This document shows, in pieces, positions 1 to 64,000 of a stretch of DNA of 64,000 nucleotides (its first letter is position 1; each line of letters begins with the position of its first letter). The notes under the pieces were generated by a model that ran no database searches, was not told the DNA's origin, and saw only the letters and a program-made list of their open reading frames with translations. A program made the position numbers and the translations under genes. Origin of the DNA: Thuidium tamariscinum (taxonomy: Eukaryota > Streptophyta > Bryopsida > Hypnales > Thuidiaceae); assembly GCA_947034885.2 (NCBI GenBank), contig OX344753.2:19840001-19904000 (forward strand), given 5' to 3'.

Positions 1-1778
1 AAATACCTCAACTCCGTACAGATGCAGCCAAAACAAGGACGGGAACTAGCCTCTCGGCTCCAGCATTTCTCTATTAATGCCTTCAGCTTCTCATGACATC
101 GATCCGGTAGTTGTGGACGCTCATCAGCACACACAGCTGCCTTCACGTCGTTAGGTGTCATATTTGGAAATGGCACATCCCCAGTCAAAATCTCCAAACA
201 CACCATCCCGAAACTGTAAACGTCACATTTGTACGGGTAATTCTCCACAGGTTCCTCATCCTCTCTGGTCTTGACAAGATCACCGTTGGTATTCCGAAAT
301 TTGATCAGTTCAGGAGCAATCCATCTGTTAGTACCCGTGTTTGGAGTCAGATGAGATTGTGTCATACTAAATTCCTTTGTTCGCGACAATCCAAAGTCCG
401 ACACTTTCACTTGCACGTACTCATGGGCTTCCACGTTCGTTGACTTCATACACCGCACCAAAACGTTGGCTGCCTTCAAATCTCTGTGCAAAACTCTCAT
501 CCCGTGGAGGTAATCCATGGCCTCTGCGATTTGGAGCATGACGTCAAACTCTTCAAACTCGGAGAAAGGAGAAATCCGTGTTCTATCATTCCGCAGCCTC
601 TCTCTCGATAGTGAAGAGAGATCTTGCTCCGCCAATTCCATGACAATAAAACAGCCTCCCACGTCCACTCCAGACCAAAGAAAGGATACAATGTTAGGAT
701 GAGATAAGCGTGCAAGACTTGGCACTTCTCTCGCAAAATCTGGATTGTTTGTCCCAAAGTATGTCTTCACTGCCACGTCCATTCCAAGCCAGCTTGCTTT
801 GTGCACAACAGAGCCTCCGCCTTTCGCAATTTGTTCCATATCTTTCAAATTTGTAAGGTCCCTTCCATGAAGAATCGGTTCCAGTGAAGGCGAACTCTGC
901 TCGAATCTATCAAGTCTCTCCAGTAGAAATTTTGCCAACTCACGGTCATCGCTACTTTCTTGGCCATTTCGAGTCAGAGCTCTCAGTCTAGTAACCAACG
1001 TGTCCTCATCATTGGATGCCATCTGCTTGACAGAATCACCTTCGGCATGCCTCAAAGCGGAGACTTCATGCAGTGACAACTTGCAGGTAGATGCACCTAC
1101 CGGAGGAACGATGGCTATAAATAGCTTCAAATCGAAACCTAGCGACGCAGTGCAGTCTGATAAGTTCATCAACAAGACAGCCGCGTGCAGCCAATGACCA
1201 ATGCAGCAGCCTTCAACGAAGCACTTCACTTTCTTCGCCAACATGCACAGGATCTTCAAATGTTCAAGACTACTCTCTCTCACGTCTTCAGTAGACATAG
1301 GGCTCCCGCCATGGTCGCCATTGCGCTCTAAGAATAAGCTTGCCTTGTGCACGGCCTTGTCCAGACTGTCGACCAAGTATACACACTGCTCGTAGTTGGT
1401 GACTTCCGAAGATTTGGAATAACGTCGCGAAGTCATCGTTCGTACTTCCTCCAGACATTGTCTTGAGAACTCCAGGCAAGGCTCACGACTTAGAGCTGAA
1501 ACAAAAACACAACCACATGGTCAATTGATGCAATGTCCCTGTTCCAACTTGCGAAGGCAGCCAAGTGAGTGAACTCGTAATCAAACACAATCGACGAGAG
1601 AAAGAGGGCTTCCACTTGATTCAAGATCCGACACAGCAAAACGATATCACGGACCACCGAGAATTGGACATGAAATAGGGAAGTAACTGCCTCAAATGTT
1701 TCAAGCAATACAAAACGTACCAACACCTTTCTTCTTGAAGAAATTAGCAAAAACCCGTGCCCAGCTGCTTTGGGACAT
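1..1778 (-). CDS. Kinase copy A: helical N-domain plus TKL-type protein kinase (3' end outside window)
   Basis: I read the reverse complement as a coding exon from 1495 to beyond base 1, open throughout, joined to a first coding exon at 1778-1727. Exon 1 starts MSQSSWARVFANFFKKK and ends at a GT donor (AAA G|GT). The next exon starts after TTTCAG at 1495, and the split codon gives Ala. The N-terminal ~150 residues are predicted helical, like the four-helix/MLKL-like domains in front of some plant kinases. A complete kinase core follows: glycine loop (KGGGSVVH), VAVK lysine, HRDLK catalytic loop, DFG, and APE-like IAPEL. It is 10 codons shorter than copy B in the linker. All catalytic residues are present, so it looks functional. 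A downstream ATG at 1436 is also in frame, but copy B has the same exon 1. Substrate and pathway are unknown. Confidence 0.85.
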
Positions 1779-3330
1779 CGGAGATGCCTCGAAGAAGTAC
1801 AAATCCTCAAAACAGTCTTGCTAATAGTAATAGTGCGCCGCGTGCCTGAAATACAAGAATAATAACGAAGATTAAGTGGCGCAGTGCACTCGACCCAACA
1901 CTGCCCAGCCACTCCACGCTATGACACCAAATCATGATTCCTCAATCTCCAAACCCTAGCATTCAGAATTAGCGCCATTTCACTTGCACTCATTCCAAGG
2001 CCAGCAGGTTACACTCTTCCATGTAACCTTTGAAGGCATTAGCCTATTTTCTCAGGAACTTCCTAGGATGACGCTTTCAATTACAAACCTCTAAGCGTCG
2101 CTACAAAACTTAGTACAAAGGGTCATAAAGAACAAATAAGTACAACAAAAAACTATGCACAGTTCTTAGTACCTTCACTAAACAGACAATATATGCAATT
2201 CAGGCGAAGTCCTTAACCGTCCATAGAATCCACAATAGCGACTTCCTGCACACCAATTGAAACAAGAAAAAATGTATTCCTAAGTGCACAGTCGCAGAGC
2301 AAAACAACATTTTCCCGCGTCACAAAGACAGCAACTGTATATCTCACATCCGTCGAAAGACGCAAGCGTCATTCATGACCCTCCGAAAATCTCACACCAT
2401 TAGCAGACACAGTAGCGATGCGATCCGTTTGGTTCCCAGAAACAGGGCTTGGAAATGAGGTGCTGCTAATTGAGGGAAGGATACCTACAACCAGTCTTGT
2501 ACGTACCTAAAACCCGGCAAGGATGGGTACATACATATGAGTCGAATCGCCAAAAATATGTCAGAACTAGGAGACACAAGAGCCTCTGCACAAGCAGAAC
2601 TAGATCATAAATCTCTTTAAACTCCACAAATCTGGTTACACAAGAAATGAAAAAAATCTTCGCAACAGAACGGCAAAAACCCATTTGCTACCCAACCAGA
2701 CAAGCTTTGTCGGAGTAGTGCATACCCCATTTCCGGGAAAGCAGGATCCAAGACCTCTCTGTCGACAAGAAGGTTAGTGAGCTCCATTGATACGAGAGCC
2801 TCTTTCAAAGCTAACGAGAGCACTCCACACTTCCCCACACAGCAAATTGCAACCACAGAGAGAGGCTTAAATTAGTGGAATGTCACAAACCTCAAAAATC
2901 CGCGCATGCTTTACTTGAGCGTAGTGTAAACTGTACCCGCCAAAAATTTTGTAGGCGCCGCACCTTCCAGTAGTTCACCAGCCCTTGAATTAGCCACCTA
3001 ATTGCGCCTCAAACCCTCAGTGCGCACTCAGTTGTCGGTACATGAGCAGACGAGCAAAGACATGATCCTAGAAACGGATCCAATTGGATCAGAAATTCGA
3101 TTCCGAGTGCAATTGTGACCCCGCAGAATCTAAAACTCCTTGACAAGACCAGCCATGGCAATTATAGACACTGAGTCCAAGCAACGCCGCAGGTTGCAGA
3201 CTTCACAACCTCTTCGCAACAGTCGGTGGAACACCCCGGAATGCCCGGAGCCCCGGACATTGTGAAGACGTAACTTTTAACTTACCGGTAGAACCAGTTT
3301 GGGTCCTGCACTCCGTTGTAAATATTTAAC
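1779..3330 (-). other. 5' flank and leader of kinase copy A, shared with copy B
   Basis: This stretch matches 18160-19690 upstream of kinase copy B along most of its length, with small indels. A TTTCAG just upstream of the start exon (near 1845) suggests a 5'-UTR intron. Short minus-strand ORFs here are conserved only as DNA and look like shadows, not proteins. It marks the upstream limit of the tandem duplication near 3330. Confidence 0.6.
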
Positions 3331-4291
3331 CCTTAAAAGGATGGGCCTATAACCACCAGTTTCAACCCATCATTCAGTTTGTTGCCATTTAGAACTAGAT
3401 ATGCATGAAAAAAAAATTATTTCTTTTTCAGAGATGAAATTACATGTCTCCTGTACTTCACAAAAAATTAAAGAAAAGTGATTTTAATGGAAATTTTTGA
3501 AGAAAAAGTGAAGAAAAATCGCTTCCAATAGAAAACTATTTCAAAAAATCTGAAAATTTCACCAGGTGTGAATATTATGGTGGCAAATATCGTGGTATAG
3601 ACTTAATTTTTGTATCCTTCTATAATTAGAATACAATGTACATTGAAAATACAACCAAAGTTCAAATTGTAATAAAATATTCAATATTATGAATTTTTTC
3701 AAAGTTTCAACTACAGTAAAAACTAGAGTAGATGACCTTCATTCTATTAGTTGGACTCAAACTAAAGAAATGTCATTTTCAAGAAGAAATTTCAGATTTA
3801 GAGCAAGGATTAAAATATATTGAAATAGCAAATTTTGCCATCCGTTTTTTTATTAACTTCTCATTCATGTGAAGACAAATACAAGGAAGACTACAAACTC
3901 AATTAGATGCTCTTTAGAACCCTCTATGAAGGTCAACAAACAAAAAATGGATGAAAAAAAGTTTTTTGTCTTTTTCCAAACTACTTTTTAGTCATTCCAA
4001 CTCCAAGAATTGATGCTGGCAGCTTTCAAAGATTAATCTATGATTGACATAATGGTGGTCGTGGAAATGGTGCATTTTGATACTATGTGACATCATCTAC
4101 TTTGAATAACCCTGAAGCACTCCAACATCCATATTCTAGACAATGGCAGAGAGCTTCAAGGCACTGTTTCATCCAATTAACTTCTCATTATCAAATGTGG
4201 CACTTGAATCTAGAAAAGACAACCTTCTTTAATGACCAAATTCATTAAATTCTAGTAAATGATATATCTGTACAAAGCTATAAGTGAAAAT
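3331..4291. other. AT-rich intergenic stretch
   Basis: There is no open frame of note and no recognisable repeat end. It is flanked by the kinase A duplication on one side and the first GGGT-ended transposon on the other. I see nothing else in it. Confidence 0.5.
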
Positions 4292-5103
4292 GGGTCACTG
4301 CAAGAAACACTGTTCACTTTTCGTAGCGTTTTCATGGATATTGCATTTTTGCCGCATAATACTGCGAGTACTACGGGTACTATGTGCAAACTGCCACTGT
4401 ACTGTACTTTTGACACGTGTACTGAAGTCAGTAGTTAATGTGGCCAATGAATGACATTATCTTACATGTTACATTGTTTAAAAAGTTTGACAGGTGGACG
4501 AATATGGGGTCAAAGTTAGATATGGGAGTACTGTATCCATGCAGCAGTACTTAGGAGCGATGGACTTCGATTTTCATCAGAAAATACCGTGATCCAATTT
4601 TAATTCATAAAAAATAAAAAAAGACCTTTTAATTTATTTTTAATTATGGCCATTTTTTCAAAGTCCCTTGTGGTCACTTTCATCTAGAAAAATTAGAGCC
4701 AAAGTATTTTTAGAATTTATAAATGCGTGCGCCACTAAGATGTATTATGTAGCATATACATCATCCAAAAATAATTGAAAATTAGATTTTAAACCATATT
4801 CATAAGTCTACTAAGTGGAGGAATACACCACCAAAATATCAACTCAAAAGCATTCTTTCTAATTACTACGAACGTAGTGAAACCCTTATTCACCCAATTT
4901 GTGACAAGAACACAAAATTATTCTTAAATACAAAAAGTTTTTTCCAAAATTTGGAAAAAATAAAGAACCACGTAGTGTGAAGTTAGCTATCTCCATTAAA
5001 AATTTCAAAGTCAAAGCTTTTTAAATTCAAAAGTTATACTACAAGAGAAAAAGGTCACTCCCATTGTGACAACAAATAGGACCGGTGTTTCTTGGAATGA
5101 CCC
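4292..5103 (+). mobile_element. GGGT-TIR element, copy 1 (812 bp, duplication AAAT)
   Basis: The left end reads GGGTCACTGCAAGAAACAC. The right end is its imperfect reverse complement, ending GGAATGACCC. AAAT sits immediately outside both ends (4288-4291 and 5104-5107), a 4-bp target duplication. Subterminal sequence carries TAGCGTTTT followed by GAGTACT, shared with the other copies. There is no coding capacity, so it is non-autonomous. It belongs to the family with copies at 20445, 50356, 52747 and 55150. Confidence 0.85.
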
Positions 5104-5436
5104 AAATGTGCAAAAATTCAAAAAAGAATTGAGAACTTTGAGGGATAAGCCAAATATACTCTTCAGAAGTCAAAATATTATAGAAGATCTCTCCTTTCCA
5201 CCTCTAATAACAGTAATAAGAAAGATAAATAGTTGCACTTTTGTCCTACAAGGAAAGATTTTTTGTAATTCATCAATGCTGAAAGTCCACTTCGACATTT
5301 AAGGCTAAAATAAGTTTTAAGAGCTCAACTTCAAGCCCAAACATGATTGTCATTGTAGTAGATTCATCCAAACCTCATCCATGGTTTCAGCACACTTGTC
5401 AGGCAGTATGCGGATTGAAATGCCATGAGACTTTTA

Positions 5437-5709
5437 AGGTAGGTACACCCCAAAGCGCCACTTATTCCTGTTGAGCCTAGTTCCTGCTATGAATTAGTTC
5501 AAATTTTTATGTAGTCTTGTTGGCAAGTGAAAGCATGTTCCAACGCACCAAAGAACGCAGGATTTGGATACCGTATGCAAAAGTTATTAACAGTCAAAGT
5601 CTATTTCTGAAAGCGCCATCTACAGTCCGTGAAAATGACTGATTTCAGAAATGTATGTGTATTGTAGATGGCGCTTTTAGGAACAAGGCGCTTTTGGGTG
5701 TACCTACCT
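5437..5709. mobile_element. TA-flanked MITE (273 bp)
   Basis: Termini AGGTAGGTACACCC are inverted at the two ends and bounded by TA on each side, the duplication left by Tc1/mariner-type transposases. The block AAAGCGCC occurs four times in alternating orientation: next to each terminus and again in an internal hairpin (5611-5623 with 5663-5676, TAGATGGCGC). There is no ORF. Confidence 0.75.
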
Positions 5710-5929
5710 TACAATGCGTGACAAGTTCAAGGCCCAGAGTAAACCCCCCTTGCTGAGCCTGCCTCTCAGGAATGGAAAATGCTGAGTATTTTATTTTTCA
5801 TTGTATGATAAAATTTACAAAGTTAAATTAAAATTCATATTTGAAATCACCAGCCTCAGATTAGCAAGGATCAATATTTAAGGTAAATTAATGAAGCACA
5901 AAATAGTTTTTTTTACTTGTACTATTGGA

Positions 5930-6475
5930 ATGACAATGTAGTGAAAAGAGGCAACACAACTTATTTTTAATTTCCCTGACGCCCCCCCCCCCCCCATAAG
6001 AAAATTAGGAGCTGTTAGATTTGAAATCAAAAAAATGCCACCCCCCTCTAAGAAAAATCAAAAACCATCGGATACATATACTAAATACAAATACGGATAC
6101 GGATATTGGATATAGCAACTAGGTATTGGATATTGGGTACGAATACTAGATATGGATACTAAATGTTGAAACTGAATATGGATATTGAAATTGAATACAA
6201 ATACTAAATGCAAATGCAAATATAATAATGCAGTAATATAAGTCCCCCCATTCTCTTATCCCATATTGTTTGTATAGAGGCCCACTTTCTCAAAATTGTA
6301 AGACGGGGTGGGGGTGAAGGGGACTCAAAATTAATAAAATTTAGAAATTTCAATTTTAATATTTTAAGTTTAATTTAAAAATAGATTGGGGTGGGTATAA
6401 TATTTAATAAAAAAATTTGAGTTCATTGTAACAATTTTGTCACAATGACAATGAGTTCAAAAAAAGTAGTAACTG
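5930..6475. repeat. Dispersed AT-rich repeat, copy 1 (GGATA-type microsatellite core)
   Basis: It contains a (C)14 run at 5982-5995, a degenerate tract built on ATACGGATA/ACAAATACTA units, and a 3' end that folds on itself (GTTCATTGTAAC...). The tract 'CTCAAAATTGTAAGA' and the distal hairpin align with 12050-12380, so the two are diverged copies of one repeat family. Ends are not resolved. Confidence 0.5.
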
Positions 6476-6901
6476 CCTCACTACTTAAGGTCCATTCCCA
6501 CGTGTCATTACATAGTAACCAAACCACAAAGATAAGAGGCGTGGATGGAAATTGTTGTGATCAATTCTCAGTGCTGTTTGCTACGGAGGTAAGTGATGTT
6601 AGCTTCAATTGAAGTAGGAAGGCATCTCATTTCCACTAGTTGGATTATTGGTTCACTTTTGTTGTTTCCCACTGTAGTTGTTTCTACTTGTGTGTTTTGA
6701 TGGAGGCAAATAGCAAGTGAGACCATGGTTGCCTACTCAAACTGAAGCTTCTATAGACAATGCGATTGAGGTTTCTGCTAGGATGAAGCAAGGTGGTAAG
6801 GAACTTTCTCTCTAAAGCTTGTGAAGAGGAAGTGCTTTTCTGATAGTAGGTCTCTCAGTGTTGATTTTTAGTGGTGGCCGCATTTAAAGGTTGGTTGCAC
6901 T

Positions 6902-7250
6902 CATTAGAAGAAAACTACATTGTATTTGACAAAAACTGTGTTGAAACTATGTTGCATTCAACGTAACGCGTGGAGTGGATTGTGTTGAAGTCTTGCTTTG
7001 TCATGCAGAATTTTTCATTCTAATACAACATTTTGCATTTTTCTTGTTGAATTCTGCGTTTTTCTTGTTCAATTTTGTGTTGACACCTTGAAACGCAGAA
7101 TTTTGCGTTATGAAGGGAGAACTCAACACAATCCACTCTACACATTACGTTGAACGCAATGCACTCCCAATGCAGTCTTTGTTAAGTGGAACACAGGTTT
7201 GGCAAGTTTAACGCAGTTTTTGGCATGAATAGTGTAGTTTTCTTCTAGTG
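6902..7250. mobile_element. CACTA-type MITE 1 (349 bp, duplication ACT)
   Basis: The left end is CATTAGAAGAAAACTACA and the right end is the reverse complement of CACTAGAAGAAAACTACA. ACT flanks both sides (6899-6901 and 7251-7253). CACTA ends with a 3-bp duplication are the hallmark of the CACTA (EnSpm/CMC) superfamily. The interior is a large imperfect palindrome rich in TTGCGTT motifs, with no ORF. Confidence 0.8.
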
Positions 7251-7621
7251 ACTACGGTTCTTGTCGTTGTAGTGGTTGTTCTTACCCTAGTCTTTAGGTT
7301 TCATTAAATGCGTGGATGGTAATTTTGCATTTTTTAATTTCCTTCTTGCATTTGTATGTTCACAATGAGAGAGTCACTTCAATTTAATAGCAATCAAGGT
7401 GATTCTTGTCCAAAATTTCAATGCTAATTTCTTCTTATTTCAGCTCTTTTTACACAGAAGGAAGTCACTAAACTATGCGCACAACTACATGAAGGTCTTA
7501 CAACGTACAAGAGCTCCGGATCTAGCGTATTTCTCAATAAGGTATGTTATAATTTGGACCTGCCATAATGTCAAGAATTAATGTAATGACGAGCTCCCTT
7601 GTTTTATAGCCTTGGTTTATA

Positions 7622-7843
7622 CACTACAAGAGAAAGGGGTGTTTTAATTGAGTTTTTAAGTATAGTCCTAGACATCAAATTATAAATAATTAACTTTAAG
7701 GCAATTTTTAGCAATAATTTACTAAAAGTACATGTATATCTAGTAAATTATTGCTGAAAATTGCCTTAAAGGTCATTACTTATAATTTGATGTTTAGGAC
7801 TATACTTAAAAACTCAATTAAAATACCCCTTTCTCTTGTGGTG
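7622..7843. mobile_element. CACTA-type MITE 2 (222 bp, duplication ATA)
   Basis: The ends are CACTACAAGAGAAAGG and the complement of CACCACAAGAGAAAGG, bounded by ATA at 7619-7621 and 7844-7846. The two halves are almost fully inverted copies meeting near 7735, so the whole element is a hairpin. It has no coding capacity. The terminal sequence after CACTA differs from MITE 1, indicating a separate CACTA subfamily. Confidence 0.85.
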
Positions 7844-8038
7844 ATAGCACACTTGCGAGATTGTACATGTGAATATAGCAACCGAACTCATAGTGATTTC
7901 CTTGACTTGTTCCAAACAATTGTGATTTCCTCGAAGTATTACTATTGCATCAAGAATTAAGGTTGTCTTCCACTGAAGCTTGGTAGTGCTCCTTACCTTT
8001 TACGACTACCAAGAACTAGCGAATGGATCCGTTAAGCA

Positions 8039-9309
8039 ACCCCGTGAACATGGTGACCTTTGCGTCGTTCATGTTAGCTCTCATTCTTGACCTCAATGTA
8101 GTGGATGTATCATTATTAGATGATAGCTACAGAAGCCCAATCTTACCACAAACATTGTAGCTAGACTCTTTTGAAGCCCCTGTACTCAGCATGTTTTCCT
8201 TCTTCAACAACACATTACACAATTTTAGATATATTGTGCGCTTCCACAAAAAAAATTTGAATGAAGAACTCTTTTACTGGGTCAAATCCTATTCCATGAC
8301 TTGGTTTGCTAGGTTTTTGTTAGAGCAGTACGATAACCAATGATGGCTGTCCATGTTTAGAATGACGAAGGCTTCAGTTTTTACATTGGTTGAGATTTTG
8401 AAACCTCATATTGAAAAAAGAAACACTAACTACCATTTAGCAATTTATGTCCTCATTAGGGTAGCTTGTAGTTTGTTTAAATTGTCTCATGGTGTTAACC
8501 TCACAATTTGTAATGAGATGTTTGCCATAGGGTGAAGCATTGTATGCAAGCTCCTCCGTGACTTTGTACACGCCATCAATGACATATTGAAACACAAAAT
8601 TGCATGGCCTCATGAAGAACACATCTACAAAATACAAACTAAATTTTCTAGGTTGAGTTAGTTACTAGCTGTAGTGGGGGCTATTGATGGTGTGCAAGTG
8701 CCAATTTCTAAACCTGCACTGGGTGCAATTGATTATTTCAAGTCTAGTGGGTATTCAATGAATTGTCAGGCTATTGTTGATAGCAATAAGAGATTTTTAG
8801 ATCTTTATGTTGGTATGCCTAGTTCAACTAATGATAGTTGGATGTTGTGAAATTCAACCTTGCATTACTTGGCATTACTTGAGCAACTATTTAACCTTGC
8901 TATGGAGGTGGAAGGTCATGCACCTTTCCTCATTGGTGATTTTGGCTACCCCTTATTGCCTTGGTTGATGGTGCCTCATTAGGGAGGACGCCATCTTTCC
9001 ATCTTGGAGTTGCTTTTCAATAGAAAACTTTGTAGAGGGCAATGCGTTGTAGAGAATGCCTTTAGAATTCTGAAACAAACTTTTCATAAACTTCTAGAGA
9101 AAAGCGAGTTGAACATTATATTCTAGATGTTATTATATTGTGTCATTGTACACAATGTGCTTCTTCAACAATCTCACAAAAAAATTCAAGATCTCTTTCA
9201 ACAACTACAATCTAAGAATGCAAATCGACCAAAATCATCAAATGCAAGTGCCACTAACGAAGGAGGCATTGAAGTACACGAGGACATTGAAGAAGGCTTC
9301 CCTGACTAG
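8039..9309 (+). pseudogene. PIF/Harbinger-type transposase relic (DDE_4 nuclease)
   Basis: In one forward frame I read, in order: an N-terminal segment (about 8039-8340), a helical segment (YHLAIYVLIRVACSLFKLSHG), then the nuclease core with GAIDGVQVPI, YFKSSGYSMNCQAIVD, VGMPSSTNDSW, LIGDFGYPLLPW and VVENAFRILK. These match the three acidic blocks of Harbinger transposases (D in AIDG, D in the IGD block, E in VENAF). Several in-frame stops interrupt it, so it is dead. The tail ends with an acidic segment EDIEEGFPD. No MADF/Myb partner ORF and no element termini were found nearby. The family call rests on motifs alone. Confidence 0.75.
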
Positions 9310-11155
9310 TTTGACAAAGGTTTCAAACATAATTCAACAATGACGAACCCGACTTCAAATTCAACGTTGTTGTTGACAAATGAAGACAATGCTGGGTGTA
9401 TACTTGACAATCCGAAGCAATCTACCATGATCTTCAAGGTTATCATCTTAGCTCTTTTCAAGATTTGTATTACTTGTTTTTCCATATACACCCATGATTT
9501 CACAAAATTTAAAGAAAGAAAGAATTCGAAGCCTTATATTCTAATCAACCTAAGTCTTATAACTAGCATCCTTCACTTCACATGATTATATCTTGTGATC
9601 TACATGGTCAAAGATTTTCAAATTTCTTCTTGATAGTTTTGTACAAGTCTAGTGTAAAGTCCTGTTCTTAGATAATTATCCTAAAAAATCATATGTTTTA
9701 AATTTTGTCCTTTAATTAGAAATGGTCATTTTAGGGGCTTTTGACAAAATAATGGCCTACAAATTATAGGAATAATTTGTTTTTGAGTTAATTTCCAAAA
9801 ACAAATGAAGATGCTATTAGTCTATATGTAGTACAAAATTTGACATTTTCTTTGAGGTTTGGGATAGTTCCTTTTGTAGGTATTTAGTAAATGGATTGCA
9901 AGACTCATGATTTTTGAATATTTATAAATAATTTTGTATGATGCTCCAAATTAGTTTGTATAGGAATAGAAAAAAAAATTGTAAAAATAAAGATTTGTTT
10001 TATTTTTATTTTTTTGAAGTCATAATTTGTTTTGTTCTAGAGCTCTAAATGTACCTTTCTTCTTATATGAAGGATTCTTGGGATATACTTAAAGATTATG
10101 TCAAATCTTTTTTTTATTTAATCCACAAAGGACCAAGGCCTTTTTTTTGCCAAAAAACATTAAAACCGCCATCTCTATTGTACAAAGTAAGAAAAAAAAT
10201 TGAAAATTATTATTTTTGGACATTTTAAGTATAGAATCTTATACTTAATTAGAATGAAAATGTGTGGAATGAATTTAAGAAATTGTAACGATATATATTG
10301 CAAGATATTTGCATTTAAGGCAAAAAAAACAAAGTTTTTAAAGACATTGCAAGATTAAACTTTTGGACTCTGAACCTTCTTAATTTAAATTATTCATTGC
10401 AAAATTTTGAACTTCAAATCTTTACAATGAAAAATTTAGTTGAGAGTCTAGGAAGAAAAATGAAATAAAAAAAACCTTAATTTTCATTCTTAAGAAATTT
10501 ATTAAGCAAAAGTAGGTACAAGATAGAAGGAAAGTCTGAAATATTAATATCTATAAGGTGGAATTAAAACACATTACTTCCAATAGCAAGATTGCTCTAG
10601 TAAAATAACTAAGCCATGTGAAACTTTATTTTTTTCAAATTGTAAGAATTGTATTGAGAAATGAATCCTAAAAAAAACAATTCTAGGAATATGCTTAGAT
10701 TGCTTAAAAATAAGATTGCCCATAACTTTCTCATAGCATAATCAAATGAAATAATTCAAAGCTTTCCATATAGACAAAATATAAATTATGAGAAAAAAAT
10801 ATTTTGAAAAAAATTCAAAATTTTGAATTTTTTTGTTATTTCTTGGTTTCCCTTATTTTGAGCTTATTTGGGCATAACTTTTGTTCTTGGCCACAAATTT
10901 GGAAAAAAAGAACACATTCCCATGAGGTTATTAAGTTTTTCTATCTTCAAATTTTTTTTTAAGAAACGATAATATAAATTGAGATTGTTGATTGAGCGAT
11001 GAAAATTGCATGTATTCCAATTACATTTTAAACACTTAAAGCTACTCCCTGGGAATACTTTGTATAGGAATTTCCAAAGAAAAAAAATTTAAAACTCCAT
11101 TCAAAGCAAGTTGTCCATAATTACTATCTTGCCAAAAAATGGTATTTAGACCTTT

Positions 11156-11213
<58 letters not shown>

Positions 11214-12049
11214 AATAATGAAATAAAATAGAATGAAAAATTGTTTATCAAAATATAATGACAAAATTAGAAAAGCATAAAGTTTCTATAGATAAATATG
11301 TTGGCTCTAAAAATTTCAAAAAATAAAAAAAGTATAAAAAATTTAATAGGAACTAGCCACCTCTTAGTCATATTCTAAAAGAACAACCAAGAGATTTTTT
11401 TTTGTACTAGAAAATGCATATATAATAATTCTATAGACAAGCTTACAATATAGAATTCATTAGTTTTAAAATCCCTTCTAGGGGCCATCTAGAATAGTCT
11501 ACTAGGTGATCAATCCAAATTCATTAGAATGGATATCCATTAATACTATATGAACTGGCCAATATTTGCATGTGCTATAGAATTGAAAAATCATTATTTT
11601 TTAATAAATTAATTTCAATAAGTATAGAAAAAATTGATTTTAGATTAAAATGGTTGTCTTTGCCATTATTGTGATTTTTACTTTAGACAGTCATTATTAT
11701 CATTATTATCAAGATGGAATAAAAAATAACATAGGTCTTAAAATTTATTTAATATACCAAATTATCTTTTATTGTTGTCAAATGTTGTTGTCAAATGGGT
11801 AAAACCAGAATCATTGTTCACTTCTTTTTTGCTTGTTAGTATCTTTTCACTTTCCAATATCTAAGTGGGAAGCTCTCATTTTACATCCTAAATTTATCAT
11901 CTACCTAAATTTTTTTTATTAACCTTGATTGCTGAATTACAAAACAAAAATTAGGAAAAATATCATACATTTAAAGGTCACTGAGTTGATGGTTCTACAA
12001 CATCGATCAAAGTTATTTCATGATTCAATACTATGTAAAGCTTCAATTT
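9310..12049. repeat. AT-rich gene-free stretch with diverged dispersed repeat
   Basis: No gene seen. The part at roughly 10700-11160 aligns in the same orientation with 23500-23870. Shared landmarks are 'AATTTC(C)AAAGAAAAAAA', 'AAAACTCC(A/G)TTC' and a 3' end reading TTGCCAAAAA...CTTTAGGG. The rest is low-complexity A/T sequence. Confidence 0.45.
11161..11210. repeat. (TA)25 microsatellite
   Basis: Twenty-five uninterrupted TA units directly follow the CTTTAGGGA end of the dispersed repeat. The long, pure tract suggests recent slippage. Confidence 0.95.
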
Positions 12050-12380
12050 TTAAATAAAATTAGTAAAAAATTTCCAAATTTGTAAAAGTAAAAGTAAAAG
12101 ATATAGATACCTAAATATTACATATAGATATTTAATGTAGAATACAAATACAAGTTTATGAAATCCCATACTAAATACAAATACGATATATAGATGTATA
12201 TTCCATACTGATTGTATGAATCCCCACCCTCTCAAAATTATAAGAAGGTCTAGAGTATGTATGTAAAATCAAATTTAATCAAATTTATATATTTAAATTT
12301 TGACAATGAAATCAAATTTGAAAATTTTGAGCCCATTGTGTGATAGTTTGTCACACAATGGGCTTAAAAGAGGCAATTAT
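12050..12380. repeat. Dispersed AT-rich repeat, copy 2
   Basis: Second copy of the repeat at 5930-6475. It has a degenerate ATACAAATAC tract, then CTCAAAATTATAAGA, then a terminal hairpin with stems AGCCCATTGTGTGA and TCACACAATGGGCT. Confidence 0.5.
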
Positions 12381-12422
12381 TGCATGCACAACCCTAAACA
12401 CTTTTGAAATTTTTTAAAGTAC

Positions 12423-12660
12423 ATGACTCACACGGTTTCAAAAAGCATGATTTCCACGGTGACCAGCCCATCCTCACAGGGTAAACCCTCAAACGCCGGG
12501 TGGGTCACCGTGGAAAATCTAAGTGGATTACCTTGGGAGCTGACGGGCTGTGAACATCGTGGACCACGGAAGTCGATACTATTTATAGAGCCAGGCCTCA
12601 GCTACAACGTTAGGTTAAGTTGAAAATAGTATCGAAGAATGCAGCTGGCAGCTGCAAAAA
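12423..12660. other. GC-richer island with a 14-bp hairpin
   Basis: TTTCCACGGTGACC (12451-12464) is mirrored by GGTCACCGTGGAAA (12503-12516) around a 38-bp loop. CTATTTATAGAGCC downstream (around 12578) resembles a TATA box. A 66-codon frame overlaps it, but no known protein is recognisable. It may be the relic of a promoter or a small element. Function unknown. Confidence 0.35.
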
Positions 12661-13999
12661 GTAAACGGTGCATACTACCCTCCAAGAAATAATAAGGGGG
12701 CAAGATGTGACCTACCACTAGGTATAAGAATGTAACAGTAATCTTATAACATTCTACTGTGCTTGAATATAATAATGCATTGAATGAGGCAATTTTGTGC
12801 CTTGAGTAATGCCCAAGAAGTTGACAATTACTTTTCTAAAAAAATTGAATGATAAACAACCTTCATATGTTCAGAAACTCCTTGGTTTGTCATGCATCGG
12901 ACACAGAATGTCCACATCGTCGTTTAAGGGTTAAACCATTTTTTTTCATGGCTTCCTTTAGAAGCCTTCAATCTTTTGGTATCAAAATTCAAAAGTAACC
13001 TTGGCTTCACTGCCAATTCACTAACTTCAGACTCCATGGCATATATGTTGCTTTTTGTCGTGTGGCTTCAATACTAGACATTATATTTATTAATCAAGAA
13101 GAAAAAAAGGATCATAGACATAACATTCAGTAGCCCATGGAAGGACTGCCTTCTCCTTGGTGAAATCCCCATCACCTAATTTCATCTGACATTTCTTGGA
13201 GTTGCAACTTTAGTTACTGAATGGTGTCGAATACCATTGGTACTGGATGGAATGGTGTGGGATATACCACACCATTTCATCCGCTGGGAGGCAATGTGAC
13301 AGGCTGCTACTGAATGTAATGGAGATTTCCACTATAAATAAAATCATCATTGAAATAAAATTTATTCTCACATTCATTTCTATTTCCTAAATCTTGATTA
13401 TTATTTTCATATCACTTGCATTCACGACATAAATTTTGAAATTTCTATCTACAACTGTCGGAACAACTTCTAAGACGGCCTCAAGGTTTTGCCGTTCTTG
13501 CTCATATAGACTCACGATGTAACGATCCCATGTCGTTGACATCAAAAACATTTCTGCGAGTAATCAGTCCGTGGACCATTATCTCTTTTGATCTTCTCTG
13601 GATCGCTAAGTTCCCCGATTATTGCATAAACCGGGGCCAAAACGCTCTGCAGTTTTCACAATCAAAAGACAATGTCAATCTAAAAAGTATGCCCCTGTTT
13701 TTCGACAAGAGAAAATTTCTGAAAAGAAGAAAAGATCGTGTGCAGGACCAAGTTATAGAATAAGCCCCACATGAAAAAATGAGAGGCACTGTAATTGACC
13801 GAAATGCTTACTTGGTTCACAGTACATGTGGTCAACTCGCGGGTTGGTTCATCTAGAAATTGCAAAGCAGGGCTGAAATCAGCAATGAGATAGCTAGTGA
13901 GATGCTGCTCGCCTTCAATCCTTCACGTCTCGATTCGGTTGTGCCTGTGCATGGGAACAATACAATCCACAAGCCGTGACTAAATGAGGCTCGGTTCAA
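12661..13999. other. Intergenic stretch
   Basis: No gene, repeat end or coding exon that I can support. A 77-codon forward frame at 13530 has no recognisable domain and no splice context. Confidence 0.4.
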
Positions 14000-14009
14000 A
14001 TCCCTCCAT

Positions 14010-14880
14010 TTAATGGGTGGTTTCAAGTCGTCCATCGCGGTACGGGGAAACGTCGATGGCAGATACATCTGATCGATGCTTTCTAAACCAATTGACCAGG
14101 AGCTTGTCCTCCCATTCCTGCCTTTCGTCCACCGTGGGACGCCCTGTGAGCAGCTCCATCAAAACCCACGCCGAAGATGTACTGTACACACTGATCTCCT
14201 TTCTCGAAAGCTTGGCCTCTACAAAACCAATGCCGTCGGAGTCATCGGGCGGCAAAAAATTTTAGTGCGAACCCCTTCAGGACCAAGAAGCGCAAATTCA
14301 GACTCAATTTCACTTTATCTCCTTCCGGGTTCGAGCAAGTCATCTGGGGATCGAGTTCCTTTTGTCCAATTCTGCTCATATTCACCAACAAATGTAAGGT
14401 TCTTCACTGATTCTGAATGTGATATAGAATCTGACCCCACTTGAATTCTATTTGGGGCAATATGTGTGACCAATCGAATTGGTCAATCTAAAATCATGAA
14501 TCCTTGGTCCCTAAAGCAATTCACGCTTAAGGCATGCACTTACCAAAGTGCTCGGGAGCCATGTATCCGGAGGAATCGGCACGGTTGAGCAGGACCGAGC
14601 ATACCGAGCCAGAAATCCGACACCTTGGCGTGGAAGTCGTCGAGGAGCACATTGGAAGACATGAGATCGCAGTCGTGAAGGAATCCATAAGCAATCCCGT
14701 GCAGATAGTCCAAGGCATCGAAGAATGCCAAATAAATGAATTCCGTGTAGGTTAGATTCTATACAATGATTGCATTAAGCAATCCCTGAGAAACAAACTG
14801 ACCCAAACCTGATAGCCTGAAGAGTGCGGTCGTCCCAGCAAAGATAGTCAATGATCGACTGGGCTTCACTGGGAAAAAAC
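14010..14880 (-). pseudogene. Receptor-like kinase fragment 1 (C-lobe), decayed
   Basis: On the reverse strand I see pieces of an RLK/Pelle-type kinase in gene order: WDDRTLQAIR (near 14815-14870), then LDYLHGIAYGF...DLMSSNVLLDDFHAKVSDF (14731-14540), then VYSTSSAWVLMELLTGRPTVDE...WFRKH (14255-14010). The catalytic HRD is replaced (HDCD) and DFG reads DFW, so no kinase activity would be expected. Introns appear to separate the pieces. There is no extracellular or transmembrane part. It lies directly downstream of fragment 2 and is a diverged copy of it. Confidence 0.7.
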
Positions 14881-15083
14881 TCTCAGCGAGAATCGAGAGA
14901 AGATGTTGGCCATTACCCTCAAATTCTCACTCTTACGCCATGCTCGACTTACCAGAACAATTGATCTGGCCACAGCAACGCAACTTGTTGCTTCGAAGGC
15001 CTAGTCAAGCACACTACTGACCTACCAATCACTGGATAAATGAGGAAGAGAAATAATTCGAACACTCGTGATTCAAGTCCAAC

Positions 15084-16355
15084 TCAACGAGGTCTACAGT
15101 GATCATGTTTCCTAAAAGTAGGCGTCGCAGGACGCTCACAGCGTGGTCGATGACCGGACGGGCGTCCGAATCGTCCGCAGTCCATCGCGAGATCCGCCAC
15201 CGCGAGGATGGTCTCCATCGTCGTGGACTCGTCCGAATAAGAACTCAAGCCCAGGACTAGGTGGGGGTCCATCGCGGCATGGAGAACCGCAGATCCTAGC
15301 TTGGCCCAGACCTCCTTCCTGAACCACGTGACGAGATCCTGCTTTATGACCACCGCAGGAAGCCCTGTGAGCAGCTCCATCAACAACACACCGAAGCTGT
15401 ACACATGGTCCTTGGTCCGCCACCAAGCCCTGAAGGAAACCATGGCATCAGAATCATCTAGAGGCCAGAGTTACTAGAGTGAACCCATACAGGACCAAAA
15501 AGATAATCAACGGTTCTTCAAATTTAGATGCTCTTCTGGTTCGAAGCACTTCGGGACATCTAGGGACGTTCATTTGTGCAATTCCAATCATTTTCCCGCC
15601 AATGCATCTCATGATCTTCAATGATCCAATGAGGTGATTTAGAATCTGCTGACCCCATTGGAATATGTTTACCGCAATGTGATCAATCGAACTGGTCATT
15701 AAACCATGAATCCACAACCCTCTGAAGGATACGCAAACATGGTTGCACGCACTTACAAGAGTACTAGGGAGCCCTTTATCCAGAGGGGCCAACGCCTGGT
15801 GGTAGTCTGCCATCCGCACTGCGCTTCGTGCGCCTGAAACCCGAGCCCTTGGCGTTAAAATCGTCGTCCAGGGAGCACACTGGAAGACTTAAGAAAGGGG
15901 TGAAGGAAAATGAAATCAAACCCGTGCAGAAACTCCAAGGCTTGGGCGACGTCCCCAGCGATCCCCAGCTTCCGCTTCCCCGAGAGAGGCTTGGCTGGAC
16001 TCCTCTTTTGATCTTCCGCTGAGCGAGAGTGCCTTCGGACGTATACTCGTTCACGAGCAGTAAATCATAGGCGCCAATGCCGAAGCCGAATACCTCCAAC
16101 AAGTGCCGGTGCCTTGCACTCATGCAAACTCTCACTTGTAACTCGATTAACTGAAAGTCTAGCCAGGAAACCGCCACATATCCCCGATTCACTGCGACCT
16201 TGCAGCCGTCCGCAAGATGCCTTTGTACACCTCGTCACCACGACCCGGGATGTCGCACTGCGAGTCAAGGATCGGAGATCATCGATGGTGAACGTCATAA
16301 TCCAAATCCATTGAGGCTCATGTGTAAGCTCTTTAGATACCTCAACTCCATACAT
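15084..16355 (-). pseudogene. Receptor-like kinase fragment 2 (N- and C-lobe), decayed
   Basis: The reverse strand gives FTIDDLRSLT (start of an RLK kinase module), then VAVSWLDFQLIELQVRVCMS and LLLVNEYTSEGTLAQR (alphaC to hinge), then a scrambled region where the catalytic loop and DFG should be (DDDFNAKGSGF), then VYSFGVLLMELLTG with LVTWFRKEVW (15443-15084). It is a broken RLK with the activation-segment motifs lost. Its 5' edge overlaps the last codons and stop of kinase copy B (16295-16330), so a recombination junction lies there. Confidence 0.7.
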
Positions 16356-18159
16356 ATATCACCAAAACAAGGACGGGACCTCGCGTCTTCATTCCAGCAT
16401 TTTTCTATTAATGCCTTCAGCCTCCCGTGACATCGATCTGGTAATTGTGGACGCTTACCTAAACCAACAACTCTCGGAACTTCATCAGCCTTTAAGCCTG
16501 GAAATGGCGAAGCCCCAGTCAATATCTCCAAACACACCATCCCAAAACTGTAAACGTCACATTTGTACGGGAGAAACTCCATGAGCTCCTCATTCTTTGC
16601 AGAGCCAATATCCAGGAAGTTGTTGGTATTGGACTTAGGTATAAGTTCAGGAGCCATCCATCTCAAAGTACCCACGTTTGGAGTCAATTGAGAATATGTC
16701 ATACTAAATTCCTTTGTTCGCGACAATCCAAAGTCCGCCACTTTCACTTGCACGTAGTCATAGCCCTCTGCGTTCGATGACTTCACACATCGCACCAAAA
16801 TGTTGTCGGACTTCAAATCTCTGTGCAAAACTCTCATCTCGTGGAGGTATTCCATAGCCTCTGCGATTTGGAGCATGATGTCAAACTCTTCAAATGCGGA
16901 AAAAGGAAAACTCCGTCTCCTATCGTTCCGCCGTCTATCTTTCATTAGACATAAGAGATCTTGATCCATCAATTCCATGACCATAACACAGTCTCCCAGG
17001 TCCACACCGTGACAAAAAAGGGATACAATGTTCGGATGAGATAAGCCTGCGAGAATATTCACTTCTTCCATAAACTTTGAATTATCTGTCCGAAAGAGTG
17101 TCTTCACGGCCACAGCCATTCCAAGCCAGTTTGCTCTGTGCACAGTACCATACCCGCCTGTTGCGATATGTTTCATATCTTTCAAGTTTGTAAGGTCTCT
17201 TCCATGAAGGGTCGGTTCCAGTGATCCTGGGGTAATTGACCGCAAACTCGGCTTGAATCTATCAAGTCTCTCCAGTACAAATTTTGCCAACTCACGGTCA
17301 TCGCTACTTCCTTGGCCATATCGAGTCAGAGCTCTCAGTCTAGTAACCAACGTGTCCTCATCATTGGATGCCTTCTGCTTAACAAGTTCACCTTCAATAT
17401 GCCTCAAAGCGGAGACTTCACCAACTGTTGAGGGAAATGGGAAATATCCATCTGAGTCACCATAAGGAGGGAGAAGGACTGTGAACAACTTCAAATCGAA
17501 ACCTAGCGACGCAGTGCAGTCTGATAAGTTCGTCAACAAGACAGCCGCGTGCCGCCAATGACCAATGCAGCAGCCTTCAACGAAGCACTTCACTTTCTTC
17601 GCCAACATGCACAGGATCTTCCAATGTTCAAGACTACTCTCTCTCACGTCTTCAGTAGACATAGAGCTCCCGCCATGGTCGCCATTGCGCTCTAAGAATA
17701 AGCTTGCCTTGTGCACGGCCTTGTCCAGACGGTCGACCAAGTATACACACTGCTCATAGTTGATGACTTCTGAAGATTTGGAATAACGTCGCGAAGTCAT
17801 CGTTCGTACTTCCTCCAGACATTGTCTTGAGAACTCCAGGCAAGGCTCACGACTTAAGGCTGAAACAAAAACACAACCACATGGTCAATTGATGCAATGT
17901 CCGTGTTCCAACTGGAGTACAAATCAAGCGAGCCAAGTCAGCCAAGTGAGTGAACTCATGATCAAACACTGTCGACGAGAGAAAGAGTGCTTCCACTTGA
18001 TTCAAGATCCTAAACAGCAAAACGATATCACGGACCACCGAGAATTGGACATGAAATAGGAAAGCAACTGCCTCAAATGTTTCAAGCAATATAAAACGTA
18101 CCAACACCTTTCTTCTTGAAGAAATTAGCAAAAGCCCGTGCCCAGCTGCTTGGGGACAT
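16295..18159 (-). CDS. Kinase copy B: helical N-domain plus TKL-type protein kinase, complete
   Basis: Two coding exons, 18159-18108 and 17859-16295, give a 538-residue protein. Exon 1 encodes MSPSSWARAFANFFKKK and ends AAA G|GT; exon 2 begins after TTTCAG, the join giving Ala-Leu-Ser-Arg. Copy A conserves this structure, which is why I prefer it to the internal ATG at 17800. Residues ~20-150 form a helical domain resembling MLKL/RPW8-like bundles, followed by a linker. The kinase domain spans ~245-530: glycine loop TGGYGTVH (~251), VAVK lysine (~270), HRDLKSDN (Asp ~365), ADFG (~393), MAPE (~422). All catalytic residues are present. The last codons (SLNGFGL) derive from sequence shared with the adjacent RLK relic, suggesting a rewritten C-terminus. 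Likely a cytosolic Ser/Thr kinase; substrate unknown. Confidence 0.88.
17860..18107 (-). other. Intron 1 of kinase copy B
   Basis: The donor is GTGTTGG at 18107 and the acceptor ...TTTTTGTTTCAG ends at 17860; length 248 bp. Copy A has the equivalent intron (1496-1726). The phase matches exactly in both copies. Another acceptor (TTGTATTTCAG, around 18227) lies upstream of the start exon, implying a further intron in the 5' UTR. Confidence 0.8.
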
Positions 18160-19740
18160 CGGAGATGCCTCGAAGAAGTACAAATCCTCAAAACAGTCTT
18201 GCTAATAGTAATAGTGCGCCGCGTGCCTGAAATACAAGAATACCAACGAAGATTAAGTGGCGCAGTGCACTCGACCCAACACTGCCCAGCCACTCCACGC
18301 TATGACACCTAATCATGATTCCTCGATCTCCAAACCCTAACATTCAGAGTTAGCGCCATTTCACTTGCACTCATTCCAAGGCCAGCAGGCTACACTCTTC
18401 CATGCAACCTTTGAAGGCATTAGCCTATTTCCTCAGGAACTTCCTAGGATGCCGCTTTCAATTAAGCAAACCTCTAAGCGTTGCTACAAAACTCAGTACA
18501 AAGGACTCTCAAGTAGGGTCAGAAAAAAAGGAAGAAGTGCACCAAAAACTATGCACAGTTCTTAGTACCTTTGCCAAACTAAAAGAGACGAAGGAAAAAT
18601 GAAACCTGGGCGAAGTCCTCAACCGAACGTAGAATCCGCAATAGTGACTACCTCCAGACCAAATGAAACAAGAAAAAAATGTATTCCTAAGCGCACAGTC
18701 GCAGTGCAGACAACAAGTTCCCGCGTCTCAAAGACAGCAAAAGCATATGTCGTGCAAGAATGCTCTCTCATATCCATTAGCTGACGCGGTAGCGATGCGA
18801 TCTAATTAGTTCCCAGAACCAGGGATTGATAAAATTAGATGCTGCTAAATGAGTCCTGCAAAAAATAGTCCTGTATGCACCTGAAACTCGGCAAGGATGG
18901 TACGTACATGTTGTGCCCCTACTCATACGAGTCGAATCGCCAAAAATATGTCAGAACTAGGAGACACAAAAGCCTCCGCACTTGTGGACGACCTTCCTCC
19001 TCGAACAGCAGGACCATGAGCAGAACGAGAACCTCATTCCCTCCAGACCCTACAAATCTGGCAACACAATATCACACAAGAGAAAAATGAAATAGTCTTC
19101 GCAACAGCAAAACCCCATCTGCTACCCTAAGAGACAAGGTTTCTTGTAGTCTTGCATTTCCCCATCTCCGGAACAGTCGGTTCCAAGACCTTTCTACCGA
19201 CAAGATCACTATTGAGGTCCTTCGTCGCGAGAGTCTCTTTCCAAGCTCACGAGAGGATTCCACACTTCCCCACACAGAAAATTTCAATCACGGAGAGAGG
19301 GTTAGATGAGGAAAATACCACATACCTTCAAAATCCACGCATGCTGCACTCGAATGTCCTGCAGTCTAAACTATACAGGCCAAAAATCTTGTAGGCGCCG
19401 CACCTTCCGATAGTTCACCAGCCCTTGAGTAAGCCACCCAATTGCGCCTCAAACCCTAGGTGCGCACGACGTTGTCGGTAGAAGAACGTGAGCAGAGGAT
19501 CAAGACACGATCCGACATTCAATTCTGATGCAATTGTGGCCCTAGTACTAAAACTCCGCAGATGGCAGACTTCGCAACCCTCTCCGCAAAAATTGTCGGT
19601 AGAACACCCCGGAATGCCCGGACGCTGTGCTGACTTACAAAAGTTGCCGATTGGGATCTGCACATCGTTATAAGAGCAGGCCCGCAGGAACACTCTGTAC
19701 GTTTTCCGGAGCTCGAATGCTCGAACATCGTCATTCACTG
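18160..19740 (-). other. 5' flank and leader of kinase copy B
   Basis: This corresponds to 1779-3330 upstream of copy A. Similarity fades near 19690, the edge of the duplicated block. No clear TATA element was assigned. Minus-strand frames at 19415-19738 differ between the copies and are not supported as coding. Confidence 0.5.
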
Positions 19741-19809
19741 GGAGAGACAGGAGTCAGCCAGCGTTCCCAGAGCGTTTTTGTCTGATTTCGCCAAAAGGCT
19801 ACAGATGTA

Positions 19810-21944
19810 CAGTGGGGTACCAATCAAAATGTCGTTTTCGAATTTGCAGTGAGAAAAATTTCAGTATTGCCAACTTTGAAAGCCTCTCGAGAGCTCAAAA
19901 ACTGGTATTTTACCACTAAATTTTTACCACAGCACCATCTTTAAGTTAATTATATGCATGCCAAATTTCAAGGCCAAAAGATTCCCCGAAAAAAAGTTAT
20001 TCAAAATCTACCAACATGGGTAGTGGTGAGAAACATTTCACTACTTTCAACTTTGACACCTTCCTAAGGATTGAGTTTTTTTTCTTTTGCCATGAAATTT
20101 TTGTCATGAAGCAATCTCTATGTTTTTAATATGTATAAAAAATTTCAAGGTAAAAGAAATTGTTTTTAAGAAGATACTTGAAATCTCCCAACAGGTGTAG
20201 TTTTGAGAAAATTTTCACAATTGCCAACCTTGACACCCTCCCAAGGGCTGAAAAATTGGTTTCTTACCATGAATTTGTTTTAGTGAAGTCATCTCTATGT
20301 TGATAATATGTGCTCCAAATTTCAAGTTCAAATGAATTACCAAAAAAAAGATATACAAAATCTCCCAACATGTGGAGTTGTGAGAAAATTTTCACTATTG
20401 CCGACTTTGACACCCTCCCAAGGGCTGTAAATTTGTCTATTTAAGGGTGAATGCAAGAAACACCTGTAATATTTGTTGCGTTTTACTACAGTACTCATGA
20501 CTTTTTCTGGAGTACTTTAAAATTAGAAAATTAATTTGAAAAAAAAATGAAAAAAATGAACAATGTATAGACCTCTAAGATGAAGGTTTTCACCGAAGGA
20601 AATTGATAGAAAAATTCTCTAAGTAGGAGAACTTAAAAAGTGCCAAATCTCAAGAAAATACATACATTCATGTTTTAATTCGGGAAAATTAGTAAAAATA
20701 AGTAAATACAAAAAATAAAAAGTGGCCATTTGAAACAACTTTATGGAGATGGTTATCCATCAAAAAAATCACTAAAATAATACTTTATATGTTTCAAAAT
20801 GCAACCAGAAGGAAGCTCACTTTGTGGACTTCTATAGGTCATAAAGATAACTTTTCTCAAAATTCCTCATGTGGAGAGCTATAAGTCTATTAGAAGACCA
20901 TCTCATCCAAATTTCATCTCAAAATCATTAAAAAAAGGTACTCCTTAGTGACTAAAAACCCCTAAATTACCAAATGTGACATTCAATCACTAGTACTATT
21001 TTAGTATTAAATTATTTTTTTAAATTATGAAAAAATTATGTAAGGTGTATGATAGTCATGAGTACCTTCTCTAGAAATCTTGAGTCATTTCGAGCAAAAA
21101 TGCAAAAGTTATGGCCAAAAAACAGATCAGCACTTAGGTGGTGACGGGTCGAAGGTACAAGTGTTTCTTGCATTTACCCTTAACATAAATTTTTTTGAAT
21201 AAGATCAACTTTATGTTGATAATATATGTTTCAAATTTCAAGTTCAAAAACTTACCAAAAAAAAGATATTCAAAATCTCTCAACATGTGTAATTGTGAGG
21301 TTGAGTTTTTACATACGTGTCAAACTTTGCTCCACAAAATAACACTATACTAAGGGCTCAAAAACTCCTCCTCACAACTCCACATGTTGGGAGATTTTGT
21401 ATATCTTTGTTTTGGTAATTCATTTGAACTTGAAATTTGGAGCACATATTATAAACATAGAGATGACTTCACAAAAACAAATTCATGGTAAGAAACCAAT
21501 TTTTCAGCCCTTGGGAGGGTGTCAAAGTTGGCAATTGTGAAAATTTTCTCAAAACTACACCTGTTGGGAGATTTCAAATATCTTCTTAAAACCAATTTTT
21601 TTTACCTTGAAATTTTTTATACATATTAAAAACATAGAGATTGCTTCATGACAAAAATTTCATGGCAAAAGAAAAAAAACTCAATCCTTAGGAAGGTGTC
21701 AAAGTTGAAAGTAGTGAAATGTTTCTCACCACTACCCATGTTGGTAGATTTTGAATAACTTTTTTCGGGGAATCTTTTGGCCTTGAAATCTGGCATACAT
21801 ATAATTAACTTAAAGATGGTGCTGTGGTAAAATTTTCGTGGTAAAATACCAGTTTTTGAGCTCTCGAGAGGCTTTCAAAGTTGGCAGTAGTTAAATTTTT
21901 CTCATTGCGAATTTGAAAACGACATTTTGATTGGTACCCCACTG
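19810..21944. mobile_element. Tc1/mariner-like long-TIR element (TA duplication) with internal subrepeats
   Basis: Both ends read CAGTGGGGTACCAATCAAAA inwards and are flanked by TA (19808-19809 and 21945-21946). The arms are each about 0.6 kb (19810-20440 and about 21330-21944) and consist of roughly 170-180-bp diverged subrepeats, each carrying a variant of CCCTCCCAAGGGCTGAAAA and CCAACATGTG. There is no transposase. The GGGT-TIR element copy 2 is inserted in its left-centre. Confidence 0.8.
20445..21179 (+). mobile_element. GGGT-TIR element, copy 2 (735 bp, duplication TTAA)
   Basis: The left end is GGGTGAATGCAAGAAACACC and the right end mirrors GGGTAAATGCAAGAAACACTT. TTAA flanks both sides (20441-20444 and 21180-21183). 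It carries the shared GCGTTTT...GAGTACT subterminal block. It is nested inside the TA-flanked long-TIR element and is therefore younger than it. Non-coding. Confidence 0.88.
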
Positions 21945-21946
21945 TA

Positions 21947-22619
21947 TAGTATTTTGGAGCTATTTGAGCAACGTCTTTTTCTTTGTGTATAAGCAGTGAA
22001 ATAAACAGGACTCAAAACTTTAGTATGCTTTATACTGTCAGTATTAAGGGTAAAGGCCAAATTGAGACATGTCAGAGATTTTAGTGCAAGATAGAGTGTG
22101 AATTTTATTTTTCATAATGGCTGTAAATGCTATGTATTCCGATTTTTTTTTGCGAAGTTGCAACAACTTGTAAAACACAATACGACAGTAATCTTTGGAA
22201 ATTTATCAAATGCAAATTTATTACAATATTGTACATCATTCTCAAAAGAGAATGTAAACATTCTCTTGTGAAAATCTAAATAGAGAATTAACTGAAACAG
22301 AGGGCAAAAACTACAAACTAAAAAAATCATTGACAAGGGAATTGACCCTTTGAGCTGCCCAACTACAATGTCAATGCTCTACACAATACAAAACAAACAA
22401 AACACATAAGAGGGATTAGTATTAAAAAAGTCCAAGTTGATGAAGTTGTTCCACTCTCATGTTCCTTTGGGCTACGCAAAGTGTAGCAACAATCTTCCAG
22501 GCAACACGTTGAAGACCCATGTTAAAGGAAATTGAGATGTAGAGATTGCTTAATCTCATAAAAACTAAGGAAATAAATTGGTATGGTAAAGATACTACTC
22601 CAAGTTTGCTACTGCTCCT
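21947..22619. other. Intergenic AT-rich stretch
   Basis: No gene recognised. A forward 115-codon frame at 22546 is the antisense shadow of the hAT C-terminus. Confidence 0.5.
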
Positions 22620-22969
22620 AATTTACACGTCCCCTTGCCAACCAACATTAATGGTACTTTTCCATGAATCAATTGCTTCTTTATATGGAAAATTGTCAAC
22701 TGAAAAGTATTTTTGGCCAAACATACGCACAGTAAGGGGTAAATGTTTGCCTAATCTCTTTCTATGGCAAGATTTGAGAAATTTGAGAGCAGAAAAACAC
22801 CCCTCATCCTCCACAGAGCCTAGAACCAAACAACATCCAATTTCTGCAAGCTTAAAATATTCTGAAATCAGCTTACACAAGTGCCGTGATTAGGAGAAAT
22901 TCAGCCAAAGCTTTATAACTGGGTTAAACCAAAAGATTTTTGACTATGTTTCCATCAAAATCACTCCAA

Positions 22970-23870
22970 AATTGTTATTTCTATAACAAGTGCAATTTTT
23001 TGGAAAAAAAACATTTTCTGAAATATTTAACCATAGGATCTTGTAGTTAGGTGGTTTGAAAAGATGTGGAAAAAATTTCAGAAATTTCCACTGTGTAGAT
23101 TGCAAGATATTAACATTTGAACTAGCAAAAATCTTTTTTGAACCCTACAAAATTCCGGGCAGTTGTTCTTCACAAGGTCATATTTGTATGAGAAAATACT
23201 CAAAATGATGGTTACTCTTTGAATTCATTTTACAATGCAAGTTGGATATATACTCAAAAAATTTCAAATCATTTGGAATTGTATAACACATAGGAAAAAA
23301 ATAGTTAGTAGAAAGAAGTAGAAAATGCTTGAAAATACTAAATTTTGAATAGTTTATTTATAAAAATTAAAAATATCAATCCCAATGGTTAAAATATTAT
23401 AATAAAAAATCTCCACCCATTTTTTTAAATTTTTTTTCAAAAATATCAAAAATAGAATTAAATACATAATTTCAAACTTTTTTGTAGAGTAAAGACTCTA
23501 TAACTACCCACAAACTACCACAAACTAAAATTCTTCATAACTTTTTACTCATATATTGAAATGGAATGAATCAAAGCTTTACACATAGATAAAAATCTAA
23601 TAAATAAAATTCAAATTTTTATTTTTAGAAAAATTCATTTATAAAGAAGTTTTTTTTACTGCCCAGATTGCCCGCAATTCAAATAAACAACATATCATGC
23701 CATAACTTTTAACTGTGTAGTTGAAAGTTATGAAAATTGTTGGGCCTTGAAGCTATTCCTTGGACACATATTGTGTGAAAATTTCAAAGAAAAAAATAAA
23801 AACTCCGTTCGTAGTGAGCTGCCTAAGATCGCTATGTTGCCAAAAATCACAATTTAGGGCTTTAGGGGTT
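22970..23870. repeat. Dispersed AT-rich repeat inside a hAT intron
   Basis: This occupies the intron between the last two hAT exons. Its distal 350 bp align with 10700-11160 and end in the same TTGCCAAAAA...CTTTAGGG. No coding capacity. The left boundary was not resolved. Confidence 0.45.
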
Positions 23871-24371
23871 AATTTAAAATAGAGGGCCACAAGCTACCTC
23901 CAAATTTTCTCTCATGGTTACCTTAAAGAGGCTAGTTTGGTTGTCCATATTGGATGCTAAAAGCATTTCAGGCACAATGTAAGTCTTACCATCAACCAGT
24001 GCTTGCCCATTATGAACTGCCTTTTCTGAGGCATAGAATTTTTTGAAGATTGCCAGATGGTGGACAAAACTATCCTCTACACCATCTTGCCACCAGTATT
24101 GCGGGTAGATTATACCAAACACATCAAGAAGGTCCTGTTGGGGAAACCTTTGATCAAGCTCATTAGACAAGTTTTGGGCAACTTCTACAAATTTGAAATG
24201 CAAGATTGTTAGAAAGAATTTGAGGAAGCATTGACACAGAAAGAGTACCATTCAGGAAGCATTGATACAGAAACAAAGTATCATAAATCCACTCATAGTG
24301 AAAATAACCCAAATAAATGTAAAGACATCAGCTCCTACAACCATGAGTCAACCAAAAAAAGTAGGGACATA

Positions 24372-24599
24372 CACTAGAAGAAAACCCTGTTAGAATCCCC
24401 GAAAACACGTCATGTAGTTCATGTTGAGTTCCTGTTGCAAAACGCAGTCAAAATGCAGTGAAAACACAAAAAAACGCAAAAAATACATTTTCTGCGTTTT
24501 TTTGTGTTTTCACTGCATTTTGACTGCGTTTTGCAACAAGAACTCAACATGAACTACATGACGTGTTTTCGGGGATTCTAACAGGGTTTTCTTCTAGTG
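24372..24599. mobile_element. CACTA-type MITE 3 (228 bp, duplication ATA), near-perfect palindrome
   Basis: The ends CACTAGAAGAAAACCCTG are perfectly inverted and flanked by ATA (24369-24371 and 24600-24602). The entire element is one hairpin centred near 24486, with very few mismatches between arms, so it is recent. It shares CACTAGAAGAAAAC with MITE 1. It lies in a hAT intron region. Such a hairpin could feed small-RNA production if transcribed (inference). Confidence 0.9.
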
Positions 24600-25571
24600 A
24601 TAAAAACTAATCCATTATGACTAATCTAGTACAATGAAGAGAAGAATAAAAAAAATAGGGTGATAAGAGGAAATGCACCCTATTCGATCTCCTGCCAACC
24701 AAAAATATGACGTGAAAGAACCAAACAATGAATCCTAAACCCAACCTAATTGCGTAATTGATCTCTTGCAAGCTACTAAAGAAAACTAAAAACAACACAA
24801 AAAGACAACATCAAATCTTCGTCAATGATGAGACAAATCCACTGTCAAGTATCTTCTGCATAGTCTACAACAAGAAAGGAAAAAAATGGGGAAATAACAA
24901 GTCCACCTTCTCTGATCTTTTGTAAATCCAACATAGGATAAGAAAATAAATCGGGAGATATAATGATTCCCACCCTGCAAATCCAGCACAAGACAAGAAA
25001 AAAAATTGGGAGATATATTAATTCCCATCATGATTGATTCCTTCACATGACAAGAAAAAAAATCGAGAAATATAATGATTTCCACCATGACTAATTCCTT
25101 CGAGCAAAAGATGTGAAGAGCTAAGACATAAAACAAAGTCCAGCATAACTTAAGTGATACTAAATCAAAAACAGGTTTGTACAATTTGGATCACAAAAAT
25201 GGAACATGAAGCCCAAGTGAGCCATTTAGTTACATTCTTGTAGACAAGCCACCGCAAGCATGTGACGAGAATTCAATAGTGGCAACTTTACCACAGCTAT
25301 GAAGTGCCAAAATAAAACAAAACATTACAGATAGTAGACAGCCAGGCAACCAAGTAAAATAGAAGCAACAGGTTAAAACACACACACCCCAAAAAGAAAA
25401 AATAACTTGCCTGAGAAGTGACTCTTGATGTTATCTTGCAGCCTATTGTATTCTTCTTGCGTAACAAACAAGTGGTTTCCCATTTGCTTGTCGTGGCAAC
25501 GGGCATATACATGGGAGTTCTAAAATTGGAAAAGCAAATGTGAGGTTCCATTGTCTCCAGAGATAGGCCGC

Positions 25572-26198
25572 TGTCGTGATGTGGGCTATGTATTACGTAA
25601 ATTTAGGCATTTATGTTAATTCAAGGGAAATTCCAAGTATTGATGGGTTAGGGTTTTTTGGGTGGCTAGTCTCACCAGGAGGTTAGGTCTTTTTGGCGGC
25701 TAGTCTCACAAGGAGGTTAGGTCTTCAAAGGATATTTAAGAGGTGGCCTTTCCCCCTTGAATTCATCTTCATCATGGGATGTTAGATCATCTTTTTGGTT
25801 GGTCTCTTGTGTATTTGATTACTTTCCATTACTTGGAGTTGGAAATTGAGTGGTTGTGTTTGGGAGCCATCTTTTTGTTTGAAGTTGTATTTTGTTCTTT
25901 TTGTTGATATTGGTTTTATGCTGAGGGTGTCTTCTTCAAGCTTGAGAGTGTGGTAGGCAAACTCGAGGCGGCTTTGAGTGCTACCATTTCTGTTAGGTTT
26001 GAGAATCGAGGGTTGAGGTTTGAAATTGTGAGTTGGAGTTGTAGATCTTTTTGCTTAGACTTTATTCTTTTCGATAAGTGATAGGTTTAGCTTTTGGCTA
26101 TATAGTTTATTGTTTCTTTTCATTTCTTTTTACTTCATAGACATCTACTACAGCCAGAAGCCCCGTGCTTTTCCGGGTAGACTGCAATTCTTACGACA
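25572..26198 (+). repeat. 5' LTR
   Basis: 627 bp, TG...CA ended (TGTCGT/ACGACA), matching 48700-49326 almost exactly. The likely primer-binding region follows immediately (TTTGGTGAACCCGATGTG); I could not assign the tRNA. Confidence 0.92.
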
Positions 26199-26247
26199 TC
26201 TTTGGTGAACCCGATGTGAACATCCGGAGTAGTAGTGTTTGTGAGTT

Positions 26248-27795
26248 TTGAGAGGTGTGATGGGTCGTGAGGGAGGGTTTGGGGGTGATGGAGGTGGAGG
26301 TCCGCTAGACGATGGATTTGGTGGTGGAGGCAGAGTTCCAGATGTTGGTATGCTGTGTATGTTAGAGGCAATGAACCTGCTTTTGCAATGTCAGCAAGAT
26401 GTGCAGAAGAGGGAGGCTCATGCAACAAATGCGTTGCACTCTATTGTGAATCGGATGGATCAGTTCGATGGGTGTGACATTTCCAAGTACATCCGTTTCT
26501 ATACTCGTGAGATGGAGTTGAACAAGGTGGCCGAAGAAGAGATGGTTGCGAACTTCGAGTTGGCTGTGATTCCTGAGATTCGTGGACGAGTGCGGGAGCT
26601 GATGGATAGTAATGGAGAGAGTTGGCGTGATTTTGCCCAAGCATTGAAGGAGGAGTATTTTACGGAAGATTTAGAGAGGGTGACGAAAAGAACCTTTTTG
26701 GAGTGGGTTGCACGACCGGGTAAGGGTTTGACAGCAAACGAGCTACTTCGGGAGTTTGAGCGCCAGTTTGTGCAATTGACGGGGACTAAAAAGGCAACTT
26801 TGGAGGTGGAGAAGACAGAGCTATTCATACAAGCAGCAGATCCATGGTTACAAGAAAAGCTTGAGCGGCTTTTGGAGGATCGTAATGAAGAGCGTGGCTT
26901 GAAGTCTGATTGGAAGGATGTTGAAGGTGCGATGTCTTTACTTACGAAGAGGCAACGAGAGAGAGACAAATCTGTGGTGAGTAGTGCTAAGATTGAGGTA
27001 CCGATTGTAACACACTCTAAACCTTCTCATGTTCCAGCAAAGGTAGAAGACTCATCCATGGATGAATTAGTGAAGGGGATGCGGGATTTGAAGTTGAAGT
27101 TTGCTATGCTTGAAGAGAAGGGCCAAGTTTCAGGGGATTCAACATCAAAGCAGAAGATTGGACAGGCAGGTGGGCGATTGCCTCCTCGATGCATGTGGTG
27201 TGATAGTTTTGAGCATTCACGGAGAGATTGTCCTCATTTCACAGAGGCTTTGCGAAACAACATTGTATTTTTCAATGAGGGACGGATTCATTCACGAGGG
27301 ACAGGATTACCATTGGAGACGAACTTTGATAAAGGTGGTATGACGGTGTTAGCCGAGGGATTTGCAAAAGATCAAGCGAGTGTGAAGGCAGAGCGAAGTG
27401 CATATGGAGTTGGGCTTATTCATGATTGTGCAGGTGTGAGTATTGATGGACCAAATCATTTCAATGCGGTGTGGACGAGAGCTATGGAACTTGCTGAAGG
27501 CAAAGGACTTACAGAAGACAAGTTGTGTTTAGCAGGCAGTTCTATTCGACAGACTAAGGGGTGGGATGATCCGGTGGATAGCTTATCTGTTCATGCGTAT
27601 ATTGCAAGGAACCAGCATGAAGCACTAGTAGAAGAGAAGCGGAAAAGAGATGATGTTGGTGAAGGTACATCCAAGAGGGCCAACAGGACAGAGAGGACAC
27701 AACAGGCAAAGCCAGGGCCAGATGTTGCAATGAAAGGGAAGGTAAGGCTCCAGCTTACAAGCTACAATCGGATATTGAAGCTGCTACGGATTTGA
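26248..27795 (+). CDS. Gag-like ORF of the LTR element
   Basis: A 515-codon frame. The N-terminus is glycine-rich, followed by a retrotransposon-Gag-like helical region (FYTREMELNKVAEEEMVANFE, WRDFAQALKEEYF). A CCHC zinc knuckle (CMWCDSFEHSRRDCPHF) lies near residue 315-330, and the tail is basic. Its role in the family is to package element RNA. It is part of the fossil element described above. Confidence 0.75.
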   Translation: MRGVMGREGGFGGDGGGGPLDDGFGGGGRVPDVGMLCMLEAMNLLLQCQQDVQKREAHATNALHSIVNRMDQFDGCDISKYIRFYTREMELNKVAEEEMVANFELAVIPEIRGRVRELMDSNGESWRDFAQALKEEYFTEDLERVTKRTFLEWVARPGKGLTANELLREFERQFVQLTGTKKATLEVEKTELFIQAADPWLQEKLERLLEDRNEERGLKSDWKDVEGAMSLLTKRQRERDKSVVSSAKIEVPIVTHSKPSHVPAKVEDSSMDELVKGMRDLKLKFAMLEEKGQVSGDSTSKQKIGQAGGRLPPRCMWCDSFEHSRRDCPHFTEALRNNIVFFNEGRIHSRGTGLPLETNFDKGGMTVLAEGFAKDQASVKAERSAYGVGLIHDCAGVSIDGPNHFNAVWTRAMELAEGKGLTEDKLCLAGSSIRQTKGWDDPVDSLSVHAYIARNQHEALVEEKRKRDDVGEGTSKRANRTERTQQAKPGPDVAMKGKVRLQLTSYNRILKLLRI

Positions 27796-28334
27796 CGAAG
27801 GTGTTGGAAGAACGTATATTGAATGGAAAGGTGGAGTTTACCTTGGGTGAAGTCCTTGGGATTACAAAGCGGGAGTTCCATGAGGTTATTATGGACATCA
27901 TTAAGCAGAAGAGGCACAGTTTGGGAGATGCTACAACTACAGATGCTCAAGGTGTTAAGGTAGGGGAGGATGAAGAAGATGAAGATGTTATTGATCAAAT
28001 CTTTGGAGGTGTTGCAAGAATGGTATCAGTTCCAGAGGATGGAGAAATTCGGGCTTCAAGTCACTATTCTCGAAGTCATTGGGCGAGAGCTACTACAGAG
28101 ACATTGGTTAAGCTAGGAGACTTAGAAGAACCTATTGTTGCACTAGTGGATCATGGCTCGGAGATCAATCTAATGTCAAAGGGATTGTATGAGCAGGGCA
28201 AGTGGCCTATTGACACAGACCATGGGTGGCTAATTAGAGCAGCCAACAATACACGTGGAGACTTGTATGGAGCTTGTCCAAATGTGAGCGTGGTGATTGG
28301 AGATGTGAGGGATGAACAGAACTTCTTTGTGTAG
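27792..28334 (+). CDS. Protease-like region of the LTR element (fossil)
   Basis: The frame overlaps the end of the Gag-like ORF. An acidic stretch (GEDEEDEDVIDQIFGG) is followed by VALVDHGSEINLMS, the form of a retropepsin-like active site. No polymerase domain follows; the element is interrupted shortly downstream by the nested transposon. Confidence 0.55.
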   Translation: MTKVLEERILNGKVEFTLGEVLGITKREFHEVIMDIIKQKRHSLGDATTTDAQGVKVGEDEEDEDVIDQIFGGVARMVSVPEDGEIRASSHYSRSHWARATTETLVKLGDLEEPIVALVDHGSEINLMSKGLYEQGKWPIDTDHGWLIRAANNTRGDLYGACPNVSVVIGDVRDEQNFFV

Positions 28335-28667
28335 GTTAATTCTTCTTACCCTGTCATTTTTGGGCAGCCTTACATTACAGCTACACAGATGGAGACAAAA
28401 GTTATGGACAATGGTTCAGCATACATATGCTAGGATTAGAAGTCAGGATGGCAAGCAGGTTGTACAATTTTTGACTGTCTGTGCGGATCATGAGAGAAAC
28501 CGTGAGAGTTTGAGGGCTCATCCTTTGCCAAAGGTGAGTAGAGAGTTTGGTGAAGGTTTTGATTACATGAGGGATTTTCATTCAATGCCTTTGTGAGGCG
28601 GGGTTGCAATGGTGTAAGGGGTATTGAATTCTCGCAAAACAAAAAAGAAGATCAACGTCGCTAGTAC
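28335..28667 (+). other. Internal LTR-element sequence before the nested transposon
   Basis: Remainder of the LTR-element interior, running up to the GTGAGCGGGGAGC terminus. No separate gene. Confidence 0.5.
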
Positions 28668-29329
28668 GTGAGCGGGGAGCGGGGAGCAGCAAGTTGTGAG
28701 CGGGGAGCATTGATTTGGGATGAAAAAAAATAAAGTTGCATGAAAATGGATGAAAGTGGATGGAAAAAATGGATGAAAGTAGATGAAAGTAGATGAAAGT
28801 AGATGGAAAAAATGGATGAAGTTGGATGCAAAAATAGAAGACAATGGACGAAAAGAACAGATGAAAAAGGTAAAAATCAAAATATATACCATTCAAAATT
28901 GTAACTTCACTACTACAGTGCCTATGACCGTGGAAGTAAATTGTCTTAAAACCAAAGAAGTTGACAGTTGAATTGAATTGCTTTTGTGTCATATAATAAT
29001 TCTCAAATAGACCCATTACCGTGGACAATTTTAGAATTGATGATTGTGTAGATTTTGTTTCAAAAAGAAATGAGAGAATTCGAATTCTAAACTAAAAAAT
29101 TAAAATCAAAACACAATGGTTAGAAGAGAATGAAGGTACAAACACATGATATCAATGATGGAATATAATAAACCATAATGCAAAATATAGGTATAAGGAA
29201 AATAACAAAAATTACACAGTAATCTCAATGTTGAAAGTGAAATGGAAGTAGTGGCCCTTTTAGTCTCACTACATATACATTGATGAGTACAGAAGGTACA
29301 AAAGTTGATACTATTTTGCAATAAAAAAT
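28668..29329. repeat. Left terminal region of the MULE
   Basis: Short GAGCGGGGAGC repeats start it, followed by tandem GATGAAAGTA units (about 28740-28820), then the subterminal ACCGTGGA motifs. Reverse-strand frames here are low-complexity shadows. Confidence 0.6.
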
Positions 29330-32300
29330 CTAACTTAGAGCTAAATGATTTAATATCCCACTAAGAAGGATCTTCTTGACTTCATTGAAACTGAAACTTG
29401 GGGCATGAATGAAGGCATCTATTGCTGACTCAAGGTTGCAAATGATTGTAAAAACAAAATAGAGATGCTTACAATTTGCCCATTGTCCTTGCTTGCCTAA
29501 TGACTTTGTAGCCATTTCTTTGAAGTATGGACATGAGTACTCTGGAAATGATGAAATAGTAAGCATATATTGTTCAATTTTTGGCTCTAATCCAGAGTCA
29601 AGGCAAACAATGCAACCAAATCCAGGGTGAGGAACTATTGTTACCCGACGAATGCATGCCTTCAATGTAATTGCAGATGCGCAATTGTTCGCATGTTTTA
29701 CTGTTGGCGCCTTTGGATTTCGACGAATGGTTTTCCCTGACCGAATTTTTGGATGCTCATCTGGTATATATGGAACAGGATAAGCAGAGACCAAATCTAA
29801 ACCTGCTTCTCCACCAAACAATCTTCGGGGTGAAATAACTTGACGTTGTGGAAGCTGAAAGCCAGTAGTTTCAAATGCCAAAATCTCTTGCTTTGACAAA
29901 TTGGTACCCATTTTGACAGGCCATATGGCAGGGACATTAGGTCTTGACAACACCCACTTCCGACTTGTACCCTTCACACAACGTTCAATGTCGTCATTGC
30001 AAAAGAAAAATTGCATTTGCTCATTTCGATTTTTCTTGTAATTGGTCATCATTCCTGTATACGTTGGTGCTGCTGTAGCAATGTTGCTTTGGACAATCTT
30101 TGCTGTACACTTCTTCTTCAAAATAACTTGGAGGGCAAAGCAAGCCTTTGCTGAGGATTTAGGAAGCCTTGCAATGTGCCACTGAAACTCATCACAGTTG
30201 CTCTCTTGAATTGCTGACACATGAGGAACTCTGTAAGTAAAACCTTCTCTTAAATTGTCCTCAGTTGTCATCGGATCCTCCATCTCAGTATTTGCAGTAG
30301 GAATAACATCTTCAATAATAGGATTCAAATTTTGAGTGCTTGTGGAAGCTCTCTTCGATCTCATTTGAATGCGTGGATGAGAAAAATTCACTTTGTCTGG
30401 GCGGTGTGAATCATATTCACAGCCCAATGGCATATCTGGCTTGCGTTTTTGTGATCCAAACATTTCTTCACCTTCAAGACGAGGCTCCCTATTGAGAAAT
30501 TCTTTCACTTCTGGAATGTTGGACATAGCTTCAGTGAGCACCTTTGGATTCCCCGATCGTTGCGCTGATCGTTGGGCAACTCAGAGTAACAATTCTTCCT
30601 TTCCAGGTCCTGTTCCAGCTTGATTGCCTTTAAGATATTGATAATACTTGACCATTTGCATAAAGGCTCTTACATAGTCGTCAACAGTGGCAATATATAA
30701 ATCGTTTCCTCGATTTCCAGATTGTTGAAGCCACTTGTTATGAACAGTTTCGGCTAAATTGCAAGAAGGCATTTCCGCGAGCTCAGATTCACTAAGATTC
30801 TGAAATAACAATGAAATCAAAAATGAAAATTTTGTTAGGAAAAAATATAAATGTATTGTAAGTATAACATTATTACTATTAATGTTGATAGTATAACTAG
30901 TAATTAAAGTAAGAAGGAAATTATAATATGAATCAAGAAAAGACAATAAACTTTCTATCATCCAGGACAAAGAAAACAAACCTCTTTTTTAGTTCATGTC
31001 ATTCTTTTATCAAAAAACTAGGAGAGGAGGTTAAGCTATGTCATTGTCGTTGATGAAGTGGCAAGACATGCTAAATTATATCTATTTTCAATGTTACAAA
31101 AATAAAATGATTGAAGATTCAAATCTCATGATCTCAAGGATTATTGGTCTCTAATTTTATATACATTTTTTGATTAATAATGCAATAACTAATAACCCAT
31201 ACTGTCTTTGATGATTTATATATAGTAATTATAAGAATTGTAGTGAAATCATGTATACTATACATACATTTTCAAATTGACATTGTCTAAATGATTAGTA
31301 ATGGTTATAAAATTAAATTTTGAATTCTTTGCTATAAATAGATTTAAACAAATAGATATTTGAAATAGAATTGATGAAGAATAGATACTTACAAGTTGTT
31401 GAAATCCTCCCCATTGGTGGTAACGAAAATGCCAAAACGATAGCCAAAGTTCCAATCGATGAAGTCCTTCTTCTGTCGTAGCACCAGATGATAACCACCA
31501 AGCTTTGATGGCAAGATATCGAGTTTCTGATTCTTCAGAGGAAATAGCATTCTTGTATTGTTTGTATAGCAAATGATGCTGATCTTGTAAGTTTGATCGA
31601 ATATCAGCTTTTGTATGCTTTTCCATTGATTGAGTCCAATGGAAAAGACAAGTCCTTTCTTGGTTTTCCATTGGAACATGAATGTCACGTGACCCATAGA
31701 TTGTCCTCACAGCATTCCAATTTGCTTGGGTACTATCAGCCATAAATCCCTTGAATTTAAGGTGAGATACACCATGTCTTGCAAGAACCGAATTTAAGTT
31801 TTTCCAAAATACAATTTGAGCAGCATAGTCTTCAGATTGCATATCATAGACGGCAATAGTCATAACACGACAATACATGGAGTCGTAGACATGACATGCC
31901 ATGGTAGTCCAACCTTTAACACGTTTAACATGATCAAACATTAACCAAGCATCCTGAAGGTCATCGCCGGGTTGCATTCGCTTGACCAAATCTACTCCAC
32001 TACCAAGTCCAACTTTCGACATTTTGAAGACAAAAACTTTATCCATATCCGATCCTTGACCTGGAAATTTATTCTCTTGAACAAATGCCCAAGAGCTTGT
32101 ACCCCTCAATTTTGTAATGCTATCCATAACTCCAAACCTCCTTAAGTATTTGAATGAAGTTACCTCATTTCGAATATTTGGAGAGCTGAAATATTTGCAC
32201 TTGTCAAGAACTGGAAGAAGTTCATCAATGTTGAGGGTCTTCACTGGAACTCCATCTGGACGTAGCAATAATTCTCCCACAAGTTCTTTTGTAGCCTCCA

Positions 32301-33603
32301 ACACAATTGAAGAGTTTGTCGCAACTGGTGTTCTCTCCATTTGTTCACCAATAAGAATACGGGTTCGCTCCTTGATGTCTCTGAGTTCACCATCTTTGAC
32401 AGGATGTTGATGAATGCCAAGATGTACAAATGCACGAGAGAAGTTCTGTTTTCCAAACACGTAATATACCCTTGCAGAACATCTAGCAATACATGATGGA
32501 GGTTGCTTGCATATTTTACAAACAAGTGTTGATCCTTGAGGATGTGCACTTCCTACTTCAAATAGTGATGGTGTGAACCCTTCCCATTCTAGTTCATTGA
32601 CATGCTTGGTTCGATGAATACGACTAAGAAACTCACAACCCGGATTGATGCACTGAAGATGTCCTACACATGAAGATGTACGGAATGATAATCCCATGGT
32701 ATTTGTTATATTTGTTGTAATAGTTTAAGACCAGACATGCCCATCATACCGCTTATCCATCCCACTCATTTGCTTAGCTTGAGATAGAGCAGTGGAGGTA
32801 GTAGGTGGTGGAAACTCAAAAATGACATCTCCATTGAAAGTTGGAGGTAATACGCTCACTCTGTGAATAGTAATAGTGTCATAATCAATTTTTTTCAAGA
32901 CATTTCTACATCCCTTTAGTGTACGCAATTCTCTTAAACAATCAATGACAGATGTAATAGATTCTTTGCTACTAGAGGGATTGACAAATAATGGCTCATA
33001 AGAACTCAGCAAAGCACTCGAACAGGGCAAAGTACTTGAGCTGGGTAAAGTACTCGAGCAGGGTAAAGTACTCGAGCAGGGTAAAGTACTAGAATTAGTC
33101 AAAATACTAGAGCTTGGCAATGTACTAGAACTTGGCAAAGTAGACCTATGACATCGAATCTTAGAGCTTTGCAGTTGCTTGGGAGAATTGTCATCAGAAT
33201 CATCACTTAGAATGGTGACATCATTCAAACCAGGCTCTAATTTAACTCGTGTTGTTAAAGGTGTTTCACGAGAGGACGTAGAGGACTAACGAGGTGTAAA
33301 AACACTCGTAGAAGTTACCATGATGGATTCACGCAATCCATACACCCTAAATTGACCAGGCTTCAAATGCCACAATCTACCAACACCATCTGAAACAGGG
33401 ACTTGACCAATTGTGTGAGTAAGGTCTCCACTATGATCATCGAATACCTCTTCATCAATATAAAGTGAGTCCTCGTTCAACTGAAACCTAAGACTCAATC
33501 GAAATGCAGAAACCACAACAAATCCATCTTTGCCTACTAGAAACGTTATTGGAATCCCTTCACCATTCGCCCTTACAATAGCCATCTCTGTAAAGTCTAC
33601 CAT
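29330..33603 (-). pseudogene. MULE transposase gene (GCM/FAR1-like finger, DDE, SWIM), two exons
   Basis: Exon 1 is 33603-31393 (ends CTT|GTAAGT) and exon 2 is 30799-29330 (after TTTCAG), about 1,227 codons with three in-frame stops (TAG, TAA, TGA). In order: an N-terminal domain; a low-complexity tract of STLPSSS/STLPCSS repeats (~33000-33150); a zinc-finger-like CVGHLQCINPGCEF...H module; the DDE core (WLMFDHVKRVKGWTTMACH, TIAVYDMQSED, FKGFMADSTQANWNAV); LFHWTQSMEKHTK and WLSFWHFRYHQWGG; then in exon 2 a long tail ending in a SWIM-like finger (YSCPYF...ANCKHLYFVF). WRKY-GCM1-like finger + MULE DDE + SWIM is the known architecture of Mutator/FAR1 transposases. It would cut and rejoin the element ends. 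This copy is decayed. Confidence 0.82.
33000..33160 (-). repeat. In-frame minisatellite in the transposase gene
   Basis: About seven to nine units of a 21-24-bp repeat encode STLP(S/C)SS. Start and end are approximate (about 33000-33160). It lies between the N-terminal domain and the zinc-finger module and is probably a flexible linker. Confidence 0.8.
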
Positions 33604-34828
33604 TGCTTAAAGATTGAAGTCTCATAAAGATACCATTCTAATTTACGTCCATACTGCACTCAGAAGAAATGAATTGAAAAGAAAGAGATTGTGCTGGAAA
33701 CAAATATGTAGTTAGCAAATATGATGATGAAGTAGTTTACAACGGCTTTAGCAATAATTAGGAAATGGTTTGAAAATTTTTCAATGATGAATTCTGACAA
33801 CAGTTCAAGAAGTGACATTAATTTTGATCCCTTAAAAGAACCTCATTAGAAAAGAAAAGCAACTAAAAACACCTAATGGTGACATACTGACATAGTAGAC
33901 AATAAAGCATAGTACCAAATTTATTAATAATAGTATAAACTTGAATAAATTAATTAGATTAATAACAATCTAATTATAAAAATAAACATGTCTCATGTTA
34001 ATTAATTTAATAATGAGTATGAATTATGAATTAAAAAATAAATGAAATATAGTATATGTCAAGATTTTAGTTTGAAGTGGCCTACATTAGAAGTAGCCGT
34101 CATTTGTATAAAATAGGAACAAAGAATCAAAGGAAATACAAACATTTAAGTAGTGGGAGCGCCAAATCCACCTGCAGGTTTACGTTATAGTAGAAGATTG
34201 ATAGAGTATTTATATAAGAAATAACATTTAGAATAACAGATCCATCAGATTTCAAAATTTGAATAAACTTCAGACTTGTACAATTGTCATTTACCGTTGC
34301 CAGAGAGTTTAAGTTTTTCTTATTAGTACATCTTGCTTACCATCTTTATTAAAGTTGTAGGACATCATTGTAATACTTCTTTGGTCTTGAAAGCGTTTTG
34401 AATTTGTGTTACAGTAGCTATGCATCCAGTAGGTGATTTTTACTCTTGTTGTAAAAGAAGATTGTAGATTTGTGAGAGATGAGAATAATGCACCTTTGTC
34501 AATTTTTGAAGGCTTTGCATAGCTAAAAACATTATTTAAATTAGATTCAATGTTTATTAGAACTATGTCTACAGCTAGTAGGGTTGAATGATAGATAATT
34601 TGGAGGTGATAGAGACGATAGTATTGTGATGCTTGTTTCGGAATGTATGTGTGGTAGAACAGATGCTTGAAGAAATCAAGATCCTTAAGTCTCAGGTTGC
34701 AAGTAGGTTGATAAAAAAGAAGAGAAAAAGACGCAAACTATATTTGTGGCAAGACATATTTTTGATCTTTCCATTTAAAGTCAGTATGGAGCGGAAAGTC
34801 GAAAATTTAGCAACCGGATTTGTTTAGG
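33604..34828. promoter_or_regulatory. Head-to-head intergenic region of the MULE (left part)
   Basis: AT-rich DNA between the divergent transposase and ParB/methyltransferase-like genes. No strong TATA box was assigned. A 64-codon forward frame at 34633 (lysine-rich, RLIKKKRKRRK) has no partner evidence. The original spacer is interrupted by the CCGGA-rich insertion that follows. Confidence 0.4.
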
Positions 34829-35057
34829 GAACGGGTAAGATCCAGAAGTAGTACCAGATAATGTTGTAGAGACCGGTGGCAGAATAATTCCGGTTTATTA
34901 CGACGGAATACCGGAACGGAAAAATTCCGGACCCTACAGAACGGATTCTATCCGGATTCAGTCCCAGAACGGAACGGATGATTTCCGGACTTGGACCGAT
35001 CGGATGAGAACGGGAACGGATGATCAGGAACGGAATACCGGATCCATTTCTGGAAAG

Positions 35058-35066
35058 TATATAAGG
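35058..35066 (+). promoter_or_regulatory. TATA box of the CCGGA-rich element
   Basis: TATATAAGG lies about 350 bp upstream of the first ORF, with a GC-rich leader between; canonical for a plant RNA polymerase II promoter. Confidence 0.6.
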
Positions 35067-35414
35067 CCTGACATTTTCAGTTGGCCCATTTGCTCTCAGG
35101 CGCTTCGTTGTGTGTTTTTCAACCCTCAACGTTTTCCGCCTTTTCTGTGAGTTGGTTTTCCGCGCGTGTTTGGTGGCGCAATTTTTTGTGACGCGGCTGT
35201 CAGTATTAGCAGCGGGTGTTTTGTCAGAGCGGGCAGTTGTCAGCGGCGCGGGTTTCAGACTGTGCGCTGAGACGCTGGTGTGTGGAGAGGAGTGTGTGTG
35301 TATGTGCAGGTGGTTATTACGGGCAGATTACTTTTGTATTTGTGATTGTGAGTGTGTGTGAGGAACGGGACGTGCGGCTAGGAGAGGAGTGAGGTAGTTT
35401 TCCGGATAGTTGCC

Positions 35415-36200
35415 ATGCCGCAGCTACGCCGGAAGAGAACCGAGTCCACTACACCCCCACCCTCAGGGATAAAGCTGAAGAAAGTAGTTCCGCTCATCCC
35501 TTCCACAGAGCCGGAGAAAAGCAACTTGATGGCGGACTTAACCGCAATGGGGTGTCTAGGGTTAGCAGAGATACCCTGGGGTTTCAAGGAGGAGCGGATG
35601 GTGAAGGAGCTGAAGGGCAAGGTGTCGAATCAGTTCGACAACACGGCGCGGGGAATGCCGCACAAATGGACGGAGGCGCACTGGAGGGCCGTATACGGGT
35701 TCAAACACCAAGGGCACGAACCGGCCGGGAGGAAGGTAGACTTCCTCCAAAACAAGTTTAGTGGCACCCCTCACCCGAAGGACGGATACCGGATCATGGA
35801 CTGCAACGAAGACAGGCATAGGCGCCTGTTGAAGTTTCTGCTTCCGGTCCTTCATCCGGAGAAACCAACCCGGATCACGATCGGCCTGGCCAACACCATT
35901 TTCGGTGCGCTGATCGGAGACCGGAAAGTGGACTGGGGCCGGATCATACAGGACCTGATCACCCGGTTACTGAAGAACCTCGGAGGGAGTAGGGCAACTC
36001 CGATATCCCCCTACCTCTTCCACCTCTACCACCATCTACAGCTCCTTTCGGATACGGAAGAGAAGACGTGGCACACCCAGAAGATAGTCTTGATGTACGG
36101 GGAGACGTCAACGGATGATGAGGAGAGCTCCGAGTCCGAGACAGAGCGGGAGGACTCGGATAAGGGAGAGGAACCGGAAGTTCCGCTCGTGAAGCGGTAG
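35415..36200 (+). CDS. Hypothetical protein of the CCGGA-rich element, ORF 1 (261 aa)
   Basis: The N-terminus is basic and proline-rich (MPQLRRKRTE), the central domain globular (WTEAHWRAVYGF, RITIGLANTIFGALIGDRKVDW, ATPISPYLFHLYHHLQLL), and the tail acidic (STDDEESSESETEREDSDKGEEPE). The central part resembles putative plant-transposon/Gag-like proteins seen in many TE-derived predictions, but I cannot name a family. The start at 35415 is the first ATG after the TATA-led leader. It is probably element-encoded rather than a host gene. Confidence 0.55.
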   Translation: MPQLRRKRTESTTPPPSGIKLKKVVPLIPSTEPEKSNLMADLTAMGCLGLAEIPWGFKEERMVKELKGKVSNQFDNTARGMPHKWTEAHWRAVYGFKHQGHEPAGRKVDFLQNKFSGTPHPKDGYRIMDCNEDRHRRLLKFLLPVLHPEKPTRITIGLANTIFGALIGDRKVDWGRIIQDLITRLLKNLGGSRATPISPYLFHLYHHLQLLSDTEEKTWHTQKIVLMYGETSTDDEESSESETEREDSDKGEEPEVPLVKR

Positions 36201-36410
36201 AAGACCACACCGCCGAACACGAGGGGATCTCCTCCGGTCCGACACAATCCGGGAACGGAAGGCAGAGCGGGACCATCCGAACCGGGTCAGGCCGAACCAG
36301 CAGCAGAGGAAACGGATCCCAGTGATCCGTTCCTGCAACTGACGGAAATCCTGTGCAACATCCGAGCGGATTGGGAGGTCAAGCGGATCGTCCTGGAGAA
36401 CATCGCGGGG

Positions 36411-37040
36411 ATGGTCAATGGCAAACCGGATCATACTCTTCCGACCGTGGTAGGTAATTGCATCGCCTCGCCTGCGGATCTCGCCAAGTTGGAGGAGGAA
36501 AACCGGAAACTTCAGGAGGAAGTTGACGGTTTGAAGGCGGAGCTCCTTGTTCTCAGGGACAACGAGGCCGCTACCAAGGAGATGGCGGCAGAGACCGTCA
36601 AATTGGCGGAGCACGTGAAGACAACATTCGGGGAACTCGGATCGGCTGTCATCCGGGCTCAACTGTTTGACGAAGAAGTGCACAAGGAGAAGAAACTATC
36701 CGGAAGCCGGATAGTCCGGATTCTGTCCGACTTCTCCGAAAAGGTGGAGACGACTTTGGTGAAGGTTCGGGAGGCGACCGAACGGATGGAAGACTGTAGC
36801 CGGAGACTGACGGAAATTCCGGTCAGACTCTCCGATCTGTCTCTACCGGATATTTCCGAAGGGTTGCCTCAGAGACTAGGGAAGGACAGGACGCCGCAAT
36901 CCAAGAAGTCAGGGCGAGCGTCAACGGGCAACCGGGAGGCGGCAATTCAGTTGTCGGAGTCTCCTGCGAGTCCGGTTACTGGAGCTCCGGTTGCAACAGA
37001 CGGAGAACGGAATCGGAACCTCACCGAGGTCTTCGAGTAG
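36411..37040 (+). CDS. Hypothetical coiled-coil protein of the CCGGA-rich element, ORF 2 (209 aa)
   Basis: The segment around residues 25-60 is a strong heptad coiled coil (LAKLEEENRKLQEEVDGLKA). A second helical stretch follows (VRILSDFSEKVETTLVKVREATERMEDC), then a Ser/Pro-rich tail. It lies 210 bp after ORF 1 and could be a downstream exon of the same transcript. No enzymatic motif seen. Function unknown. Confidence 0.5.
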   Translation: MVNGKPDHTLPTVVGNCIASPADLAKLEEENRKLQEEVDGLKAELLVLRDNEAATKEMAAETVKLAEHVKTTFGELGSAVIRAQLFDEEVHKEKKLSGSRIVRILSDFSEKVETTLVKVREATERMEDCSRRLTEIPVRLSDLSLPDISEGLPQRLGKDRTPQSKKSGRASTGNREAAIQLSESPASPVTGAPVATDGERNRNLTEVFE

Positions 37041-38351
37041 ATCAGTAGGGCGGAAAGACCGACTATAGGATCTAGGGTAGCAGAGCCGGATACGTAGGTA
37101 TTAGGACTTTCCTGTTTTTGTAATTTTTAACTTAGGAACGGATCAGGAGGAAATCCGGTCCGGTTTAGGAACTTGGAGCGGGTTGGAATCCGTTCCGGTT
37201 CAGAAGTAGGTAGGAACGGATCCACCGAGCGTTAATCGCGGCGGACTTGTATGGCGCTTTTTGCTTTTTGCCCATTATTTAAGTCAGTCCCCTCGCGGTG
37301 GATTGGGAGTCTTTTCCTTTGCATTATCTTTGTGTATTCTATTCCCTCTTGCTTTGCGCGTGTATCTCCCGGGTTTGGCAGGGCGGCGTGACGCGGAGTT
37401 AGGAAGGCGCAAGTGGTTTTGCAGGCGACGTTCTCCCTTTGGTGTTTATTTTCCGCGTCTGAGTATATGAGAACGGGTAGAGAAGAGTTGGGAGTGTAAT
37501 TCTAGTGCCTCAGCGCTTCTAGGACTTAAGATTCCGGGTGAGAAAGCCGTTGTTAGGCTAGACGAGAGGGAGGGATTCCTTAATCGTGTTAGAGCTCCTG
37601 GGTGGGAAACCCAGTTGAATGTCCGATCTCCTGTGAGGTCTCACCGTCTTTGTGGCAAACGGAAGAGTTCCGGTTGACGTTGGAACGGACGGATACACTT
37701 GTAGCCACCTGGCTCCCCAGGAACGGAAAGTAGTGTCAAAGTCGTTGTAGTATGAGAAGATCGTACGGGGGATCTCTGTGTGACCTACAGTCCGAATCTT
37801 TGTCTGGATTGTTGTGAGGGATCAAACCAGATCTGAAGTATTTTTAGAATTAACAGGTAGAAAGTGGGTCTTCAGCCACTATAAGTCACGGAAGGAGCGG
37901 TGGGCCTACCGCTCACAAAATCAAGCGGCGACCCCTCTGATGGTAAAACAAAGGCAAAACTAAACCGGATTGAGGAACGGATGTGGACGGATCATCCGGA
38001 ACGGATTGATCCAGAGAGGAAACCAGGAGCGGAACTCGTTAGGAAGCGGATCCGTTGCAGTCTGACGGAACGGATAAAATCCGGGAAACCGGAAAAGTGA
38101 AGGAACGGATCCATTCCGGACCAGATTGCTAGAATATCAGTTTTGAACGGGATAACGGGTTGTTATCTCGGGTTGTTTGTGTATTTCCGGTTCTAGATCT
38201 AGAACCGGATTATAGAGTTTTGGGAGCTGTCCTATCTTAATCGCTTAACTAAGCCAGATACTTCACAGAATCTCGCGGGTTCGATCTTTAGAGTCACTTA
38301 GTTATACTCTAGAGTGATTTTTGTGAGTATAGTAGGGAATTTACTTACCCT

Positions 38352-38660
38352 GTGTTGCGACAATATTACACAACTCTGAAGGCCAAATCAAGAGCTAAGA
38401 TGAAAGGGGCCAAAATTCTAAGTAGAGGAAAGCATAGCTATGGTGAGACGTCTAAAGCACTTGATTTTGGTGACGAAGAAGTGGCCGACATAGTTGATGA
38501 CGGTATTTCATGTCTTGATAAGATTATTGAAGAACCAATATCTATGGTTGAAAGAGATGAGGACAACATACATGGCGAAGAAGACGATCAGAGTAAGGAC
38601 GAGAGCGAGGACGAGAGTGACGAAGATAGCGAAGAACCTGCCCAAAGTAGACAAGATTTG
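38352..38660 (+). other. Possible orphan exon with acidic tail
   Basis: An open frame (TLKAKSRAKMKGAKILSRGK... then an Asp/Glu-rich run) ends at a strong donor, TTG|GTAAGTATA. The upstream boundary coincides with the edge of the CCGGA-rich insertion, so this may be the right half of an exon cut by it. The MULE gene has its own start exon further right (39378), so the relation between them is unclear. Confidence 0.4.
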
Positions 38661-39377
38661 GTAAGTATATCATATTATTTGATCATTTGAAGTTGATGTT
38701 TTAAATAAGATGTAGTGAGAATTTGTTTAGAAGAACACTTGTTAAGTACTTATTTACTAGTTCATTACATAACAAAGCCAGAAGATGCTTGAAAGTATAG
38801 AAGAATAGATACCAAAATGATTAGGTTGTTTGTTGAATTAGTATGAATTTTTTTTTTGGTAGAGCTGCATTTGACAGGGAAGACCTTCTCGTGTATTTTA
38901 AGAAGACGATTCCAACGGTATATGGCACATAAAAACTGGATGGTTATTGAATGTTTTATGGCCTAAAAACGATTTCAGCAGATTGGAGCCTGGTCTGAAA
39001 TCTTCAGAATCGGAAGACTTTCAGGCAAATCTTGCCCGCGGACTTTTTTGTGAACTTTGACGATTTTTGTAAAATCAGTAGTGAGTCTAAAAATTTTGAA
39101 AAAATTTGGAGTTAACTGTAAGGTTATAATCTACGCATGAAAAAAATTTCAAACCAAATTACTCAAAATTACATTTGCTATTCAAAATAAAGCGCTGACC
39201 GAAATCTACCAATTTTGTACTCTTTTTTTTTTTTTTTTTTCCCCCCCCCCTTCCCGAGGCCAGCATTGCAAACCAGTTCCATCGTGCGTCGAAGTTGCTG
39301 AGGGTTTGGCGCAGAGGAAGATCGCTCGTTGACGAGGCATCTTCTTTGCGTACGATTTGTGGCGATTGTTGCTGCAG
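38661..39377. promoter_or_regulatory. Right part of the MULE spacer: promoter region of the ParB/methyltransferase-like gene
   Basis: AT-rich sequence, then a poly-T/poly-C run (39223-39250) and a GC-richer leader with two copies of the motif TCGTTGACGAGG flanking the start exon region (further variants at 39560-39890). No TATA box assigned. Confidence 0.4.
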
Positions 39378-41459
39378 ATGGAAGAGGCAGAATTTGCAGA
39401 GCGTTCGGCGGTGGCTTCGCGTGGAACGCAAGAAGACACTCAGCCAGACATCGAGGTTTGTTTTCTCTTCTAATTTTTTCTCTGTCATTTCTAGTTCGAA
39501 GTTTTGTGTATTTTCAGGGGGGGCAGTAATTGCGGGACGTGCAGTTTTGAGGAGTCCTCGTTGACGAGGATACCCAAAACGGCGGCTACCCTAATCAACA
39601 TTGGTTTGTTTACAGTCCTTTCGGGAAATCTTCGTTGACAAAAAAACCTAAAATTATACATTCTTTGTTTAGATCGTTAGGTTGAATTACACACGACTAT
39701 TTCGAGGAGTCCTCGTTGACAAGGACACTCAAAACAACTTCGAATTTAATTGAAAAATGCTAAGATTGTTGGGCTGTTCTTAACAAAAAAAATTTGAAGG
39801 ACAATATTTGCACATTCTTTGGATCAATGCCAATGTTTTGGTTTGAACTATACTCAACTCATATAGTCCTTGTTGACGAGGCTGTCTATAACTTGTACTA
39901 CTTTAGGCTGAATTTTGAGAAGAGATGCCATTTCATGATTTCTTTGTAGCTTCTCTAGTTTTCTAATAGAATGCGTTTTTAGCTGATTTTAGTTGATTTT
40001 AGCCGTTTACTTCAATTCAAACGAAATTGGATATGCATTGTGGAAATTTTTTACAACTTTGAGATTATTTAGGAATTCAGTTGTCAATGTTGTTGTATTT
40101 GTGTTGTCTTATTTGTATACTACGATGCTGTAAACAAGAATCAAGAATGAGTTCATTTTTCTTTCATCTTCATTTATAAATAATGGAGGACTTATGTCAA
40201 GTTTTCTTCAATGATTTCAACTAATCAGATGAATGAAGAAGAAGAAACTGAAATCACATATGTCGAGGAGGAAGAAGGTGAGAACAACAATGATGGTGAG
40301 AGAGTTGTTATAGGAGAAACGGGAAGAGTTGCACCTCCAATTGTTGAGGTAAATGAAATTTCTACATGTCCTTTCCATTACTTTGTGTATGTACAATTAT
40401 TCAAAACAACAAGTTTTAAATGTAAACCACTCTCTTTACAATCTTATCTTAAACTTCTCTAATGCCATTTTATCTATCATTTTTTTGAAGGTTGCATCTA
40501 TTGATCTTGAAGATGATGAACCAAGATGTGAATGTCCAGCTGATGTAACAAGTGTATTGGAGAGTGAGCAACTCCACCGCAAACAGCTTAAAGTGGACAC
40601 TACAGGACTCATCAATACATTGCGTATCCAACCAGTTTCTAGATCACGCCTTGAGATACCTCTTTGTCGAATGATTGTTATGGATGAGGTTCGACCGGTT
40701 GGTGAAATGGATGTTCAGAGATTGGAGAGTGAGTTTATGACTGGCTATCGAGATGGTGATTGGGTTCTATACATATCACCATACAACAATTTTGAAAAAA
40801 CTATGGACGTGACTGAAGAAGAAATTGCAAAGTGGAGTCCTCATTGGCAACATGTGAATGAGGAGTTTGAGAAAGAGTTGATGGCTGATGATGACCTTGC
40901 CCAATTGAGAGGCAAGATGTTTTATGTGTGGGATGGAAATCATCGTGTTTCGGCATGGATGCGACACATCACCAACTATCATCCTACAGAACTTGATTGG
41001 CACTGGCGAGTCCATTGCATTATATTGGATCCAAGAGGTCAAATGGCAAACTTGCTAAATGCAATGAGTGATATTAACTGGTACGTTTTTTATTTTATTT
41101 AAATTTATTTGTGAAGAATCTAAATATGAATTCATTGCCATAAATTTGATTTCATTCTCATGCAAATGCATTGTATAATGTGTAGGTCTACTGAGCATGA
41201 TCATGTGAAGAGCACAATTCCAGCTCGATTGCGGCGAATTCGAAATTTTGGAGTTTTACCTCTTGCTGATTTCAAGGACCTTATATCTCCTGAAGAGTAC
41301 CAATATTGTGAGAAGGTGAAGGCAATGAGACCGAGTTGGTTTTCTTTGATAGTCAATGTCTTCATCTCCTTTTTGTATAAGGTGCAATCACATTTCCAAT
41401 TTGTTTTTCTTGCAACATTTATATGTCATTTCAGTAATTTCTTTGACATTCTTTTGATA

Positions 41460-42900
41460 TTGTAATATCTTTGACAATCCTTTAGGATTGTAATTTCTGT
41501 GATTTTTTTTGACATTGTGATTTCAGTGATGTTTTTGACATTGTAATTTCTGAAATTTCTTTTGACATTATAAGTTTCAGTTTGTGGGTACTTTGTAGCA
41601 AGTTATAGAAAGTCTACATTAAAATTAACTTTGAAGTCCTTCATTGTTGTGATTTCTTGGACATTGTGATTTCTGAAATTTAGGTAATTCCCTCAACATT
41701 ATCATTTGTATGATGTCCAACATTGTAAATTTTGAAATTTTTGAAATTTCCTCAACATTGTCATTTCTGTGATTTCTTTGACATTGTGATTTCTAAAATT
41801 TTGGTAATTCCATTGATATTGTAATTTCTGTGATTTCTGTGACATTGTAATTTCTCAAATTTCCTTTGACATTGTAAGTTTTAGTTTATAGGAATTTATA
41901 AAAAGCCTACTCTAAAATAAACTTTGAAGTCGTTCATCTCTATGATTTCTTTGACATTGTGATTTCTGAAATTTCTGTAGTTCCCTTGATAGTGTGATTT
42001 CTGAAATTTCTGTAGTTCCCTTGATAGTGTGATTTCTGAAATTTCTGTAGTTCCCTTGATAGTGTGATTTCTGAAATTTCTCTAATTCCCTTCATAGAGT
42101 GATTTCTGAAATTTTTGTAGTTTTCTTGACAATGTGATTTCTGAAATTGTTGTAGTTCCTTGATAGTGTGATTTCTGAAATTTCTCTACTTCCCTTGATA
42201 GTGTGATTTCTGAAATTTTAGTAGTTCCCTTGATAGAGTGATTTCTGAAATTTTTATAGTTTTCTTGACAATGTGATTTCTGAAATTGTTGTAGTTCCTT
42301 GATAGTGTGAATTCTGAAATTTCTATAGTTTCTTTAATAGTGTGAATTCTGAAATTTCTATAGTTTCTTTAATAGTGTGATTTCTGAAATTTCTGTAGTT
42401 CCCTTCATAGTGTGATTTCTAAAATTTCTGTAGTTCCCTTGATAGAGTGATTTCTGAAATTGTTGTAGTTCCTTGATAGTGTGATTTCTGAAATTTCTAT
42501 AGTTCCCTTAATAGTGTGATTTCTGAAATTTCTGTAGTTCCCTTGATAGTGTGATTTCTGAAATTGTTGTAGTTCCCTTGATAGAGTGATTTCTGAAATT
42601 TATGTAGTTCTCTTCACAATGTGATTTTTGAAATTTTTGTAGTTCCTTTGACATTGTAAGTTTTAGTTTATAGAAAGTCTATTTTATGATAAATTTTGAA
42701 GTCCTCTATTTATATGATTTCTTTGACATTGTGATTTCTGAAATCTTTTGTAATTCTTGTGACATTGTAATTTCTGTAGTGTCTTTGACATTGTAATTTC
42801 TGAAATTTTTGTTATTCTCTGAACATTGTCAATTCTATGATTTCTTTCACATTGTAATTCCTGAAATTTTCTTTAACATTGTAATTTCTATAATTTTCAA
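41460..42900 (+). repeat. 35-bp minisatellite in intron 4
   Basis: Tandem units close to GTGATTTCTGAAATTTCTGT followed by AGTTCCCTTGATAGT, period about 35 bp, fill most of the intron, with older diverged units at both ends. Interspersed blocks read GTAAGTTTTAGTTT... then TAGAAAGTCTA. Confidence 0.9.
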
Positions 42901-45085
42901 TTGTAGCGGGAGATTGCATTGGCCGCCGATGAAGCAGCTCGAGAATACACGATGCGGACACCACTCCAAGAGAAGACTGCTCCAGGCATTTGGGAAGCAA
43001 TGAAAAATGCCTCAGACAAGTTTGTCAAGGCCGTTCATGCCAAAGACTTTGACAAATACCTAGCGGTGGCAAATCCAAAGAACGGAAATGATTTTCTCAA
43101 AGAGGTATGAGTTCATTTGTATTTCATTTAAACTTGTAATCTCTGAATTTATCTATACATTGCATCATTTCAATCTAATATAAATGTTTTTATGTGCTTA
43201 GATTGATAGACACTTCAGTGAATATCCAAATCCTGAAATGACGATTGAAAAGCTTCAAAAAATTGCCACCGCTAACATTGAAGCAAAACACAAGGCACGG
43301 TGGTTAAGATGGTGGAATGCATCCTTGACGGTTCGACAATCTTATCGCTTTCCAGGGTCCAAGGATAAAGACCTCTTTTGGGATTCTTGGATCAATAAAG
43401 CATCTTTTTGGGCTGAGGTATTGTATTGTGACCGCAAATCATTTCTTTCTTGTACTTATTATGATTTCATTTTATTGTATTTTTAACATTCTTCATTTCA
43501 TTTTAACAGATGAAGGAGGCGGTTGTTAAGATGGTTACAAACATTTGCAAAGATGAAAACATTGTCGTAGATTGGACCATACAAGGTGTTTGAAAGCCCT
43601 CTGATTATATGGAGAGTTGGCGCATTCTGCTTTGGGACAAAGCATTTATCTCGTTCTTTGGAAACAAAGATCAGAAACTCTATACAAAGAAGTCTGTATT
43701 TAAAGAGTTCCCTGGAGCTGAGAGTGCAGTGAGACGTATTGTATACAGGTACTATTATGCTATTGCACTTATCTACTTGCTTTAATATTTTATTATGTAG
43801 TTTCTATTGTTTCTTATTTTTTGGTTCCCATTTGTTACCTTTACTTCTAAAAGTTTATGGAAATGATTTGTTTGTTCTTATTGTTTTCATTCATGAATTA
43901 CTTTCCAATCATGACATTTGTCTCCTTGACTTCAGGTACTTCATGCGGGTTCTACTTCCCAAAAATGCAATTTCAGCAGAAGCTGTACCACCCTTTTTTC
44001 TTTCTTGGTTGCAAAAAGACTCTGATCTTTGTATGTTCACATTTGAGCAATTGAAGAAGTTCAAGGCTACACATTTGGAAGCAGGAGGGTGATACCTTGA
44101 TTGTCATCGGAATTACACCCCTGACTCAGAGGTTGTAGAGATGACAACTTTTGATGGTGGACAGCTTGCTATTCTTGACCTTGACAATGCAGAAGAAGTT
44201 AATCAACCACAAGAGAAGGCACCAAAGAAAAAGCGGCTCACAAAGAAGGAGAAGGAAGAGATGGAGAGGGTGGCCAAAGAGAAGGCGGAGAAAGAGAAGG
44301 CAGAGAAAGAAGAAGCCGAAAGACAGAAGTCTCAAGCAAATGAACTTGTAGCCGTGCCTTCACAGAGTCATGAGACTACCCCCATGTGAGACCAAGGCCA
44401 TGATGATGGCCTTGCACCTGCTGCCCCAGATTCTTCTTTATCGAATGTTGTTCATGCCACTGGTAATCGAATTCGAAAGAAGAAACGATTCATGTTCCCT
44501 TCAGCCAGCTCTTCAATGATAGAGCCTAAAGACTCTCTTCATGTCTTTGTAGAGTGTACTTCTCTCATCACTCTCTTGAATAGTTTACAAGAGTCCACTG
44601 GCCCTGATCCTCGATGGATACGGTTGCATGATACTATAGCTAAGGTATTGTATTCTCAACTTAATTCCAACATTTCATCTTTTTATGGCATTGCTTTGAA
44701 GGTTTTAATTCTAACTTTACATGTATGAAATGTGCAGATTAGTGCTACTCGCAATCGTACTGTCACATCCGACTTTTGCAAAGAATACAAGCATACAGGA
44801 CTTGATTTGATCATTGCAGACATTCCAGAGAATCTACCTGTTCCAGGTCTTTCAACTTCAATTCCAGAGTGGAACGCGCGCAAAGAGAATTACGTTGAGA
44901 CTCTCTTTGAGATGGCTGATATGTATTTGCATGATGACGGTGCCCTCCTACTCATACATTGTGATGACCGAAGATTGCTAAAAGAAGTTGATGAGTTGGC
45001 CGACCAGTATGACATGAAGTTGGCCAAAGATTGGTGGAGAATCAATGAGCTACATCTTGCATCTGCACGGGATCCATCATTAACG

Positions 45086-46005
45086 GTAAATGAAAAAGTT
45101 TATGTAACTTCTTTGACATTGTAATTTCTGAAATTTTCTGTAATTCCCTTGACATTGTAATTTATGTGATTTCTGAAATTTTTGTAATTCCCCAAGTGAC
45201 ATTGTAATTTATACTATTTCTTTGACATTGTACATTTTAGTTTGTAGGAATTTATAGAAAGTCTATTGTACCCTTAACTTTGAAGTCCTTCTTTTTTGTG
45301 ATTTCTTTGACATTGTGATTTCTGAAATTTTTGTAATTTCCTTAACATTGTAATATCTGCAATTTCTTGGACATTGTAATTTCTGAAATTTCCTTTTGAC
45401 ATTGTAAGTTTTAGTTTGTGAGTAGTTTGTAGGAAGTTATAGAAAGTCTATCCTAAAATAAACTTTGAAGTCCTTCGTTTTTGTGATTTCTTTGACATTG
45501 TGATTTCTAAAATTTTTGTAATTTCCTTAACATTGTAATATTTGCAATTTCTTGGACATTGTAATTTCTGAAATTTCCTTTTGACATTGTAAGTTTTAGT
45601 TTGTGAGTAGTTTGTAGGAAGTTATAGAAAGTCTATCCTAAAATAAACTTTGAAGTCCTTTGTTTTGATGATTTATTTGATATTGTGATTTCTGAAATTT
45701 TTGTAATTTCCTTAACATTGTAATATCTGCGATTTCCTTGACATTGTAATTTCTGAAATTTTCTTTGACATTGTAAGTTTTAGTTTGTGAGTAGTTTGTA
45801 GAAAGTTATAGAAAGTCTATCCTAAAATAAACTTTGAAGTCCTTTGTTTTAATGATTTATTTGACATTGTGATTTTTGAAATTTTTGTAGTTCCCTTGAC
45901 ATTGTGATTTCTGAAATTTCTGTAGCTCTCTTGATATTGTAATTTCTGAGATACAGTTCTTTCTAATATTCAACTTTTCAATGTTTGCAATCTGTTCGAT
46001 TTTAG
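45086..46005 (+). repeat. Related minisatellite in intron 9 with ~180-bp higher-order units
   Basis: The same TTGACATTGTGATTTCTGAA unit occurs here, organised in at least three ~180-bp higher-order repeats (landmark GTAAGTTTTAGTTTGTGAG at about 45405, 45585 and 45765). Confidence 0.9.
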
Positions 46006-46889
46006 ATTCAATTGTTTATTCGGCGGGAGATTCCTTCACGGTTTTCATTCCAAGAAAATCGTGATTCTTCTTATGATGGTGAGCCTTTAGAGAAAAATGA
46101 TGCTCTCTTCAATCTTACAGATATTGAAAGCCTTTCTATGAATGAGAAAATTTCATGGAGAGGTCCACGTGAGAAGAACTTACCCTTTATGCGAGATCTC
46201 ATCCTACAATTTTGCAAGCCTGGAGACATTGTCCTTGATTGCAAAGCTGCAACAGGTATTTTTTTCTTCTACAATTTTAAGTTCTATTCATCATTCTTTG
46301 GAGCTGATTTTTCATAATTTATTCATATATTTTTTGTTTTCCAACAGGTTCATCCATCAAGGCTTGTTTGGAGACTGGACGGCACATCTTAGCATTAGAA
46401 GATGATCCTCTCATTTTCAAGGCTATGATTGCCCCGTTTGCCCCTATTGCAGCCTCTATTTCTACAATCAAGGATAGAGCCACTACACCACCGCTTGATC
46501 AGCCACCTACAAAGAAGCCAAAGAGGAATCGATTCATCTCTTGTGCGTAAGTTGTGATTCATTTGTTATGTCACCATTTTTCATTTTATAAGAATATTTG
46601 AATTACATTGTATTTTACTAACCTTTTTTTCTTGTCTTGCAGAGACACGGTAGTAGAGCAAGTACAAGATGCAAATGAGCAGAGTCCGCCTTTCAATTTC
46701 ATTCTTCCGGTTTATGCAGAGAGGATTGCTCAAGCATATGTTGATGTTCCATCTCCAATAGCGAATCGACAAAAGCTTCGATATGATCCAAAGGTAAAGG
46801 AGTTCTTGGATATAGAGGCAAATCAAAGAGAGGAATTTGAAATTGAAGGTTCAACCTCTAGTGACTGTAACTCTAGTGGTGGTCTTTGA

Positions 46890-47355
46890 GTGGTTTTCAT
46901 TTTTCAGTGTATTTCACTATTGTGGCTCTAAATTGCCCTCCATTTTTATGGCATTTGCGTTATCATATATATATTATACAGGCATTTGATTGTGTGTTCT
47001 AAATGTTGAATGCTATATCCAAGTGACCCACATATTTAAACTTATTGTATCTTCTTATCTTGGTGAGTATTCAATTTCTCATTGTGTGAATTTAAACAAC
47101 AAAAGATTTGTTTCTAAATGATTCACAATTGCTTATAATCTTTAATGGTTGCAATATTATGCCATAACTATATATGTCTTTTTTTGAGTGGTATTGTAGT
47201 ATTATAGTTTTTCATTCAATTTCTTTAAGCTACTTGGTCTTTCCATTATAAGTATTAGATGTTTTTTTGCTCCGTAGGAGACTATTTCAGGGTTCTTCCC
47301 TAAAACTATTCACTGTGCAATGAACCAGTGACTGCTGGTCTGAATTTTTTGAAGG

Positions 47356-47392
<37 letters not shown>

Positions 47393-48007
47393 AAAAGTTA
47401 TGAAACAAAAAATTGATTTTTTTAAATTAATAATTAATTAAAAATATAGTAAAATCTAGCATGATAATATCTCAACAATGTTAGCCTTCTAAATGCCCCA
47501 AAAAACATCTAATGTCTTAAATGACAAAAATCCATGGTCATAGACTTCCTTCTATTTTTATTAAAACTATAAACCATCATTTTATTAGGTATCCAAATTT
47601 CCTTAACAATCCACGGCTTTACATGCCCGTTTTAATATAAATTAAATTTTTATGAAAATTATACGGTAATAGGGTCTCTTAAATTTCATAAATTAAACTT
47701 TAATAAATCATTTTTGGTTCTCTTATCTCTATTCTTTGCTCTTGTAGAGAACTTTAAATATTTGAAATTACATGATCATAATGCTTATATCATATAGCTA
47801 TAGATCTAAACTTCCAAAATTCCATGGCTTTAGATTAGAATTGGATTGAAAAAAATTCAAATTTAATATTTTTGGAACAAACTATTTACACGGTTTTAGG
47901 TACCCTTTTCCACGGTAATAGGATTAGGTAGGTCTTTTTTCCTAAAATCCCTGCTCCATGCTCACTTTTTCCTGCTCCATGCTCCCCGCTCCCCGCTCCC
48001 TGCTCAC
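46890..48007. repeat. Right terminal region of the MULE
   Basis: AT-rich 3' flank of the methyltransferase-like gene with a pure A34 run (47356-47389) and repeated ACGGTAATAGG/CCACGG motifs. It ends in GCTCC-type repeats that mirror the left end. No gene. Confidence 0.6.
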
Positions 48008-48699
48008 ATACCAGCATTTCTCAAAAGAAGATGGAGTTGTGAATTTGATTGGTATACCTAGGGTAGAACCTACTTTATACAACGATACAAACAAACAGGA
48101 GAATGATGAGGCGCTGTATGTTCAAGGTGATGAGATTGAATTGAAGAAAGAAGGTGAACTTGAAGTTGATGGTTGTGAATTAAAGATGTTTGAAGGATCA
48201 GATTTGGATGATACAATAAAGTTGGATGTTTTGTTGGATACAAGTTTTGGAGGTCAGAAGAAGACAGCACAAGTGCATTCAAAGGAGATTTATAATGAGG
48301 TGGAAGGATTCGTTGATAGAAACAAAGTAAAAGATGTTGTGGAAATGAAGACTATTGTGAAGAGGGTTGGATCAACTGTATTGACTCAACGAAGAGGTTG
48401 TGGAGAAGTTGAGAAAGATCTAGTACAACCACACTTTAGGGATCCAGAAATGATTGAATATGAATTCACAAACATGATAGTAGGCGGTACAGAGTTGAAG
48501 ATCCCAATTGCAGGTAAACGAGTTAAGTTGTTTCGCCAGCGTGGTGAAGACCTTAGATTCAAAGACTTTGGTGGAGTTGAAGCTGAAGACAATGAGGATG
48601 CGGAGGATGACCAGAGGCTAGAAGATTGATTAAGGCCCACATCATTTTTAGATCTAAATCAGCACATGCCGGAGGATGTGTAGATTTAGACGGGGTGGA
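48008..48699 (+). other. Distal interior of the LTR element
   Basis: An acidic open frame (to 48629) contains DLVQPHFRDPEMIEYEF and GKRVKLFRQRGEDLRFKDFGG. It is not a polymerase or integrase and I do not recognise it. A purine-rich tract (GACGGGGTGGA) directly precedes the 3' LTR, as expected of a polypurine tract. Confidence 0.5.
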
Positions 48700-49326
48700 T
48701 GTCGTGATGTGGGCCGTCTATTACGTAAATTTAGGCATTTATGTTAATTCAAGGGAAATTCCAAGTATTGATGGGTTAGGGTTTTTTGGGTGGCTAGTCT
48801 CACCAGGAGGTTAGGTCTTTTTGGCCGCTAGTCTCACAAGGAGGTTAGGTCTTCAAAGGATATTTAAGAGGTGGCCTTTCCCCCTTGAATTCATCTTCAT
48901 CATGGGATGTTAGATCATCTTTTTGGTTGGTCTCTTGTGTATTTGATTACTTTCCATTACTTGGAGTTGGAAATTGAGTGGTTGTGTTTGGGAGCCATCT
49001 TTTTGTTTGAAGTTGTATTTTGTTCTTTTTGTTGATATTGGTTTTATGCTGAGGGTGTCTTCTTCAAGCTTGAGAGTGTGGTAGGCAAACTCGAGGCGGC
49101 TTTGAGTGCTACCATTTCTGTTAGGTTTGAGAATCGAGGGTTGAGGTTTGAAATTGTGAGTTGGAGTTGTAGATCTTTTTGTTTAGACTTTATTCTTTTC
49201 GATAAGTGATAGGTTTAGCTTTTGGCTATATAGTTTATTGTTTCTTTTCATTTCTTTTTACTTCATAGACATCTACTACAGCCAGAAGCCCCGTGCTTTT
49301 CCGGGTAGACTACAATTCTTACGACA
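48700..49326 (+). repeat. 3' LTR
   Basis: 627 bp, same length and ends as the 5' LTR. About six substitutions separate the two by eye. CCGC follows at 49327-49330, completing the target duplication. Confidence 0.92.
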
Positions 49327-51771
49327 CCGCCAAACCATAGGGATTTCTTTGCAAGACAAAGACACCAGATCATTGTAACACTCAAAATCAGCTTTAGAGT
49401 ATGCTATAGAAGAATCAAGGGACATTCGAGCAAGCTCACCCTAGCAAATTTTCACAACTTGCATGAAATCACAAATGAAAATATCACGGGCCTAAGAGAG
49501 CTTAATTAAGCAATGGACAACATTTACAAGAAGTGTGAGATTGCAAGTAACAAGAACAACTCCACATCAAAGAGCAAGTCAAAATTATTAGCAGCTGTAG
49601 GCTACGGTTTGTGTCTAGGAGCAACAATCATATCAATCTCCATCTTCACCAACAAGGTCTGGTACTCAAACAAAATCTGAGAAGCTAGACTCCTCATAGA
49701 GATCCACCTAGTTTCTACATTTCTTACCATTTTTGTTTCCTTTAGTTTCCATGAGATCAGTAAGCTTTTGCAACTCAGCACAACGTCGATTGTTGCAGCA
49801 AAAGTAGGCATAAATAGATTAGAACAGTCCCTCCAAATGAAACACCATCAGAAATTTGGACATTGTTTCTACCACAAGATTGAGATGGTGACTTACACAA
49901 CTAGCACCAATTAAAAATGGAGCCCATTTCTCACAAATCTCGGTTGTTACTCCCATACTTGGTCCTTGAAATGTGCTAACTCCATCAACACCAAAGTACA
50001 CCAACTTTGAAGCTATTTCCCCATGAGATAAACCCCCCTCAAGCCCTCACCTATCAGTGCATGTATTATTACATTTGTTAAATGGTTTGCAGTGCCATCC
50101 TCTGAGATACAAGAGAGATGCAAGAGATGCGGCAACCTTTCCCAACTCTCCATCATATAATTATAAACGCCCACCTATGATGTATTATCTTCTGCACTGA
50201 CTTCATAGCGCTTATTGAAACAATGCTAGCAGCTTGGACAACAAACTTTGAGGCAGAAAAAACAAATTGATACAAGTGTTCGCTCATTTTCCAGCCCAAA
50301 GTTTTCAACCAGTGCTTATGAAAGAGATTTTTTACCTTCAGCTTCTTTAGCAGCTGGGTGAATGCAAGAAAGACCGGTACTATTTGGCGTCACACTTTGA
50401 GTGACGGAGTTGTCATGAGCTATAACTTTTGAAGCATTAACTCTTTGAACTTGAAATTTTTATTGAAGATGACTGACTTGATAGTTATCAAAACCCTTAT
50501 TTTTCAGAAATTTTCAAAAATCATTTTATATTTAAATTCTAATTTCTCTAATTTGTCACACTTTGCAATTTAGGGGTTTTTAGTATTGGGGAGTACTTTA
50601 AATTAATAATTTAGAGCTGAGATTTCTAGGGTCTATTCCTACACTAAGTAGGCATGTTTCCACCAAAGGAAATTTAAAAAATCATTATTCTCTTTCCTCT
50701 ACATGTGTGCTAACAGGCCTCCCTTGCACGCACAATTTTGAACAATCAAGATAGTTTTTGGATCATTATTTTGGTGAAATACCTTTACCATAAAGTCTTC
50801 CCAAATGGCCAATTTTTATTTTTAAGAAAAATTATTTTCCCTATTTTTTACAAATTAAAATTCAGCACTTTTCCAGTTCTCATACTTAGAGAATTTTTCT
50901 ATGCTTTTCCTTCCTAGGGTATCTTCTTCTTAAAGGTATATACATCAAACATATTTTTTACTTTTAAAAAAAATTGATTTACTATTTATACAGTACTCCC
51001 AAAGAAAAAAATGAGTACTGTGCAAAACGCTACGCTTTGCCACCGGTCTTTCTGGCAATGACCCAGCTACTGTTGATGCTCGTAGTTACATATGAGATGA
51101 CCATGAATGAGAATATGGAGAAGGGTTGAGAATTAAATCGTTTTTTTCTTTGAGTCGCCCTCAAGACTTCCAAGCATTTGCTCGGCTACCGAACTTGTAT
51201 GCTTTAAGGCAGCCCAATATTTGTATAACTGCAAGTGCTTGCAGTCTCGTTTGGTAAAAACATCATCTTCCCTCAACTGAGCTTCAGAAACACCATCTTC
51301 TAGACTAGTACACTTTCCCTTGTGTTTTTCTAAGTTATCCAACTTCGAGACCAATATTTTGCACCTCCTCATCATAGATTTGTAGCTACGACACACCACT
51401 CCGACCAGATTCCTATTTGAGTTGAACTTGCCTTCAGCCTACGCAAATTTGCAAGTCCACACCTCCTGCCACCAGCAAGTGATTGTAGTCGTGGCAATCT
51501 TCTTTTTCTTCTATCCCGTCGCTACTACCAATTTGATCCGCTTCCCCGCCAAAAAAGGCTCATACGCACTGGCATCCGCAGGCAGCAGAGAAACTATAGT
51601 AGATTCCAATGTTGGGCAATCATGAGGCGCCATCAGTTTAGACTCCTCCAATCGAGTCTCAGAAATATATGTGACACTAGGCATGACATACTTGCCCACA
51701 CCGCTGGAATTATGGCTTGACTTGAAAGTCCGAAAACGGAAATTGTTCGGCAGCTTCAATCTCGGTGCCAT
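49327..51771 (-). pseudogene. hAT-type transposase-like gene, N-terminal half
   Basis: On the reverse strand from ATG at 51771: MAPRLKLPNNF, a basic/hydrophobic N-terminus, then a Lys-rich segment and VVCRSYKSMMRR...LEKHKGKCTSLEDG (zinc-finger-like), DCKHLQLYKYWAALK and SVAEQMLGSLEGDSKKKT (51399-51133). After a gap comes the core VYFGVDGVSTFQGPSMGV...SHHLNLVVE (50004-49819, including the DGVSTFQG active-site-like block), then VETRWISM and YQTLLVKMEIDM (49811-49602). The frame continues to the LTR insertion point at 49327. Several stops are present. A GGGT-TIR element is inserted between the N-terminal and core segments. Confidence 0.75.
50356..51064 (-). mobile_element. GGGT-TIR element, copy 3 (709 bp, duplication AGCT)
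   Basis: The left end is GGGTGAATGCAAGAAAGACC and the right end TCTTTCTGGCAATGACCC. AGCT flanks both (50352-50355 and 51065-51068). Its shared TAGCGTTTT/GAGTACT block lies at the right end, so it is inverted relative to copies 1, 2 and 5. It lies inside the hAT-type gene. Confidence 0.9.
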
Positions 51772-52746
51772 TGGAATGATCGAAATACCGCCCGAGCTTA
51801 AAATCCTACAAACACACCAAACCAAAACACCACAAAAGCTTGCAAATCCTGCACCCTCCCAAACAACCCGAAAATTTGACCAAACATGCAAATCCTACAC
51901 CATAACCAAGCAACCTAAGTCCCAACAACAGCACAATTCAAAGCAAGAAAACAAAATGCAAATCAATATAAAACAATGCCAAATGCCAATATACCAAAGT
52001 TGCCAATCGATAGTCCTTTGTAACAAGAGCACCAAGAAATCTCAAATAGCAAATGCGCAAATTCTTTTAATGGTGTAAAGGTAGTGCAAGCAACCGATTA
52101 TATTTTCAATTGTCTATAGACAATTGACGATTCTAACAAAGGCTTGCAGGTTTAGAAGTTGCCTCCATTCCAAATTGGAGTGGTTACAAGATTAGAACAC
52201 TAGACCTCCAGATCTTGTAGAATTGCAATACAACAGGGAATTGGCATAGCATTTTGAAAAGCCACCTTGGAGGAAAACTGATTTCAAAAAATTATCATGA
52301 ATGCTTGAAACAGAGGCACACATCTCAAGAGCACAAAGGACAAGGAAGGGCACTCATGGAACCCCAAACTCTCAACGACAACCTACCATTAATGCTAAAC
52401 AAGGAGCATCTTAGTATGAGACTAATCACAGAGAGTTAATGCTAATTGGATTCTTCAGAGTGAAGCAGACAATGCTATGTGGCAAGTTTCCGAAAGCCCC
52501 CCAAAACCCTGCACTTGCTAATTTAGACTGTAGAATCTAGCCGCTAAGCGAGTACATCGACGGCCAAAGAGCATTCCAACTACTAAATGAAAAGCAACTA
52601 CCAAAATGGATGCTAATCCCAAATTAGATGAAGAGCCCAAATTGCAACATGTTTAGGCCGGGCCTCAAAGATTTGGCTCAAAATCTTATTCTTGGAAGGC
52701 CTGATTTTCCAAATGTACATTTAGTGCATGTTCTTGTCATGTAGAA
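51772..52746. other. Intergenic stretch with a 22-bp palindrome
   Basis: No gene. A perfect palindrome with half-site TCAATTGTCTA lies at 52106-52127. The region upstream of the hAT start would contain its promoter, but no TATA box was assigned. Confidence 0.45.
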
Positions 52747-53473
52747 GGGTGATTGCAAGAAACACTTGTCCTATTTTTTGTCCCCTTGACCTCCAACAGG
52801 TAGTTTTTTGCTCATAACTTTTGCATCGTTTGCCCTATCAACTTGAAATTTGGAATGAAGGTGCATACAAAAGTTTTGTATTTTTTGTAATTTTTTTAAC
52901 TTTTTTAAAATTATTTTACTATTTTTAAATTGCCCCGATTGGCTGTCTCCCTTGGCCATTTTGGGGGTTTTTAGTCCTATTTTTTACCCAAAAATGCAAA
53001 TTTTGAGCTGAAAATTGGCATGATTAGATCTATAGTATAGTTACACAACCCCTAAAAAGTATTTTTGAAAATATTAAACTGTCCAACTTCCACATGTCGT
53101 CAAAGTGGCTGACTTTGTGCAAGTGTAGAGAATAGAATTTATTTTTTCCAAAGATGAAATTTGTTGGAAAAGAAATACCTTTACTTGAAGAAAAAAAGGA
53201 TTTTTTATTTTCATTTTTTGAATTTTTTTACTATTTTTACCAAATTAGTGAAAAAAGAGCTATTTTCATTGTATTTTCCATTGTCTATAACATTTAGAGA
53301 AATTTTTTCTTAGGTCTGAATTTCAAGAGACATAATATTCTCATTTCTCTTCAAATTATCCATATTTTTTTCAATTTAAAAAAAAATTATTTCAAAGGGT
53401 CATAGGACTCATAGGACTCATTGATTTTGAGCCATTTTGAACCAAAACCGGTAAGTGTTTCTTGCAACGACCC
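52747..53473 (-). mobile_element. GGGT-TIR element, copy 4 (727 bp, duplication AGAA)
   Basis: The ends GGGTGATTGCAAGAAACACT and GTGTTTCTTGCAACGACCC are flanked by AGAA (52743-52746 and 53474-53477). The left subterminal sequence (GCTCATAACTTTTGCA) resembles the left side of copy 3 and the right side of copy 2, fixing orientation. The most diverged interior of the five. Confidence 0.88.
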
Positions 53474-53683
53474 AGAAAACTAGCACAAATTAGCTAGTTT
53501 AGAGAACATTGGAGTGAGTTGGTGTCAGCAATTCACCAGGATTTCATCCAAACCTCATTTATAGTTCAATAAAAGATCGAGACTCTACAGATTCATGGGG
53601 TACCTCTATAAATTGCAAAAAAATGAAGTAAAAATTCACAATAACATAACAAAAGCATATGTATTAAAAAATACTCTTTTGTA

Positions 53684-54239
53684 CTCCTTCCATCCCAAAA
53701 TGATCTTCCGGGTTCATGATCTAATGTAGTGGCAAGGAGGCTTGGCATTTCTTGAAGTCGACTCCAATCAGAAACCTAGAATCCAAATGTTCTAAAAATA
53801 AGTACTGTTCCCTCAATTTTCTATACAAGCAGACATTATTGATGAGGTCACCAATCATATTAAAAGTGGTAGGTATGGCTACATGTCCTTGGGCCATAGG
53901 GTTAGAGTTTTGGTCTTGGACCACAAGCCTAGCCGTGGCCCACAAATATTGGTAACCTTATTGTTCAACATTAACTCACCAATTGAGTACTGGATTTGGT
54001 CAACATGAATTGGATAATTGTGTGGTCACCGGTGCCGGATGAAAATGCCCTAATAAATTCAACTTTTGAGTGCTCAAATACTACAATTTGGAAAGAGCTT
54101 TGAAGTTGAAAGTTTCAAGATAGTAGGAGTACATCTAATTCTATTCACAACTCAACTTTTTTTTTTTATAAAACTGTTATTTTCAAGCTTAATCTAGACC
54201 ATTTTGTCTAATAAGAAGATCATTTTGGAATGGAGGGAA
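53684..54239. mobile_element. Stowaway-type MITE (556 bp, TA duplication)
   Basis: The termini CTCCTTCCATCCCAAAATGA and the complement of TTCCCTCCATTCCAAAATGA match the Stowaway consensus (CTCCCTCCGT-type) and are bounded by TA (53682-53683 and 54240-54241). It is longer than typical Stowaways; a GC-richer internal block (53730-53960) gives spurious frames on both strands. Tc1/mariner transposases mobilise this class. Confidence 0.82.
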
Positions 54240-54241
54240 TA

Positions 54242-55149
54242 ATTTAAAGAGTGAAAAAAAAAAGTTTAAAATTTTGAGATCAAATTTCAAACAATAAGAT
54301 TTCAATGAAAAAAATCCAAAATTCATGAAACTTGTAACATGTGATTCTAGTCAAGATGTACATTCTTTCTATAAAAAAAACGAGACATTTTGACTTTTCA
54401 CAATAAATTTTTTTTCATAGAAATTTCATTCAAATAATAATGGATCTAAAAATAGTCCATTTTAATTGAAATTACACATACTTAGGGTAAATTCCTTTAA
54501 GTATAGCAACATGTCCAAATTTCACTTTATAATTCTAATTTCTCAATTTATGAGAGCAATTTATATAGTGGTTGACAACTTTTGTGAGTCATTGAACACA
54601 ATCAAAATAAGAAAGTCTATGAGAACCTACTATTTGGTTTTTCGGTACATTCAAGGATAAATCTTTGAATATCCATAACTTATTCATGTCATTTGTAAAC
54701 AAAGCACACAAAAGTGCATTGTAGTCTTCTTTTGGTTGCCAATCAAATGTAGTAATCAAATATTGTATATTTAATAATAGTATAACTACACTATATTGTA
54801 ATTACTAATGACATGGGTGCACTCAATTAAATATCTATCTTTAAATAATTCACATTGTGTTTGAAGTCTTTGTTCTAAGAGGCCATGTTCAAGGTCAAAT
54901 TCCAACTTGTTTAGGTTGTAGAAGGTGAATAAAATAATATAATATTGAAACTTGGAGTGTCATAGAAGAAAGACCAAAGTCTTGACTCAAAGTCCCAAAA
55001 TTGATCATATATGTCAACAAATTGGTTAAGAAATCAAAAGAAATCATTCATCATGACACTTTCAATACCAAAATTGCAATAGATCAATTTTAAAAAAACA
55101 ATTAAACTACAATGATGCTTGATTTTCCATTGTTTTTTTCATGTCATGT
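54242..55149. other. AT-rich intergenic stretch
   Basis: No gene or recognisable repeat boundary seen. Confidence 0.5.
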
Positions 55150-55895
55150 AGATCATTGCAAGAAAGGGCATTCAAAAAGTGTAGCGTTTTTGACAATACT
55201 CATTTTTTTCTTTGGGAGTACTGCAAAATTAGAAAAACAATTTTTCTTAAAGTGAAAAATATGCTTCATGCATACATCTTTAAAATAAAAGGTACCTAAA
55301 GAAGGAAAAGCATAGAAAAATGTTCTAAGTAGGTGAACTAGAAAAGTACAAAATTTCATGAAAATAATTACTATCATTGTAATTTCACATTTTAATTTAT
55401 AAAAAATAGAAATATAATTTTATTTTAAAAACATGATTTTTCATTTGGGAAGAGTGATGGTGATGAGATTTTTCCAAAAGAATGATCTAAAGAACCCTCT
55501 TCAATGTTCAAAAACTATGTGCTATAGGAATGTTGTTTATACTCATGTGGAGGATATAAAATAATATATTTTCAAATTTCCTTTGGTAGATATAGACTTC
55601 TTTACAATAAAAAATAAACCAAGAAAGTTTGTCTTTAGATCATTAAATTTGGGGACTTATAATGTCATGAAATCTCCTAGACCTCAACTTGTGACAATTA
55701 ACAAAAATATTTCTTAAACATAAAATGTTTTTTTTTTAATTTCTAAAAAATAAAGGATATGATTATCATAAAGTTAGATATGGTCGATAAAAATTTCATG
55801 TTCATTATACTTGTGCTTCAAAAGTTATTGAGGACAATGAGAGAGTATATTCCAATTGTGAGAGGAAATAGTACCACCCTTTCATGCAATGACCC
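55150..55895 (+). mobile_element. GGGT-TIR element, copy 5 (746 bp, duplication ATGT)
   Basis: The right end is TGCAATGACCC; the left end is a mutated AGATCATTGCAAGAAA. ATGT flanks both sides (55146-55149 and 55896-55899). It carries GTGTAGCGTTTTTGACAATA and CTTTGGGAGTACTG, nearly identical to the inverted block of copy 3. Confidence 0.82.
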
Positions 55896-55899
55896 ATGT

Positions 55900-56560
55900 A
55901 TGCACACTACCACACATGTGGTGTATTCTAGTTGGGGATATAAGTAAGAAACTCCTGAAAGGACTCTAAAAGTATTAAAAGGTCAAACCCAGAAGAGCGG
56001 CCACGAACATTCAGTTCCAAATTCTGAAGAGCTAGTGCAACCTTCTTGAAAACTCCGTTTTCGGTCAAGACAAAGTTTGCTCGTCCATTTAGGCCGTTTT
56101 CCAGCAATGGACTCGATTTACTCGTGCCCTGGGATCATTGTGCATGATAAAAATGGAAGAAACGGCAACGGGGAGCTCGTTATTTCTGAGTTCAAATACC
56201 AACTGACGATTTTTTACCTTTTCCATATTTTTTCCTTCATGTCGTCAAACATGTTACTGACGTCAGTGGATGAAAGTCATGATCCACTGACGATTTCCAA
56301 CGTTTTCTGGCGTTTGTACAGTGACTACCGCTTTTCCACTTCATCATGTCTTCCGAAAAGACAGTAATTTCCAAGAGGGCTTCCGGTAGTTTCCTGCAAT
56401 GACACGAACTTCAAAACGCAGTCATGTTTTCTGCTGTCACTGAAGTCCGAAATAATGAATACTAATCAGCACTTGCTGTGGGCACTTCATTCCCACCCTT
56501 AGAATTAAGCGATCACAACCAGACTCTGGTCCTAACAATTCTACTACCTACGGGTGTCTA
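55900..56560. other. Intergenic stretch with a CRE-like hairpin
   Basis: CGTCAGTGGAT (56261-56271) pairs with ATCCACTGACG (56282-56292) around a 10-nt loop, and the left stem overlaps TGACGTCA, a bZIP/CRE-type palindrome. No gene assigned; a 96-codon frame at 56077 is unsupported. Confidence 0.4.
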
Positions 56561-56599
56561 AGTGTCAATCCATTATGCCTTCCAAGCAATGGCTCTTCT

Positions 56600-57135
56600 T
56601 TACTAGCCTACCTATCCTATCAAGAGGTTGTTTCGTTCTCTTGTCCTACTTCTATGTTTTGTTCTTGTTCCCCTACTTCCATATGTTTGGATTTGTTTTA
56701 GCCCACTTTACATATGGTATTTCCTACCCCATCTCTACGTCTTTGTATTTTTATCCTATTCTACGTATTGGTGTTTATCCTAACCTACTTCTACGTCTTT
56801 GTATTTGTCTAGTCTACTTCTATGTATTAGTGTTCTTTAAATCCATACTACGTCTTTGTATTTGTTTGGGCCTACTCTACGTTCTTGTATTTTTATCCTA
56901 TTCTACGTATTTGTATTTATCTTAATCTACTTCTATGTATTTGTCTTTGTCCTAGTCTACTCTATGTATTTGTATTCTTTGGTCCTACTCTATGTATTTG
57001 TCTTGGTTTTAATCTACTCTATGTCTTCGTCTACTCTGTGTATTTGTATTCTTCTACTCTATGTACTCTTCTACTCTACGTATTCTTCTACTCTGTATAT
57101 TTGTATTCTTCTACTCTATGTATTCTTCTACTTCT
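56600..57135. repeat. Pyrimidine-rich minisatellite (TCTACTCTATGTATTTGTATT-type)
   Basis: Imperfect tandem copies of TCTACGT/TATGTATTTGT units, longer (~50 bp) at the left and shorter (~20-25 bp) at the right. Long hydrophobic frames across it (Tyr/Leu/Val/Phe repeats) are translation artefacts of the repeat. Confidence 0.85.
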
Positions 57136-57479
57136 ACGCTCGGGTATTCATTACTTTCCTTATCTTTATGGTTGTCTTCCTATTCGTGATTGCTAATCAC
57201 TGGACCTTAATCTTACTTGGGATGTAGACCCTTTCACTAACTAATTCCCTATTGCATCAAGTAATTCAAATCAAAGGAAGGTTTAGAGGCCCACCTCCGT
57301 TCCGTGCATCCGGTCCTCTTCACTCCACGCCACGTCCATCATTGCCATGTCTTGGCCTCAGCTCTTTTAATTATTCCCTTCCGGGTGTTTCTTACAATTA
57401 GGTCTTTTTTGCAACTACTTCCTAGCTCAACTAATTTCTATACTATCCCCTAAACCAACTAATCTCTATATTTTTTGTA

Positions 57480-57650
57480 AGGACCCTGGACCCCCGAAGG
57501 CCCCTGGACCCCCCGAAACCCCTGGCTCCCCGAACCCCTAGCTCCCCAGACCCCTGGCTCCCTGAACCCTGGCCCCAAAACGCTGCGAACCCGGTTGCGG
57601 TACCCGGCTGGCGGCCCGGTTGGCTGGCTGCGGTACCTGGTCGTGGGACT
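57480..57650. repeat. GC-rich CCTGGCTCCC/CCCCGAA minisatellite, array 1
   Basis: Short degenerate units around CCCCTGGCTCCC and CCCCCGAA directly precede the left arm of the palindrome. A similar array lies at 60926-61200. Confidence 0.75.
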
Positions 57651-59219
57651 CGGCTGGTTTGAGCCCTCGAGATGGCACTCAAGACTCTGGGTCCATTTTT
57701 CGCGATTAAATGGCGAAAATTAATGAAAATATTCAAGAAAAAGACATAAAAAGAGTGTTGAGGGAGTTTTGGTGTCAGTCTATGCCAAAATGGTGGAAAA
57801 CCAACTTAGATGGTGGAAAATTCCTAATGCTAGAAATTTGAATCATTCTAAGTCTCCAAAGCAAGTTTATGTAAAGATTTAGTAATTCCGAGAGAAATAA
57901 GGAATAGAGAGTTAGTCAGTCCTAGCGAATGTCTGTGCAAAGTCAACCTTTTAAGGATGCATAAGACATACTGACTAAGCTAAAAGAGTCTACTACGAGC
58001 CTAGAAGAGTTACCAGGATTAAGTTCAATTTTGGAATAAATTGGACTTAAAGGTAAAACCACTACAATGGATTTGAAGAGTTCGAATTTCACGAGGCAAA
58101 AGATGGAGGATTGGAGATTGAAGACTACAAAGAGGTGTTCCAAGGGTAGGAGCATGCCAGGAGCGAACGGGAATCAAACAATTGTCCAAAATTCCCGGGC
58201 ATCGGGAATTAAATTGTCCAATTGGGCAAAGTAATTCCAAATTACTAATATTAGAAAGGTGCAAGGTTGCGTGGGACTTACACCAAGAATCTAGGAGTGC
58301 CCTAGATGTTACCCAAATTATTTCGGATTTTTCCGAAATTCCACGTTGATTCCATGGGAAGTCAACCGCACATAGAAATGTTCGTAAAATCATAGAAATT
58401 ACGTATGATGCGGTAAAATCTCACTAAAAATTAGGATAGGTTTTTGTGTGCTTAATAAGTGCCCGGTCAAGTTTGAAGACATTCCAACATTCCCAACTAC
58501 CAAAACCGGCATCAACATCGAAATTCACTAGGAGTTACAAGTTAGCGGTGGGTTGACCGGCGTATTAGGAGCGAATGATGTTCGATTGTCGCAAATAAGG
58601 AGTCATTCCTTACTCTCACGGACATTCCTAACAACCCTGGCCTAACAGATTCATCGAAATGTGCAAATCCTAAAAGTTAGATTTTTTACTTTTAATTGGA
58701 GTTACCATAATTCCAATTTGGGCGCGCAAACGGCCTAGGAGTGAGGGGTAAGGGGTCCCTTAGGCTAATTGGGGTCTTCTGAAGACAATGGCACAGACGG
58801 TTTTCCGTTTCGAGTTGTTCCCTAAAAGATAGAGAGGGTCAGCTCTTAGTTTGACTTTCTAATCGTTAATTGCGGTTAATTAGAAGTGATTTTGGAAATA
58901 TCTCTTGGAAAATCAAAGATTGGATTTGGTCAAGATCTCTTTCTTGCGTAAAAAGCCATCTTTGGGCTAAAGAAAGACAATTTTCGAAATGGCTTTGGAT
59001 TAATTTGCAAAATATCTACGTAGATTAGGGTTAATTCCAAAATATTTTGGGTTAAGATCTTGGATTTGATTTGGCCAAGATTTCTTTGACAAAATGGGGA
59101 TGTTTTTAGAAATTTTCACCATTAAACAACTAATATTTTGGAATTACATTAGGGTAGTTTAGGGTAAGAAGTAACAAAGTGTTTTCACCGGCAATTACCG
59201 AGAGGGGCCCGGCCACGGG

Positions 59220-59228
59220 TATATAAGG
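59220..59228 (+). promoter_or_regulatory. TATA box in left palindrome arm
   Basis: GGGTATATAAGGGCC: a strong plant-type TATA context, firing into the loop. Confidence 0.5.
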
Positions 59229-60129
59229 GCCCCCCTCGAGGTTGCCAGTACCCTTATTTCTCGCACCGACACTTTGTTGCTTCATTCTTGTGCTACCGAC
59301 TTGGTCGGAGCACCCCTTGGACCAAAGTGCTTGGCCAAGGTTTTTGATTTCTAGTTCGATTGTTGAACCTTTGAAGGCTGTGAGTGCTCCTAAATCCACC
59401 CTCGAGCTAAGAGTTTTTCACACGGGTCCTGTGTCTAATTGAGTTTTCTTTCTAATTGGGTGAAGAAGAAAGCCTTTCAAGCAATGAACTCTTTTAGTCA
59501 CGTGTTTTGGATATTTCTAATCTAATTTCGTGATTATAATTCTATCTATTCTATTCTAAAATTCAACCAAGTGACCCTACTCTATTCTATGGTTTTGACT
59601 AAATCTAATTCCAAGCGTTTGGCAAAAAGAAACTTAACAGTAAAACAATGAGAATGAAAATCAAATGTGAGCGGATTACCTCCTCTACGTAAATCTCCAT
59701 GGTCCCGTCATCAAACATCATCATGTGTAAATATCCCCCTACGACCTCGCCATCGAAATCATCCCGGCTCTCCATCTAATCCATAGTAATTTTCCACAAC
59801 TATTGGTAAATTTTCTCCTAATTAAAAGAAACCACTGAAAGTTACGTAGATTCGAGTTAATTGCACATTCTCTCTTCAATTCCTAATTTATTGGTAATTG
59901 GAAAATGTCACAATATTTTGAATCTACTAAATATCTCGAATGATTAATGAAAATCCTATCTAATTGTTAGTATTATTATCCTGTGATTAATTGAGTTAGC
60001 AAATTAATTGAATTACGAATTTCATTTTACCTGAGGTTGAAGTAATGAGTTGTTATTTTGTTTTCTTTCTTTCGTCTTTCGTGAATTAATTAGAATTGGG
60101 ATATTATCACCAAACTTAATTAGTTCAAT

Positions 60130-60385
60130 TTCTTGGTAATTTCCAACGAAATTGGTTGTCAATTAGTTTGTCTTTTTAATAAAGGATTGCAACCAAATCT
60201 TTTATAATCCAATTAATTTTAATTCTTCTAAATTCCTAAAGAAATTGGTTGTCAATTTGTCTTTTTTAATTTGGCTTATTAGGATTAATTTGAATAAAGA
60301 ATTGCAACCAAATCTTTTATAATCCGATTAATTTTAATTTTCTTAAAATTCCTAAAGAAATTGGTTGTCAATTTGCTGTTTTCCT
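60130..60385. repeat. ~110-bp tandem duplication
   Basis: AAATTGGTTGTCAATTTG recurs at about 60150, 60243 and 60359, each followed by ATTGCAACCAAATC (first two) and TTAATTTTAATT. Confidence 0.8.
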
Positions 60386-60925
60386 TTTGGCTTATTAGGC
60401 CTAATAAAACAAAACTAACAAAATCCAAACCCTCTAAGAATCTAATAGCCAAAGAATGTAGAACATTCCAAAAGACCGAGAACAATTTCAATAGTGTTAT
60501 TCCAATTAAATGGATTTTTTATTCCCAAAGGTCAACCCCCAAGAATAAAGAATCCCACTCTATAGTGTTATTCCAAAGAAATTAGTTTTTTAATCTAATT
60601 TGTCACGGTTAGGAATCTCACAACCTTAATCTCCCACCTAGTTCTCTTTCTTTCTCATTCTTGTTGTGCAAAAGTTGTTGCAATTTTGTGAGTTAGAGGA
60701 TGGCTATGGTGGTTGAGTTGTCAATGATTGAAGACTCTCTTTAGATGTTGCAAATTTTGAGTTTTTTGATGGAAAATTGAAGAGAGAGGTTGGGAATTTC
60801 CCTTCCAATTTCTTTTAATTTGGTCAAAAATTTCAATGTTTGTAATGCCAAAAATATTTTGTGACCGTTTGAACTTACTTGTAAAGTGTGAGTTGTGGTT
60901 TAGTTAATTGAAATGAGATTCTAGA

Positions 60926-61200
60926 CTCCCCGGCTCCCTCTCTGGATCCCCCGGCTCCCTCTGGACTCCCCTGGCTCCCTTTGGACTCCCCCGGCTCCCT
61001 CTGGCTCCTCCGGCTCCCTCTGCTGGCTCCCCCACCCTGCTGGGACACGTGGCGGCTGGTGGGTGGACAAACCCCTTCCCCCTGCCTCGTCAGCCCCCCG
61101 CCACGTGGCGCGGCGCTATTGGTGGGTGGGGGGGGTGTCTCCCGCTGGTGCTGGATTGTGTCCCTTCGGTGCTGGACTGCTCCTCGGGGCTGGACTGCTC
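60926..61200. repeat. GC-rich CCCGGCTCCCTCTGGACT minisatellite, array 2
   Basis: Units near CCCCCGGCTCCCTCTGGACT repeat about eight times, then decay into GCTGGACTG repeats. Related to array 1 at 57480. Confidence 0.85.
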
Positions 61201-61547
61201 CGGTGCTGGACTGGTTCCTAAGTCACTCTTTTTTTTTTGGAATTTTTTGACTAATTTTTGGATAACTAAAACTAACTAATCACTCAATTGAACTCTCTAG
61301 GATTTTTGGGCTAAACCAAATATGAGGAGGGTTTTGACACACCACTTAATGACTCATCATTTTGGGTGATCCCATAACGTCTCGCTTTAATAGAACAAGA
61401 GAATTGGTTAAGGTTTCCACTTGGGAATGCTAATAAAGCGTTGTGAGTGAGATTCCAAGTCTTCCCTTATTCTTAGCATATACCCCACCTTGTGCTAGCT
61501 TTTCAACTTCAATTGTTTAATTGTTTGTCAAATTTCTTGTAAAAGGT

Positions 61548-61830
61548 TCAAGGCTCCGCCGTTTAAGGAGGTTCCAATAGTATTTTGAGTACTTTAATCG
61601 CAAAAGGAGGTGCACATGACAATGCTTAACCGGACTTTCACTTTAAGTCTTCAAAATTTCCAGTATTCCAAGGTTTTGCAATCAAAGGAGGTACACATGA
61701 CAGTGTTTAAACCGAACTTTAATGCTTCACACTTGAGATTTCCACTTCAAGTAGCCAACCAAAGATTGAAGATTATCCTTAAATGCAAACTAAAAGTCAC
61801 TTGAAGGGGCCCTAAGCCTTCAAATTCCAA
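61548..61830 (+). repeat. Inner member of a second inverted-repeat pair
   Basis: It contains AAAGGAGGT.CACATGACA twice and CTCCGCCG, and ends GAAGGGGCCCTAAGCCTT. The reverse complement lies at 63525-63810, so the pair brackets the right arm of the palindrome. Confidence 0.7.
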
Positions 61831-63524
61831 CAAAATACATAAAACTTGGCCAAACCGTTGGTTCAAGTAGTGCTCCAGCCACGCCGGTAGCACTTAAGTG
61901 AAATAACAAAGTGTCGGTGCGAGAAAATAACGGTACTGGCAACCTCGAGGGAGGCCCTTATATACCCATGGCCGGGCCTCTCTCGGTAATTGCCGGTGAA
62001 AACACTTTGTTACTTCTTACCCTAAACTACCCTAATGTAATTCCAAAATATTAGTTGTTTAATGGTGAAAATTTCTAAAAACATCCCCATTTTGTCAAAG
62101 AAATCTTGGCCAAATCAAATCCAAGATCTTAACCCAAAATATTTTGGAATTAACCCTAATCTACGTAGATATTTTGCAAATTAATCCAAAGCCATTTCGA
62201 AAATTGTCTTTCTTTAGCCCAAAGATGGCTTTTTACGCAAGAAAGAGATCTTGACCAAATCCAATCTTTGATTTTCCAAGAGATATTTCCAAAATCACTT
62301 CTAATTAACCGCAATTAACGATTAGAAAGTCAAACTAAGAGCTGACCCTCTCTATCTTTTAGGGAACAACTCGAAACGGAAAACCGTCTACGCCATTGTC
62401 TTCAGAAGACCCCAATTAGCCTAAGGGACCCCTTACCCCTCACTCCTAGGCCGTTTGCGCGCCCAAATTGGAATTACGGTAACTCCAATTAAAAGTAAAA
62501 AATCTAACTTTTAGGATTTGCACATTTCGATGAATCTGTTAGGCCAGGGTTGTTAGGAATGTCCGTGAGAGTAAGGAATGACTCCTTATTTGCGACAATC
62601 GAACATCATTCGCTCCCGATACGCCGGTCAACCCGCCGCTAACTTGTAACTTCTAGTGAATTTCGATGTCGATGCCGGTTTTGGTAGTTGGGAATGTCGG
62701 AATGTTTTCAAACTTGACCGGGCGCTTATTAAGCACACAAAAACCTATCCTAATTTTTAGTGAGATTTTACCGCATCATACGTAATTTCTATGATTTTAC
62801 GAACATTTCTATGTGCGGTTGACTTCCCATGGAATCAACGTGGAATTTCGGAAAAATCCGAAATAATTTGGGTAACATCTAGGGCACTCCTAGATTCTTG
62901 GTGTAAGTCCCACGCAACCTTGCACCTTTCTAATATTAGTAATTTGGAATTACTTTGCCCAATTGGACAATTTAATTCCCGATGCCCGGGAATTTTGGAC
63001 AATTGTTTGATTCCCGTTCGCTCCTGGCATGCTCCTACCCTTGGAACACCTCTTTGTAGTCTTCAATCTCCAATCCTCCATCTTTTGCCTCGTGAAATTC
63101 GAACTCTTCAAATCCATTGTAGTGGTTTTACCTTTAAGTCCAATTTATTCCAAAATTGAACTTAATCCTGGTAACTCTTCTAGGCTCGTAGTAGACTCTT
63201 TTAGCTTAGTCAGTATGTCTTATGCATCCTTAAAAGGTTGACTTTGCACAGACATTCGCTAGGACTGACTAACTCTCTATTCCTTATTTCTCTCAGAATT
63301 ACTAAATCTTTACATAAACTTGCTTTGGAGACTTAGAATGATTCAAATTTCTAGCATTAGGAATTTTCCACCATCTAAGTTGGTTTTCCACCATTTTGGC
63401 ATAGACTGACACCAAAACTCCCTCAACACTCTTTTTATGTCTTTTTCTTGAATATTTTCATTAATTTTCGCCATTTAATCGCGAAAATGAACCCAGAGTC
63501 CTGAGTGCCATCTCGAGGGCTCAC

Positions 63525-63810
63525 AAAGGCTTAGGGCCCCTTCAACTTATTGTCACTTTTATACGTTAGATCATACAACTTTTTGAGTACTGATTCGTTG
63601 AGACACTAGATACTGGACATTCCTAAGTTGAGTACCAAAGTTCGGTTAAACACTGTCATGTGTACCTCCTTTGGCCACAAAACTCTGGAATACTAATAAA
63701 TTTGGGAATTTAAAGTGTGAAAGTTTGGTTAAACACTGTCATGTGTACCTCCTTTTGCAAATAGAACTCTCAAAATACAACAATCCTTAAGATACGGCGG
63801 AGCTTTGAAC
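63525..63810 (-). repeat. Outer member of a second inverted-repeat pair
   Basis: It starts AAGGCTTAGGGCCCCTTC immediately outside the palindrome arm, has two copies of CACTGTCATGTGTACCTCCT, and ends GGCGGAGCTTTGAAC. It mirrors 61548-61830 with moderate divergence. The remaining bases to 64000 show nothing recognisable. Confidence 0.7.
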
Positions 63811-64000
63811 CCGCAACATTTGGAGGGACCTTATCTTTCAAGTCATATTTGCTTGGGAAAGGGATTTCCCCAAAAATCTCACTGGGAATATCGTTAAATT
63901 ATTGCCAAATTGGAACTTCCAAAATTCTTACTAAAGTTATAAAGAATGTCCAATTGAAAGGCATGTCCAAATAAGCCAAGATTCCAACTTGAAATTGGTT

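Follow-up and report, generated by a model that had tools for sequence, protein, structure and literature searches.

Can a plant transposon of the Mutator type carry, beside its transposase, a second gene of the ParB-plus-methyltransferase kind, and what would the protein from such a gene do? The question is raised by a locus of Thuidium tamariscinum that lies in the window, by which we mean the whole stretch of 64,000 nucleotides that was analysed. On balance we read it as a broken Mutator-like cut-and-paste transposon within an LTR retrotransposon, with a second gene that probably encodes a ParB-plus-methyltransferase accessory protein, likelier to bind DNA or SAM than to methylate.

The limits of the element are given by a perfect and symmetric 10-bp direct repeat that lies, on either side, 15 bp beyond the ends of the original prediction (28668-48007). 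The inverted GTGAGC/GGGAGC ends of that prediction are present, but the true ends are further out:

28653..48022, no strand: whole transposon, 19,370 bp, with flush 10-bp direct repeats on both sides and an empty-site open frame
28643..28652, plus strand: target-site duplication, left copy, AAAAGAAGAT
48023..48032, plus strand: target-site duplication, right copy, AAAAGAAGAT
28653..28721, plus strand: left end, an imperfect terminal inverted repeat with GTGAGC/GGGAGC units in steps of about 7 bp
47947..48022, minus strand: right end, an imperfect terminal inverted repeat with GTGAGC/GGGAGC units as at the left end

A symmetric 10-mer arose by chance in 4 of 100,000 shuffles of the flanks and for 62 of 400,000 pairs of window positions drawn at random, and joining the flanks with a single copy of the duplication gives an open frame through the junction. 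The two ends agree at 26 of the 35 outermost and 47 of the 80 terminal positions, with an alignment score of 61 (the highest among 500 shuffles was 46), and the end 13-mer of the GTGAGC/GGGAGC type has seven matches at no more than two mismatches, where 0.20 are expected. The outermost bases of the right end, read from outside in, are GAGAAATGC. A true end at the GTGAGC start was rejected, there being no duplication at that place. There is good support for a DNA transposon whose two genes, the first of them transposase-like, are transcribed away from each other.

The second gene runs rightwards on the strand opposite the transposase and has many exons, as had been proposed, but we count 11 of them and not 12. 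It has a start and a stop and 1,087 codons, and a single frame passes through the 11 exons (3,264 bp) with the exception of three TGA codons. Splice sites were picked by eye and the GT...AG boundaries are therefore present by construction; the GC content is 0.43 in exons versus 0.27 in introns. The parts of the gene are as follows:

40211..40348, plus strand: exon 1, acidic N-terminus
40491..41080, plus strand: exon 2, ParB-like part with WDGNHRVSAW (GxxR P-motif)
41186..41315, plus strand: exon 3
41316..42906, plus strand: intron 3, 1,591 bp, mostly tandem GACATTGTGATTTCTGAAATTTCTG-type units in one orientation
42907..43104, plus strand: exon 4
43202..43417, plus strand: exon 5
43510..43748, plus strand: exon 6, one premature TGA
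43936..44644, plus strand: exon 7, two premature TGA codons and a lysine/glutamate-rich linker
44738..45085, plus strand: exon 8, methyltransferase half, with DIPE and not DPPY at the motif IV position
45086..46005, plus strand: intron 8, 920 bp, of the intron-3 repeat family, with a 185-bp higher-order unit
46006..46255, plus strand: exon 9, motif X and the beginning of motif I (VLDCKAAT)
46348..46546, plus strand: exon 10, the remainder of motif I, then GRHILALEDD
46643..46889, plus strand: exon 11, terminal stop

The GNHRVSAW motif on which a ParB relationship had been proposed is present, and its GNHR aligns to Box II of a ParB profile; GxxR, set between a strand and a helix, is the Box II P-motif of the ParB-CTPase fold, the motif being as defined in the available text of PMC12704722. 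No profile, though, identified the protein as ParB. Pfam gave no match of the second protein to PF02195 or any other ParB family, PHROG 1033 matched the ParB-like part at E 0.13, and our own profile, made from nine plasmid segments of which one lay below the Pfam cut-off, scored -2.1 bits, which is not above shuffles (199 of 1,000 equal or higher, with 697 scored). AlphaFold, given the single sequence of the ParB exon, returned a pLDDT of 34. In non-plant collections, tblastn with the ParB-like part found no match in phages or plasmids, a search of viral contigs for close relatives of the first 594 residues found none, and exact back-translation of DGNHRV(S/T)AW found 0 stretches in viral contigs. 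The ParB identity is put forward at the level of the GxxR motif only.

Introns 3 and 8 hold tandem arrays whose 8-mers are common to both and nearly missing from the rest of the transposon. According to the available text of PMC5735166, VANC21 has its target repeats upstream of VANA21 and within introns of two genes, VANB21 and VANC21 itself. Even so, we lean slightly towards regarding the arrays here as neutral repeat growth that has no protein target. The window has many tandem arrays (of 60 overlapping rows, 20 fall in introns 3 and 8 and 40 elsewhere), and the motifs are A+T-rich; set against this is the occurrence of one unit family, in the same orientation, in two separate introns of a gene whose remaining eight introns are 92-187 bp long.

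The C-terminal half of the second gene is, judged by homology, a beta-class N6/N4 DNA methyltransferase homologue, and here the layout originally described was confirmed: PF01555 matches at 27.1 bits (curated cut-off 26.7) over profile positions 101-212 of 221 (its C-terminal half), PADLOC MTase_II matches residues 59-270 of the 281-aa methyltransferase half (E 3.1e-9), PHROG methyltransferases match residues 208-270 (best E 1.6e-7), and the motifs come in the order IV, then X-I, as in the beta class. The tblastn hits of this half came to 543 records from plasmids and 496 from phages, none reaching 60% identity or covering more than 80% of the query, which we take to be generic methyltransferases because of the annotation among the matches listed (20 and 25). 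The catalytic motifs are degenerate, with KAATG for FxGxG and, by an alignment-based placement of motif IV, DIPE for DPPY. Motif I reads DCKAATG, versus DNTMGSG, DPFMGSG and DPFAGSG in three aligned relatives. Motif IV is placed less firmly than motif I: one of those three relatives (L003) also has no D-x-P-Y there, and the phmmer piece that pairs DIPE with the DPPY of DpnA scores -2.4 bits. This half probably lacks the catalytic residues and is probably not an active enzyme. It is unlikely that the protein is instead an active enzyme, methylating adenine at N6 or cytosine at N4 so as to mark the transposon's own DNA, despite MTase_II homology over most of the catalytic domain and the absence of DPPY from L003 as well. 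The available text of PMC12477816 speaks for that reading, as its authors propose that the algal proteins bind and epigenetically mark the sequence of their own transposon. The altered motifs speak against it, and recent decay of this copy would be an unlikely cause of them, since, with the codons seen, two base substitutions lie between Y and E and three between F and K.

The transposase-like gene consists of two exons and runs leftwards, divergently from the second gene:

31393..33603, minus strand: exon 1, with two premature stops and the C..H motif
29330..30799, minus strand: exon 2, with one premature stop and a SWIM-like CPYF...CKH near the end; includes the stop codon

Its protein contains FMADSTQANWNAV...CLFHW and CPYF...WANCKH. 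The catalytic layout of MULEs is D...D...C..H with a SWIM zinc finger, and their target-site duplications are 8-11 bp long, usually 9-10, a range into which the 10-bp duplication falls; terminal inverted repeats are present, though imperfect. The leftward direction, the C..H motif and the SWIM-like C-terminus of the original prediction stand, but no profile gave the protein a MULE identity: there was no Pfam match to PF10551 (MULE transposase) or the related Transposase_mut at E up to 10, no NCBIfam match, and no phmmer match to one IS256-type protein. In a search for close relatives in two non-plant collections, viral contigs and GTDB, the transposase exon gave 5 and 18 peptide-pattern stretches respectively, none of them confirmed, and AlphaFold returned a pLDDT of 32 for the exon from its single sequence. 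An intron that would cover the two upstream stops was rejected, its phases fitting poorly as judged by eye. Duplication length and motif layout together suggest a MULE-like element, and we use that term in preference to filing it as a member of the MULEs because a profile match is lacking. Target-site duplications are 4 bp in Sola elements and 2-3 bp in EnSpm elements, with which a duplication of 10 bp is at odds, while the D...C..H and SWIM-like layout fits a MULE. We consider it improbable that the transposase belongs to a non-MULE superfamily, undescribed or divergent, that also makes 10-bp duplications; such a superfamily would account for the lack of any MULE, IS256 or other transposase profile match, and, in the available text of PMC12477816, the cargo is known from a Sola1 carrier and red algae have giant EnSpm elements that bear accessory genes.

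The transposon sits inside a young LTR retrotransposon, and a block of different composition lies between its two genes:

25572..26198, plus strand: 5' LTR of the entered retrotransposon, 99.04% identical to 48700-49326 (6 mismatches in 627)
48700..49326, plus strand: 3' LTR of the entered retrotransposon
34800..38300, no strand: GC-rich block between the two genes, with approximate boundaries placed by a shift in GC and CpG

There are six premature stops in 2,313 codons, three in each gene, versus 1.3-2.2 expected since the LTRs diverged, which suggests that some of the decay predates the jump into the retrotransposon; the argument is weaker if the LTR mismatches number 13 (P 0.06-0.33). This copy probably needed the proteins of another copy in order to move. 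MULEs capture genes, and the second gene might be a captured host gene that has no role in transposition. Pack-MULEs are mentioned in the available text of PMC12477816 and only a single copy is seen here, but we judge capture very unlikely: the gene is rich in introns, runs from a start to a stop over 1,087 codons, lies on the other strand from the transposase, and is of a kind and size for which another DNA transposon gives a precedent (same source). The GC-rich block is probably a separate nested insertion; that the whole of 28.7-48.0 kb consists of unrelated insertions stacked by chance is, in spite of this block, scarcely credible in view of the matching inverted ends with their flush 10-bp duplication and the open frame through the rejoined retrotransposon site. 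Rfam, at the gathering threshold, and a tRNA scan gave no match. A separate open frame at 38313-38690 could belong to a gene as one of its upstream exons.

The explanation that we favour is that a young LTR retrotransposon was entered by a large cut-and-paste DNA transposon, which is Mutator-like in the layout of its transposase motifs and in its 10-bp duplication, and that the second gene of this transposon would encode an accessory protein of the ParB-plus-methyltransferase kind reported in algal transposons. The clamp-like N-terminal part may load this protein onto DNA, and the methyltransferase-like half, without its DPPY and FxGxG residues, would be likelier to bind DNA (or SAM) than to methylate it. 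Its likeliest role would be to bind the transposon's own repeats (the end units, the intron arrays, or both), and this binding may help transposition or prevent silencing, in the manner of VANC proteins on VANDAL elements. A more specific and decidedly doubtful form of this analogy is that a ParB/methyltransferase fusion of the phage type became, in a plant MULE-like lineage, a VANC-like factor without catalytic activity, which loads on the end units and on the arrays in the introns of the gene that encodes it, spreads along the element as a clamp, and keeps the element unsilenced or ready for transposition. If that were true, Mutator-like elements would have evolved anti-silencing systems twice, independently of each other. 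Should the gene pair be linked in other plant genomes, the ParB/methyltransferase cargo would be present in brown, red and green algae and in plants, and in at least two unrelated transposase families, which would speak for its being repeatedly useful to transposons. The degenerate catalytic motifs permit a sharp test, binding without methylation, and the intron arrays provide a concrete candidate target sequence for the second protein.

VANDAL21 is a MULE-type element. Anti-silencing proteins of the VANC type recognise tandem motifs in non-coding DNA of the element that encodes them and reduce DNA methylation. Like VANDAL21 with its VANC21 in Arabidopsis (PMC5735166, PMC10398659, in their available text), the transposon described here has a second protein beside the transposase and short motifs in same-orientation tandem repeats inside introns of its own genes, but the motif sequence is different and the likeness is one of arrangement. 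The closest description of the cargo, in the available text of PMC12477816, is Sola1-1_Ec32 of Ectocarpus. Both are large DNA transposons (21.5 kb there, 19.4 kb here) in which the strand that does not encode the transposase carries a gene with ParB-like and N4/N6 methyltransferase-like parts, of 1,104 aa there and 1,087 codons here, a likeness drawn by description. They differ in that Sola1-1_Ec32 has a Sola1 transposase and belongs to a brown alga, whereas the element here has a 10-bp duplication, a MULE-like layout, a plant host and degenerate catalytic motifs. The same text, citing Iyer 2011 and Petroll 2025, reports similar proteins in transposons of green and red algae, with which our element has the idea of the cargo in common. 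The domain pair is also that of phages and prophages, in which, by the available text of PMC12704722, the ParB fold is often fused to PF01555; those ParB-CTPase and N6_N4 methyltransferase fusions likewise occur in mobile elements and have the GxxR P-motif, but the gene here is split into exons, has 1,087 codons, belongs to a eukaryotic transposon and has a ParB part below profile detection. Recruitment of a methyltransferase by a eukaryotic transposable element is known too from DIRS retrotransposons with Dam-like methyltransferases and from charophyte and dinoflagellate retrotransposons with DNMTs (PMC5890265, available text), which differ in being retrotransposons with other methyltransferase classes. 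A literature search, whose coverage left out most subscription papers, showed among the papers listed no ParB-plus-methyltransferase cargo in a MULE or a land plant, in keeping with the original claim that no plant MULE with this cargo had been described; the cargo is nevertheless not new in kind, having been published for algal DNA transposons in the available text of PMC12477816. New here are a plant element of MULE-like type as the carrier, the degeneracy of the catalytic motifs, and a single tandem-repeat family that occupies two introns of the second gene.

We found that the interval 28653-48022 is a real large plant transposon, probably MULE-like, with a methyltransferase-like accessory gene. 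Its features and those of its insertion site are:

25572-26198 and 48700-49326: LTRs of the host retrotransposon (6 mismatches in 627 bp)
28643-28652: left copy of the direct repeat AAAAGAAGAT
48023-48032: right copy of the direct repeat AAAAGAAGAT
33603-31393 and 30799-29330, leftward: two-exon transposase-like gene
40211-46889, rightward: second gene, 11 exons, coding length 3,264 bp
Intron 3 of the second gene, 1,591 bp: largely a tandem-repeat family in a single orientation
Intron 8 of the second gene, 920 bp: largely the same family, again in a single orientation

The inverted ends recognised in the original prediction are real: their 13-mer occurs seven times at two mismatches or fewer against 0.20 expected, 47 of the 80 positions in the two terminal stretches are identical (26 among the outermost 35), and their alignment scores 61 against a maximum of 46 among 500 shuffles. 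The element had been delimited at 28668 and 48007, but AAAAGAAGAT, a perfect 10-bp repeat, sits exactly 15 bp further out on both sides, and because of this symmetric flanking we set the bounds at 28653-48022 (19,370 bp). A symmetric common 10-mer arose in 4 of 100,000 shuffles of both flanks and at 62 of 400,000 randomly paired positions within the window. The inverted repeat is imperfect in its outer 15 bp, where only 7 of 15 positions agree.

The element lies in the interior of an LTR retrotransposon (25572-49326). When the flanks are rejoined with one copy of the duplication, a 228-codon open frame spans the junction and extends 30 codons leftward; two other joins also gave long frames, extending 16 codons left of the junction when the earlier ends are used and 11 when both copies are kept. 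This frame gives moderate backing to insertion of the element into the retrotransposon. The retrotransposon itself has a short internal region, and its ends carry a 4-bp repeat, CCGC; a scan of its frames 26245, 27663 and 47946 gave a DUF4100 match below cut-off as the sole match, and no polymerase.

Both genes are broken: among their 2,313 codons, six are premature stops. LTR divergence caps the time that the element has resided in the retrotransposon and therefore predicts 1.3-2.2 new stops, with a probability of 0.002-0.02 for at least six; with 13 LTR mismatches, approximately the upper 95% bound, the prediction rises to 2.8-4.7 and the probability to 0.06-0.33. Because six stops were seen against this prediction, it is likely but not proven that some decay preceded the jump and that movement relied on the proteins of another copy.

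The transposase-like gene (1,226 codons, three premature stops) encodes FMADSTQANWNAV, CLFHW and a C-terminal CPYF...WANCKH, a layout resembling the one found in MULE transposases that carry a SWIM finger. The predicted leftward gene is present, but database searches did not confirm it as a MULE transposase: Pfam at E up to 10 returned weak unrelated names and no transposase family, NCBIfam returned zero matches, PDB sequences matched at chance level (best E 0.036) and phmmer with one bacterial IS256-type protein found no match. We describe the gene as MULE-like, short of assigning it to the MULEs.

Between the two genes, a GC-rich block (34800-38300) is probably a separate nested mobile element. 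Its CpG observed/expected ratio is 1.04, against 0.52-0.53 in both coding sequences; of the 36 AACGGA/TCCGTT sites in the window, 23 fall within it. Two open frames there, 272 and 279 codons long and sharing a reading frame (35382-37037), gave no Pfam match above cut-off. Beside it, an open frame at 38313-38690 has an acidic stretch, terminates at a good donor site (GTAAGT) and could be an exon from the upstream part of a gene. Elsewhere in the window, the two arms of a long inverted repeat (57660-63523; ends TGAGCCCTCGAGATGGCACT) are each about 1.66 kb long and show 99% complementarity across 1,563 bp; no flanking duplication of at least 5 bp was found. Two protein-kinase genes (3-1520 and 16298-17884; Pfam PK_Tyr_Ser-Thr) form a duplication about 16.3 kb apart, with repeat pieces 77-95% identical. 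Hairpin elements at 7622-7843 and 24372-24599, with CACTA-type ends and ATA flanking both sides by eye, are probable CACTA MITEs. These hairpins, the kinase genes and the make-up of the retrotransposons have a plant-like look.

The second gene is rightward and multi-exon as predicted, with 11 exons in place of 12. Exon GC is 0.43 against 0.27 in introns. Splice sites were picked by eye, so GT...AG at 10 of 10 introns holds by construction; the single frame that runs across all exons save three premature TGA codons does not. By homology, the C-terminal half of the protein is a beta-class N6/N4 methyltransferase homologue, as had been proposed. PF01555 matches at 27.1 bits (cut-off 26.7; profile positions 101-212 of 221), the PADLOC MTase_II model at E 3.1e-9 (residues 59-270 of this 281-residue half) and PHROG methyltransferases at best E 1.6e-7 (residues 208-270); PDB matches are weak (best E 0.024). 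A Chlorohelix plasmid (L024) encodes a 481-aa DNA methyltransferase (L024:727-2172) with 24% identity to this half at only E 0.9, and has three PF02195 matches, none inside that gene.

In an alignment with three relatives from bacteria or phages, the protein's DIPE stands opposite DLPY and DPPY in two of them and GLPK in the third, the frame of which begins at that position; its DCKAATG stands opposite DNTMGSG, DPFMGSG and DPFAGSG. A phmmer piece aligning its DLIIADIPEN to DAIITDPPYN of DpnA scores below 0. Because DIPE and DCKAATG replace the relatives' motifs, the protein is probably inactive as a classical methyltransferase. It is unlikely that this single copy acquired them through recent decay, since from the codons seen Y to E needs two base substitutions and F to K needs three.

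The N-terminal part may be ParB-like, a reading that is unproven. The predicted motif is present, in that WDGNHRVSAW includes the GxxR that PMC12704722 describes as the P-motif (Box II) of the ParB-CTPase fold. The statistical tests were all negative: Pfam, NCBIfam and PADLOC gave no ParB match, tblastn found none in phages or plasmids, the PDB sequence search was negative and PHROG 1033, a ParB-like family, reached E 0.13. The sole alignment reported by a custom ParB profile puts GNHR on Box II, with a score not separated from shuffles (199 of 1,000 scored at least as high).

As an example from the tandem-repeat family, CTGAAATT occurs 22 times in intron 3 and 8 times in intron 8 and is absent elsewhere on that strand in the window; the other eight introns measure 92-187 bp. 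Tandem arrays are common in the window outside these two introns (40 of 60 rows of the repeat listing). In Arabidopsis VANDAL21, the anti-silencing protein VANC21 targets short motifs that are tandemly repeated in one orientation and lie in VANC21 and VANB21 introns and upstream of VANA21 (PMC5735166; see also PMC10398659). The Thuidium element may be likened to VANDAL21 in having same-orientation tandem repeats within introns of its own gene, a likeness of arrangement only.

In the original prediction, no plant MULE with this cargo was known. The kind of cargo is already published (PMC12477816): in the 21.5-kb Ectocarpus transposon Sola1-1_Ec32, a gene opposite in strand to the transposase encodes a 1,104-aa ParB-plus-methyltransferase protein, and similar proteins are cited from green and red algae. 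No MULE or land-plant case was among the literature matches listed. According to the same paper, giant elements frequently hold nested insertions and pseudogenized transposases. The Thuidium element is like Sola1-1_Ec32 in its size, in the orientation of its genes and in the length of the protein.
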